From Clytia hemisphaerica (Eukaryota; Cnidaria; Hydrozoa; Leptothecata; Clytiidae): DNA of 64,000 nt. Shown in pieces: positions 1-64,000 of this stretch. A program made the position numbers and the translations under genes. The notes under the pieces were generated by a model that worked only from the letters and a program-made list of their open reading frames with translations, was not told the DNA's origin and made no database searches. The stretch lies in contig CACVBU010001170.1 in NCBI GenBank assembly GCA_902728285.1, positions 1,044,646 through 1,108,645 of the forward strand. Direction: 5' to 3'. Position 1 is the stretch's first letter, and each line of letters begins with the position of its first letter.

Positions 1-236
1 GTATCCGTCGTCGCAAACATCAAAAGCCCTTTGGATAGTATAGTAGGGTTTAAGAATGGTCAATCAAATTTAGACATTTGTATTAAGAAACAGGGGGGGG
101 GGCTGCCTACAGTCCGGCAGTTGGCAGAAAATCGAAAAGTTAATATCCGGCGTTTAGGATCCTTGGAACATAATTGAAAGTAAGAATATAATGAATATGA
201 ACAAAAGCTTAAAAATATAACTTTGTTTTTCAACAG

Positions 237-595
237 ATCGATATGCTGTTGTTGGAGTAATGACCTTACCGGCATTGTTTCGAGAAGATCCAAAACACTA
301 CTACGGAATTGATAACACCCTAACTCCTCGAATCAGTCATGCTAACCCTGACATTTTCGACGAACAAGAATTTTTCATCCACCTCGATGGCATCACTATT
401 GGAAAGTCGAGAGATCCTTTGACGGCACTGACATTGATGTACAGTTGCTACTACGTGTTCAACTTAGTATACCCAAAGGAGTTGCAAAGTTCCTTGGAAT
501 TTATCCAGCGTTTCTTGGTAAAAATCGGAGATGGTAGCAAGCCATCAGGCAAACTAATTACAGCAATCACAAAAATAAGAAAATATGCTGGTTGA
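237..595 (+). CDS. 3'-terminal exon of an unrecognised protein
   Basis: The sequence is open from a pyrimidine-rich AG acceptor at 235-236 to a TGA stop at 593-595, about 119 residues. The reading frame continues upstream of the internal ATG at 260, so I read this as a last exon and not as a stand-alone gene. Its start lies outside the window or in the unresolved first 230 bases. The C-terminal part contains the phrases EFFIHLDGI and YYVFNLVYPKEL followed by a FIQRF helix. From memory, this layout resembles the end of many uncharacterised animal proteins that often sit near transposons. I cannot assign a function. No signal peptide or membrane segment is visible. Confidence 0.55.
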
Positions 596-1377
596 AGTTC
601 AACCACTGTATCTTTTTATCTTTGTGACATTAGCAGTGATCAGTTTTGGCGATGGCTTGCTTTCGTCGCCGGTTTTAACCACGAAACTCAAATGAATAAA
701 TGAGTCCGTGCAGACATTTTGATATTTGAAAATTTACAAAGTTACGCTTCAACTTCTTTTCTTTGAGTTTGAATATTGAATATTGAAAGCACTATATTTT
801 CTTGTCAATGTTTTTTTGCCAAATGAAAATTAGAAAGGCTAAAACTGCACTCCTTGAGGTTTTTGTTTAAAATGCTCCTAGTTGTAATTTTTGGAATTTG
901 TTGAATTTAATTGCCCTTTGAAATAGTTTTATACAGAAAAAATCTGCTTTTAGATTGCATAATCTTACTGAATAGTAAATAGTGTATAGTTATAACGTAA
1001 TATAGAATCAGTTTTTGTCAAATTTTTGTCAATATTTATTGAATTATTTAACTTTCTTCTATGTAAAATTCATTTTATTCAATCTGCAAAAATAAAAATA
1101 GAACTTTTATCTCCCAAATCAACTTTTTGAGTTTTTCCTTCGATAATTATTCGCGTATATTCTAGTGAAGAAATGATAGGAAATTTAAAATACCTAGGGG
1201 GTAAAAGGAAATACCTTTTTCGCACCATCACATCTAAGTGATAAAAAAGAACCCCGAGGGTAAAAACTAAAAAAACTTTCGGCACTTTTGAATCCTTTTG
1301 GTGGTGTTTTTAAAGCACGTTAATGGTATATCAGACTAATTTTACAGTAAAAGGGGCGTTTTGCGGTATCGTTTGAA
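596..1377. other. AT-rich 3' flank
   Basis: This stretch follows the stop codon of the first exon. It is AT-rich, and I see no splice-flanked open frame in it. An AATAAA-like string near 695 could serve as the polyadenylation signal of the upstream gene. Confidence 0.4.
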
Positions 1378-1460
1378 AACTACCTTTTTAGTGACTTAAA
1401 TATACCTTTTTAGTGACTTAAATATACCTTTTTAGTGACTTAAATATACCTTTTGGAGGA
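1378..1460. repeat. 22-bp tandem repeat
   Basis: Three full units and one partial unit of about 22 bases (core CCTTTTTAGTGACTTAAATA) lie head to tail. Diffuse variants built on ACCTTTT and AAGGTAC continue to about 1570, immediately before the exon array. Confidence 0.8.
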
Positions 1461-1589
1461 CTTAAAAATTCTTTTGGAAGTATTTTCATACCTCAAAAGG
1501 TACCTAAAAGTACCTTGAAGGTACGAATGAAAAAAATACCTTACAGGTTTTTTAACCTTTAAAGGTACTAAAATGAACCGCTAAAACTT

Positions 1590-4500
1590 TCAGTGAAAGG
1601 ATATTTCTTTTGGACAGGGAACACATGTGAATTTTCTCACAAGGTGAATTTTGTGTTCAGGGAAAAATGAAGATACTAATCACATTCGTTTTTATTTTCA
1701 GTTGGTTGACTTTTGTACCTGATGACTCAAGGGCGTACAAACTAATGCAGAAAAATATTTCAAAAAAGAGCAATTCATGGTCGCAGTGGATGGAAGAACA
1801 AGAGGTCGTGCTCTACATCAACAGCGAAGAAAGGATTTTTCTTTTGGATAGGGAACACATGTGAATTTTCTCACAAGGTGAGTTTTGTTTTCAGGGAAAA
1901 ATGAAGATACTAATCACATTCGTTTTTATTTTCAGTTGGTTGACTTTTGTACCTGATGACTCAAGGGCGTACAAACTAATGCAGAAAAATATTTCAAAAA
2001 AGAGGAATTCATAGTCGCAGTGGATGGAAGAACAAGAGGTCGTGCTCTACATCAACAGCGAAGAAAGGATTTTTCTTTTGGACAGGGAACACATGTGAAT
2101 TTTCTCACAAGGTGAGTTTTGTGTTCAGGGAAAAATGAAGATACTAATCACATTCATTTTTATTTTCATTCAGTTGGTTGACTTTTGTACCTGATGACTC
2201 AAGGGCGTACAAACTAATGCAGAAAAATATTTCAAAAAAGAGGAATTCATGGTCGCAGTGGATGGAAGAACAAGAGGTCGTGCTCTACATCAACAGCGAA
2301 GAAAGGATTTTTCTTTTGGACAGGGAACACATGTGAATTTTCTCACAAGGTGAGTTTTGTGTTCAGGGAAAAATAAAGATACTAATCACATTCGTTTTTA
2401 TTTTCAGTTGGTTGACTTTTGTACCTGATGACTCAAGGGCGTACAAACTAATGCAGAAAAATATTTCAAAAAGAGCAATTCATGGTCGCAGTGGATGGAA
2501 GAACAAGAGGTCGTGCTCTACATCAACAGCGAAGAAAGGATTTTTTCTTTTTGGACAGGGAACACATGTGAATTTTCTCACAAGGTGAATTTTGTGTTCA
2601 GGGAAAAATGAAGATACTAATCACATTCGTTTTTATTTTCAGTTGGTTGACTTTTGTACCTGATGACTCAAGGGCGTACAAACTAATGCAGAAAAATATT
2701 TCAAAAAAGAGCAATTCATGGTCGTTTTCTCACAAGGTGAGTTTTGTGTTCAGGGAAAAATGAAGATACTAATCACATTCGTTTTTATTTTCAGTTGGTT
2801 GACTTTTGTACCTAATGACTCAAGGGCGTACAAACTAATGCAGAAAAATATTTCAAAAAAGAGCAATTCATGGTCGCAGTGGATGGAAGAACAAGAGGGT
2901 CGTGCTCTACCTCAAACAGCGAAGAAAGGATTTTTCTTTTGGACAGGGAACACATGTGAATTTTCTCACAAGGTGAGTTTTGTGTTCAGGGAAAAATGAA
3001 GATACTAATCACATTCGTTTTATTTTCAGTTGGTTGACTTTTGTACCTGATGACTCAAGGCGTACAAACTAATGCAGAAAATATTTCAAAAAAGAGGAAT
3101 TCATAGTCGCAGTGGATGGAAGAACAAGAGGTCGTGCTCTACATCAACACGAAGAAAGGATTTTTCTTTTGGACAGGGAACACATGTGAATTTTCTCACA
3201 AGGTGAGTTTTGTGTTCAGGGAAAAATGAAGATACTAATCACATTCGTTTTTATTTTCAGTTGGTTGACTTTGTACCTGATGACTCAAGGGCGTACAAAC
3301 TAATGCAGAAAATATTTCAAAAAAGAGGAATTCATGGCGCAGTGGATGGAAGAACAAGAGGTCGTGCTCTACATCACAGCGAAGAAGGATTTTTCTTTTG
3401 GACAGGGAACACATGTGAATTTTCTCAAGGTGAGTTTTGTGTTCAGGAAAAATGAAGATACTACTAATCACATTCATTTTTATTTTCATTCAGTTGGTTG
3501 ACTTTTGTACCTGATGACTCAAGGGCGTACAAACTAATGCAGAAAAATATTTCAAAAAAGAGGAATTTCATGGTCGCAGTGGATGGAAGAACAAGAGGTC
3601 GTGCTCTACATCACAGCGAAGAAAGGATTTTTCTTTTGGACAGGGAACACATGTGAATTTTCTCACAAGGTGAGTTTTGTGTTCAGGGAAAAATGAAGAT
3701 ACTAATCACATTCGTTTTATTTTCAGTTGGTTTGACTTTTGTACCTGATGACTCAAGGGCGTACAACTAATGCAGAAAAAATATTTCAAAAAGAGAGCAA
3801 TTCATGGTCGCAGTGGATGGAAGAACAAGAGGTCGTGCTCTACATCAACAGCGAAGAAAGGATTTTTCTTTTGGACAGGGAACACATGTGAATTTTCTGA
3901 CAAGGTTAGTTTTGTGTTCAGGGAAAAATGAAGATACTAATCACATTCGTTTTTATTTTCAGTTGGTTGACTTTTGTACCTAATGACTCAAGGGCGTACA
4001 AACTAATGCAGAAAAATATTTCAAAAAAGAGCAATTCATGGTCGCAGTGGATGAAAGAACAAGAGGTCGTGCTCTACATCAACAGCGAAGAAAGGATTTT
4101 TCTTTTGGACAGGGAACACATGTGAATTTTCTCACAAGGTGAGTTTTGTGTTCAGGGAAAAATGAAGATACTAATCACATTCATTTTTATTTTCATTCAG
4201 TTGGTTGACTTTTGTACCTGATGACTCAAGGGCGTACAAACTAATGCAGAAAAATATTTCAAAAAAGAGGAATTCATGGGCGCAGTGGATGGAAGAACAA
4301 GAGGTTGCGCTCTACATCAACAGCGAAGAAAGGATTTTTCTTTTGGACAGGGAACACATGTGAATTTTCTCACAAGGTGAGTTTTGTGTTCAGGGAAAAA
4401 TGAAGATACTAATCACATTCGTTTTTATTTTCAGGGGCGGATACAGGAATTTTTATCACTGTGTGAAAATTTCGGTTTACCCCGATTTTCCAATATGATC

Positions 4501-5535
4501 CCGATTTTTGAATCCGATAATTGAAGGAATACTCTACCCCATCGCTACATGCCACACACATGTATATAATATCTTTGATTCACTCTACTTATAAGAGCAC
4601 AGAATCATAGTTTCAAAATGTCCTCACCTCATGTTAGTTTATGTTCTTGTAAAAAACTTTAGATCAGACTCAGAAAGAGAGAAAACTTCGTGATTTGTTT
4701 ACACGTAAATCGCGATAGTGTGAAGGGTATGAAAAAGTGGTTTCACACAGTCTGAAGGAATGAAAATTCGTGAAAAGTATGCAAAACTATGTAATTATCC
4801 TCACGAAATTCTGCCAAAATAATCTCTACCGTTGAGGTATGATAACAAGATGAATGCGACTCCTTCAGTAACTTATTACGATGGAGAGTCTCTCTCACAC
4901 AAACAAAAGCTTCTTTGACGTCATTTTGAGCACAGAAAGTGAAACGTATCAACAGATGTACCTTTTGAACATTGTGTACAGAAAGCATTTATGTTTCTTT
5001 GAAAGAACAAAATATTTTTTCTATAAGAAAAAAATTATAGAAAACAATTTTAGTGTTTTTATTTTTTCGAATCGAGTAAATTGAGTGTGTGAATTCACCA
5101 CGTTCACATACCCTGTATCCGCCCCTGATTTTCAGTTGGTTGACTTTTGTACCTGATGACTCAAGGGCGTACAAACTAATGCAGAAAAATATTTCAAAAA
5201 AGAGCAATTCATGGTCGCAGTGGATGGAAGAACAAGAGGTCGTGCTCTACATCAACAGCGAAGAAAGGATTTTTCTTTTGGACAGGGAACACATGTGAAT
5301 TTTCTCACAAGGTGAGTTTTGTGTTCAGGGAAAAATGAAGATACTAATCACATTCGTTTTTATTTTCAGTTGGTTCACTTTTGTACCTGATGACTCAAGG
5401 GCGTACAAACAAATGCAGAAAAATATTTCAAAAAAGAGCAATTCATGGTCGCAGTGGATGGAAGAACAAGAGGTTGTGCTCTACATCAACAGCGAAGGCA
5501 GGATCTTTCTTTTGGACAGTGAACACAGGTGAATT
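1590..5535 (+). repeat. Tandem array of a ~235-bp unit containing a symmetric exon
   Basis: About 14 copies of a unit of roughly 230-240 bp. Each has a TTTTATTTTCAG acceptor, an exon of about 159 bp, a first donor (CAT|GTGAAT) and a strong second donor (AAG|GTGAGT) 17-20 bases on. In the last copy the exon is 5370-5528. It starts and ends in phase 2 and is a multiple of three, so serial splicing would keep frame. The peptide contains SQWMEEQEVVLYIN and ends LLDREH. Use of the second donor would include an in-frame TGA. Several copies (around 1699, 3961, 5135 and 5370) are open. Others have stops (for example a TAG near 2011), single-base indels or internal deletions (near 2720). A diverged relative of the exon lies at 6214-6568. 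The array is either a satellite derived from an exon or a decaying mutually exclusive exon cluster; the sequence cannot decide which. Confidence 0.85.
4432..5127. mobile_element. Non-autonomous TIR DNA transposon (696 bp), CAGGGGCGG family
   Basis: The element starts with CAGGGGCGGATACAGG and ends with the reverse complement, CCTGTATCCGCCCCTG. It is flanked on both sides by the 5-bp target duplication ATTTT (4427-4431 and 5128-5132). Removing the element and one ATTTT restores the array sequence exactly, in the polypyrimidine tract just before an exon acceptor. No transposase frame lies inside, so it would be mobilised in trans. The CAGGGGCGG terminus suggests hAT, but a 5-bp duplication is short for that group, so I leave the superfamily open. 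Confidence 0.85.
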
Positions 5536-5790
5536 ACTAGTTGTAAGTTAAAGTTTTAGTCTTGACGTGTTCGTATTGTCCTTTTGTAGGTACACTACGT
5601 TCATTAGTATGAAAAAGGTCTCCAAGCAATCTGACATCGTGAATGCGTTATATCCTACAAGGAGAATCTCTTCACCAGGGAATACTACCAATCTAAAGGG
5701 AATTATCTTCCTGATTATCTCTAAGCACTGATTGAAACTGCCAACCAGGATCCAACAATACCTATCGTCGAACCAGTAAGGGTAAGTAAC
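5370..5790 (+). pseudogene. Broken downstream exon pair following the exon array
   Basis: The last array exon (5370-5528) ends CACAG|GTGAAT, a better donor than in the other copies. It could join in frame to an exon starting at about 5589 after a TTTTGTAG acceptor. That second exon reads YTTFISMKKVSKQSDIV and then needs a one-base shift near 5665 to continue as NLFTREYYQSKGNYLPDYL. A TAA then interrupts the frame, which resumes as ALIETANQDPTIPIVEP up to a donor near 5780. One frameshift and one stop in about 190 bases indicate a dead gene copy. I do not recognise the family. Confidence 0.55.
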
Positions 5791-5934
5791 ACTACCAGTC
5801 TTTGTACGTCACTAGTCTAAAGTTGGCCTTATTACGCCTTTGGCTACACCAATTAGGACCGTCAGACACTCAGCATTAGTCTATTTAATAGGATTCGTGC
5901 ATCTGCTACATGCTATTTTCTATTCAAAAATACA

Positions 5935-6112
5935 CAAATCTGAGGACAGTGAGGATGGTGAGGATGGAGAGGATAGAGAGGATAATGAGGACAGTGAGGA
6001 TTGTGAGGATAGTGAGGATGGAGAGGATAATGAGGACAGCGAGGATAGAGAGGACAGCGAGGATAGAGAGGACAGCGAGGATAGAGAGGACAGCGAGGAT
6101 ATAGAGGACTGA
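5935..6112 (+). repeat. Minisatellite of 9/18-bp GAGGACAGY units
   Basis: About 20 imperfect 9-base units of the type GAGGATAGN / GAGGACAGC, with the last third homogenised into an 18-bp unit. One frame reads as alternating Glu-Asp pairs. All three forward frames are nearly open because the unit is a multiple of three, so openness is not evidence of coding. Confidence 0.85.
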
Positions 6113-6213
6113 TATATAATATGATGCATAATACATTGTACGGAGGTAACGTAATGTAATATCTATTTTAATAACGGGATAATAGGATAGCAAATTATGT
6201 CTTAATGGTGTAA

Positions 6214-6568
6214 ATTTACTTCTGGTCCTTCCCGAAAGAAGATTATAAGAATATCGCAAAAGAAGACCATAAGAATATCGCAAAAGAAGACCATAACAAT
6301 ATCCCAAAAGAAGACCATAACAATATCCCAAAAGAAGACACCAAAGGCAACAAAAACAAAACGAAAACAGAAGAACGCACCGAAACAAGCACCGACTCAG
6401 ACGACGACTTTGACGCGTACAAACAAATAAAACACAAAATATCTAGAAAGAGGAATTCGATGTCACAGTGGATGGAGGAGCAAGAAGTTATGCTCTACAT
6501 CAGTAGTGAAGACAGGAGGATCTTGCTTTTGGACAGGGAGCGCAGGTTCCAAGTCTTCCCAGCACCTG
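6214..6568 (+). CDS. Probable internal exon, acidic and Lys-rich, diverged homologue of the array exon
   Basis: The frame is open from just after a TAA at 6211 to a CCTG|GTAGGT donor at 6568. It starts with four 24-bp repeats at 6238-6333 encoding eight-residue units (EDYKNIAK, EDHKNIAK, EDHNNIPK twice). A Lys/Thr/Glu-rich linker and an acidic SDDDFDAYK segment follow. The end is a domain that closely matches the array exon: ISRKRNSMSQWMEEQE and LLLDRER, then FQVFPAPG. Conservation of this protein sequence through visible nucleotide divergence suggests past selection. I could not find a convincing acceptor, so the 5' limit is only the limit of the open frame. Function unknown. Confidence 0.45.
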
Positions 6569-6697
6569 GTAGGTGATTTGCAAAGATATTCTTTTTTTAA
6601 CCTTTGCATGCTGTTTAAAATAGTAGCTTAAGGTATTTTCCAAGTTGTATGGAAAGCAATTAACTTTTGATGCCATACAGTTCAGCTCCTTTTGAGA

Positions 6698-6785
6698 CCC
6701 CCAGCGGACCCTCAATTCACGTATTTCTTTTCGAAATTCACTCATTCACGCAAATCTTTCTCAAGATTCACGCAAACTGCTGGGG
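6698..6785. mobile_element. Short TIR repeat, CCCCCAGCGGACC family
   Basis: The left end CCCCCAGCGGACCCTCAATT and the right end TTCACGCAAACTGCTGGGG are inverted relatives. The inside is dominated by TTCACGNA words. A longer member of the same family lies in the ankyrin-gene intron at 44068-44425. Confidence 0.5.
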
Positions 6786-7114
6786 AGGGGGAGGTGTTAG
6801 CCTAGAACAGTGTTCACTGAAACTCTAGTTATTGAAATGCAGCTTTTTTTCGCATGATGCATTAAGTTATTCTTTTATTGAAAAATACGTTTATAAATTC
6901 AGAAAACTTCAACCAATCCACAAATACCATGTTTAAGTGACTGGCAATGAGATCATACGTAACGCGAAGAGAATAAGAGGTGGGTGGATGACTTTCCTCT
7001 TCACAAAAATTCTACAAATCAAAATGGAGAGACTATACCGCATTAGTCCTGTGGACGGGATTACTCTCCAAACTCAACATTGAAGCAGGGACTTGGAAGA
7101 TATCTATCATATGT

Positions 7115-7215
7115 TTAGTGACGACGAATCGTTCGAGAACGAATCCAGTGACGACGAAACCTTCAACGTCGAATCCAATGACGACGAACCCTTCAACGTT
7201 GAATCCAATGACGAC
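7115..7215. repeat. Left remnant of the GACGACGAATCC satellite
   Basis: About seven 15-bp units of the large array at 8290-9735. They are separated from it by the inverted-repeat element at 7220-8290, which seems to have split one array. Confidence 0.75.
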
Positions 7216-7219
7216 GAAG

Positions 7220-8290
7220 CAAATTTTTTTTCCGTAGACGGGCGGAAACATCTTTAATGGTCGGAAATATCATAGCGTAATGGTCGGAAATATCATTTGA
7301 TAGTCGGAAATATCTTTTGATGGTCGGAAATATCTAAAACTCTGAAAATTTGAAAATTTAATGGTCGGAAATATCATTTGATGGTCGGAAATATCCCGCG
7401 CTTTTAAAAATACCTCATCAGCAAAAAAATGTAAACAAAGATGGTAGCAAATGTGGTTCTGTTTCGTAGTTCTTTATATAGTATTTTACACAAGACGTAG
7501 ACAGCTTTTTAGGGAGAGAAAGTGGTATTGACCTTTTTATTCAACCACGACTCTTCTTTCTTTCTTGTCTTTTTTATCCTTTCCTCCTCTAGCCCCCACT
7601 GCTTTCAAATCACCCTAAATCTAGTCCTTACCTGGACACCCTCCCATTCTAGACCTTACCCGGGGCAGGGGGGGGGGCACTCGATCTGAAAACGACCATA
7701 CTTTCGGCGGAAAATTTGGCTTCCAAAATCGAACCCTTACAGTGCATCCAGCTGGCAGTGCATGCAGAGAAAATTTTGCCAAAAAATGGCCCTTACAGAA
7801 CATTTATGGCAAAATTTTCTATCCTTTACAGGGAAAAAAATCTTCAATTTGGCCCAAATCCTCAATTTTTACACGCTTACAGTGTATTTTTCTCATTTTT
7901 TTCTCCTGTCGTCCCTTACAGTGTAGTTCCGCCCGCCATAACCTCGAAAAAACGACCCTTACTTACGTGCCACGCCTCAGGTCATTTACCTTAAGTGCCC
8001 CCCTCCAAGAAACAGAACAGTTCTCAGATAGTGTCCCAAAAACTTAAAATAAAAAAACTACTCTTGTCTGGCACACACAACAAGTTGGCCACACTACACC
8101 ACCTTGGCTATTATCTTTGTTTACATTTTTTTGCTGATGAAGCATTTTTGAAAGCGCGGTATATTCCCGACCATTAAATTTTCAAATTTTCAGAGTTTTG
8201 GATACTTCCGAACATTAAAAGATATTTCCGATCATCAAATGATATTTCCGACCATTACGCTATGATATTTCCGACCATTAAAGATATTTG
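7220..8290. mobile_element. ~1-kb element with long inverted terminal repeats built from GGTCGGAAATATC
   Basis: The left arm, about 7235-7440, holds at least six copies of TGGTCGGAAATATC and ends near TTTGCTGATGAGG (inverted). The right arm, about 8110-8290, is its reverse complement and shares the same spacing and the inner word TGTTTACATTTTTTTGCTGA. The arms are about 180 bases. The left terminus (AATTTTTTTTCCGTAGACGG) resembles the sequence at 63080-63125, so the family has other copies. The core carries a CCCTTACAGTGCA-type repeat. No transposase is visible. The element interrupts the GACGAC satellite. Confidence 0.7.
7690..7960. repeat. CCCTTACAGTGCA-type dispersed repeat
   Basis: Four variants of CCTTACAGTGCA lie at irregular 50-80-base spacing, here inside the inverted-repeat element. 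The same words recur at 54895-55245, so this is a dispersed repeat family and not a gene. The open frames here share no protein signature. Confidence 0.55.
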
Positions 8291-9735
8291 CGACGACGAA
8301 ACCTTCGAGGACGAATCCAATGACGACGAATACAGCGACGACGAATCTAGTGACGACGAATCCAGCGACGACGAATCCAGCGACGACGAATCCTTCAACG
8401 TTGAATCCAGCAACGACGAAACCTTCGAGGACGAATCCAGTGACGACGAAACCTTCGAGGTCGAATCCAGCGAGGACGAAACTTTCGAGGACGAAACTTT
8501 CGAGGACGAAACTTTCGAGGACGAATCCAGCGACGTTGAATCCAATGACGACGAAACCTTCGAGGACGAATCCAGTGACGACGAATCTAGTGACAACGAA
8601 TCCAGCGACGACGAATCCTTCAACGTTGAATCCAATAACGGCGAATCCAGCGACGACGAATCAAATGACGAGGAAACCTTCAACGTTGAATCCAGCGACG
8701 ACGAAACCTTCGAGGACGAATCCAGTGAGGAAGAATCTAGTGACGACGAATCCTTCAACGTTGAATCCAATGACGACGAATCCAGTGACGACGAATCCAG
8801 CGACGACGAATCCTTCAACGTTGAATCCAGCGACGACGAAACCTTCGAGGACGAATCCAATGACGACTAAACCTTCGAGGACGAATCCGGTGAGGAAGAA
8901 TCTAGTGACGACGAATCCTTCAACGTTGAATCCAGCGACGAAGAAACCTTCGAGGATGAATCAAGCGACGACGAATCCAGTGACGACGAATCCAGTGACG
9001 ACGAATCCAGTGACGACAAATCCATTGACGACGAATCCAGTGACGACGAATCCAGTGACGACGAATCCTCCAACGTTGAATCCAGCGATGACGAAACCTT
9101 CGAGGACGAATCCAATGACGACGAAACCTTCGAGGACGAATCCAGTGAGGAAGAATCTAGTGACGACGAATCCTTCAACGTTGAATCCAGCGACGAAGAA
9201 ACCTTCGAGGATGAATCCAGCGACGACGAATCCAGCGACGACGAATCCAGTGACGACGAATCTAGCGACGACGAATCCAGTGACGACGAATCCAGTGACG
9301 ACGAATCCAGTGACGACGAATCCTGCGACGACGAATCCTTCAACGTTGAATCCAGCGACGACGAAACCCTCGAGGACGAATCCAATGACGACGAAACCTT
9401 CGAGGACGAATCCAGTGAGGAAGAATCTAGTGACGACGAATCCTTCAACGTTGAATCCAATGACGACGAATCCAGCGACGACGAATCCAGCGACAACGAA
9501 TCAAATGACGACGAAACCTTCAACGTTGAATCCAGCGACGAAGAAACCTTCGAGGACGAATCCAGCGGCAACGAATCCAGTGACGACTAATCTAGTGACG
9601 ACGAATCCTTCAACGTTGAATCCAATGACGATGAAACCTTCGAGGACGAATCCAGTGACGACGAATCCAGTGACGAGGAAACCTGCAACGTTGAATCCAG
9701 CGACGACGAAACTTTCGAGGATGAATCCAGTGACA
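8290..9735. repeat. 15/30-bp satellite, GACGACGAATCCAGY units
   Basis: About 1.45 kb of 15-base units (GACGACGAATCCAGT) mixed with 30-base variants containing CCTTCAACGTTGAATCC or CCTTCGAGGACGAATCC. Because the unit is a multiple of three and lacks stop-prone words, three frames stay open for hundreds of codons: forward DDESS-like, forward TNPATT-like (474 codons), and reverse LDSSS-like. Only one of these could be real and none has a splice or start context that singles it out. I treat it as satellite DNA. An acidic phosphoserine-type protein in the DDES frame would be interrupted by stops at about 8868 and 9588. Confidence 0.85.
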
Positions 9736-9895
9736 AGATCTTGAGAGCTAAAAATCCTTGTCGTCGACAGAACTTGATTTATAATCATTCGCCACGTACT
9801 ACTGTACTACTACGGTCTACAAATACAACATAAAGATGACGGCGTGAACAAGATGGCGGATGACAACATGGAAAAGGAAGCTACAGATATTATAA

Positions 9896-10002
9896 ACACT
9901 GTCGAGCGTGCTAACCGCACTGGCTCAACTTAAGTATCTTTGAAATCATTCGTAAACCAATCGTAAACTTAATGGCTTAAGCAAAACTTTAGCATTTCTT
10001 AA
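9896..10002 (+). mobile_element. Left end of a tandem-repeat DNA element, split by the YR retrotransposon
   Basis: The sequence from GTGCTAACCGCACTGG through CTCAACTTAAGT to TAAACTTAATGGCTTAAG matches the left end of the element at 23356-23450. Its right part resumes at 16733, beyond the retrotransposon. The family terminus CTCAACTTCAGT is the reverse complement of the right terminus ACTGAAGTTGAG. Confidence 0.75.
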
Positions 10003-10250
10003 ATTGGAGCTAATTTATTAGCTTAGGTTAATTATCGATCCCGCATCTCCCGCACTAGGCCTTTCAGGGGTCACTCATCCCGCCTCTACAGGATATCTAT
10101 GCCGTCGGCTCTTTGCTGCCATTTTATCTATTTCAGTATCGGCTGCCGGCAATTTATCTTCAGCTAGTCCCGCCTGCAAGATCTCCTTAAATTGATCTCA
10201 CTCCTATTTCCTACCTTTTCTACTGCCTGATCAGATTGAGAATGAATTTA
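10003..10250 (+). repeat. A1 split direct repeat
   Basis: Matches A2 at 15331-15578 with no difference seen by eye. It holds the leader before the gag ATG at 10242 and includes the GATCCCGCATCTCCCGCAC and CCGTCGGCTCTTTGCTGCC words. Confidence 0.92.
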
Positions 10251-11846
10251 TTGACACTCAAAATGATCCTACAAAATATCTTTAAAATTATTATAATCCT
10301 TCATTTGGCCACAACTGTGTTGTGTGGAAAAAACAAGAAAGCAAAGATCGATGCACCCTTGATTGATGACGAACAAGAACGTCAATCCCACTCCAATGAT
10401 GGATCCTCCGACCCAGGCAGTTTTTCTCGAGAGAAATGGAACACTGTTCAGAGAGAGGAACTATCAATGTATGCTCAAAGTCATGGTCTCAACCCAACCT
10501 TTTTCTCCGACAACACCCTCAGGTCCGTGCTGTACGACGTGTACCACCCCCGTTCAACTACAACCAACCAAAATGACTTACCTAATTCATCCCCTGTGTC
10601 ACCAGAACGCACCCAACAAGATAATGGTCCACCAAATACCTTGTCTACAAACACCTTGCCAGCAGTTACTGCAACAGCCACAGGAGGTCATCAACCAAAC
10701 ATTCCAGCTACCACAATTGTGAGAGGAAACAACTCCTCGAACTTAACTCAACAAGAAGAACTATTGAACTTAATTGACGATAGACTTGTATCAACCATGT
10801 CTCGGTTCCTTACCAACAACATTCGTTCTTCCCCAGCACTTCCAACTTCAACCAATTTCGCTCAACCCACACAACTTAACCCGCCATCTTTATCTCGGCC
10901 AGTCCAAAACAACGTATCGGTACCGGCAAATATTTCACCTTTTCAACAACAACAAGACGTTCAAGATGGCCGCACACAGGATCTTTCGAACCTACAACTT
11001 CCCCCAGTCCCAGCGAACGTTATCAACAGAAACAGACGCGGTGAGTTCGTTAACTTTGATTCTCTACTTCCTCAGAACGTTGGGCGATCCACTAACACCC
11101 ATATTTCTTTAAACATCGACGGGGATAGTATTTCTTTGGCAAGTAATAACGACTCATCCTCTACCACTAAAGATAATTCAAAATACAAAGCCAAAGTCAC
11201 CGATTTCCTTACCTGGTCTCTTGCATGGACATTTTTTTTCCAAATCATGGTACAGTTTAACTCCCACTTGACGGAACAACTTTTACAATACCAACTTTAC
11301 ATTACCAACATGGCTAACCAGTACATTTTTTCTGCTTGGTACAATTATGACAAAGCCTTCAGACAATCTCTTGCGAACAACCCACATAAGGTTAACTGGA
11401 GCTCCTCAGACGGCTATATTTTTAACCTTTATGTTAGGGATAGAAATTTAAAATCTAAATGTTTTACCTGCGGTTCTAGTAACCACCTCTCCCCCTCTTG
11501 CCCTTTCGCGACAGGTAAGGGTCCTGGTTCTAGCAGTGGTAAGTTGCAACCGTTTGGCAGTGTTCAGCAGAGTTTTCCTAGGCTACGGGCCCCTGGGCTC
11601 CCACCCACCCCACCAGGCTCTTTCGGATCAAATTCCCCCAGCGTCTCTGCTAATTTTCAGGCTCCCTCCCACTATGGTTCCAGACCGCCCTTTCCTGCCC
11701 CCCAGCGTACCCAGACTGCCAGCCAGAGCGGCCAGGTATGTCGAAGATGGAACCAGGGACAGTGTACCAGATACAATAACTGCAAATTTCTCCATGTCTG
11801 TATCTTCTGTGGGGCCAGTAACCACCCAGGATACCAGTGCCACTGA
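10242..11846 (+). CDS. gag-like nucleocapsid protein of the YR retrotransposon
   Basis: The ORF has 534 codons from the ATG at 10242. The N-terminal half is Asn/Gln/Ser/Thr/Pro-rich and low in complexity. The middle has a hydrophobic Trp-rich stretch (LTWSLAWTFFFQIMVQF). The C-terminal part carries a CCHC-type knuckle (CFTCGSSNHLSPSC) and, at the very end, a CCCH finger (CRRWNQGQCTRYNNCKFLH) with a second CX2C...H...C unit. This finger pair is typical of DIRS/PAT gag proteins and would bind element RNA. The last 311 bases overlap the RT frame, which is shifted by +1, so the polymerase may be made by frameshifting or internal initiation. I see no internal stop. Confidence 0.85.
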   Translation: MNLLTLKMILQNIFKIIIILHLATTVLCGKNKKAKIDAPLIDDEQERQSHSNDGSSDPGSFSREKWNTVQREELSMYAQSHGLNPTFFSDNTLRSVLYDVYHPRSTTTNQNDLPNSSPVSPERTQQDNGPPNTLSTNTLPAVTATATGGHQPNIPATTIVRGNNSSNLTQQEELLNLIDDRLVSTMSRFLTNNIRSSPALPTSTNFAQPTQLNPPSLSRPVQNNVSVPANISPFQQQQDVQDGRTQDLSNLQLPPVPANVINRNRRGEFVNFDSLLPQNVGRSTNTHISLNIDGDSISLASNNDSSSTTKDNSKYKAKVTDFLTWSLAWTFFFQIMVQFNSHLTEQLLQYQLYITNMANQYIFSAWYNYDKAFRQSLANNPHKVNWSSSDGYIFNLYVRDRNLKSKCFTCGSSNHLSPSCPFATGKGPGSSSGKLQPFGSVQQSFPRLRAPGLPPTPPGSFGSNSPSVSANFQAPSHYGSRPPFPAPQRTQTASQSGQVCRRWNQGQCTRYNNCKFLHVCIFCGASNHPGYQCH

Positions 11847-13491
11847 TTCTTTCTTACTCGATTCTCTTCCTTTGCAGTTCTCTTTGCCGTCTTCTGTTGC
11901 TTCACCCATTAGGGTCTCTAATCTTGAGTTTCTTCTTTCGGGATACCCCCCTGAAATTGTTGAGTTTCTGATCCAGGGTTTTTCTCATGGGTTTCGTTTG
12001 GGTTTTGGTAATAGTCCTCTATCTCACACTGGGAGGAACAATTCCTCCGCCACGTTGGTTAGCGACAAGGTTTCAGCATCCATTTTGAAAGAACTAGAAC
12101 GTAGTCACACAGCAGGTCCGTTTTCCAATCCACCTCTTCCCAACCTTCACTGTTCTCCGCTTGGTTCTGCCCGTAAAAATGATGGTTCTTCTCGTATTAT
12201 TCTTGATTTATCTCAACCTGATGGTAGTTCTGTGAATGATGGGATCCCTATTGACTCGTGCCATGTTAAGTACTCTTCTTTCGATGATGCTGTTGATTTA
12301 GTACGTCTTGTGGGTAGGGGTTGTTTCATGGGAAAGATTGACATCAGACACGCTTTTAGACTTTGCCCTGTTCATCCCGACGATTGGCATTTACTTGGTT
12401 ACTACTGGAGATCTCGCTGGTATGTAGACTTGAGGTTACCTTTCGGACTTAGATCTTCTCCCTTCATCTTCACCACTTTCTCTGATGCACTGCAATGGAT
12501 TCTGGTTGTTAAGTATCACGTCACTGCCCTTGTACATTACCTTGATGATTTCTTTGTTGTTGGTAGAACTAAGGAAGAATGTCAGTACCGCATGGATCTC
12601 ATAGTTCAGGTCTTTGAGTTTCTTGGTGTTCCTATTGCAACGGACAAGTTTGAAGGCCCATCTCAGAAGATTGTTTTCCTAGGGATTGAAATTGATTCTA
12701 TCGACCTTACTATTCGTTTACCTGATGACAAGAAGAATCGTCTTTCTAGTACTATTGAATCATGGTTAGTCCGGAAGAAGTGTACAAAACGCGACCTCTT
12801 ATCTCTTATTGGTTCTCTCTCCTTTGCATGTAAGGTTATCAAGCCTGGTAGGATTTTCCTTCGTCGCCTAATTGATCTTTCTACAACGGTCTCAAAGCCC
12901 CACTATCATGTTTCCATCCCTAAATCAGTTCGAGACGACCTTAATATGTGGTTCACTTTTCTTAAATCTTGGAATGGGAAGTCCTTCATGTTGAGCCCTA
13001 TAGTTACCTCCCGATCCCTTTCGCTGTCCACAGATGCGTCCTTCTTGGGTTATGGCTCCTTTTTTCAGGGACACTGGTTTTCTCTTCCTTGGCCCTCTTC
13101 CACGGCTCAACACAAGGGACAACCCATCCATATCGCTATCCGTGAGTTATTCGCCATATATGCTGCTCTTACATGCTGGAGACGCTTCTTTTCCAACCAA
13201 CAAATCTTGATATTCACAGACAATGAGTCCATTGTCTCAGTTTGGGCTTCAGGTACTTCTAAGGATCCCAGGATCATGTGCATTGTCCGAGCTCTATTCT
13301 TTTTATCCGTAGACATTAATGCCTCCTTTACTTTCCAACATGTCGCAGGCAAAGACAACACCTTCTCTGACCTTCTATCTCGTCTTCAGGTAGAGAAGTT
13401 CAGATCAATCTGCCCAGCTTCAGATCAACATCCATCAGCCATTCCCACCTCTACAATGGACCTTTGGGACGAGATCTTATCCATTTCCTAA
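11536..13491 (+). CDS. Reverse transcriptase-RNase H of the YR retrotransposon
   Basis: The frame is 651 codons. The first ATG in it is near 11673, and the true start is uncertain because the 5' part overlaps gag. The RT domain spans roughly residues 190-430. The first catalytic Asp is in GKIDIRHAF (about 269), LPFGLRSSP is the next conserved block, and the YLDD active site is at about 335-338. The RNase H domain has STDASFLGYG, an ELFAIYAAL Glu, FTDNESIV and a final Asp in GKDNTFSDLLSR, so all four acidic ligands are visible. The frame is intact. Its TAA (13489-13491) is two bases before the ATG of the recombinase frame. Confidence 0.92.
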   Translation: MVSCNRLAVFSRVFLGYGPLGSHPPHQALSDQIPPASLLIFRLPPTMVPDRPFLPPSVPRLPARAARYVEDGTRDSVPDTITANFSMSVSSVGPVTTQDTSATDSFLLDSLPLQFSLPSSVASPIRVSNLEFLLSGYPPEIVEFLIQGFSHGFRLGFGNSPLSHTGRNNSSATLVSDKVSASILKELERSHTAGPFSNPPLPNLHCSPLGSARKNDGSSRIILDLSQPDGSSVNDGIPIDSCHVKYSSFDDAVDLVRLVGRGCFMGKIDIRHAFRLCPVHPDDWHLLGYYWRSRWYVDLRLPFGLRSSPFIFTTFSDALQWILVVKYHVTALVHYLDDFFVVGRTKEECQYRMDLIVQVFEFLGVPIATDKFEGPSQKIVFLGIEIDSIDLTIRLPDDKKNRLSSTIESWLVRKKCTKRDLLSLIGSLSFACKVIKPGRIFLRRLIDLSTTVSKPHYHVSIPKSVRDDLNMWFTFLKSWNGKSFMLSPIVTSRSLSLSTDASFLGYGSFFQGHWFSLPWPSSTAQHKGQPIHIAIRELFAIYAALTCWRRFFSNQQILIFTDNESIVSVWASGTSKDPRIMCIVRALFFLSVDINASFTFQHVAGKDNTFSDLLSRLQVEKFRSICPASDQHPSAIPTSTMDLWDEILSIS

Positions 13492-13493
13492 GA

Positions 13494-14788
13494 ATGTCTA
13501 TTGCTCCCTCAACAAAGAATACTTATCGATCAGGAATTCGCTCCTACACCACGTTCTGTTTTTCAAACCAACTTATTCCCTTTCCAGTCACTGAAGCTAC
13601 ATTGTGTTTTTATGCTGTTTCCCTAGCCAATCGCAAACTATCATATAAAACTATCAAAGTATATATATTTGGAGTTATTTATCAAAACAATATGCTCGGT
13701 CGATTCTCTCGTCTGTCGGATTTCAACATTTTATTCCAAACTCTTCGTGGGATTAGGCGATCTCAGGGCAACTCAGCTTCGCGACCTCCAAGACGCCCAA
13801 TTACGATTGAACACCTGCATGCTATTTTGGATTATCTCTCCTGCTCAGGATTTCAACCCACAGACAAGGCTTTGTTCAGAGCTGCTTCTCTTCTCGCCTT
13901 CTTTGGATTACTGCGAGTATCAGAGTACACGTGTCCATCCCCAAACAGATTTGATCCGAACTCCCACCTCTTAGCATCCAATGTTTCCTTCAACGCTAAT
14001 TTTACCATGATGTTTGTCAGAATAAAGGCAAGTAAAACAGACCCATTTCGACAAGGAACTACGATTAGACTATCAGCCCTATCCCACCGATTATGTCCTG
14101 TAGTAGCTATGATGAATTACCTACAACTCAGTCAGTCCAACACGTTCAGGTCCCCTATTTACTACAATCAGGGACAAAATATTTGGCACAAAAAGGAAAT
14201 TCACCGGGGTGTTTTGAAACCACAATCGATTTGTAAGTGCTCTAAAGTAGGTTCGAAGGGTAGAGTTTTAACTCTGAGTTTTAACGCTAGACTTAAGACT
14301 TAGGACCTTAGGATCTGAGGATCCAAAAGTTCAAAATTGGTCTAGTAGGGCTTGAAATATAGCCTAGAAACCCATAAATCCCTCCCAGATCGAAATACTT
14401 GATGAAATCAAGTTGAAGGCCTAAAAATTGACATTCTCGCTCGAACTTCAATTTTCGAAAAATTGTAAATTAGCCAAAAGTGCCAATATATTATGACCCT
14501 GATTGTAGATCCGGTGGTCAATTCCTTACAAGACGTCAGGTAGTCGTCCTTTTGAACTTAGCCCTCCCTAACGCCAACAATATCAACACTCACAGTTTTA
14601 GAATTGGTGGAGCCTCAGCCGCACTGTCATCGGGCGCTTCAGACTCTATGATTCGTTCACTAGGGCGCTGGACCAGTGACTGCTATTTACGCTACCTTAG
14701 ATTATCAGACAACGACATACACAATTTTCAATCCCGCATAGCATCATTAAAACTTACTTCTTCCTTTTGGGACCCAGACAAATGGTAA
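13494..14788 (+). pseudogene. Tyrosine recombinase of the YR retrotransposon, interrupted by a MITE
   Basis: The first part starts at 13494 (MSIAPSTKNTYRSGIRSY), a SAM-like core-binding domain. It continues through the catalytic domain with the first Arg in LLRVSEYT and the Lys-bearing beta strand VRIKASKTDPFRQG. Coding is then broken by a 341-bp insertion (14165-14505). The second part (about 14507-14788) holds the HSFRIGG box (His-x-x-Arg), GRWTSDCYLRY with the Trp and the nucleophilic Tyr, and the stop. All catalytic residues therefore persist on either side of the insertion, and the two halves are in different frames. The recombinase would integrate the circular cDNA. Confidence 0.88.
14165..14505. 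mobile_element. TA-flanked MITE inside the recombinase gene (341 bp)
   Basis: The left end CAATCAGGGACAAAATATT and the right end, reverse complement CAATCAGGGTCATAATATA, form terminal inverted repeats of about 25 bases. Both are flanked by TA (14163-14164 and 14506-14507), as for Tc1/mariner-type insertion. No ORF is present. The element separates the Lys-bearing strand from the HxxR box of the host recombinase. Confidence 0.8.
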
Positions 14789-14883
14789 TCGTGTCACAAC
14801 TGTAGTTGTGTTTTGTTTAGATTTATAATCCTACTAATTTGCATTTGTTCCCTAGTTGTGTTCTCTTGCTTTGGGTGACTTTG

Positions 14884-15332
14884 GGGGTGTTGGCTTACCT
14901 TCGGTAACCTTAGGGCCTCCTACATTTCTAGTGCCTTGTCCTGGCTGCTCAGCCCGACAGTGGACAGGCTTATCATCTCTTTAGAAGAAGGTACGCAGCA
15001 CATCCCCAATGTTACCCCAATGCAATTACCTCGCGTTTTTCTACCTTGATTACATTTACTTGCTTACATTTACTTGCTTACATTTACTTGATTACATTTA
15101 CTTGATTACATTTACTTGATTAATAAACATTTCGACTCTACATACTTTGTCTCTATTATTCTCTGATCCACTTCTTAGGCAAAACAGGATCGACATTTCG
15201 GACAATAGACTAAGTGATTGTAGCCTTGTCTTCAAATTCATTTCTAGATTAGCTATTTCGGACAACATACACAAAACTCTCTGCTATTGCTTTACATATA
15301 TCACATACTTCTCCACAGATCAGATAATTAAT
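14884..15332 (+). repeat. B1 split direct repeat
   Basis: Matches B2 at 16284-16732 with no difference seen by eye. It contains a short 14-15-base run of (T)TTACATTTACTTGA repeats at about 15040-15120. Confidence 0.92.
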
Positions 15333-15578
15333 TGGAGCTAATTTATTAGCTTAGGTTAATTATCGATCCCGCATCTCCCGCACTAGGCCTTTCAGGGGTC
15401 ACTCATCCCGCCTCTACAGGATATCTATGCCGTCGGCTCTTTGCTGCCATTTTATCTATTTCAGTATCGGCTGCCGGCAATTTATCTTCAGCTAGTCCCG
15501 CCTGCAAGATCTCCTTAAATTGATCTCACTCCTATTTCCTACCTTTTCTACTGCCTGATCAGATTGAGAATGAATTTA
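15331..15578 (+). repeat. A2 split direct repeat
   Basis: Second copy of A1, joined directly to B1. The last two bases of B1 overlap its first bases (ATTGGAGC). Confidence 0.92.
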
Positions 15579-15819
15579 CCTCCCACCCACCCAACAGTTG
15601 CTTTTTCTTATCCTTCGTTGTTTGCTTTTGCTTTTCTTTTCTATTTTTAGGAAACACCACCAGATGATGCCAACGCCTGCTTGCAACCCCGCGGTCTTTC
15701 GGTCCTAGAGTTTTTCCTGGTGCCAGGTTTTTTAACCCAAGGACCAACCATTTGGGATGTGCTGGGTACTTACTAATCGGTGGCTTCAACTCTGAATCTG
15801 CCCATTTTAACAAACTTTA

Positions 15820-16235
15820 TTGCCGTAACCATTCACGTTGGCTTGGACGCTATCCACAGCTCTTTAAGTCAATTCTACACTGGCTTGGTCGCTACCAACA
15901 GTTTTATCAGATTTTTCTACACTGGCTCGGACGCTATCCACAGTAAATACATATCTCAGATAAATGCTCGGATGCGATCCGCACATGCTCAAACACTCAC
16001 ACACTGGCTTGGACGCTATCCACAGTAAATTTGTACTTCAGATATATGCTCGGATGCGATCCGCACATTCTCAAACACTCAAACACTGGCTTGGACGCTA
16101 TCCACAGTAAATTCATACCTCAGATATATGCTCGGATGCGATCCGCACATTCTCAAACACTCACACACTGGCTCGGACGCTATCCACAGTAATTTAGATT
16201 CCACACACTGGCTTGGACGCTATCCACAGTGATTT
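15820..16235 (+). repeat. ~80-bp tandem repeats in the A2-B2 spacer
   Basis: The phrase CACTGGCTTGGACGCTATCC recurs about seven times, with CACAGTAAAT and ATGCTCGGATGCGATCCGCA between copies. The region lies in the spacer of the retrotransposon (15579-16283), which otherwise lacks coding sequence. Confidence 0.8.
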
Positions 16236-16283
16236 AGGTTACTTACACATAACTTATTTCTATTTTACATTATATAGTAATTA

Positions 16284-16732
16284 GGGGTGTTGGCTTACCT
16301 TCGGTAACCTTAGGGCCTCCTACATTTCTAGTGCCTTGTCCTGGCTGCTCAGCCCGACAGTGGACAGGCTTATCATCTCTTTAGAAGAAGGTACGCAGCA
16401 CATCCCCAATGTTACCCCAATGCAATTACCTCGCGTTTTTCTACCTTGATTACATTTACTTGCTTACATTTACTTGCTTACATTTACTTGATTACATTTA
16501 CTTGATTACATTTACTTGATTAATAAACATTTCGACTCTACATACTTTGTCTCTATTATTCTCTGATCCACTTCTTAGGCAAAACAGGATCGACATTTCG
16601 GACAATAGACTAAGTGATTGTAGCCTTGTCTTCAAATTCATTTCTAGATTAGCTATTTCGGACAACATACACAAAACTCTCTGCTATTGCTTTACATATA
16701 TCACATACTTCTCCACAGATCAGATAATTAAT
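16284..16732 (+). repeat. B2 split direct repeat (right end of the YR retrotransposon)
   Basis: Second copy of B1. The sequence after ATAATTAAT differs from the B1/A2 junction and belongs to the host repeat element. Confidence 0.92.
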
Positions 16733-17412
16733 AGGTTTTAGCCTCGTTTAGGCTAAAAACTCGTCCCCAGGCCCCACCAAGAAATATTTTCAAAAAAATG
16801 AAAAATGTACACCGAGATATTCACCCAAGGAATGCTAAATTTCAGCCAAATCCGATCATTTTTGAAGCCTCCAGGCTGCCCACAAGTTTTTAGCCTCGTT
16901 TTGAGGCGAAAACTCGTGACCACACCCTTAAAAATTGAAATTTTCAAAAAATGAAAAAACACCCCCAGATATTCACCCAAGGAACAATTGTGCCAAATTT
17001 CAGCCAAATCTGAACATTTTTGAAGTCTCCAGCCTACCCCAAAGTTTTAGCCTCGTTGTGGCATATTGTGACCACGCCCTTAAAATTATAAAATTTCAAA
17101 AAATGAACCCCCCCCCCAGGTATTCACTCAAGAAACAAGTGTGCGAAATTTGAGCCAAATCTGACCATTTTTGAAGTCTCCAGCCTGCCCCAAAGTTTTA
17201 GCCTCGTTTTGGCGAAATAGTGTGACCACGCCCTAAAAATTGAAAAATTTCTAAAAATGAAAAGAACACCCCCAGATATTCACCCAAGGAAAAAGTGTGC
17301 AAAATTTCAGCCAAATCAAACCATTTTTGAAGTCTCCAGCCTGCCCAAAGTTTTGAGGTGACTGACTGACAGACTGACAGACATTCTCAGATTCTAGCTC
17401 AACTGAAGTTGA
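16733..17412 (+). mobile_element. Right part of the tandem-repeat DNA element
   Basis: Four diverged ~155-bp units run from TTTTAGCCTCGTTT through AGATATTCACCCAAGGAA to TTTTTGAAGTCTCCAGCCTG. A GACTGACTGACAGACAGAC-like run and the terminal stem CTCAACTGAAGTTGAG follow. It matches the units at 23750-24743 and completes the left end at 9896-10002. The units here are more divergent than in that copy. Confidence 0.8.
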
Positions 17413-17816
17413 GAACTATCTTCCTTAATACAACTTCCCCATCGTCAATATTCATCAACAACATTGACATTACATATCGACTGTCCCCCAAATCATTCAC
17501 CGAACTCCTTGCTTCAAACGGCTCCAAGGATCCACAAACAGTAAACCATCTTAAAGAACAACTTTTCTTCATATTAATTGATACCTTTGATGAACAAACT
17601 CTTGTCACGAATGGATTCACTATCACTGAATATCATTTTTCTAAGCATCAGGGAAAAATGAACAGTGTCCAGATTGACATCTTTAGAAACCAAAGTTCTT
17701 TGTCGTTGCAAGAGTTGAAAACCTTTCAAAACATTCTCAACACGAATAGTACCACACTCATCGATAAGATTACAGAAGTTATTGAGATTAACTCTCACAA
17801 ACAGTGTCTGACTTAA
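17400..17816 (+). CDS. Unrecognised open frame beginning at the repeat-element terminus
   Basis: The frame is open from the terminal stem of the upstream repeat element to a TAA at 17814-17816, about 138 codons. It has no ATG near the start, so it would need an upstream exon or a GTG/TTG-like start. The composition is non-repetitive and protein-like (for example QLFFILIDTFDEQTLVTNGF), but I recognise no family. It may be an exon of a gene disrupted by the element or a relic of another transposon. Confidence 0.3.
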   Translation, partial: QLKLRTIFLNTTSPSSIFINNIDITYRLSPKSFTELLASNGSKDPQTVNHLKEQLFFILIDTFDEQTLVTNGFTITEYHFSKHQGKMNSVQIDIFRNQSSLSLQELKTFQNILNTNSTTLIDKITEVIEINSHKQCLT

Positions 17817-17898
17817 AATCAGAGAACAATCAAAATTAAAAGTGAGATATTAGCATAGATATTAGAGAACACTTATCTTACACATCTTACTCAAAGTC

Positions 17899-18090
17899 AT
17901 GGGAGCACTTCCCGTCAAAGACTCTTCCATCATCGATGAGGCTGAAACAGCATTCCTCAAGGTCATGGGATTATATATCTGTATGGAGTATGCTAGTAAC
18001 TGGTACAAATGTTATGCTTGTTGTCAGAGCAGAAGAAGGGCTTTGGCTATTAAGTATGATAAACGGTTAAGGAAGTTCAAGTTTGTGTGA
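17899..18090 (+). CDS. Small unrecognised ORF (63 aa)
   Basis: ATG at 17899, stop at 18088-18090. The peptide has a Cys/Tyr-rich centre (YASNWYKCYACCQSRRR) and a basic tail. It follows the previous open frame by 80 bases in the same direction. It resembles no family I know and could be chance. Confidence 0.22.
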   Translation: MGALPVKDSSIIDEAETAFLKVMGLYICMEYASNWYKCYACCQSRRRALAIKYDKRLRKFKFV

Positions 18091-18488
18091 CCTTGTTTGA
18101 CTTTTGAAAAATGAAAAGCTTTCTGATGATTACTTGAAGTGGCCGAAATTGGATTTAGCTTCATATTGAACTATATTCTAAAAGTACTACAATTGTGCTA
18201 CTTATCTGTGGAACTTCTATAGCCTTTTGAGTCCTTGGTCTCTCCTCCTTATTCTTCAGGGCCTTATTCGTTACATTTGTCCTTTGACCTTTACATTTCC
18301 CTCGTTACGTAAAACTTTTTAATTGTTTTCATTTTTATCACATCATAGAAACATTAATTGTACGCAAGTTTATGGAATTCAACAAAAATGCTTTTGAGTA
18401 TATAAACACAAAGAATTTTTGCATTTTCACGATTTAACATTTTAAACAAAACATTGCCAATAACTTGACTCTGTTTCCCGAATCCCAG

Positions 18489-18742
18489 GAAAGGTGAAAA
18501 TTGACTGCGAAGAGATGAAGAAATGGACGTCGCCGATGCGACGAATAACCTTCCTCAGTGGTTTTGATCTGAAGTTAGAAGATCCGTACAAAACCACGAA
18601 AAGTTTGCTTATTTTGGGAACTAAGGTCATTTCGGCAATGAGGAACCAAAACTCTAAGCGACAGGAAGTCCTAAGAAGAAAGTGGCACTTCGTGTCTATT
18701 CAAAATAATTTGGAAACAGTTGAAAAAACAAAATTGATCTAA
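18489..18742 (+). CDS. Possible 3'-terminal exon, unrecognised
   Basis: A good acceptor (TTTCCCGAATCCCAG) precedes an open frame of about 84 codons that ends at a TAA/TAG near 18742. It lacks an ATG near the start, as expected for a terminal exon. The product is basic (SAMRNQNSKRQEVLRRKW), and I do not recognise it. It lies about 210 bases before the left end of the hAT element. Confidence 0.35.
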
Positions 18743-19263
18743 AAGTTAGTCTAAGAAGAACCGATTAATTGGCCGCCATACATCATTAGAGACGAAAATT
18801 GGAGAGATGGTAAGACAGAATCATCGGTAAAAGAAAAAAAATGTTCCTATCAAACCCATCAAGTCTCTGGTCGCCAAAATGACCAACTTCACGGTGATGT
18901 AAACTTTTATCCAAGAAAAATACAATAAGTCTGAACAAATATTTGAAATCAGCAATCAGGCCATTTTTTAGAGAAAAGAAGCGTCCGGATATCGGACGCT
19001 TCCTTCGAAAAGTGCCCTTCAGAAAAGATGTTATTCTTAAAAAAGTTAGAAAAGTCCATTTATGCAAAAGATTAGGGGGGGGGGTCAAAAGAAAAAATGC
19101 CCTTTTTAACAATCATAGTGCAAGTTTTCTTATTTCTGCGAGGGAGAGCGTAATGTTTTTTGCTCCTTTTTGAAATGTTCATGGGTGTCCACGAGAGTAA
19201 AAAAAAAGAAGAACGTTGAACTGTTCACAACAGTTATCAAACGTAACTATCAACGACTTCAAA

Positions 19264-22200
19264 ATGCCTACAGAAGAACGAGGCAAAATTAACAGAGAAA
19301 AGAAAACACAAGAAGCAGCAAAAGGATGCAATTCAATCCAAAAACATTTTTCACCAAGACAAGGTAATTTTAAGTCAGACACTGTATATTGTTTTCCCTA
19401 ATCTCAGAGTTTTACCATTGTGAAGGAAGTGAACATTATTACATTATTGTTCCAAAAAGCTAAAACTAGACTCTGGCCAAATTAAATTATTTCTTGAGGA
19501 TGTTTTTCATAGGATAGGTCTTTTTAACTTCCAAAACCAAACGAAAAACAGAAATTGTTGTACTGTAGACTGGATTTCTCAAATGGAATTTCGTAAACTC
19601 GGGGTTTGATCCTTACTTTTTTAGGACTCCCCAACAGACAACAACAGACAACGATTCATCTACACCTGAGACAACAAATGAACCCGCAACAAACGAATCT
19701 GTAACAATGCACAAATTTGTAACGCCGCATGTACCTTTAGCATCAGAGGAAATCCCAACATCATCAGCAACCTTTGACGATGAAATGGAATCAGAGGACG
19801 AGGATGAACTTGTGATTGACTTCCAAGCAGATAAAACAAATACAGGTCCGATTACCACACCTGACATGGTCAAACAAGACAACAGATTATACGACGAGGG
19901 TAAATATGTCCGACAATACCCATGGGTATATTACAACCTTGAGAAATATGGCTACCTTTGTAAAGTATGCGAAGTTTTTTACGGAGATCAACCTTGCTCA
20001 TTAGGAAGAGGTCGGGGCGCATGGTCACACAATGCCGTCATGTTGAAAGACAACCCTAAACGAAGGTTTCAACGCCACGAGAAATCCAAGCCACACATTG
20101 ACGCTGTAGTCATGAAAAGCAGTACCAGAATCGAGGAAGCTTTTGGAAAAGCAGATAAGCAAATGCTCAAAGAAAAAGAAAATACAAATGAGCTTTACAT
20201 CACCAAACTCATTAAAATAATTCATTTTTTGGCGAGGAACAATTTGCCAGTAAAAGAACTTTATCCCAAAATGGTCAAATTTATGGCTGAAGAGATCGAA
20301 GAGCCAGTGACAAAACAGTATCTTGCGTCTGCTGCTCAAAATGCCACCTATGATTCGTCAGACAGCTGTGACTCTCTCTTAGTATCTTTGGACGCTTATT
20401 TAAAAAAGACTAATCTAAAACGTGTGGTTGCTGCAGCCGACATTGTTCTGTTTGCCGATGAAGCAACGTCCGTCACACGGAAAGAAATGATGGGAGTCTT
20501 CTTATCGTACTTTGACGAGAACTCCAAAAAGTTCAACCTTGATTTTATGTCCCTGGTATCTGTTCCATCCACAAAATCAGAAGTCTTGATAAACAAAATG
20601 AAAGTGATCCTTGAGGAGAATGGTGTAGATATCAAGAAAACCCGTTTTGTCTGCTTTGATGGAACTAATACGATGAGTGGAGAAAAATCAGGTGTTCAAC
20701 GAAGATACCGTAACGACGCGCCCTTTTCAATCTATGTAAACTGCAGATGTCATCGGTAAGGGTTTTCCTTATACATTTCCTTCTTTAAAATAAATTTGTC
20801 AATGAATTATCTTTGACCAATATGTTATACCGAGCTACGAAAAAATGAGAAAAAAAATTGAGACAGGGGTCTCTACCTTTAACACTTCTGTTAGAAATTG
20901 AGACAGGGGTCTCTCTTTTAATTCTTCTATTAGAAATTGAGACAGGGGTCTCTACCTTAACACTTCCATTAGAAAAATTGAGACAGAGGTCTCTAATTGA
21001 GACAGGTGTCTCTACCTTAAAACTTCCATTAGAAATTGAGACAGGGGTCTCTACTTTTAATACTTCTATTAGAAATTAGAAATTGAGACAGGGTTCTCTA
21101 ATTCAGACAGGGGTCTTTCCTTTTAATACTTCTATTAGAAATTGAGACAGGGGTCTCTACTTTTAGCACTTCTATTAGAAATTGAGACAGGGGTCCCTGC
21201 TTTAAATACTTTTTATCAAGAGCATTGAAATGAGGGATGAACAATTTTCCGAAATTCTTACTTTCGAATACCTATTTTTTATTGTTCAGACTGGCACTTT
21301 GTTTCAAGCATCTTGTGGCGAAATTCCCGTGGTTGACAGAGATAGATACATTGCTATTGGGACTCTGGAAGACCTTTCATTATAGCTCGTTGAATAGGGC
21401 AAAGCTTGCCGAAATTCAAAAGGCTTATGGCGTGAAAGCTTTAATGCTGGTTAAAGCTGCTACAACGAGATGGCTTTCTCACGGAGCAGCCTGCAAAAGA
21501 TGTAGGGAAAGGTACACGCAAATAGTGGAGGCTTTAGATGACATTGTGTCTACCAACAAAAACGCCGAGTGGATTGGTTACCGAGCATCACTGCTCAAAG
21601 AAAGGACAGTCCTTGAGATTACCTTTCTTGAGGATGTTTTGTCGGTAACCAACTCCCTCTGCCTGCTACTTCAAAGTGACAAGAAGGACTTTGGAGAAAT
21701 TTCAAGATCGGTTAAATCAACTGTTGATGTTCTAAATTTGATGAAATGCAACTACCATTCAAAACACTTCAAAAGTTTCCATGAGTCTGGCACCATCATT
21801 GGAAAGCTCCAGTCAATGGAAATGAGGAGCTCTGTGTCAGGTGGAACAAGGAAACAAGCAAAGATCGACCAGACGATTTGTATGAATGAGTTTCATTAGA
21901 AGGTGATCAAACCATTCATTGAAGCTTTGGTTGCTGAGATATCGAGTGCTTTTGATCTTTCTGATTTTCTAATTCTAAAAGCTTTTCTAAAGCTCGATCC
22001 TACCAGTTTACCGGAGATTGAAGATGAATCATTCAGTAGCTATGGGGAAAAGGAGCTAAAAGTATTGCAAGATTTTTATGGAAATGATGCCACAGATGAG
22101 TACAACGGCAGAACGGTTCGATGCGAGAGGCTATTATTTTGCCCGTTTGAAGCTTTAATGGTTGAGTTCAACTCATACAAAGCTTACATCGACACCCAGA

Positions 22201-22641
22201 AAAAGGAAGTTAGAATTCAGGCCAAAGCCAAAGAGAGGTCCTTGAACAGTAGACTTCTAATCATTCAGACCAACCGATATGCAACAAAAAAAATCTCAAA
22301 AAATCCAGGCAGAAATAGAAAACATCCAAAAGAAGATAGCAGATCCAATTTCGGTGGAGGATGTTTTGGGTGATGATGCAGTATGTATTGGCTTTCCAAA
22401 CGTTAGACGTCTGTTAGCCATTTACATACTAATTCCACACACGGAAGCTGTTGTTGAGCGTGGTTTCTCTAAAATGGGCCAGATTATGACCAAAAAGAGA
22501 TGTACACTCGACGATAGCAGCCTCGACATGTTGATGCGCATCTCTTATAGGAAAGAACCTTTAAGAGATGCTGAAATCAAAGAGATTACAGACATTTGGA
22601 AGTCTACAAAAGATAGACGTATCTTTTCAACTGAATTGTAA
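19264..22641 (+). pseudogene. hAT transposase (TTF-type finger, hAT dimerisation domain), broken
   Basis: Probable exons are 19264-19363, about 19625 (or 19648) to 20755, and 21290-22641. The first junction fits phase only with the acceptor at 19648, so that splice is unsure. Exon 2 carries a TTF-type zinc finger region (YLCKVCEVF ... RRFQRHEKSKPH) and two catalytic-core segments (IVLFADEATSVTRKE and FVCFDGTNTMSGEKSGVQ). The junction CG|A restores NCRCHRLAL. Exon 3 has TTRWLSHG and, at the end, the dimerisation motif TEAVVERGFSKMGQIMTKKRCTL. Lesions are an in-frame TAG at 21897-21899 and a +1 shift in an A8 run near 22281. The protein would cut and paste the element. The copy is dead but young. 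Confidence 0.88.
20858..21215. repeat. Minisatellite in the hAT intron
   Basis: Eight or nine units of about 38-43 bases each contain AATTGAGACAGGGGTCTCTA. The GAGACAGGGGTCTC core is an imperfect palindrome. The array fills most of the intron between the second and third catalytic exons of the transposase. Confidence 0.85.
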
Positions 22642-22964
22642 TTATTTTATAATCTATGTTTAAAAAAATTGACAGTATTTCACTGTTTTTCTTAAGAAAA
22701 CTTGTATTGTAGCTTTGTATTCTTAACATCTTTTCATTACTGCTAGGACATGTAAATGTCATCTTTCTAAGAACGTATTTATTCTAAAAATTCTATATTT
22801 CCGTATGCTTTTCCAGCGTTGTAGACGGTTTAGAAATCCAAAAATTTTCTGGCCCCCACCATGGGGGCGCTTCGGGTGACTCTAACCTACTAAGTGAACA
22901 GGTAAACATAAGTGCCCTTTCCTATCTTACCGGACGCTTCCCTTATTTTTTAAAATATGGCCTG

Positions 22965-23355
22965 AATGTTCAAACTTTATAAATAGCCTGATGTCATGAT
23001 TTTTAAAACAACAGAAAAAAGTCTTCATTTTTTCATCTTCATTTTTAAATTTTTCAAAAAGCTTTTATCCTTTAGATTATTCTCCTGGAAATAGCTTTCC
23101 AACGGTAACTTTCTAACATAGAATGAATGAATGGTCTATGAAAATAGGATGCTTTATAAAAAAGGTCACAAAAACTACAGACACCAGATGAAACTTAAAG
23201 TACTATCGTAATTCAATTTTGTTTCTTCTTGTAAACTTTATTTCCGATTAGAATTTTTAAATATTTTATGATATATTTTAGAAAATTACATTAAATTTTT
23301 ATATTATGTTCTTGGCTGTTTTAAAATAAATTTAAAGCTGTCTATTTTAGTAAAT
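22965..23355. other. AT-rich spacer
   Basis: Between the hAT right end and the next repeat element. I see no open frame with protein character and no repeat structure. Confidence 0.5.
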
Positions 23356-24743
23356 TTTACTCTTTACTGTCGAACGTGCTAACCGCACTGGGCTCAACTT
23401 CAGTGTTTTTCAATCATTCGTAGGCCCAATTGTAAACTTAATAGGCTAAGTCTGATAAAAAATAGAGGGTTCTAGAATTGTTTTGAGTGCAAAAACTAGT
23501 CATTAATAGTTCCCGTTAAATTTCAAATTATCATCATAAAATTTGAAAAACTAATGTTAAGACTAGACGTTAAGAAAAGAAAAAAAATTGCTAAGGAAAG
23601 TCACCGAAACTGGTTTAAAGTAAATTGTGGAGCAGGAAATGGTAATATCAAGTTTCTACATATTTCATCTTTTAAACCTACAAATTTTTACATAAATCCC
23701 TTTCTTTGAATTCAGACATCATATCACAACAATCCTGATTTAACCACGCCCTTAAAAAGGAAAATTTTCAAAAAATGAAAAAATCACCCCCAGATATTCA
23801 CCCAAGGAACAAGTGTGCCAAATTTCAACCAAATCCGATCATTTTTAAAGTCTCCAGCCTGCCCCAAAGTTTTAGCCTCGTTTTGGCGAAAACTCGCGAC
23901 CACGCCCTTAAAAATGAAAATTTTCAAAAAATGAAAAAAAAAAACCCAGATATTCACCCAAGGAACGAGTGTGCCAAATTTCAACCAAATCCGATCATTT
24001 TTGAAGTCTCCAGCCTGCCCCAAAGTTTTAGCCTCGTTTTGGCGAAAACTCGTGACCACGCCCTTAAAAATGAAAATTTTCAAAAAATGAAAAAAATACC
24101 CTCAGATATTCACCCAAGGAACAAGTGTGCCAAATTTCAACCAAATCCGATCATTTTTGAAGTCTCCAGCCTGCCCCAAAGTTTTAGCCTCGTTTTGGCG
24201 AAAACTCGCGACCATGCCCTTAAAAATGAAAATTTTCAAAAAATGAAAAAAACACCCCCAGATATTCACCCAAGGAACAAGTGTGCCAAATTTCAACCAA
24301 ATCCGATCATTTTTAAAGTCTCCAGCCTGCCCCAAAGTTTTAGCCTCGTTTTGGCGAAAACTCGCGACCACGCCCTTAAAAATGAAAATTTTCAAAAAAT
24401 GAAAAAAACACCCCCAGATATTCACCCAAGGAACAAGTGTGTGCCAAATTTCAACCAAATCCGATCATTTTTAAAGTCTCCAGCCTGCCCCAAAGTTTTA
24501 GCCTCGTTTTGGCGAAAACTCGCGACCACGCCCTTAAAAATGAAAATTTTCAAAAAATGAAAAAAACACCCCCAGATATTCACCCAAGGAACGAGTGTGC
24601 CAAATTTCAACCAAATCCGATCATTTTTGAAGTCTCCAGTCTGCCCCAAAGTTTTCGGACAGACATACATACATACACACACACAGACAGACATACACAC
24701 ACACATACATTGTCAGATTCTAGCTCAACTGAAGTTGAGAATA
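23356..24743 (+). mobile_element. Tandem-repeat DNA element, second copy
   Basis: It begins GTGCTAACCGCACTGGGCTC with CTCAACTTCAGT and ends CTCAACTGAAGTTGAG, giving a terminal inverted repeat of about 12 bases. The centre (23750-24660) has six units of about 156 bases containing AGATATTCACCCAAGGAAC, CCTGCCCCAAAGTTTTAGCC and GACCACGCCCTTAAAAATGA. A run of ACATACA/CAGACAGACA then precedes the right end. The frames that stay open through the array (for example 261 codons at 23775) repeat one peptide and are a side effect of unit length near a multiple of three. No transposase is present. Confidence 0.8.
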
Positions 24744-25412
24744 AACGTTATGCACAGTTTATGCAATCTAAACACTGCAGGTATAATTAATCTCAGTGTG
24801 CATTGATACATAAGGAATAAAATTATTGGAAAGACACCCTCAATCCTAATTTTCTTGAACCATGTTCGAACTAAAACAAACTATAAAGTGCGCAGTTTTA
24901 AGAAGAGCATAACAATGTTTTTTTTTTAAACATGGTTGAAAGATGGTAGAAAATGTTAAGGCTTGATGAAATTTTGAGAGATCATTCCTCGATTTTTAAA
25001 AGGCATATGGGGAATATTGTCTACATTTCCCAACTATATATGCATGTCACATAGAAATAGAGTCAAGATTTGAGAACTAATTCTGTCTGCATGGTGTTAT
25101 AACACTGTTAGACACTAAAATATTTCACTAGACCAAAGATAGACAATTTTCCAATATTTTCAATAAGTCATGATCAGTCTAAAGTGCATTCGCTTTAAAA
25201 GTGTGCTTTCTGTTTTGTTATCATATAGAAACCATCCCAAGGGAATTACTTCAATAACGCTTACTTGGCAAAAAAGTTTTTACTTAAAGCGAATGAATTT
25301 TAGGTCACATAGAATCCTATGTGGCATATTGTTAGAATGGAAATCGTCTTTATAAATGGGATACATTATTCAAACATTAAAAATAAATCATACCAGCAAA
25401 CACCAACAAAAA
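24744..25412. other. Non-coding flank 3' of ORC4
   Basis: AT-rich sequence between the repeat element and the ORC4 stop codon. On the minus strand it should hold the ORC4 3' UTR (TTTATT words just below 25400). I see nothing else. Confidence 0.4.
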
Positions 25413-28400
25413 TCAGTACACAAACATGCTATCAGCCCATTGTCGAAGTTCAGTTGGACATTCAGGATATCTGTAGACAATCTCTTTAATTTGGGAAGGT
25501 TCAAGTAAAAGTGTCATTGCTTTGAACTCCTTTGATGTTGAATTGATGGATAATGTTTCCGTACTTTTTAAGAGTTCCAATGAAATCAAATGTTCATAAG
25601 CTTTATAAGCAACTGCTTTGTTGAAATTTTGCATACCGGATAATCTACGTTTCAAAAAGTTTTCATACTCTAGAAAGGAAAGAGGGAAGAAATCATTTTC
25701 AAATTCACTGAGTGTACAACTTCTATGTGCACAACTTCTATGTTGAATGAAGCAGATGAGACCTGACAGCAATATATCATTAAGTCGAACTATTCAAGGA
25801 TGACAGAAAGTTACTTACCATTATACACCATTTCGTAATTGAAAGGTTGTCCTTCTCTTCGGTTAAAGACGTGCTTTGCTGCTACCAATAAACTTAACTC
25901 AAGAGTTGAAAGTCCTATAAAGTTTTAAATGAAAACCTGATAGAAGTTTCATACTTTTTGTACCCATTTTTATTTTCGCAATTGATTTGCAGTGATTGTA
26001 TTTTCACGCTAACTGTACCCTCTAAGGGACCCAGAAAGGGCCAAATTTCGACTCTGTGTGGGACTATGATAGCTGAAAAAATAGATCTTAATGGGACTCC
26101 AAGATGTGAAAATGAATGACTAAAAAGAAATTATCAATTCTTTATATACAAGTTCCGGTACAACTGCTGCAAAATATCAATTCATACCATTTAACAAAGC
26201 TGTTTTGCTATCGATGTGAAGTGATGTATATGCTTCCACAAAGTCTGTGTTTGATATGAAGGGCTTTTTGTTTGAGATTCCATACACAACAGGTGTCTAA
26301 AAATTAGGTTTAAATAAGTTTAAATAGGGAATACAAAATATTTTTGGACAGTTAAACTGTTCGCAATAAATTTCTAAAGTTCTACTGTATTTTGAGAAGG
26401 AGAAGTAAATGTTACAGAGGTCTCAATTGGAAACAAAGTTTTACAATCTAATTTGACAAACTTTGTTATAAGAAAGTAAGCTTGCAACTTCCCTTCTTGC
26501 GAGTTAAAAGTGTAACCGGTACATATAAATAAATTGAAAGAAAAGTATGAGGTGTCCTTACCAAGAGACGTATGAGACTTTGAAAGTCCTTTTGTAGATT
26601 ATACTGTTTCAAAAGTATTTCACAACATACTGAACCTTCAGAAAGATTTTCCTAAAAATAAAGTAGAGTATTTCTCGCTTTTTTAGTCCATCTATCAAAG
26701 GTGCTTCAAAATTAGTATTGCTACACTCTCAAATAAGTATATGTGATCACATGATAACGAGTGCAATGCGAGAATAATTGCATTGGTATCTTTTTTGTTA
26801 TTAATTTTCCAAATCCAAAAGGACGAGGAAAATTCGAAACAAAAAGAATTACGAGTGCAGTAGACCTTATCAGAGTTTTTGATTTTTCTAAAAAAGCGAT
26901 GCATTGTGGGATTGTTTCCAGTGTATTACAATAGAATTCCCTCGAGGAATTCCTAAGAGATTTCTATTGTAATACACTCGAAACAATCCCACAATACATC
27001 GCTTTTTTAGAAAAATCAAAAACTCCGATAAGGTCTATTTTCGAATTGTACGAGTTATTATCTAGGTGATTACGAGCTGATCGCACAATGGGTCTATCTA
27101 AGTACTTTTTCCCTGTTAGGAAAGTAAATTACACTGAAAGTTTTATACGTTTCTCTTCTCTCTATGTTTTTTATTTTATTGTTGTTTATAGATTTTCTTT
27201 CTCACAAAAAATGAATTTGCAAATGCAATTAAAACGTTCCATGAAAAAAACGTAAGAAAAAACATTAAAATCAATTTTGTAAACATTGGGTGCTGCATTG
27301 AAAAGTGTGATTAACAATTAATTGCTCTCTACAGGATGCAATTAACGATTAATTACACTCTCTTTGAAGAAGGTGCTTCAAAATTAGTATTACTAGATTC
27401 TCATATAACAAGCTTAAGTGATTGTATTTGCATTTGCAAAACACAATGATGACTTACATCTAAATTACGATTCCATCTGTCCCTGAACTTTTTACATGAA
27501 AAATCTTCTGATAGTTTTAGAAAGGAGCTAAAAGAAAAGATAATGGTAGAAGATCAGTAAAGAAGTAACCCACATGCCATTTTAACCCACAACACTTTAC
27601 CTGTAAAAAGCTCGTGTAAAATCATACCTAGTTACCCACAAACTTTAATAATTTATTCATCGGAAAGCTTAACAATCAGGCTCTCTTTCTAAAGTTATTC
27701 GAAAAATGTCGTGGATTAAATAAGAAAGTCAAAAAAATGTCACAAAACCACCCTTAATTTTTCAGTTTTTAGTTGCATGGAACTTAAAAACACTTTTTAA
27801 TGATTTCAAATTAAATGAAATTTAATGGGTTGTTATACCTTACAATGTCTACATATTCTTCAAAACTATAAGATGGAAATGTCAATATAGCTCTGTGTGA
27901 ATATCTTGATTTCACTCGTTTTTTCCAACAACTCAACCACATCAAGTCTACAAGTCAGGCCAATGACACATAATGGGTTTTGTTTACTTTGGGCAATGTC
28001 AAACAAGTTGTAAAGTAACGATTGGTTTTTATGGTAGGCAAACAAATCAAATTCATCTAATACCAAAATAACTGACTTTGATTGTCCATTATCTGAAATT
28101 CAAGGAAGAGAAATACAAAAGTGAAAATATCTTTAATTGGACACTGCTCTTGTCAAATTTTGAAGAATAGTTAAACATGGATTATACACTGGGCTCAACT
28201 ATTATTCCAACTATTTGAGGGCCCAATTGTGATTTTTAAAAAATGAAAAAAACTCCCCAGGTTTTCACCAAAAAAACAGGTGTACCAAAAATTTCAGCCC
28301 AACCTATCTATTTTTGAAGCATTTTATAGGTCGCCCAAAGTTCAGCCTTGTTTTGGCAAAAAAATTGACCCCCACCCCCATACACGAAAAATCAAATTTT

Positions 28401-30474
28401 TCAAAAATTGAAAAAAAAAAAACACCCAAGTGTGCCTAATTGGGCCAACAGTCTCCAGGTTGCCCCAAAGCATTTTGGGCATACACACAGATAAAGACAG
28501 ACAGACATCCCCAGGTTCAACTGAAGTTGAGATATACAATAAAAGCAGACAAAGTGTCTTTGGTTTCTTTTGGACAATACCTTGCGTTTCTAAACTTAGC
28601 TGATATAGTTCCACTCAGACATAATGAATGGCCTTTTAAGAAGAAGAAATCATAAGCCTTACCATTTTTAAGTGCATCTAATATGAAGGCCAAATTATCA
28701 GCAAAAGATCCCTGGAGAGAAAAGAAATGAAAACAATCGATCACTACAACAAATGAATGGGAATTAACTGATAAAAAAAAAGTCAAGAGTCACTCAGTGA
28801 CAGTACTTACAAAGACTCTATCCCCAATAACATTTTCTAGTTCTAATTGTCTTGCTAGGTCTTGAAGAGCTGATCGATCATCAGTGTGTATCAAACCTGA
28901 AAAATAATTTATTGATGTAGGAAATTAACAATAGGATTAAGAATAGTTTAAAATTGTTGAAATAAACGTAAACATATAACATATGTTTTTTTATTATTCA
29001 AATTGTTTTTAGTTCCTTTACCTAAAGATATTATGTTTATAGTAAAGATAGGAGGACCACCCCTATGCTAATAAAGTTTCTTTTACTTTTGTTTAAACAT
29101 ACTGTGTATGCAAACTATGTCGTTTAACTTTTTATCATCATAATAAGGAAAGATACTCACCACTTAAGTAAACATAGAAATAATCACTGCCATGGTTGTT
29201 GTAAACATCCAATAAACACTTTTGAAAGCAACTAAAAATTAGAAAAAACTTATTTAACCTCAGTAGTTTAAGACAAGTCATTTACTTTTCATATTTTACT
29301 TTTCTGTTAAAAAAGAACACGAATTTAAACTATAAAAAATCGAATTATAATAAGTGCATTCATTTCCACCGTTCAACACATGAATTTGAATTATGAAATA
29401 AATTTCATTAATGGACAAACCAAACTAAACTTTTATTATTTTTAGTAATGGCAATTTCGTAACTACCATCTGTTAATTTCATCAACTTAAAAGGTGGGTA
29501 GCGCCAAATGCTTACTTTAGATTTTCCGCTTCCTCTAGGTCCAATAACGAGAACAGAATTGCTTTCACCACATTCAACACATTGGTTTATCACAGTTTCA
29601 AGTTGCCTAAAATTATCAAAGTAATCACAAATTTATGTTGGCAAGTGCTGAAATGAAAATTATATTTGAGCTACCAAAATAAGCTTATCTTCTTTGCTTT
29701 AAAATGCTTGAAAAGCTTGTTATATGAACAAAATTTTTTGTTGTTGACAAAATGTCAAAGGAATTGAAAGGATTCAAAGAGAAAAACCAGACTGTCACTG
29801 AGTACTAAAGGGTGTCCCAAAAAAAGTCCTGTGTCAGACCATTTCTATAAATAGAAAAAAAAATTGTTCGTGTATCACAAAATCTAAATAGTATCTTTTT
29901 ATTATCATGTTGTATTGTCAATTGAAGTTTATAGGTTTTTGTTTTATTGATGTATTATTGTGATTAAAAAAAAATTACCATTGCATTTGAAAAAGAAACT
30001 TTTAACGTATTCCTATTTGAATTAAGGCATTTCTATTGATTGACACAAAAAGACAGCATATTATTATAAAAGATGTGCACATAGAAAGGTGTCATTGGTG
30101 CTTTTTTTAGCTCTTTCTTTAAGCAATTGAAATAGCAATAATAGAAATTGAAGATAAAAACATAGAAAGGTGTTTATCCCATAGAAGAAAAAAAATTTCT
30201 ACTTATTGCAGTGGTCTGACAAGGACTTTTTTGGGGACACCCTGTATAGTAATCTTTTCAAAATTAGAAATAAGGAAATGGAAATTAATATTTACCTCAA
30301 TTGATTGTCATAAATACCAGGAATGTAAAAGCCACTGTTGACTTTGAACAAGTGTTCTTTCAGTGTATTTTTAGCTTCATATGGACATGTAAGATAACTG
30401 TCACAACATGGGACATCTACATCATCCAAATTTTCTTTCAGAGATTTCTTGATTGCTTTCTTCTTTGTTGGCAT
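25413..30474 (-). CDS. ORC4: Origin recognition complex subunit 4 (11 exons, one frameshift)
   Basis: An AAA+ subunit of the complex that marks replication origins and loads MCM in the nucleus. Exons in order: 30474-30296, 29606-29516, 29218-29161, 28896-28811, 28711-28663, 28092-27839, 27527-27458, 26651-26562, 26296-26188, 25914-25819, 25669-25413. They total about 445 residues, close to animal ORC4 (about 436). Walker A is GPRGSGKS (about 82-89) and Walker B is LVLDEFD (about 164-170). [18 protein letters not shown] and the C-terminal winged-helix region ending [11 protein letters not shown] match the family. All splice phases agree if one extra base in the six-T run at 27919-27924 is discounted; as written, the frame shifts after ELLEK and stops early. 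The exon 3 acceptor is the least certain. The ATG at 30474 is the first in frame. Confidence 0.93.
26862..27036. repeat. Long near-perfect foldback in ORC4 intron 7
   Basis: Arms of 73 bases (26862-26934 and 26964-27036) are inverted copies with only a few mismatches, separated by a 29-base loop that itself contains GGAATTCC. In RNA this would form a strong hairpin. The flank at 26697 (GGTGCTTCAAAATTAGTATT) recurs at 27369, so the foldback may be the core of a duplicated MITE. Confidence 0.88.
28185..28530 (+). mobile_element. Decayed third copy of the tandem-repeat DNA element in ORC4 intron 5
   Basis: It has the left terminus ACTGGGCTCAACTAT, internal AAAAAATGAAAAAAACTCCC and CCAGGTTGCCCCAAAG words, a CAGACAGACA run, and the right terminus TTCAACTGAAGTTGAGA. 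There are only about two diverged units. It lies wholly between exon 6 (28092) and exon 5 (28663). Confidence 0.7.
29808..30244. mobile_element. Mariner-like MITE in ORC4 intron 1 (437 bp)
   Basis: The left end AAGGGTGTCCCAAAAAAAGT and the right end (complement CAGGGTGTCCCCAAAAAAGT) form inverted repeats of about 35 bases that continue into GTCAGACCA. TA flanks both ends. GGGTGTCCC ends are common in mariner-type elements. There is no ORF. Confidence 0.82.
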
Positions 30475-30517
30475 GTTTACTACTATTTCTAAAAAGAAAT
30501 GTAGTCCTTTGGCATAA
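30475..30517 (-). promoter_or_regulatory. 43-bp junction between two same-strand genes, with a 3' splice-site-like sequence
   Basis: Read on the minus strand, the stop of the upstream gene (30518-30520) is followed by a short leader, then CATTTCTTTTTAG at about 30489, then 14 bases and the ORC4 ATG. A pyrimidine run plus TTTTTAG is a good 3' splice site. With no room for an ordinary promoter, it may accept a spliced leader in trans or an upstream 5' UTR exon in cis. Confidence 0.5.
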
Positions 30518-31127
30518 TTATTCAAATAAAAGTTCTAGCATGTGACTTCCAATATCTTTGGGATCATTGATTTCAGTATCTCGTGGCTGCCAAATTCTTC
30601 TTTCACCTGTTTTCATCATGTTCAAGAAGGGCAAGTAACTACAGAGTATGACACCAAGTTCTAGCTCATGGAAGTCCCAATCCATATTTACAAACTTTAA
30701 AAACACTGTGACTTGCTGTCGATTGCAATTGTATGTGTGGTAAAATTCATTGGTTTTTTTGTTTTCTTTCGTGCAGCAATTTTTGAACAAAGTAAGAAGT
30801 AATATGTTCTCCTGTCGTTTCAGAATAGATATGAAATCATCTTTTTGATTAGCCTAGAAGTGTTATTTGATTGATCAATCAATCAACCTTTGAACTCATA
30901 AACTTAATCTGACAAGGTACCAATAGTTGTTTAGAAGAAAGCGACAGTCTATTGAATAAGGGGTCACTCACAAATCAATTTTAGGTTAGAAAAACATATG
31001 AAGTTTTAAAAGCTGACCCACCAACCCATACCCAAAACATCGATCACCCAAAATCCCTAAAAATTGATGAAAAACTACCTTCAGCACTGTTTTGTTAGCC
31101 ATCTTGATTCTCGCTACGGCTTGCATA
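30518..31127 (-). CDS. Small two-exon gene of unknown function (127 aa), directly upstream of ORC4
   Basis: Exon 1 is 31127-31080 (16 codons from ATG; donor AAG|GTAGTT). Exon 2 is 30853-30518 (acceptor CACTTCTAG; TAA at 30520-30518). The junction is phase 0 and both exons are fully open, which supports a real gene. An inner ATG at the ninth codon (MANKTVLK) could also be the start. The product is rich in Asn/Lys/Leu. It contains NCNRQQVTVFLKF, then NMDWDFHELELGVILCSYLP and ends SHMLELLFE. I see no signal peptide and no clear membrane segment. I do not recognise the family. It is missing from simple ORF scans because of its intron and lack of an ATG in exon 2. Confidence 0.65.
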
Positions 31128-31234
31128 GTTTATATTTGAAAAATAATGGAGATAATTTCTGAACTTGTCCACAAAATTCCCGTAATTAATTATCTCTACG
31201 TAGTATATAGCAGCAGAAACAAACCGCAACCTTA

Positions 31235-31660
31235 ATTTTAAAAAGGCCTAAGTCCACTTACCCCTCAATTTTAAAAGGCCTATGTCCACTTACCCCTCAA
31301 TTTAAAGAGGCCTAAGTCCATTTTTATGAAGAATGAGTTTTTTGTACTTTCTGCATCTATGAGTCACTAGCTTTCTTTTGATGTGTATAATGTAAAGATT
31401 TTATGCTTAAAAGGCCTTAAAATTTCTCGATAAAGGTTAGATAAAAAGTGTGTTTAGTTTTAAAAAGGCCTAAGTCCATCCAGTGTTTATAGATCATGGG
31501 CCTAAGTCCATCGCAAAAGAAAACTTTAATTTTAAAAAGGCCTAAGTCCATTTAATAGGCCTAAGTCCATGTTTAATGGACCTAAGTCTATACTCAAAGG
31601 GCCTAAGTCCATTCAAAGGATCTAGTCCACATTAAAAGGGCCTAAATGGATCAAAATAGT
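31235..31660. repeat. Irregular array of GGCCTAAGTCCAT words
   Basis: About a dozen copies of AAAGGCCTAAGTCCA, spaced 15-60 bases apart, lie just upstream of the 127-aa gene's first exon. Spacing is uneven, so it is not a simple satellite. It could be a degenerate minisatellite or a cluster of binding sites. Confidence 0.65.
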
Positions 31661-31771
31661 TTAGTATGACAGGTTTTCAGTTGTCAATGTTTTTTTATTC
31701 TCAAGGTTTGTTTTTTTACGATCTATTGCATTATAATAAGCAATTTTGTTGAAGCTTAGGAAAGCTTATAA

Positions 31772-32136
31772 NNNNNNNNNNNNNNNNNNNNNNNNNNNNN
31801 NNNNNNNNNNNNNNNNNNNNNNNNNNNNNNNNNNNNNNNNNNNNNNNNNNNNNNNNNNNNNNNNNNNNNNNNNNNNNNNNNNNNNNNNNNNNNNNNNNNN
31901 NNNNNNNNNNNNNNNNNNNNNNNNNNNNNNNNNNNNNNNNNNNNNNNNNNNNNNNNNNNNNNNNNNNNNNNNNNNNNNNNNNNNNNNNNNNNNNNNNNNN
32001 NNNNNNNNNNNNNNNNNNNNNNNNNNNNNNNNNNNNNNNNNNNNNNNNNNNNNNNNNNNNNNNNNNNNNNNNNNNNNNNNNNNNNNNNNNNNNNNNNNNN
32101 NNNNNNNNNNNNNNNNNNNNNNNNNNNNNNNNNNNN
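31772..32136. other. Assembly gap (365 N)
   Basis: A run of N. Open frames drawn across it are artefacts. Confidence 0.99.
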
Positions 32137-32137
32137 A

Positions 32138-32218
32138 AGAGAAGACATAAACATTGGGTCGTTTGTTTTGGTTTTCAAAACAGATGAAGCAATCAAAAAG
32201 AAACATGGCAAGAAGTAA
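32138..32218 (+). CDS. Possible 3' end of a coding exon cut by the assembly gap
   Basis: The first bases after the gap read in one frame as REDINIGSFVLVFKTDE followed by AIKKKHGKK and a TAA at 32216-32218. The composition looks like the C-terminus of a basic, perhaps nucleolar, protein. Only 26 codons are visible, so this is weak. The 5' part would lie in the gap or before it. Confidence 0.3.
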   Translation, partial: REDINIGSFVLVFKTDEAIKKKHGKK

Positions 32219-32661
32219 CGTTTGGCATGAAAAGAAAAATCAATGTTTCTAGATTTGAAAAAAATGTCAACAACCTTTTTAACTCACACAACCACTAACG
32301 TCAATTTGATGTTTTCCTAAGCTAAAATCGATTTGTGAGTTTGTGACCCCTACCAGCATACATTACTTTCCCTCAGCAACGTACAAACAGAATAAATAAT
32401 CTTGTCCCTAGGCAACAACTTTGTTGCAAAAGAAAAATCAATTATACAACCTTATCATTAAAAAAATCTAAAAGTGATTAATGCAAGTGAATGCCATTGA
32501 ATCAATCAAACGTAATTGAACATAATTGAATACAATCGAATGTAATGGAAGCAATTGAACGGAAAATCCTATAGGTAATATTCTATTACAATTCAATTAC
32601 GTTTGAACATCACATTGTAATTATTTGATTGCGTTCAATTGTCTTGTTCGATTGACACTGT

Positions 32662-33126
32662 CTGGCATAGAATGCAACCCCCCTGGCTCTTAGGGGGGGG
32701 GGCTAGAACCTACAGTTATGGCTGGGGGCTCTTTTTCCCTAAGATCAGGGGGGGCTACTTACTCAGGGGAGGGCTATTTGTTTAGGTCTGTTGACTGGGG
32801 ACTAACTTAACAACTTTTTCCAAGAACTAAGAAATTTTTCTTTGTACATTTTGGTATTTTGTTTATGTAATAATGAAGTCGTACTATTGACGTTTGTTGA
32901 TTAGAATTTCAAAAGAAGACATTATACATTTGGTAACTTTTTCTCTTGTGTGGACATGCAAAATGAAGACCTTGCATTGTTTGACATTTTTAAGCATAAA
33001 TTAAAATTATTGTTGTATTTTGGTAGGGGGCTGTCTATTTCAAATTTTGGTGGGGGCTAAATCTCAGGGGGGGGGGGGGCTGAACCTTCAGAGGGGGGGC
33101 TTCAACCCCTCTGCACTCTATGTCTG
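32662..33126. mobile_element. G-run-rich element with weak inverted ends
   Basis: The ends CTGGCATAGAATGCA and TGCACTCTATGTCTG are imperfect inverted repeats. Inside are at least seven runs of 5-13 G on the plus strand (near 32692, 32738, 32751, 33028, 33050, 33070 and 33093). The clustering of G runs would permit G-quadruplexes. No ORF. Confidence 0.45.
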
Positions 33127-33334
33127 AACTGGATAGATGGAGGGCGGGATGTCAACACTAGACTTTAAAAAGGAATATTTTAAAACAACAGCACCAGAGT
33201 CAGCAGTGAGATTTACTCTTGGTTTGATCCTTAAAACGGTTGATTATTCTTCTAGAACGAAGTACTGTCAACCAGCTGTCGTTTTATCCTCCATTAGAAA
33301 TTCCATCACCTCAAGGAGGCTGGCGATCTACAAC

Positions 33335-33881
33335 CAGGGGGGGGTCTGTAGTAAAATCTCAGACATATATGAGTAGTAAAAGGATTTTTACGAATTTTTG
33401 CATACCACCACCACCCAAACTCTTGGAAGAGGTATTTTACTACGCTGGTAGTAAAATTTTTTGGGACAATTTGACATAGAGACCACCTATTTTTTGGTTG
33501 CTTTTCGGACAGCTTTTACAAAAAAGCTTTAAAAAATTGTTATTTCTGCGGCACATTTTTCACCTAGTGCGAAAATTAATGTTTTGCCCTTAGAATTAGT
33601 CTATTTCGTATCGAGAAAAAAAAATTGAGTGCAGTAAACAATTTTCCAACAGAATTTTTTTTCAAATTATAAAAATTTTCAGATTTTTTCAGAAAAGTTA
33701 TCCCAAAAATTAAAAAGAATACAAAAAATAGCTAAAATTTGCTAATTTCATCAGTTTTTACTACTCAGGTAGTAAAAGTTTTTCAAAAATGTACACATAG
33801 ATACCACCTATTTTGGTATTTTACTACCCTTGGTAGTAAACGTCATTATGTCTGAGATTTTACTACCGACCCCCCCCCTTG
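33335..33881. mobile_element. MITE with GTAGTAAAATCTCAGACATA inverted ends and 7-bp target duplication
   Basis: The left end is CAGGGGGGGGTCTGTAG and the right end is its complement with one extra base. The inverted repeat extends over about 30 bases. CTACAAC flanks it on both sides (33328-33334 and 33882-33888). CAGG ends and a 7-8-bp duplication suggest hAT. The interior repeats TAGTAAAA words. Confidence 0.82.
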
Positions 33882-34751
33882 CTACAACACGCATCTGTAG
33901 ACTTAGCTAACTATATATAACTAGGCAGCTCTCTAAAGAGTTCTAAAAAAATCTAGTTTCACTAAAATGAAGATCTGTTAGGAGGCATATTATAGGATTA
34001 AATAGTTCGTTCAAAATTGTCAGTTAGTGGAAGTAGTTCAATTTTAGACTGATTTTTGAAAACATGCGCCAAAATTTATTTTTGTTATTTTTTTGATCAT
34101 GTGTAATCCCTTTGAAGCAAGAAAGTGTGACCATGCTGATTAAAACCAATAAAGTGACATCCACATACAATCCTTTTAACAAGATAGACCAACCATGCTA
34201 TGATGCATCCTGTTTTCATGGACCAACCAAATGAGAAAGTCAAGTTCAAACTTTAAAAGTCTTCCTTTTAACCATTACAAGGTTTGCTTGTGAAAGTTTC
34301 ATGACAACACATGATTGCAGTCTTGAGATATTTGCATGACAAAGAAAGAAACATTTTCTTTTGTCTTTTTTATAGATTTCATTCTTTTGTTTGTGTCTGA
34401 TATAAACCATGATAAAAATTGATTTTGATCAGTTAAAAAATTCAACTACTTACACTAACTAATTGTGGAAATTAAAAACTAAGCATAATCAATTTTAAAA
34501 AGGACTAAACTATAAGCTGCTTGACGCCAAAAATTAAAAAATGATTATAAAAACAGAAAGTCTTTACCTCTATACGACCTTGCTTGGGTAGGTGATAATT
34601 ACTATCCGTATATCTAACACTCCTTCTACTCTTTTTCCTTTCCTATCTTTCTTCTGTATCTTTGCTTCTACTGACTGTTTGAGACTTAGTTTCTCATTTC
34701 TGACTAAGTTTTGATACCTGTCAATCATTTTTCGACCAATCAAATCATCGC

Positions 34752-34850
34752 ACCGGGTCGGATTCGAACCACCACTAAAGAAAGACCTTCGGATTCGGAA
34801 GCCAACACGCTATCCGTTGAGCCACACTCGCACAGCAGAAGACGAAATTT
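34752..34850 (-). mobile_element. tRNA-derived SINE head
   Basis: On the minus strand there is an A-box-like TGGCTCAACGGATAGCGT followed about 40 bases later by a B box, GGTTCGAATCC. The loop suggests anticodon CCG. The acceptor arms do not pair (GCGAGTG against CCGGTGC) and one anticodon-stem pair is lost, so I call a SINE head and not a working tRNA gene. The body would extend to lower coordinates, to about 34560. Confidence 0.6.
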
Positions 34851-34939
34851 GGAAATACTTATAGAATGACAAAAAAGACGGGGGTAATGTTATTATAATA
34901 TGGGTAAAAGTACCCCTTTTTTAACCTGACTGAAATTCG

Positions 34940-35022
34940 AGCCGTTACTAGCAACCCTGCGGGGCCCAAGGCGCCGAGTATGCACCCGGCACAGTGACAA
35001 GCCGTTACTAGCAACCCTGACC
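34940..35022. repeat. Dispersed repeat with duplicated GCCGTTACTAGCAACCCTG
   Basis: The 19-base phrase GCCGTTACTAGCAACCCTG occurs twice here. It recurs inverted at 63165-63210 together with TGTGCCGGGTGCATACTCGG, so this is a dispersed family with copies 28 kb apart. Confidence 0.65.
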
Positions 35023-38000
35023 CTACCTAACTGTTAATGACCCACTACCCCCTGAAAACGGAATTACGGATAGGAAAAAAAATCGTGTTAGATCTACGGA
35101 TAGTCAATACTAGTGTATATGTATAAGAATTGCGAAGCGATCCAGGCAAGTCACTCGATTCGCAAGTTGCAAGCAAAATATTTATAGGGTTACACACTAG
35201 AAGTTGCAAGTTAAAATAGATTCATATCATAATCAATTCGTAAATGTAAACCCCGCGAAACCCCGACAACTGCTCAGGTTCAGGAAGACCGAGCCTCTTT
35301 AGAGATACACTCAAACACTTTAGGTGTACAAACTAACGACGTTTACTTTTACGGATTTGAGGAAAATTATATGATTTTTTTCATGAATCGTTGTGAAAAG
35401 TTCAATAATCATTTGTCCGCCCTGAGCCTTGAGTATTTTTATTTCTTAGTTTTTGTTTTAGACTCGTTTTACTTCCGGTTTCGAACTGTTCAAAATCGAA
35501 CTTTCGAATCTTTCTAATTTTAAATTTCGAACGTTCGAATAAAAATAACATTCGAAAAAATTTTTCCTTACATAAACACCCCTGTGTCATAGACTCGCTG
35601 GAAAACTTGGCAAAAATTTCGTCCCGGGAGGGAAAATACCTCTCTAGCCTCTTCAAAAGGTCTTCCTTGCAAAGAGCCCAGAGAATCAAAAAAAAGTTAA
35701 ACAAACTTTAAACATCACTCGGTTTATTGAGACAGGGATGTGAAATACAGAGGATTTCAAGACTAGAATTTAATAGAAATAAGTTGACTTATGAAGTTTC
35801 AAAATTCAATAACCATATTAATTAGGAGTATACTGTATCATTGCATCGTAAATTCTGAAAAATTTAACAAAGTTCTAAAATTATATCTAAACTATTAGCG
35901 CTGTAAAATCCCGAGATAAATATAAAGAAAACCAGATAAAAAAAACTGACATATGTATAGAAAGTATTCTTCAACGATTCTACCTCTAAATTTTACTGGC
36001 TGTGATTTTTTTTCAAAGTTGGGAAACTCTTATCTATATGTTTGCTGGAGGCAAGTACTTGGCAGTCTTTTACCCTCTTACTCGAGTTGTTGACAAACAG
36101 TCAAACAGGAGCACACTCTTCACATAAAAAGTAAAAAATCTGTGACTTTTTTCTCGGCTGTAGCACAGGAATTTAAAAAAGTTAAAATGCATCCATAAAC
36201 ATAATGTCATGTTTTGTTGTTGTATTTCAACATTTTACAAGTCATTACCATTAATTACCATTACCAACAATAAAATCCTTTATAATACAGTCGCATGTCA
36301 ATGTTCTATATCTTTGACCATCGATGCAAACAAACAACAACCAAAGATCCCACATCATCGAGGGTCGGTCAAGCTAAAATTTCATAAACAACGACAAACA
36401 AACATTTCTCCTTCCACTGAATAAGGGGAGGAATAAATTCTTCCAGGTTAGCCATATCCAAAAGCGCAAAATATTTTTGTTCCCATCAATTCAAAACATA
36501 CAAAAAGTCCAGTGATGCTCACTTCACCAAGATTCAATCTAAACCAAAATAAATGGCTTTCCCACCATATGTATACAGTTCATTTCTTCAGCTTAGATCC
36601 TCTTCCTGCAATAAAGCAACAATGGCTCTGTTGAGCCTTGCCTGTCGATGAAAGAATAAAAATTCCATCTTCTTTCTTCTCATTCCGCAAGTTCAGCTGC
36701 TTTCTTCGTTTCTTTTCATCAAGCACCATTTCAAAACAACAATAAATGTTTGTTTGTTGTTTTTGTCAACATTCGAATTTGGAAAAGTTCGAAAGCCCTT
36801 CGAAATTCTTTGTTCGAGTCAATGCAATGACTTCTTGAAAACTGAGCGCCATTTGAACGCTTCTTGGACGCTTCCAGCCCGCGCTGATTTTCCGATCTCT
36901 TCTTTAGATTTCCTAATTTAAACCTTAAGGAGATAAAAACAAGGCTTATCTAGTACCTATAACCACGTGTATTATGTCCGTAGCTTTTTGGAATTGGTAT
37001 ATCTAAACGCACGAGGCGACACTTTTTGAAAAAAACGAATTTAACCATCCGTAGTCCCAGGTCTCTCCGCCGCGATTCTAGGTTTGATCTAAGGAAGGGC
37101 GGACGGCTTTCTCAATCATTTCTGCGTTTGAAAGATTGGATATATATAGTAATTTTTCATTTGCGCTCCCCAGCGTAGGTGAGATTTAAAGGTACATATA
37201 CACGATAGCAAAACTGCTTCGCTCATGTATATTCGCTTCGCAATCACTTTCCCCTTGCTTGTGAGCCTTCCTATTCATCCTCCACCTGTCGCCACCATCC
37301 TCCTTCCTCCTTCGGCACCTTATGTTTCTTCCCGCGCTGCCCCCCCCCCGCTTTAGCTCATTTAGTTCCCAGTCTTCAAACAGATGTATATTTTGTCCCA
37401 GTCCCTTGTTTCGGAGAAAATTACTTTCACTTTCATTTCTAATCATTACGTCATCGTTAAATGTCAGTGGGAAGCTGGAAGGGGAGATTTTTCTTTGGAG
37501 AGTTTTGGCATGAAAATTGTAAGTAATTATTGCTTTATGTCAAATCTGAGTTAAATCCATCATCTATTATTGTCTAGAAGGAAGAATTTTTTAAGCAAGT
37601 ACAGGGAGTAATAACATAGGTAACAGTTATGACTTTAAAACTCTGCTTTGAGTGTCACTTTTTTCATTCATTGTTAGCCTACACAGCCTTATCTTATCTT
37701 ATAAGAAGTACATAAGCTGCTGATTGCCAGACAATTACAATGGAGCTGAATATCAGTGTATCCTATGTACAAGGGACAAAATAACTGATCTCTTGAAGAA
37801 GATAAGATCATGTATATACTTCGAAAATAGAAAGCATTGTATAAACCAAACATCAATAATGATGGCTTCAAATGAAAAGAGCACCTGGGTTTAGACTCAA
37901 TGAAAATAAGGGGTTTGAAACATCTTTTTTTCGCTCGAGTTTTTGAAATATTTTTGAAAAAACCGTGGATTGTTTTACTAAAATAAATATACCTGGAATC

Positions 38001-41000
38001 ATATAGCCACGTAAGGGTCACGTAAGGCCACACTCAAATTTTGGTAATTCTCCGAACGATTTCCAAAACCTTTTTGAAAAATACTTCTAGCTAAAAAATA
38101 ATCCTTCTCCATTTCTCAAAGGTAAAAAACTTTACCTTGCTGCCTTCTTTCTAGTCCTCTTGGTCAAAAACATAGAGACAACAGTAGTCAAACATAAATC
38201 AATTTTTTATGTATTCTTGCTAGTATAGCTGTGCTTTTAATCTGGAGCTAAACAGAATCAAAGCAATTCACTCTTCAGACTGCTTCAGATGCCTTTGTAA
38301 AAAAATGACTGTTTGACCCTATTGTATTTATCTGCAGTTGAACAAAGTTTAAGAAATTTGCTTTCATAGGAGTTTGACCAGATAGTCACCAAGTGTTAGT
38401 CAATCTCCCTATCTCTCCTTTGTCAGAAAAGACTCCCCCTTCCAACCACCAAAACCTACAAAGCTACGGCTAGCTAAGTACCCCAAAGATTGTGTAAATA
38501 ATAAGAATCACTCTTAATACAGCTTAAAAATTCCAATAAATAATGTGTGACAAACCTTTTTGAAGAACCCTGTGTCATAGAAAAATACCAAAGTCTTCTG
38601 CTTTGCATGATGTCTCTCTGTTGAGTGCTTCTACTGCTGGATTAGAAAAACCATCGCTTGAAGAGGTGTTAAATGAGTATAAAATATTCAATACTTGTAA
38701 AAAGACTACTGAAGTTACATTCCAAGATTCCACTTGAAGCCCAAAAACTTCTGATAAATTTCTATGAAAAGCTGAGACACTATCAGACTTTCTAAAGTTT
38801 CATTTTTTCTGACAGAAAACTCTCTTTCTCCTTCCTCTACTCTACTACTGAGTTTGTTTATTTTTCAAAGATTTCGAATCTTTTCGTTCGACATTCGAAA
38901 AAAAGACCAGACGTTCGAAATTAAAGACCGATATCGTGCAAGGCTTTCTAATTGGTCTGTAAATTGTTCTTTAAACTTGTGCGTGCGCATATCTGGTCTG
39001 CAGATCTTTGTAAATAAAAACAAAATTCTTTAGAAAACAAATTTACAGAATAAGTCATACCAGGGGGTTGTTTTTTTACTTTCGCATGATGGGGACACAA
39101 TAAAAGTATATTAAAAGTATAACCGATGGAAAGCTAGATAAATTGTGCATATGCCTCTGACCTTACTTTTTGTTCAATTTGTCCGAGTCAATTTTTATGA
39201 CTATTTGAAGGGCAAAAATGACAAATTTCTGGTAGATTCGAGGCTATTGTACCCCCTGAAAAGACTAAACTAAAATATCGAAAACAGGGTCTGATGGGGA
39301 ATTCCCTGTGCTTTCCGTCGGTACCAAACATGCAAGGGTTCGGCTTAGATTTTGTCATGCGAAAGTCAAAAAACATGATTTTTTTCACTAAATGGACAAA
39401 ATGGATGGTTTTAAAAGTAAGAAACATGTGTATTGTCCTTGAGAAGGTAAATCTTCCTTTTTGAACACTTAGTCAATAAAACTAGAAAGAGTTTTGGTGT
39501 CAGAAGGGTTTAGATAATGTAAAATTTGATTTTGCAATGGCTCTTGAGGTATTGTCCCCAAAACCTGCGGAAAAAAGATTCGCGGCCCTTATTGTGATTG
39601 AGGAACGAACATATGTTGCCAAGTACATTGGTCCAAATAATTTGAAATTACGTCCAGTTTGCAGAGTATGGGGTAAGGCTGCACTCAAGGAAAAATTTGG
39701 AAATACCAAGTTCCACACTGGAGAAGAGCACACCCTGCTGATAAATTTTGAAAGGTGCACCTATACCTCAGAAATTGGCCCAGAAAGGCAATAAATTGCT
39801 AAAATTAGCTGCACTTGGGGAGAAAATAGAGGAGAAATCTGCACTTGGGGTTAAAAAACTATCTGTGCATTTGCACCTGAAAACCTCGAATTTTGCACGT
39901 CTGCAATCGATAAAACACAACACAACCACCTTTGGCCTCCACTCTCTCACGCAGCTAGCTTCACGTCAGTAGAATAATTTACAAGAGCATCTTGATGACA
40001 AAAATCTACAAATCATTGAACCACTGGATTTATTATCACATATTCAAGAATTTTACCTCAACAAATACGCCCCTCAGGAATCCCCCCCCCTCAGCAACAG
40101 TATTTGCATACCAGAGTCTTATTATTTTTAACTGTATATATTTCATGAAAGAAAAAACCAAAAATGTAAATACAATAAGATTTATATATTTAGGATATAT
40201 AGGATACTTTTAAAACTTTATTACTTTGTTATTATATTTTATTTTATTATATTTTACTTAAAACTTTTAATTTTTTTATTAGGTTGCACCATTTGTAATT
40301 AGGTTTCTAAACTTGGTGTCCCTTCCTCCAGGTAAATATATGTTTTGAATTGAATTGAATTAAATCGACTTTTTCCAAGTTGTGTACTACTCGAGATCTC
40401 GTGAAAACGTGCCACATTCTGCAAACAGGAATTATGTGACTGGATTGAAAAATGCACTGGATTAGCAACTCAAAACAATTCCCAACAAACCCCAAATTCG
40501 TGGTTATATATACAGGATGCAGGAAGACATGACTTAAACTCAATTTTAGATATGAAATCTCTCTGCTGATCCAATTTTCCTTCAGGAATTGTAAATTTAA
40601 CAAAGATTGTGGCATGGATCAAAAGATTCTTGCCAGACCTGTATGCTCAAAGACAACCAAAAGTAACTGCAAAAGTAAGTAAGTTTAACCATTTCAGTCC
40701 CACTTCACCGGGTCATATCTCTGGAACTAAAAGATTTCCGGAACTCTTACTATTGGAAAGAGCATGAAATTTTGAAGAAAATATATGCTGGTTTTAGGGT
40801 GCCCTTACTCCTTAATAGATATCTTACTGACGTGAGGTACAAATTTTTTGAATTTTTTTTTTCAAAAATTGCAAAGCTCTGAGACTTAAAGGGTTAATCA
40901 AGTAATAAGGGGGATCTGGCTCATTTTGTTGAGCCAATAATAATGTGGTTGCTTCCAAAGATAGAGAACTGGAGTTGTTTATAATCAGTGTGATACAGTA

Positions 41001-41500
41001 ATATGGGTGTTATGTGAAAATGCGATATTAGACCTTTCACTAAATGCAATACCATTTCAACTCCAGTTATCAGTTATCATTAGCGATGAAAACATAATGA
41101 CTTCACACAACACAATAGCTTGCATGAGCTTTCCTATGATATACCATAATGCCAACATACCTTGTCTAAACCTGTCATAGCAACTATCTGGTCTGAAAAG
41201 TAGTTAAACATTTAAAAGACTGAATAGCTTGTATGAACGAATTAGACAAGGTATGTCAACATTACACAAAGTTGCGGTGTATAATGAAGACTCCCCAATT
41301 TGGCCAGCATGAAAAATACAGTAGAACTAGTTATTTTGTTCAAATCAATTAGATGACGTTTTCATTAAAATATTTACATTGTAGCAATGAGGTATATATC
41401 CAATAGACTGTCGTGATTGCCTGAACGACCACTACATAATGTCAGTCAGTAAGGATGGGAAACCATCATAGGGTTAACCTTGATGCATTGGTAAAAAATG
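35023..41500. other. Long stretch without a supported gene
   Basis: I find no splice-consistent gene. There are many TTCGAA/CGTTCGAA words at 35470-35560, 36770-36840 and 38870-38930. A relatively GC-rich patch at 36850-37330 has many CG dinucleotides and a TATATATAG at about 37140, which might be a promoter. An ATG-initiated 85-codon frame at 39537-39794 begins MALEVLSPKPAEKRF and looks protein-like, but it has no recognisable domain or partner exon. The rest is AT-rich. Confidence 0.35.
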
Positions 41501-41560
41501 ATGGAAATGATGTGTGATTCCGAGAGCCAAACAAAACGGGATTAACATTTTAAATACGTA

Positions 41561-41808
41561 CTCTTGTGTGCTTAATCGTAGGAGCGTGGAATAAGCAGGG
41601 GTACTCGGGATAAAAATCAACAAAATGGGGGGTGTCATAATTAAGTGCTATTGACCTAATTTTGCTTAAATCCCTAGGTTTTTGGCCAATTTTGGCACCT
41701 AGCATGAAGGTCATAAAATGGGGGTGGTTATTATAAAGTGATATGAGGGTAATTTTTTTCCAAAAATTGCAAAATGACCACCCCCTCCTACAATTAAGCA
41801 CACAAGAG
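41561..41808. mobile_element. TA-flanked MITE (248 bp) 5' of the ankyrin gene
   Basis: The left end CTCTTGTGTGCTTAATCGTA and the right end, complement CTCTTGTGTGCTTAATTGTA, form 30-base inverted repeats flanked by TA (41559-41560 and 41809-41810). It lies about 275 bases before the ankyrin-gene start codon and has no ORF. Confidence 0.85.
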
Positions 41809-42082
41809 TAGGAAAAACATGCCCGAAACTTGTGTTTCATTGAGCCAGATCTTGTCTATCATATCATAGACATCTTTTGGAAATTCCATATAGGATTGTT
41901 AGCTCTACATTATGTCCCTTTTTTCTCATTGATCTTTTCTTTCTTGCAAATAGTAGGGATAAGTAAGATAAAATCAGCTATTATTTTGACCTGCTACGTT
42001 ATGCTTCTTGTCCTGCATTTGTGAAATATTGCAATTGAATGTGTTTTTCTTGCTGTTTAGAATAGAATAGAGAATTTAAAAA

Positions 42083-45000
42083 ATGGAGGATGAAGATTCC
42101 AATCTGACTGTGCAGATTAGTGAACTTTCCATTCAATTACAAGTTGCCAAGGAAACCATTGCAGAGTTGGAAAGTAAATTGGAGAGCAGAGAATCGGAAT
42201 TACGTTCAACAAAGGAGAAACAAAATGCAAGTTTTCGCAGACAATCAAGAAGGCGTAAAGTATCAAGAGCTCATGGACCTTTAATACATAATACAACAGA
42301 AGCTACAGAAGATATTGGTATGAAAGCACAATTTATCAACAATATCATTTTTTTTTAGATTTAGAATTTCTAAGTCAAAATTTGAAGCACTTTTTGCGAG
42401 TCTTTAATTAGAAAAAAAATGAGTAAAATTATTGGCAAAGTTTTGTTGATTTTTTTTCCAAACCTGTTTGAACACAAGCCAATTCTTTGTTGGTAATCAC
42501 TTAAAAGGGAATTTGTAAAAGTCTGATGTGATCATTTCATTTTGAATGATTTTATATTTAATTTTAAAGATACTTCTCAGCCACTTGATGGGTATTTACA
42601 ACTAACAATATTTGGATACAACCGTCAAGGGTCATCAGAATTCAATAATGACAATGCATCCTATTCTGGACCAACTTTCATACGAATGCTAAAAGGAAAA
42701 GTTTTTGTTGTTGGTCCAAAAGGAATAACAATAGGAAGTGGTTGGTAAAGTTCTCTGTCAAGAATTTTTATACTCTCCATTTTTATGGAAGGTTTTTTTT
42801 TGAATAGTGCTAAATTTTTGATAGAAATTACACAAGCTTTCATTAAAATAAGATATACCTGAATTTTAATTCTTCAAACACGTAGAAATATAATTTTGCT
42901 TTTTTTGTTCTTTTTTTATGTTACTTTATGTTTTCAAATTTATAGGATCAGAATGTGGCGTTAGAGTACCAAAAGAGACAAATTTGCAACCATATCACAG
43001 CATCGTTCAATATGATGCCGCCTCCACTACTGAGGGAAAGGGGGAATTCACTGTTTACAAACTTGAGAAATCAAGATATCAATTTTCTCAAGACAAAACT
43101 AAGATTATTCCCCATACAAAAAGAATATTGGAAGCAGGAACTGTATTTTCAACTGGAAATATCAAATGGCTTGTATCAGCAGTTCCCATTCAAAAACTTT
43201 TATTGACCAAAGCATTTGTGTCAGTTAGGAACCATTCTCTTGCAGATTTCTTAATTCACATGGAAGAAATTGATTCTTGGAATAACAAAATGAACAAGAT
43301 ATTAGAGTCAGGTATAACAGATGAAGAGAAAGAGCTCTTGACAAAGCAAATTGTTGATTTGAATACTGAAGAGGATCAGAACTTTGTTATGTGTGTTGAT
43401 AAATCGAACGAAATATTGTCAAACATTAGTAATGATAATTTCAACTTCCGTTACACTGAAGCTAATCTGTATAGTCATTTTTCATTGCTTCATGTTGCTG
43501 TTGATTATGGTTGCCAAGAGATAGTAAAATGTCTGCTGGAAAGAAAAATATCGGTAAATCTTGTTTGAATTTATATGAGCAATTTATTTTTATTTTGTAG
43601 TTTTTCCCTACGCATGCTGCATTCAAGCACAATCAGTATATAAAGATTTATGTCTATCTTTCAAACCAATTTCAATACTCACCTGTTTCAGGATTTTTGA
43701 CTTTATGTACGCTCTAGTACCTAAAAACCATTCCATTGTCTAAATGCAGTTGGTTTATAGTTATATTTTTATTCATATTCTTTGTTTATTTTAACTCAAC
43801 ATATTAAAAGTTTTTAGAATAAAAATGAAATTTTTTATCTTAAATAGTGATTCTAATTTATCCATAGGTGAACCTACAATGTGGACAGTACTCTTTCACT
43901 CCTTTACATATTGCGTCTAAACACGGGAATGAAACAATGGTCAGGTTTCTTATTGAGGTATATACCTTCATTCATATTGCCTGTAGTAATGTAAAATCAA
44001 TTCATGTTTTAGCATGTGTTTCTACCTGTTTCGTACATTGTTAAGTAAGCTTTGTCCTAATCAAGAAGGTTTTAGGGCCTCCAGAGGTTTGCGTGAATGC
44101 CTAAATGCCTGAATGGGCATTTTCTGTTGCGTGAATGCGTGAAAATTGAATTAAAAAACTTGCGTGAACGTAAAAATCCACTTTTGAATGCGTGAATCTG
44201 GGCTATTTTGTGTGCGACTACGTGAATATTTCCTTTTTTCCACCGATTATGTGCAGTTTTCCCAATTTTCCAATGTTCTGCCAATTTTTCCCCGAAAATT
44301 TTTTTCGATTTTCTGAAAAATCTGGTTATTGGGTGAAACTAGAGGAAAAATTGCGTGAATGCGTGAATTGCGAAAAAAATTGGGTGATTGCGTGAATTGA
44401 GGGTCTGCTGGGGGGCCTCTTTTATACGATACTGTTTCTTCTTCACCTTCACCTTCACAACATTTTTCTTCATCATATTTAGCATGGTGCAGAATTAAAT
44501 ATCAAAGATTCATACAATGAAACTGCTATCGAAAAGACTGAAAATTTTAGAATGAGGTATGTAAATTATCTTAGCTTAGTAATCCTTACTCCTTAATCCT
44601 TACGTTCAGACTCATGAAATCTACTAAACCCTTGAAAACGCATCAAATTTTAAAACCATTTAAGCTACTAATAACTTTTACAGCTTGTTATTTATCCAGG
44701 CTGTGTTAGTTTTAGTTTCCTTTTTCCTTTTTTCAGGCATTTTTGCTTACTTCTACAAGACTTTTCAACTGCATGCGGATTTGGTGATCTGCATAATGTT
44801 CAAAGGATATTCAAGGAAGAACCACTTTGTTTAGATGCTAAAGGATACAGGTATTTTTTTGCAGGTTCTCAACATTTGTAAAATGTTTTTGATGGTTTTT
44901 TCTTTTTACACTCTTATCATATGTGAAATATATAATTAAAGATATTATTATGTAGTTTCAACTAAAACAAGGTTATAATTTGCTCTGGATTTTTAGATAT

Positions 45001-48000
45001 CTGAGTTCACTTATAGGCATTTTACACCATTGCATGTGGCATCATTCAAAGGACATTTTGACATTGTAAACTTTCTTCTTCAAAAAGGGGTGAGTTTGCA
45101 CAAACCCCAATGATGCTTGTAATGAAAACCTAGACAATTTCAAGTAGCCTGAAAGGCAAACCATCATTCTTTTTGATAATGACAATAATAAAAGTTATAT
45201 TGACCCTCGATTCACCAAGATTCATTTTCTGACTCAGTATTAATAATTAACCGTATCAAAATTTCAAATTTCGCTTCATTGCCTATTTTCAATTTGAGAA
45301 ATGTTTTCTTTCCTTTTTTTAAGCTTACCAAATTTATTAATAAATCTTTAAGTAGATCATTTTTTTTCAATTGTGTATTCTTTCTTTAGGCCAGAGTCAA
45401 CGAAGTGGATAGCCAGTATTGTCGGACAGCTCTACACATCGCAACACTGTATGATCAAGTAGAGGTTATTGAAATCCTTGTCACTTATGGTGCAGACCAT
45501 ACCCTAAGTGATGTTTTTGGTTATCAGGCCATACATTTCTGTCAAAGTCAAAAAGCAGTTGAACTTCTTACAAAGGTAATGTTTTAACGTCGTGGGGACA
45601 TTATGCACACATATAATATTCAACGAGTTTGTCTATGTCTATGTCAAGTTATTTTAAAGCATAAAACGACAATGAAATATAACATAAGATTCATAGGCCT
45701 TTAAAACTTACTGTAAATTACAAAAATCTCAAAACGAATTTCCTCTTCCAGGGTCAAGTATCTTCGCCTCTGAATATGGCTATCCAGATAGGAGACCATG
45801 AACTTGCTATAAAAATTATCGAAGAATACCAACGAGAAATAATTCCCGATGGAAACACCAGGAATACAATACCTTCAAATGCTAGAAGGGTCAGTCGTCA
45901 AATTGCAATGTCAAATCTAGGATTAGCTTCCATTATTGATCAGAAGAATGAACGAGGAATGAGTCCGATGCATATAGCTGCAGCTTCAGGCAAAAAGTAT
46001 GCCCACTTGAGTTTTCTATTCCTTATTGTGATCTTAATAGTGATATCAAGGGTAATTCTTATACGCGCTTTTTTTAATAAGAACCAGTAAATTTTGGCAC
46101 AGACTGGGCTGTTTTTAATGTTTTGAAAATTTTTCAGCTCAAATGTTCTTACGATGTTCTTAATACGCTTTTTCTTTTTACATAAAAACTTAATATGGGT
46201 TTTAAAAAATATTTTGAAATCTGTTAAAATCAGTACTTTCTTTGTAATTTCTGAAATCTGAGGCTCAGGGTTGCTCTTAATTTGTTCTTAGGTTTTGAAC
46301 ATTTTCAATCTCGTGTTCTTATAAAATTGTTCTTATGAGAAAGCATGTAATATCAATAAATCACTATTGTTTCACTTTTTGTTTGTTTTTCTCGTATTAA
46401 ACGTGCTTCTCTCGTGGTCAATCTACGTACTACAACCATTTCAAACCTCTACTATTCGAATCTTTCTGTAATTCGAATTGAAATATTGGTTTTGGCTCCC
46501 TCAGTAGTACAAAATACTCTCTGTAATTCGAATCTTGCTATAATTCGAAGGATAAGTCACTTGAAATCGAATTAGAGGGAGCCAACAATATAAGTAATGT
46601 GTTTATTTGTGTTAATTTGTTTTGACTTGATTTACTCAGGATGGGTTTGAAAAGACTCAAGTTCATATTTTCAGCTTTTACTTTACAGGGACCTTTTACA
46701 TTTACTGAAAGGTAATGGTGGTTCTATCGATATTGTTGGGGGTATTTCAAAATGGACGCCTTTGTTTTATGCAGCTCTGTCAGGACAGTTCGAATGCGTA
46801 GAATTCTTACTGGCTATGGGTGCGAATAAAGAGATCAGTGATGTCCGAGGGTTAGAATGTACTGATCTGGTTGAAAATGAAATCTCAAGATTGAAATTGA
46901 AACTGAAGACATTGATTGCTGAAAAACCTGGTGATACGTTGGTGGAAAATCTACAAGCTATCGTGAGTGATATATTGGTGCTTTCTCTGAAAAGAATCCA
47001 TCATCATTGTGCATTGTTATTATCTTATCTTCCAATATTCAAAATTTACTTTATCCTAAACTAAATAGCTTATAGGTCTTGATTCTTCATCAATCAAGTA
47101 CGTATGCAGTAAACTTTCGATTACTCGAACTTCTATTATTCGAATCTTTCTATAATTCGAACTTGTTTTTAGTCCCAGTCAAGGAGAAAGACTCTTAAAA
47201 TACTTTCTGTAATTCGAATCTCTCTGTTATTCGAACAAATAAGATTCCCCGTTGGAGTTCGAATTAGCGAGAGTTAACTGTATTTCTTTTCTTCTTATCG
47301 GACAATCACATCACAACATGTTTTTAAAAAGGGTTTTTTCTTTCACGTATGACAGTTCATATACAATATGTAGTTTCAGCTACAGACCTCAATAAAATCG
47401 CAGATTAATGGATGTCAGCAAAAATTGACGTTAAAGTAGAAACGCATTTTTCAAAATTGAGAGAAAGGCTTGGTAGAATAATTCTCATTTACTCTACATA
47501 CATTTCAGATTCCGACACAATTTTTAATGATCAAAGAACATCCACTCTTGGACACTTCATCTCACCTCTACATCAAGCACCGTATACAACAATTAGAGAA
47601 AGTCCTACACAGTTTACAAAGTAACCAACAGAAGTTACTGAAAGTTCTTGAGAATGAAGATGTAGAAGGCTTAGTTGAATTGCTTCACAATGAACAGATT
47701 CTGATTGATGAGAGGTTGAGTAATATTTATCCAATCACAGCCCTGGATTATGCTGCTTCATTGGTGAGTTATTGTTTTTTATTTATTATGTGACATAAAG
47801 GGATCTTAAAAACACTTAAATGACGACTAGATCACCATTTTGGTTTACCCTAAATCAAAACGAAGGAAAAAAAGTCAGCATCAATAGAATGGTTCCCTAA
47901 AGACGCACATTGTTTGTTTAACATTGCACCCTGGGGCTGTTTTTTAATTGCCTCTATATTTTATGGATGGTGACTCGATGAATGGTTATGTATTAAGCTT

Positions 48001-51000
48001 TCTCGACCACAAATGTCGAACATTTGGATGTGATGGGTGATAGTCATTTTCATAGATTATTTTGAGTGCAACAACTCCCTCGTTTTGAAACCATCACCAG
48101 AGTGGTCAAATCCCTATAAATAAACTATACTTTTTATGAACTCCTCTGGGAATTAATTACCGTAGCAATATTTCTAAAACGAGGTAAGCGTTGCTCGTGA
48201 CGTAATTTATGAAAATGTCTATTATGATGAATGTAACTTTATTTTATACATATTTGACCTGATATGGTCATTTTAATGCTTAACAGACAAATAATAAACT
48301 TTGTTAAACCTTACCTAAATATTGAAACTTAATGCTCGAAACGATGTATGACTAAGTATTTAAAATAATCATTCTTTAACCATTTTTGTGTTAATATCGA
48401 TATCAATATTTGAGTAAAGATTTACGATTCTTTATCCCCAAGACAACACCATTTATACTGTCATGTTTAGATTCTCAGAAAATACTCAACATTTAAGAAT
48501 GACTCACTCTTTCTTGAAAAATTGATATCCCATTGAGGAGGAATGCATATCATGAGTTTATTCATATGGCAACTGGAAAATTTTTGATTCTTATAAATAA
48601 AACCTCCAATATTTTTATATAAAACTTAAACAACAAGTAAGCTTCCCTTGAACTTTTTATTTTCGATATTACCCATGATATCAGTCACACAAAAAGTATT
48701 TGAAAATGTCAATATTAACAAAAATCTTGAATAAAACAGCCGAAATGACGGCTGCAAACTCCGGCAATTGTTATTATATGGGTAAAACCAAAATCGGGAA
48801 ATCAAACCGGAAAGATCGGGAAATCGAACCCGACTATCGCGATTGATCGGATTTACGCACAATTATAAATGAAAAACACTGATTTTAAGAAACTCCTTAA
48901 CCGGAGTTTAATAATAATTGCCATTCTCTGTAACACAATTACAAGAATAGACGATATCGGCTTTCCGAATTCTCCCCGAATGATTAACCATGATGCATTG
49001 CGCAAAAAATTCACGGAAAGTCAATATCGTCCGTGATTTTTTTTTGCGTAATGCTTCATGGGTAATCATTCGGGGAGAATTCGGAAAGCCGCTATCGTCT
49101 ATTCATGATAAATTATCAACGTCATTCTTCATTTTTACAGGGCTATGACGAAATCGTTCAAGTTCTACTCGACCACAATGCAAATCCTTACGTCATGGAT
49201 AGCCAATCATATTCACCCTTACATAATGCTGCGGACGGGGGTCACGTTAAAGTGGTCAGGAAATTACTACACCACGGAATGGATGTTAATTTACAGACCA
49301 GTTCACAACAATTCACTGCTCTCCATTTAGCAGCTTTGAAAGGGCATGAAAATTTGGTGACAGTATTATTAGAGCACCCAGGTAAGATTGAATACTTACT
49401 CAAAAGGTATTACCTTTTCCTTAAAAAATAATCAACAAAAAAATTCTCGTCGACTAAATAATCCTTCGGTAGATATACGTTTTTTTCTTATAAGAACATC
49501 CAAAATTTTTGAAGCCTTCAGATGTTCTTAACTTTTTGGGTTTTAAGTCTCAAAATGTTCTTAACTTGTTCTTCACATTTTGGCCATCGAAGCCAAATGT
49601 TCTTATATAGCTTGTTCTTATAAAAAACGTGTACTGACTGCACACACAATATTTTTTACTTGGACCTTATGTTCGCTGTTATCCTGCAGAACGTTTCCCA
49701 GGCAGGAATGTAGAACACAAATGTGCAGTTGACTCTCTCTAATTCGATCTTCAAGGGAGGACCAAAGGTTTCTTTCGAATTAAAGGAAGATTCGAATTAC
49801 AGAGAATAATTTTAACCACTTCCAAGTTGAGGGGACCAATATTTTAGTTCGAATTACAGAAAGATTCTATTAATAGTGGCCGGGTAGCTCAGTCGGTAGA
49901 GCATTCGCCTTACAACTCAGGGTTGTGGGTTCGATCCCCGGTCACCGCCAACTCAGCGGATGAGTAGCTTAGATTGGGTAATCTGATCTAGGCGGTAAGT
50001 TACTGGGAGCTGAGAGTAGGTGTGGCGCTCCACCTCAGCATTCGATCTCCCAGGTCTAGCGCAAATAGAAAAGGGGATAGACTCCCTCACTCCCGGCTCC
50101 ACCGACAGCCACCAGATGAATATACTTACTTTTTTACTCTATTAATAGAGGTTCGAATTAGAGAGAGTCGACTGTATTAACGAATTAAAATATCCCATGA
50201 GGATTGATGTAGTTTTTTTGGTTGATTTGGTTGAAATTTTCTTCTTTGTATACAGACATCGATATCAGTTTACGAGACAAGAATCATTGTAATGCATTCC
50301 AACTGGCGACAAGTCCAAAAATCCAAAAGCTTTTAGCTCGCGATCAGGAACATTTATACTTAGCTGTCATCAACCAAGATTCTACAAAACTGGAAGAACT
50401 TCTAGCATTGCCAGATATGAGCGTCAACGCAACATTCAAAGATGAATTAACATTATTACATATCGTGGCTGAGAGAGATTCAACCAATATCGCAGAGATG
50501 TTGAATTTGACAACTATTGCTAAAATACTGATTGAAAAAGGTGTTGACATCAATGCTAAAGTAAGTAGTTTGTTTTTATCCAAATTTCGATATCAAAATC
50601 ATTAAAAAGCGAACGAAGCTGAGAACGATTTTGGTAGATTATCTCACCACTATGCACAATGTCACGAGCTCAATTCGTTGCAGTTTCTAGTCATCGTATA
50701 CATTCGTCATCAATAGTCTGCAGTCGATTCTTGATATTTATTTATTGAATTTATTTTAAAGGGCGGCAAAGATCAACATACAGCTCTACACGCTGCTTGC
50801 AAATCATCCTCAAGACAAATTGCTGAATTGTTATTACAATGCGGTGCTGACGTCACAATAAAGGATCGAAATGGTCGAACACCTTTCGAAGTCACAACAA
50901 CGAACGAAGTACGAAAGCTTTTTCTCATCCCTCGGAATGCTCGACGACAAAATACAGACCAGATACGACGCGAGGTCAGTAATGAAGATCAGATGTGTAT

Positions 51001-51157
51001 CGTTTGTTATGCAAATGAAGTGAACGTCATTGTGCATCCTTGCAAACATCAAGTTTATTGTAATGAATGTGTTTTGAAGTTGGAAGAATGCTCATTAGAT
51101 CGACAAAAAATTAGTAACATTTCAATGCTGAATGCTGATCAAGTGCATACCTTATAG
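42083..51157 (+). CDS. FHA-ankyrin-RING protein (14 exons, about 1088 aa)
   Basis: Exons: 42083-42317, 42570-42740, 42946-43553, 43868-43957, 44483-44556, 44737-44850, 45017-45089, 45390-45575, 45752-45996, 46689-46962, 47509-47763, 49141-49381, 50256-50560, 50762-51157. All junctions keep frame. Exon 2 needs a weak donor (AGTG|GTTGGT) because the stronger GTAAAG four bases on breaks frame. Order: coiled coil (about 5-50); Arg/Lys patch; FHA-like domain (about 85-210; GITIGSGSECGVRVP then HSIV); linker; ankyrin repeats in two blocks, about 325-1000 (for example TPLHIASKHGN, TALHIATLYDQ, SPLHNAADGGH, TALHAACKSSS); RING (1036-1070). FHA domains bind phosphothreonine and RINGs recruit E2 enzymes, so a phospho-dependent ubiquitin ligase is an inference. 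I do not recognise a named orthologue. No signal peptide or membrane segment. A TTGCTGTTTAG acceptor-like sequence ends 22 bases before the ATG. Confidence 0.9.
44068..44425. mobile_element. TTGCGTGAAT-rich repeat element in an ankyrin-gene intron
   Basis: The left end GGGCCTCCAGAGGTTTGCGT and the right end AATTGAGGGTCTGCTGGGGG frame about 350 bases dense in GCGTGAATG words. The right end matches the short element at 6698-6785 in inverse orientation. It lies between exons 4 and 5. Confidence 0.5.
46425..46590. mobile_element. Decayed Tigger/pogo-like MITE
   Basis: TATTCGAATCTTTCTGTAAT and GAAATCGAATTAGAGGGAG are the partly eroded ends of the family better preserved at 47107-47280. It lies in the intron before exon 10. 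Confidence 0.5.
47107..47280. mobile_element. Tigger/pogo-like MITE (174 bp)
   Basis: Starts CAGTAAACTTTCGATTACTC and ends CGAATTAGCGAGAGTTAACTG, followed by TA. The inverted ends and inner TTCGAA words match the CAGT...TCTCNNTAATTCGAA pattern known from Tigger elements. It lies in the intron before exon 11. Confidence 0.7.
48945..49104. repeat. Long foldback 36 bp before ankyrin exon 12
   Basis: Arms of about 72-75 bases, starting GAATAGACGATATCGGCTTT and ending with its near-perfect complement, surround a loop of about 12 bases. The arms share GAATTCTCCCCGAATGATTA. The foldback ends only 36 bases before the exon 12 acceptor, inside the branch-point zone, so a hairpin there could affect splicing. 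Confidence 0.85.
49726..50174. mobile_element. Tigger/pogo-like MITE split by a SINE
   Basis: Starts CAGTTGACTCTCTCTAATTC and ends GAATTAGAGAGAGTCGACTG followed by TA, a good inverted pair of about 25 bases. A 260-bp SINE with its own target duplication sits inside. The empty element would be about 180 bp, matching the copy at 47107-47280. Confidence 0.82.
49878..50137 (+). mobile_element. tRNA-derived SINE (260 bp) with an 11-bp target duplication
   Basis: The head reads GGCCGGGTAGCTCAGTCGGT ... GGTTCGATCCC, with clear A and B boxes and an apparent TAC anticodon (Val). The acceptor stem does not pair. A body with CTGGGAGCTGAGAGTAGGTG and an inverted TCGATCTCCCAG follows, ending in a T-rich tail. 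TCTATTAATAG flanks both ends (49867-49877 and 50138-50148), a typical LINE-driven target duplication. Confidence 0.85.
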
Positions 51158-51159
51158 GT

Positions 51160-51300
51160 CAAAATTTAGTCAATAAGGGCCAACTAAGTTTTGGCCATTT
51201 CTAAATTTTTAGTCGGCCCAAATTTTAGTCACCAAGCCAAAATTTAGTCACTTAGGGCCGACTAAGTTTTGGCCGATAAGGTATTGGTTCGGACTAAATC
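51160..51300. repeat. Short repeats in the ankyrin-gene 3' flank
   Basis: AAAATTTAGTC and GGGCCGACTAAGTTTTGGCC alternate in both orientations several times directly after the stop codon, and could fold into local hairpins in the 3' UTR. Confidence 0.5.
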
Positions 51301-51514
51301 CCGCATTATATCTCCATTATAATTTTTGGGCTTTCAATTAATGTTAATACATAATTAAGGGAATTATTTTTGTTAAACTGAGCCATAAAAAAATCGAAAA
51401 AGTTGAATATGGCAGGTTTTTCGTTGAATTTTTGCCGAAAGAAAAACGACCCTGTGGTCTAAAAAACATGTCGAAAATTTGTTTTAGAATTAAGCAAGAA
51501 GTTTCTTTCTATAG

Positions 51515-51847
51515 GGTTCGTTGTACGGTTTCGATTTTTTGGCTTTTATTTTAAAACCAATTAAAGACACGGAACTTGCCTTAGGCTTTTTGGGTTACTT
51601 TTTTGGCAAAGCACAAGCTATTTATAATAAAATATTTTTAAATAGTTTGATTGGTTATATAAATTTTGTAAATATTTTTTTATACAAATATCGTACGCTT
51701 TCTGAAACGAATGAGGTTCATAATATTCTGCTTTGGGCGAGTCTACTACCTGCAAAAGATTTAAAAATTATTCATTATAGGATTTGTTTTATACAGGCTG
51801 TTTGTATATTTGTAACATATTTTTTCACCCATATTTTTCACGTGTAA
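51515..51847 (+). CDS. Possible terminal exon, hydrophobic and unrecognised
   Basis: A TTCTATAG acceptor precedes about 110 open codons to a TAA at 51845-51847. There is no ATG, only GTG/TTG-like codons near the start. The product has hydrophobic runs (FLAFILKPI, LIGYINFVNIFLY, FIQAVCIFVTYFF) that could be membrane segments. The AT-rich composition alone can give such peptides, so this is weak. Confidence 0.22.
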   Translation, partial: GSLYGFDFLAFILKPIKDTELALGFLGYFFGKAQAIYNKIFLNSLIGYINFVNIFLYKYRTLSETNEVHNILLWASLLPAKDLKIIHYRICFIQAVCIFVTYFFTHIFHV

Positions 51848-52839
51848 ATTGTTTTGATATACCACTGCATTAGAAAAAAATTATTATTTTAAGTCTTTCA
51901 ATTTAAATGAAGTTCATGAGATTTCTTATTTCGTGATATTGCAACGTCTGAGAAGACCTCAAAGTCAAATATTTTGGCAAGAGTTGGATTATCCCAGGTG
52001 AGGCAATTACTTACGCAAAACTGGGTACGGGGACGTGCTGCTGGTCAGGATCCCTTTTTTAGGCTCTGAACGAGATGTCTGACAGGGTCCAAAACTTTAC
52101 TAATTTTTAAGATGTGTATCTAACAGGGTCGACCTTTGGTTATTTTGGACAATTTTCAGGATGGAAATTGCAAAATTGTCCAATTTTTTGACGGTCAACC
52201 ACACTAAAGCTCTGAAGGATCGGACCAAAATATGCCCAACCTTCAGCAGAATATAGCGTGTCGTAGCTTGTTTCCTCACGTCTGGTACCAGATAACGCGA
52301 AACCTTCTCGCGGATGAACTCCACCGCAAAATTTAATTTAATCCCCGAAAACGTTAACCCATCAAATTAGACTGAAAAATGCTTACTACACGCTAAATTT
52401 TAGCAATATTGGAAAATGTAGGCTCATGGTAATCTGCAACTCTACCGGCTGTAAACTCTTTTCAGCAAAAAGCCCGTTTGCGAATTTTCTTCTGCTTTGG
52501 GCTTATTTCTTAGATAGTGATTTGTCTTAGACTATAATACTTAATAAACAAGGTGGTTAGAGTAAAAATGTCCTGGGTTGAAAGTTTTTGAAAATAAGGC
52601 TAATAATATAACAGAATTAGAGCATGCTGAATAATGAAGATGAAAAGAAAAAGAAACAAGACGACTTGAAGTCGAAAATTTCGCCTAGAATTTGAACTAA
52701 ATGAGAAAAACAAGAAGTAGATGAAACTAATCTGAAATCTACTTTACATCGAGCCTTGATGAAACAATTTTACAACAAGAACAACGAAGCTTACAATTTA
52801 AGAACAATTGTTGTTTAATTTTTAAAAACTCTCATAAAT
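51848..52839. other. AT-rich non-coding stretch
   Basis: I see no convincing gene. A short minus-strand frame at 52100-52324 has no recognisable domain. Purine-rich GAAGATGAAAAGAAAAAG sequence lies just before the satellite. Confidence 0.35.
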
Positions 52840-54695
52840 TATATGCTTATAAAAAATAGATATGCTCTTATTGCACGCCATCCCTTGTCTACTTTGTAAG
52901 AACTAATTACCGAAAGGTATATCACCGTCTATCAAGAATTATTGATTTGATTCTTATAAAGTAAATGTTTAAGAAAAATAAATATGCTCATGTCATATTG
53001 TACACCAACCCTTGTTTACTTTGTAAGAACTAATTACCGGAAGGTATAAAACCGTCTATCAGGAATTATTGATTTGATTCTTATAAAGTATATGCTTATA
53101 AGAAAAATAAATATGCTCATATTGTGCGACGTCCCTTGTTTACTTTGTAAGAACTAATTACCGGAAGGTATATCACCGTCTATCAAGAGTTAGTGATTTG
53201 ATTCTTATAAAGTAAATGCTTATAAGAAAAATAAATATGCTCATATTGTACCCCAATCCTTGTTTACTTTGTAAGTACTAATTACCGAAAGGTGTATCAC
53301 CGTCTATCATAAGTTATGATTTGATTCTTATAAGTAAATGCTTATAAGAAAAATAATAATGCTCATATTGACCCCAATCCTTGTTTACCTTGTAAGAACT
53401 AATTACCGAAAGGTATATCACCGTCTATAAGAGTATTGATTTTCTTATAAAGTAAAGCTTATAGAAAAATAATATGCTCTATTGTACCCCATCCTTGTTT
53501 ACCTTGTAAGAACTAATTACCGAAAGGTATATCACCGTCTATTAAGAGTTATTGATTTGATTCTTATAAAGTAAATGCTTATAAGAAAAATAAATATGCT
53601 CATATTGTGCGCCATCCCTTGTTTACTTTGTAAGAACTAATTACCGAAAGGTATGTCACTGTCCATCAAGAGTTATTGATTTGATTCTTATAAAGTAAAT
53701 GCTTATAAGAAAATTAAATATGCTCATATTGTACCCCAATCCTTGTTTACCTTGTAAGAACTAATTACCGAAAGGTATATCACCGTCTATTAAGAGTTAT
53801 TGATTTGATTCTTATAAAGTAAATGCTTATAAGAAAAATAAATATGCTCATATTGTGCGCCATCCCTTGTTTACTTTGTAAGAACTAATTACCGAAAGGT
53901 ATGTCACTGTCCATCAAGAGTTATTGATTTGATTCTTATAAAGTAAATGCTTATAAGAAATTAAATATGCTCATATTGTACCCCAATCCTTGTTTACCTT
54001 GTAAGAACTAATTACCGAAAGGTATATCACCGTCTATTAAGAGTTATTAATTTGATTCTTATAAGTAAATGCTTATAAGAAAAATAAATATGCTCATATT
54101 GTACCCCAATCCTTGTTTACCTTGTAAGAACTAATTACCGAAAGGTATATCACCGTCTATTAAGAGTTATTGATTTGATTCTTATAAAGTATATGCTTAT
54201 AAGAAAAATAAATATGCTCATATTGTACCCCAATCCTTGTTTACCTTGTAAGAACTAATTACCGAAAGGTATATCACCGTCTATTAAGAGTTATTGATTT
54301 GATTCTTATAAAGTAAATGCTTATAAGAAAAATAAATATGCTCATATTGTGCTCCGTCCCTTGTTTACTTGAAAGAACTAATACCGAAGGTATATCACCG
54401 TCTTCAAGAGTTATTGATTTGATTCTTATAAAGTATATGCTTATAAGAAAATAAATATGCTATATTTGCGCCATCCTGTTTTTTTGTAAGAACTAATTAC
54501 CGAAAGTATTTCACCGTCTATCAAGAGTTATTGATTTGATTCTTATAAAGTAAATGCTTATAAGAAAAATAAATATGCTCATATTGTACACCAACCCTTG
54601 TTTACTTTGTAAGAACTAATTACCGGAAGGTATAACACCGTCTATCAGGAATTATTGATTTGATTCTTATAAAGTATATGCTTATAAGAAAATAA
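52840..54695. repeat. Satellite of ~122-bp units, about 15 copies
   Basis: Each unit has TTGTTTACTTTGTAAGAACT, ACCGAAAGGTATATCACCGT, ATTGATTTGATTCTTATAAA and AAAATAAATATGCTCATATT. The period is about 121-123 bases. Units from 53600 to 54350 are very alike, and at least two sub-variants alternate (TGCGCCATCCC against TACCCCAATCC), so part of the array may have spread as a dimer. Around 53310-53500 and 54360-54500 the units have many small deletions, which could be real decay or sequencing error. Confidence 0.92.
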
Positions 54696-54879
54696 AGAAA
54701 AATCAAAACTGTGAAGCTAAAGACACAAAGATATAATGACGTAATCCAAAGAAAACCTGCGAAGATCTTCCGTGGTTATACGAGCGTGTAATTTGTAAAT
54801 TGATTTTAGTGAGTTCGTCCACCGTATCAAGTACTTTCGTTTTCTAAATTTTCGCACTCGATTTCGAAACGACGGTATG

Positions 54880-55262
54880 TGCCGCGTAAAATCTGCTTTT
54901 CAAAATCGTACCCTTACAGTGCAGTTCAATATGGCTAAAAAAGGCACCCTTTCAGTGCATTTTCTCTTGATTTACCCAACCCTTATAGTGCACTATATTT
55001 CTCAGCTGTAATCTGCGTGTGAAAGAAGAAGAAGCTTTGGGAAATTTTCTGTTTCAAAGAAAAACTGAGAAAATTATTCTTGTCAGCCGTAATTATCAGA
55101 CAATAGAAATTTTTTCAAACAAACGAGAAGTAAAAACCTTTCTTTTTAACAATTATTTTGACTTTGTTTTAAAATTCGACCCTTGCAGTGCAATCTCACA
55201 GAAACACACCCTTACAGTGCATTTTGGGATGCTGAAAAACCTCACCCTTAAGCGCGGCACAT
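54880..55262. repeat. CCCTTACAGTGCA-type dispersed repeat
   Basis: Five variants of CCCTTACAGTGCA, two of them in the longer direct repeat TTCAAAATCGTACCCTTACA / TTTAAAATTCGACCCTTGCA. Imperfect inverted ends GTGCCGCG and CGCGGCAC bound the region. It is related to 7690-7960. A run of about 17 C follows at about 55289. Confidence 0.6.
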
Positions 55263-55734
55263 GACGTAGGCCAGATCATATGAGAGCCCCCCCCCCCCCC
55301 CGGGCCGGTCTGCACTGACGCGCGCTGCAATCGCACCGTTTGGCTTCAATCCTTTTTGCTTGGAAAAAAGATTACGTCATAAAAATGTAGCGCGTGATCG
55401 AAAAAAAAGTTGAACACATTTCTCTAATTACAGTGCGAAGCATTAGAATTAATGTTTTTTGAAAAAGTGGGATAAAATTTAAAACGCGATTTCTTAAACA
55501 CTGAAATACTAGGTCACAGTGTGGATCTAAACCACACTGAAACGACCGCCTTCCATCACGCATCACGCTCGCGAAAGAGCGCGCGCACATTATTAACGCC
55601 TACATGTCATCTCCAGTACATTTTAGATTATTCATTGAAAACAGATTACAATATAGTCATTTTTCATGTCTCGATTATTCAATTCCGAATAAAAGACATT
55701 CAGGGGAAAAAAAGAGAAACACCTGGGTAATCTA

Positions 55735-55963
55735 GTTAAAAAAACCGAAAGTAAATGGTAGACAAAGTAATGAGCCAAGGCAAAACGAGATTAGCGTACC
55801 ACTATGAAAGAAACCGCCTCCGGCGGTCGATAAAGATTGATAACAAAATTTTTTCCAATGCAGTATTATAATTTTTGATCCGTGAATATAAAAATAATCT
55901 ATTTATAATCATAATCAATTTCAGTCTTGTTTTTCAATATTTTCTCTATGACATCAAAAGATT
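55735..55963 (-). promoter_or_regulatory. Conserved 3' flank of the O-methyltransferase with a GC hairpin
   Basis: About 230 bases 3' of the stop codon are retained at 60320-60560 beside the pseudogene. They include a perfect small stem-loop, ACCGCCTCCGGCGGT (55810-55824), kept as ACCGCCTCTGGCGGT at 60410. The role is unknown. It may simply be part of the duplicated block. Confidence 0.4.
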
Positions 55964-57052
55964 TCACACTTTGGAAGTGGTTATGATTCCTGTTAAAGGA
56001 CCACCGCTTGTCATCGGTAAAACACTATCAATCTTCCATCCAGATGCTTCAAAAATGGCTCTATATTGGTCTTGGTTACGCTCTTTACCACCGAATATTG
56101 CCATCAACATATCCAAATTTTTTTGACTCTTAGCAATTGGATTCGTTACACCTGGCTTAGGAAGGATTGCATCGCAAATCACAACTTTGCCATCCGAAGG
56201 GAGAGCTTTGTGTAAAGATTTCATGATCTTGATGCAAACCTCATCATACCAATCGTGAAGAATGTGCTTCATGAAAACAACATTGCATGATGGGATCGTC
56301 GAAGAGTCGAACATATCTCCAGCAACCATTTGAACGCCTGGGATCGACTCAGCTTTCTCAATTACCTCTGGAAGATCAAAGTTTATGGTGGTAATGTCAG
56401 GGAATTTCTCTTTGACCGCTTTCATAACAACCCCATAGCAACCAGCGATGTCGCAAACTATTTTCCCATTGAATGCCGACCAATCAAATTCATCTAAGAT
56501 GCCTTTCAATTCACTATACGAAAAGAAAGACATGAATTCGTAGAAAGGTTTTCCAGACTCAGGGTGTTCTTTATAATAGGGGACGTCACGTTGTCCGTTA
56601 GCCCTCTCGAATGGAACTTCACCTTTGGCTTGACCTGAGGTGATTTCTGGCAACGTCGCCCAGGCTTTCCATGCAGGTTGTTCCGATAAGTGATGAACAC
56701 CACAAGCCATACTAGGTTGGCCTTCAACCCCCGTCTGCAGTAACTTCCCTTGTAATGCAAGACTATAACAATATTGGTTTTCCCCATCTTCGCTTGCTGT
56801 TTCAACGAAAATTCCAACTTCAGCTAAAAGTCTCATTTGACGAAACAGCAAATCTTGGTCAACGTTCTCTCCAAGGCGTTGGCAAATCTCTTTCATGGAT
56901 AAAGTTTCAGCTCCAATGACATCGGGAATCCTCAGTTTGACCATGGTGTAAAGACATTGTTGCGTGAAAAATGCCATATTAAGATCAAGGATTTGCGGTA
57001 CTGCTGATTTGATTTCATCTTCTGTTAACATTGCTTTTTTCATTGAAAACAT
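55964..57052 (-). CDS. SAM-dependent O-methyltransferase, ASMT/COMT family (362 aa, intronless)
   Basis: Transfers a methyl group from S-adenosylmethionine to a hydroxyl. The family includes acetylserotonin O-methyltransferase, plant COMTs and bacterial antibiotic methyltransferases. The substrate cannot be told here. Residues about 10-110 form the helical dimerisation domain (ILDLNMAFFTQQCLYTMVKL; EICQRLG). The Rossmann core follows: motif I VCDIAGCYG (199-207, Ala in place of the usual first Gly), the acidic loop FDLPEV (225-230), GDMF (245-248), and KHILHDW (262-268) with the likely catalytic His. The length (362) fits the family. The frame is intact with no intron, unlike the spliced host genes around it, which could mean retroposition or lateral gain. 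A tandem pseudogene copy lies 3.6 kb away. Confidence 0.88.
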   Translation of the reverse strand: MFSMKKAMLTEDEIKSAVPQILDLNMAFFTQQCLYTMVKLRIPDVIGAETLSMKEICQRLGENVDQDLLFRQMRLLAEVGIFVETASEDGENQYCYSLALQGKLLQTGVEGQPSMACGVHHLSEQPAWKAWATLPEITSGQAKGEVPFERANGQRDVPYYKEHPESGKPFYEFMSFFSYSELKGILDEFDWSAFNGKIVCDIAGCYGVVMKAVKEKFPDITTINFDLPEVIEKAESIPGVQMVAGDMFDSSTIPSCNVVFMKHILHDWYDEVCIKIMKSLHKALPSDGKVVICDAILPKPGVTNPIAKSQKNLDMLMAIFGGKERNQDQYRAIFEASGWKIDSVLPMTSGGPLTGIITTSKV

Positions 57053-59088
57053 CTTTGATAAGTTTCCTCAGAATCGGCAACAACCAATATTTTCTTAGCT
57101 TCAAGGTCTGAGAGTTCAATACAACCTTTGTCGAACACTATTTCTAAATCTAAATGATCAAATAGATTTATAAAAATGAAAATCATGAGAGCTACAGTAT
57201 CTGGCCCCCAAAACGTCGATCAAATCTAAATCTAAAAATTTTCTCAAATCTAGAAGAAAAGAGGTTTTACAAAAATCTTTGCTGCATGCAAAACTTTAAC
57301 ATCTACTTTATTTCCCGAAAGCTCTTTTTCGAAATTTCCAATTTTAACAGTATTTTTCAATCACTTAAAAGATAGGTTGCTAGCAAAAACGTAGGTTTGC
57401 AATTTCAGCGATTTCTCGAGATCTCTTTAAGATATGAATACAAAACTTTGACCATAAATTTGTTTGATAAAATCTTTACAGTATATCCCTTGTTGTTAAA
57501 ACGCAGGTTTAGGGCCCCCAAAACGTAGGCGTAGTTACAATCAAATTATTAAGCCCAGTGGCAATAGTGGGAGAAGAAACTATGAACACATTTTTATTTT
57601 CCCTTAAATTTACGACCCGATGCTCGATGAATGTAAAATTTACGATTTTTATAGAATATTTCAAGATTTTCGATGATGCAAGTCCAAACTGAAAATTTAG
57701 AAATTTTCAAAATGACAATTTTGATTTAACGACTTCTTAATTAAGTTTCTGCAAACCAATTTCTTTTGAAAATGGTTCCATTCATGTATGGAATATGTTG
57801 TGAAAATTTTAGAAAAACAGCTGAACTGGAACTGAAAATACTAAGCTTTTGAAAGTTTATTTTTTCCTATACTTTGCAAAAATATGACAGAATTAGCCTT
57901 TTTTTTGCTGATTCAGCGAAAATCTTAATATATGATATTAATTTTTTGTTATAAACTATCAAGTCAAGCTGGTAGGAACGGAATTCCAAGATTTTTGCTG
58001 TTACTCATATTTAGAATTTTCGGTTTTATCAATGTTGATTTTAGGGCCCCAAAATACTGGTTGGCCTTTAAGATACTTTTAAGATATCTTTTACTCATCT
58101 TCTAAAGTCACAGATGTTATCTGCATTTTCTGAAATGCATTAGGTGTCGAAAGTTTCTTATATCCCATTTTCATTATCCAAGGAGCTAGAGTGAGTTATA
58201 CGCAATTTGTATCTAATTTTGGTGTTTTAATATTTCCAAACCATCAAAAACATACTCATTTTTAAGTATAACCATCATTGCATCAAAATAAACAAAAATC
58301 GTCTAATTCTGATAAATCTACAGGTCAGAATCCTCATTTTAATGACGACCTACGTTTTGAGGTCCGTCTCCGTTTCGGGGGCCATAATATGGCGTGTTAT
58401 GACAAAAGGAAGTAACTGCAAATTTTTGAATTTGAGAAAATTGATTAAACACGTTTTTTTTTGGTATTGAAAAGAAAAGGCTTTCTGAGACATCACAGTA
58501 AGTTAATCTTGTTACTAATAGAAGGTATTAACATATAAAAGGGTTGTGGCAAGCAGAATACCACATGACATTATATACTGCATAATCAAACTTTTACAAT
58601 CTTAAAGACTTTTTTTATTAGACAAATTTAATAATATATTTTTAAGAGTTTCTGCAAAAAAAAAAAAATTCTATTAAGGTTGGTTTGGTTTTCAGTAGCG
58701 ATAAGAGTAAAAAGGTATTTTTAACAAAGAATTCTCGTGCCTATGGAATAAAATAGGTTGAACAAATCGTTAGAAAAAGTTGAAAAATGAGGTTACACAA
58801 AAAAAAATTTATATATAATAATAAAAGATTTTCAAAACAAATTGGTCATAAAAAACGTAATGAATAAAATAGCTTAATTACGGCTAGAGAGAAAAATAGT
58901 TCTATACAATAAATAATTAGGTAGTAAAATATAAAAAGGGGTATTTACACGTTAAAATACTAATAAAAGTTTTGACAAAGAAAAAGTGTTAAGTTGAAAC
59001 GAAAATGCTAAAAAATACAATTATTCCTATCCTATATCAAGGGGTCAATGAAAAACATTGGGTAATACTAGAATACGCAACCATCCAC

Positions 59089-59149
59089 AATCAGCCACAA
59101 TCAGCCACAACCAGCCACAATCAGCCACAATCAGCCACAATCAGCCACA
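59089..59149. repeat. 10-bp tandem repeat, AATCAGCCAC
   Basis: Six to seven near-perfect units of AATCAGCCAC head to tail. Confidence 0.85.
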
Positions 59150-59189
59150 TCAATCAATAAACTTTGAAGCCATTTTACTTTTTCATAGA

Positions 59190-59355
59190 ATGAAACAGGG
59201 ATGTGAGACTAATGAGCCTTCATTTATAGCTTGATATTTAGCGAAATTCCGTCATGTATCAATAAACTTGAAGTCATTTTACTATTTAATCACATGAAAC
59301 AGGGATGTAAGACTAATGAACCTTCATTTAAATATCAAGCTATAAACGAAGGTTC
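59190..59355. repeat. Direct and inverted repeat around GAAACAGGGATGT
   Basis: ATGAAACAGGGATGTGAGACTAATG... and its near copy about 100 bases later form a direct repeat. Then CTAATGAACCTTC at 59312 and GAAGGTTCATTAG at 59350 form a hairpin of 13-18-base arms. Confidence 0.65.
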
Positions 59356-59814
59356 ATTAGTAAAGCAGTTAAAGCAGTGACAACTGGTGCTGATGCTTAA
59401 TACCTGACGATCAATTGATCCATAAGAATTAAAGCTATAAAATCACAGTTAAGACGTGAAAGTTACTTGGACTTTTCACAAAATTTCAGATCAAACTCAA
59501 AAGTTAACTGGGTCGCTTCAGAAAATTTCAGCTCTGGAAACATGGCTCGCACCCCCCCCTTCCGCCTGAGCGGGGGGAGCTACACCTAAAATTTGCCATA
59601 TAAAATATAAGAGGTGGGAGCTGCTTGTTTTTCCCAACAGGCGGGGGGAGCTCTATCTTGGGGGGACCTGCATTAGTTTATGTAACTCTGGAGGCTAAAT
59701 AACACTTCCTAAATAATTTTCTTTACTATTGGTTTTTAATTTCTCTAAACGTTTATCCTTAAAATGCAAAAATGAAGACATTCTATTGCATTCTCTAAAA
59801 GTGCACACACATGA

Positions 59815-60310
59815 AATTTGCGCATGGATTTTTAACGTTTTCCAAACTGTTTGGGAGAAACACAAATTTCCAACCCCAAAAGTCTAGTTTTGCAAGGAGG
59901 AGTCTCAATTTAAAAAAAATGTAATATCCACATGGATTTTTAACGTTTTCCAAACTGTTTGGGAGAAACCAACCCAAAAAGTCTAGTTTTTCAACCCGAG
60001 GTATCAAATTTACAAAAATATGTATTTTCACATCGATTTTTGACCTTTTTTTCAATTCCCAAACTGTTTGGAAATAAAAAATTTCCCACCCAAAAAGTCA
60101 TGTTTTCCAATCAGGCTTGGAAAATTGTCATTTCTACATGGTTTTTTTTCACTTGATTTTTCAAGGCCATTGGTTTATTCTACAAAACCTATGGGTAATT
60201 TACGTTTTCCAAATCAGATTAAAGTAATCGCTCCAATTTCCAACCTTCAATTATAAAACCAAAATTTCCAACCCAAAAATATTGAATTTTCAACCTTGAA
60301 AATCGAAAAT
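59815..60310. repeat. ~110-bp diverged tandem repeat
   Basis: Three to four units share TTTTAACGTTTTCCAAACTG, TTTGGGAGAAAC and CCAAAAAGTCTAGTTTT, with rising divergence toward 60300. The short open frames here are shadows of the repeat. Confidence 0.65.
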
Positions 60311-60614
60311 TTTTTCCTGTGCTAGTTAAAAAAGAAAGAAAAGTAATTGGTAGACAAAGTAATGAGCCAAGGGAAAACGAGATTAGCGTACCACTATGAA
60401 AGAAACCGCCTCTGGCGGTCGATAAAAAGAAAAAAGAAAAGATTTATAATAAAAAAACGAGTAATAAATTGTTTTTAGGAGCGATTTTTTCCAATACAGG
60501 CTATATATAACAATTATCATGATTTTGATCCGTGAATATAAAGATCATAATCTATTTCATTCTAGTTTTTCAATATTTTTTCCGTGCTTATTTTATCGAC
60601 TTGAATGAAACATT

Positions 60615-61672
60615 TCACACTTTGGAAGTGGCTATGATTCCTGTTAAAGGACCACCGCTTGTCATCGGTAATACACTATCAATCTTCAATCCAGATGCTT
60701 CAAAGATGGCTCTCCATTGATCTTGGTTACGCTCTCTACCACCGATAATCGCCATCAACATATCCAAAGCTTTTTGACTCTTAGCAATTGGATTCGTTAC
60801 ACCTGACTTAGGAAGGATTGCATCGCAAATCACAACTTTGCCATCCGAAGGGAGAGCTTTGTGTAAAGATTTTATGATCTTGATACAATCCTCATCATCC
60901 CAATTGTGAAGAATGTGCTTCATGAAAACAACATTGCATGATGGGATCGTCGAAGAGTCGAACATATCTCCAGCAACTATTTGAACGCCTGGGATCGACT
61001 CAGCTTTCTCAATTACCTCTGGAAGGTCAAAATTTATTGTGGTAATGTCAGGGAATTTCTCTTTGACCGCTTTCATAACAACCCCATAGCAACCACCGAT
61101 GTCGCAAATTTGTTTCCCATTGAAAACCGACCAATCAAAATCATTTAAGATGCCTCTCAATTCACCATCCGAAAAGAAGGACATGAATTCGTTGAAATGT
61201 TCTGCAGACTCAGGGTGTTCTTTATAATAGGCGAAGATTAGCCCTTTTGAATGGAGATTCACCTTTGGCTTGACCTGAGGTGATTTCTGGCAACATCGAC
61301 CAGGCTTTCCATACAGGTTGCTCTGACCAATGATGAACACCACAAGCCATACTAGGTTGGCCTTCAACCCCCGTCTGCAGTAACTTCCCTTGTAATGCAA
61401 GACTATAACAATATTGGTCATCTTCGCTTGCTGTTTCAACGAAAATTCCAACTTCAGCTAAAAGTCTCATTTGACGAAACAGCAAATCTTGTTCAACGTT
61501 ATCTCCAAGGCGTTGGCAAATCTCTTTCACGGATAAAGTTTCAGCTCCAATGACATCAGGAATCCTCAGTTTGACATTGTTCTGTGAAAAATGCCATATT
61601 AAGACCAAGGATTTGCGGTACTGCTGATTTGATTTCATCTTCTGTTAACATTGCTTTTTTCGTTGAAAACAT
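60615..61672 (-). pseudogene. O-methyltransferase pseudogene, tandem duplicate of 55964-57052
   Basis: Very close in sequence to the intact copy and in the same orientation. The start codon is at 61672 (MFSTKKAMLTEDE). Two deletions break it. A 14-base loss near 61575 removes the codons between the two halves of the N-terminal helix (AFFTEQC | KLRIPDV) and shifts frame. A second loss of about 10 bases near 61233 falls before the YYKEHPES segment. The remainder is open to the stop at 60615 and keeps ICDIGGCYG (with the usual Gly-Gly), FDLPEV, GDMF and KHILHNW. Its motif I is closer to family consensus than that of the intact copy, so the inactivated copy may preserve the older sequence. The duplicated block includes about 230 bases of 3' flank. 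Confidence 0.88.
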
Positions 61673-61945
61673 CTTTGATAAGTTTCCTCAAAATCGGCAA
61701 CAACCAATTTTCCTTTACCTCAAAGCTCTGTGAATTCTGTTCAACCTTTAGTGAACACTCTTTTTAAATGAGACTTCTCAAATGGATTTGTAAAAATAAA
61801 AATCATTATAGCTAAAATTTCTTTAAACATATTTATAACAGTTTGATGGAGGAAAGAATCTTTTTATGATTTTTTACAATGTAAGAAAATTATCAAAAGA
61901 TTATGAAACCACTTTAGATTTCCCATTGATCGACATGCAGAGATA

Positions 61946-62469
61946 GGCTGCGTTTAGACCAGCCTGGCATTTGTAATTGCTTGCAGTATTCTTTTGAATT
62001 CTATTGTTCCGCGCAATTGTTCGGTTTGTCAAAGGCCTAATGATACCAGCGTGTTGGCATTTCGTTGGCATTTGAAATGCCATTTTGAGCAAAGGAATCC
62101 CCTTTCCTGGCATTTCAAATCGAACAAAGGAACCAAAACAAAGAGAAAAAATGACATTTTTGATTTTTTTAAATCTTTGCACGTTGTTTATTCAGTTCCT
62201 TCTATAGATTGTGAAATTTGCAAGATTTGCCATAGCCTAGCCCTACGGCAAAAAGTTTCAGTCTTAATGACTGCAGTTTTTGAGAAATTCCTTGCAATTC
62301 ATTGTTTGATCCGTCAAAGTTGAACTTGAGGGAATCACCTTTTCAGTAATAACTCTAAAAAGACGATTCTATAAATGCCATGAAAGAAAATACAATGGAA
62401 AAGCTATTAAAATCGAATCCCTCATGAGCAAATGCCAAATTACAAATGCCAGTTGGTCTAAACGCAGCC
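61946..62469. mobile_element. TIR MITE (524 bp), GGCTGCGTTTAGACC family
   Basis: The left end GGCTGCGTTTAGACCAGCC and the right end, complement GGCTGCGTTTAGACCAACTG, are inverted over about 32 bases (continuing into GGCATTTGTAATT). ATAG-like sequence flanks both sides. There is no transposase. The TTTGGCATTTG/AAATGCCA words also recur inside. Confidence 0.82.
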
Positions 62470-63060
62470 ATAGAGCGCGTTTACATCATCGGGAGGTTTT
62501 TCTTAATTAAATCCATCAAAGTCAAACAAAGAGATTTATGATGGATGAATTCACTGGTTTATTACAGTTCTTTTTAGGTTTACGAGATCTATTATATAGT
62601 AGAGAAATATGTTTTTTGAGGTCGCTCGATTTTTTTAGTCTAAGTACTTTTTATATACATTTTTGGAAAGATATTAACCCTTAAAAACAGTGTTTTTCAG
62701 CCAGAAACACCTGTTTTGTCCAGTTTTTTCGCTTTTCCGAAAACACCTATACTCGCACAGTTAGAGTGCTCTACGTCAAAATTTATGGCATTTTTTTTGA
62801 ACCACTCGTATATCTCTTATCTTAAATTTTTGAGAGCTTTCCAAAAATATACAACTCTCTTTTCTTAAGCTAAAATTTTCATTACATTTTCACTATGATT
62901 TTTGCCTGAGACCGTCATATTTGTCCGAAAAGAACACCAAAGGGCCCGAGAAAAAAAACCCCTACCCCTTAACTTTCCAAAAATGTATAACAATTTTTTC
63001 AAATTTTACAAATTTCCCCCTACTAATATAGCATGTTGATACACCGTTTAGTTGTGTCGA
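62470..63060. other. Non-coding stretch
   Basis: I see no gene or clear repeat structure here, only AT-rich sequence. Confidence 0.4.
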
Positions 63061-63066
63061 GTGCGC

Positions 63067-63225
63067 AGCTAATTTTTTTCCGTACATGGACGGGAGTATC
63101 ATCGACGGTCGGGAGTATCTAATCTTTATTGTTTAGTTTTGTTGTTTGGAATTGCTAAGGTCAGGGTTGCTAGTAACGGCTTGGCACTGTGCCGGGTGCA
63201 TACTCGGGGGTAGGTAAAAATCTGG
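63067..63225. repeat. Solo end of the inverted-repeat element family plus dispersed repeat
   Basis: AATTTTTTTCCGTACATGGA followed by two CGGGAGTATC words resembles the left end of the element at 7220-8290. About 45 bases later GGTTGCTAGTAACGGCTTGG and TGTGCCGGGTGCATACTCGG match, inverted, the repeat at 34940-35022. Confidence 0.55.
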
Positions 63226-63627
63226 CTCTCGTAAGGAAAACCAGCAGAGAAACGGTAGGTAAAGAACTCCTTTTAATCATAACTTATTTTCCTCCTCTAA
63301 ATGAATTTTTGTGAAATTTTCAGGAGAGATCCATAAAATGACCATCGATATCATATTCAAATATCTAAATCATTCTCTTTAAAGGAAAGAAAAAAATTGA
63401 CAATGTTTACGTTCCTCTAACCTTCCACAGTACTACTAAACAAAGTGCGCATTTTTACCTGCCGTTTTTACGGTGGAACACGGTGGAGATAGCGAGACTC
63501 CAAAACGGTGTATTGATATTGCTTAAAGCTTCTTTCTCAATGGTTCATTTTTCATTGATATTTTTTTTAACAAAAAACACGTGTACACTACAAACATATA
63601 TTACAAAACATTACTTAAACATAAAAT

Positions 63628-63925
63628 ATGGAAGCCGAGAAGTGCCATTGAGATTTCTTGAATTTCGGAAAAATTTCTTCACTTTTGGAAAAATTTCTTT
63701 ATTTTTGGAAAAATTTCTTTATTTTTGGAGAAATTTCTTTATTTTTGGAAAAATTTCTTTAATTTTGGAGAAATTTCTTTTTAATTTTGCTGCGTAATTT
63801 CAATATTTGCTGCGCGATTTCAGTATTTGCTGCGCGATTTCAATATTTGCGGCGCGATTTCAATATTGAAATTTGAAATCGCGCAGAAAATATTGAAATC
63901 TCGATGGCACTTCTCGGCTTCCATA
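63628..63925. mobile_element. TIR element with internal tandem repeats (298 bp)
   Basis: The left end TATGGAAGCCGAGAAGTGCC and the right end are inverted over about 30 bases with one mismatch. ATAAAA flanks both sides (63622-63627 and 63926-63931). The interior consists of two local arrays: a ~23-base unit with TTTTTGGAAAAATTTCTTTA (63660-63780) and a ~23-base unit with ATTTGCTGCGCGATTTCAAT (63785-63880). Confidence 0.82.
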
Positions 63926-64000
63926 ATAAAATATAGTTCCTCCCCCGCTAGGAACTAACGATCGCCAGAGGTACTAGACTTATGTAAAAAGAATACAAGA

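Follow-up and report, generated by a model that had tools for sequence, protein, structure and literature searches.

The tandem array near the start of the analyzed window (a 64,000-nucleotide stretch of DNA from the hydrozoan Clytia hemisphaerica, C806:1044646-1108645 of a 417-Mb genome) is very probably a young, local, satellite-like array that grew from a truncated gene duplicate, and not a cassette of spliceable exons. Each unit corresponded to one continuous segment of a parent gene, which fits the second of two options raised in an earlier note on this DNA, namely, that a real gene's exon had seeded a satellite.

Extent and units of the array

A tandem repeat search and unit alignment revealed 14 exon-bearing starts from 1702 to 5370, with one partial copy ahead of them, arranged head to tail as nearly identical units with a period of ~234 bp; the 14-copy array that the earlier note had placed at 1590..5535 is indeed present. 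The exon starts, all on the plus strand (as are the units below), lay at 1702, 1936, 2174, 2408, 2643, 2795, 3030, 3261, 3494, 3727, 3963, 4201, 5136, and 5370. The partial first unit (the 3' part of the exon and part of the intron) started at ~1593-1596, ended at 1701, and abutted the end of a dispersed element. It was followed by a first block of 12 units (1702..4431; the one at 2643 truncated), by an intact unit (5136..5369) taken as the reference unit, and by the last unit (5370..5535), which carried 8 substitutions relative to the reference unit and after which the unit intron did not follow. Since the 12 full units matched by DNA search were 94-100% identical to the reference unit, the array is not a chance pattern, and since substitutions between units amounted to about 1%, it would be young. 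Inside the unit starting at 4201 and ahead of the reference unit lay a 696-bp inverted-repeat element (4432..5127, no strand assigned) with ATTTT at both flanks, as read by eye; this element had at least 46 matches in the genome, many of them spanning positions 1-696 of the query.

The exon frame was fully open in 6/14 units. The earlier note had remarked on stops and indels in some copies, and this was narrowed rather than overturned: two units carried the same TAG (one of them also with short indels), unit 5 (start 2643) was truncated by the loss of 82 bp, and the rest were broken solely by short indels inside 2408-3962, that one TAG being the only frame break other than short indels and the truncation. 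Variants shared at five-unit spacing (78A in both units 2 and 7, 20A in both units 6 and 11) suggest copying in blocks. A 4-bp TTCA insertion common to units 2, 8, and 11 does not fit a simple five-unit block.

Short indels and assembly quality

All 24 short indels (a count that leaves out the 82-bp deletion and the TTCA insertion common to three units) fell by unit alignment within an interior stretch, 2408..3962 of the plus strand, with none in the remaining 1687 bp (p 2e-8). Single bases accounted for 22 of the 24, and 19 of those 22 lay in runs of two or more. Substitutions were not concentrated there, with 10 inside the stretch and 14 outside when the last unit and the partial unit were omitted (Fisher p 8e-6, indel versus substitution). 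Many of the interior indels may be assembly errors, because all lie in interior units and mostly in base runs; an unpolished repeat interior would look so, and frameshifts in 2408-3962 are therefore not yet to be counted as decay.

Two other tandem arrays of the window served as controls, and they were mixed: a 124-bp array (52830-54696) had at least one indel in each of 14 copies compared, with single-base bursts in four of 15 copies, whereas a 156-bp array (23743-24655) had one indel across five copies compared. With the confinement of the indels and their base runs on one side and these uneven controls on the other, we consider it somewhat probable that the array is real but that its copy number and interior indels are in part artefacts that arose because the repeat interior could not be polished during assembly, a reading compatible with a satellite-like array of a gene fragment.

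Origin of the unit in a small gene family

Searched against the 417-Mb genome, the unit peptide gave 23 matches among the best-scored candidates, 17 in the window and 6 elsewhere (two on C35, two on C794, and one each on C823 and C617), to which the unit DNA search added one more, weak, on C823. The outside matches were single; no second array was found elsewhere in the genome by the protein and DNA searches with the best candidates scored, nor did this whole-genome search of best candidates recover the many loci or large abundance of a satellite. Three of the relatives (L009 on C35, L010 on C794, and L011 on C823) had, by eye and by comparison, an ordinary gene layout with intron, exon, and donor in order: a short exon SGRGKGIPSG ending two bases into a codon, an intron, an exon WLTFVP...RFQVFPRPG, a donor, and a further exon VTGNEINRNAKRIRG, beyond which came an acidic DDES-rich stretch.

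One unit was a single continuous match to L010:4840-5076, made up of ~75 nt from the intron's 3' end followed by ~160 nt from the start of the exon after it. Because the unit aligns in one piece to this intron end and exon, its acceptor and phase were inherited from the gene. As in a partial gene duplicate, the matched segment is contiguous and breaks off inside an exon; the parental exon extends 23 nt past the exon end claimed by the earlier note.

Two further loci, L012 and L014 (C794:142052 and C35:424291), were considered and rejected as gene copies: no intron was seen in either by eye, and both resemble decayed processed pseudogenes of the parent gene. Pfam, PDB, and plasmid searches yielded no credible relative of the unit peptide, of the frame upstream of the array, or of the joined parent exons: Pfam scores were all under cut-offs (Iron_traffic E 0.026, Phage_tail_X 0.18, POP1_C 0.21, SOP4 0.0098, DUF7832 0.027), and PDB scores were weak (miniGq 0.057, IscU 0.47, 10-kDa heat shock protein 0.5).

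Splice-site motifs in the units

The claim that each unit has its own acceptor and is entered in phase 2 was borne out: the exon start was preceded by a ...TTTTCAG or ...CATTCAG acceptor in 14/14 units, and the phase was by eye the same as in the parent gene. Donors were scored as positions matched, out of 9, against MAG/GTRAGT (the slash marking the exon end). A weak site, CAT/GTGAAT (7/9), was present in 12/14 units, so that the weak donor proposed earlier stands in these; the proposed exon length of 159 nt from acceptor to weak site held in only 7 of the 12, the other 5 carrying short indels, and in the unit at 3494 it arises from two cancelling indels. The strong site lay 17 nt 3' of the weak site (15 in one unit) and scored 9/9 in 10 and 8/9 in 2 of the 12 units having the weak site; in these 12 scored units, choosing it would add 17 nt and an in-frame TGA, just as had been proposed. 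The last unit had CAG/GTGAAT (8/9) and lacked the strong site, and in truncated unit 5 the donor search window gave no site.

The parental donor (CCTG/GTAGGT in L010 and L011, CCAG/GTAAGT in L009) was not seen in the units. Compared with the introns of L010, L009, and L011, the stretch around the strong-donor junction scored 24, 25, and 33 (best of 200 shuffles 22, 22, and 25); against the parental exon end and donor of the same three it scored 12, 13, and 18, within the shuffle range. For all three relatives, then, the strong donor matches the parental intron and not the parental donor; an identification with the latter, suggested by nearness in one multiple alignment, was discarded when direct comparison favoured the intron. 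The units thus share the acceptor of the gene, whereas their strong donor matches its intron. The weak site was no more than a few bases away from the junction, and the breakpoint itself is uncertain over about 12 nt.

Flanks of the array

To the left, positions 1..1595 (plus strand) belonged to a dispersed, DNA-transposon-like element with inverted repeats, of which they form the right-hand part; an open frame lies at 239-595. Counting the window's own, this frame had 27 protein matches genome-wide, and the similarity of element copies to the window ended at 1595-1597 in 4/4 fetched copies. A copy on C75 was bounded by inverted ends CACTGAAAGTTTTAGCGG, 3.1 kb apart; the left end of the window's own copy was looked for and not found. 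As an upstream exon of the array's gene, frame 239-595 was rejected, since a stop closes it and it is part of the dispersed element. Four parental exons had no credible match, other than the unit itself, across window positions 1-1700 and the 29.7 kb preceding the window (lowest tblastn E 0.08); in these 31.4 kb, the relatives were matched at the DNA level, by the coordinates as read, outside the parental exons. A 34-bp scrap of the unit intron (L015:6126-6159) sits upstream of the window, less than 4 kb from its start, in a patch of small duplicated fragments.

To the right, 5548..5927 (plus strand) was a duplicated fragment of another locus, with 5548-5862 matching C886:138004-138316 at 97% over 315 bp and a second match to C886:137689-137755 at 96% over 67 bp. 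Compared with the C886 copy, whose exon is open, the exon at 5590-5781 has gained 2 bp and a TAA; the "5589 exon" that the earlier note had taken for a downstream exon is thus a frameshifted copy of the C886 exon, with a stop. Constant exons of one gene were accordingly not present on both sides of the array, none lying upstream in 31.4 kb and the downstream one being broken and from another locus. It is quite unlikely that the array forms the 5' part of a chimeric gene whose last unit is spliced through CAG/GTGAAT to the 5590 exon: the phases match, that 8/9 donor being in phase with the exon, and the C886 copy is open in the same frame, but the window copy carries the insertion and the TAA. 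The C886 similarity starts only at 5548, and the parts were therefore joined by rearrangement.

Farther right, a unit-exon relative at 6403..6568 (plus strand) kept the parental 3' exon end and donor, its 5' part being other sequence, partly a 24-bp repeat; acidic repeats lay between the C886 fragment and this relative. Of the conserved relative placed by the earlier note at 6214-6568, the part at 6403-6568 was confirmed. The next exon of the parent gene, VTGNEIIRNAKRIRG, followed at 6938..6979 (plus strand; frame set by eye against the L010 exon), within 6795-7084, which matched L010 at 81%. At 8290..9710 (plus strand) an array of ~95 copies of a DDES-type 15-bp unit resembled the parent gene's acidic (DDES) exon region; two parts of the family have therefore been amplified at one locus. 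With a transposon-like element on one side and further duplicated gene fragments on the other, the array sits in a patchwork of duplicated pieces.

Elsewhere in the window, open frames at 10191-14303 matched reverse transcriptase with RNase H, probably from a retroelement; the matches of further frames there stayed below the Pfam cut-off. On the minus strand, two O-methyltransferase-like genes or gene fragments lay next to each other, at 55964-57067 and 60615-61644 (the first by Pfam scan). The 124-bp tandem array at 52830-54696 resembles the 14-unit array in its single-base indel bursts in some copies.

Coding constraint in relatives and units

The dN/dS values were 0.19 and 0.06 among L009, L010, and L011 (2/3 pairs computable), 0.09-0.18 between these three and the array or last unit, and 0.08-0.19 in 4/5 comparisons for the 6403 relative; many of the dS values were near or above 1, often saturated, and therefore rough. 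Where computable, values of 0.06-0.19 show coding constraint on the relatives. For the units, the earlier note had proposed comparing silent with non-silent differences. With the partial unit counted and the last unit set aside, the array exons had 10 distinct substitutions, namely, 6 missense, 1 nonsense, and 3 silent. Because the expected silent share was 0.17-0.25 (2.1 expected of 10 at kappa 2; P 0.24-0.46), there was no clear excess of silent changes, and substitution rates were alike in exon (10/159) and intron (6/75; p 0.59). The comparison thus detected no coding constraint of the units' own, ten changes being too few to exclude mild constraint, and the array carries the past constraint of its parent gene and, in this small sample, none of its own. 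Between the last unit and the reference unit, dN/dS was 0.36, which would fit some early constraint.

Proposed history and alternatives

The history that we favour for this satellite-like array would begin with a copy of one member of the small gene family that was broken inside an exon. A piece of ~234 bp, running from the 3' part of an intron ~160 nt into the exon behind it, would then have been duplicated head to tail, and the array would have grown by unequal exchange or slippage, blocks of several units probably being copied together. We infer both the growth mechanism and the absence of function from sequence. Against this explanation we count the open frame in 6/14 units, the acceptors kept in 14/14, the last donor in phase with the 5590 exon, the distribution of the TTCA insertion, and the dN/dS of 0.36 between last and reference units.

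The phase-2 acceptors, the open exons, the in-phase weak donor, and the strong donor at 9/9 in 10/12 scored units speak for a functional set of alternative exons, of which varying numbers would be joined without loss of frame while the strong donor, through its TGA, switched units off. This first option of the earlier note is mostly unsupported and very unlikely: the strong donor derives from parental intron, it scores above the weak site and its use would introduce a stop, the substitutions look neutral (in a small sample), no parental exon lies in the 31.4 kb compared upstream, and the downstream exon is broken. It is likewise very unlikely that transcripts from the adjacent transposon-like element cross the array and use the kept acceptors and new donors to join differing numbers of 53-residue modules in frame; if true, a gene fragment would here be giving rise to a repeat protein.

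Comparison with known systems

In tandem alternative exon arrays such as that of Dscam, an exon is repeated with its acceptor and phase is preserved. The units described here likewise repeat exon and acceptor with phase kept. Unlike those arrays, their donor does not come from the gene's donor, they show no detectable constraint among themselves, they are ~99% alike by substitutions, and a surrounding gene was not found. Partial gene duplicates are a recognized kind of event, as outlined in PMC3449122; like them, the source copy of the array is part of an ancestral gene and ends inside an exon beside unrelated sequence, but here the fragment was multiplied further into a tandem array. Satellite DNA growth by local amplification is likewise outlined in PMC5615363, and the array resembles such DNA in its head-to-tail, nearly identical units; it differs in being one small locus of ~14 units instead of a widespread family and in having a gene fragment as its seed. 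Among the titles and abstract openings listed in literature searches for exon- or gene-derived arrays, none described this array.

As evidence for a new splicing system the array carries little weight, and it warns that a duplicated gene fragment can bring along splice-site-like motifs as a by-product. It is a clean example of how a gene fragment can seed a tandem array, in a genome that also contains relatives of the parent gene.
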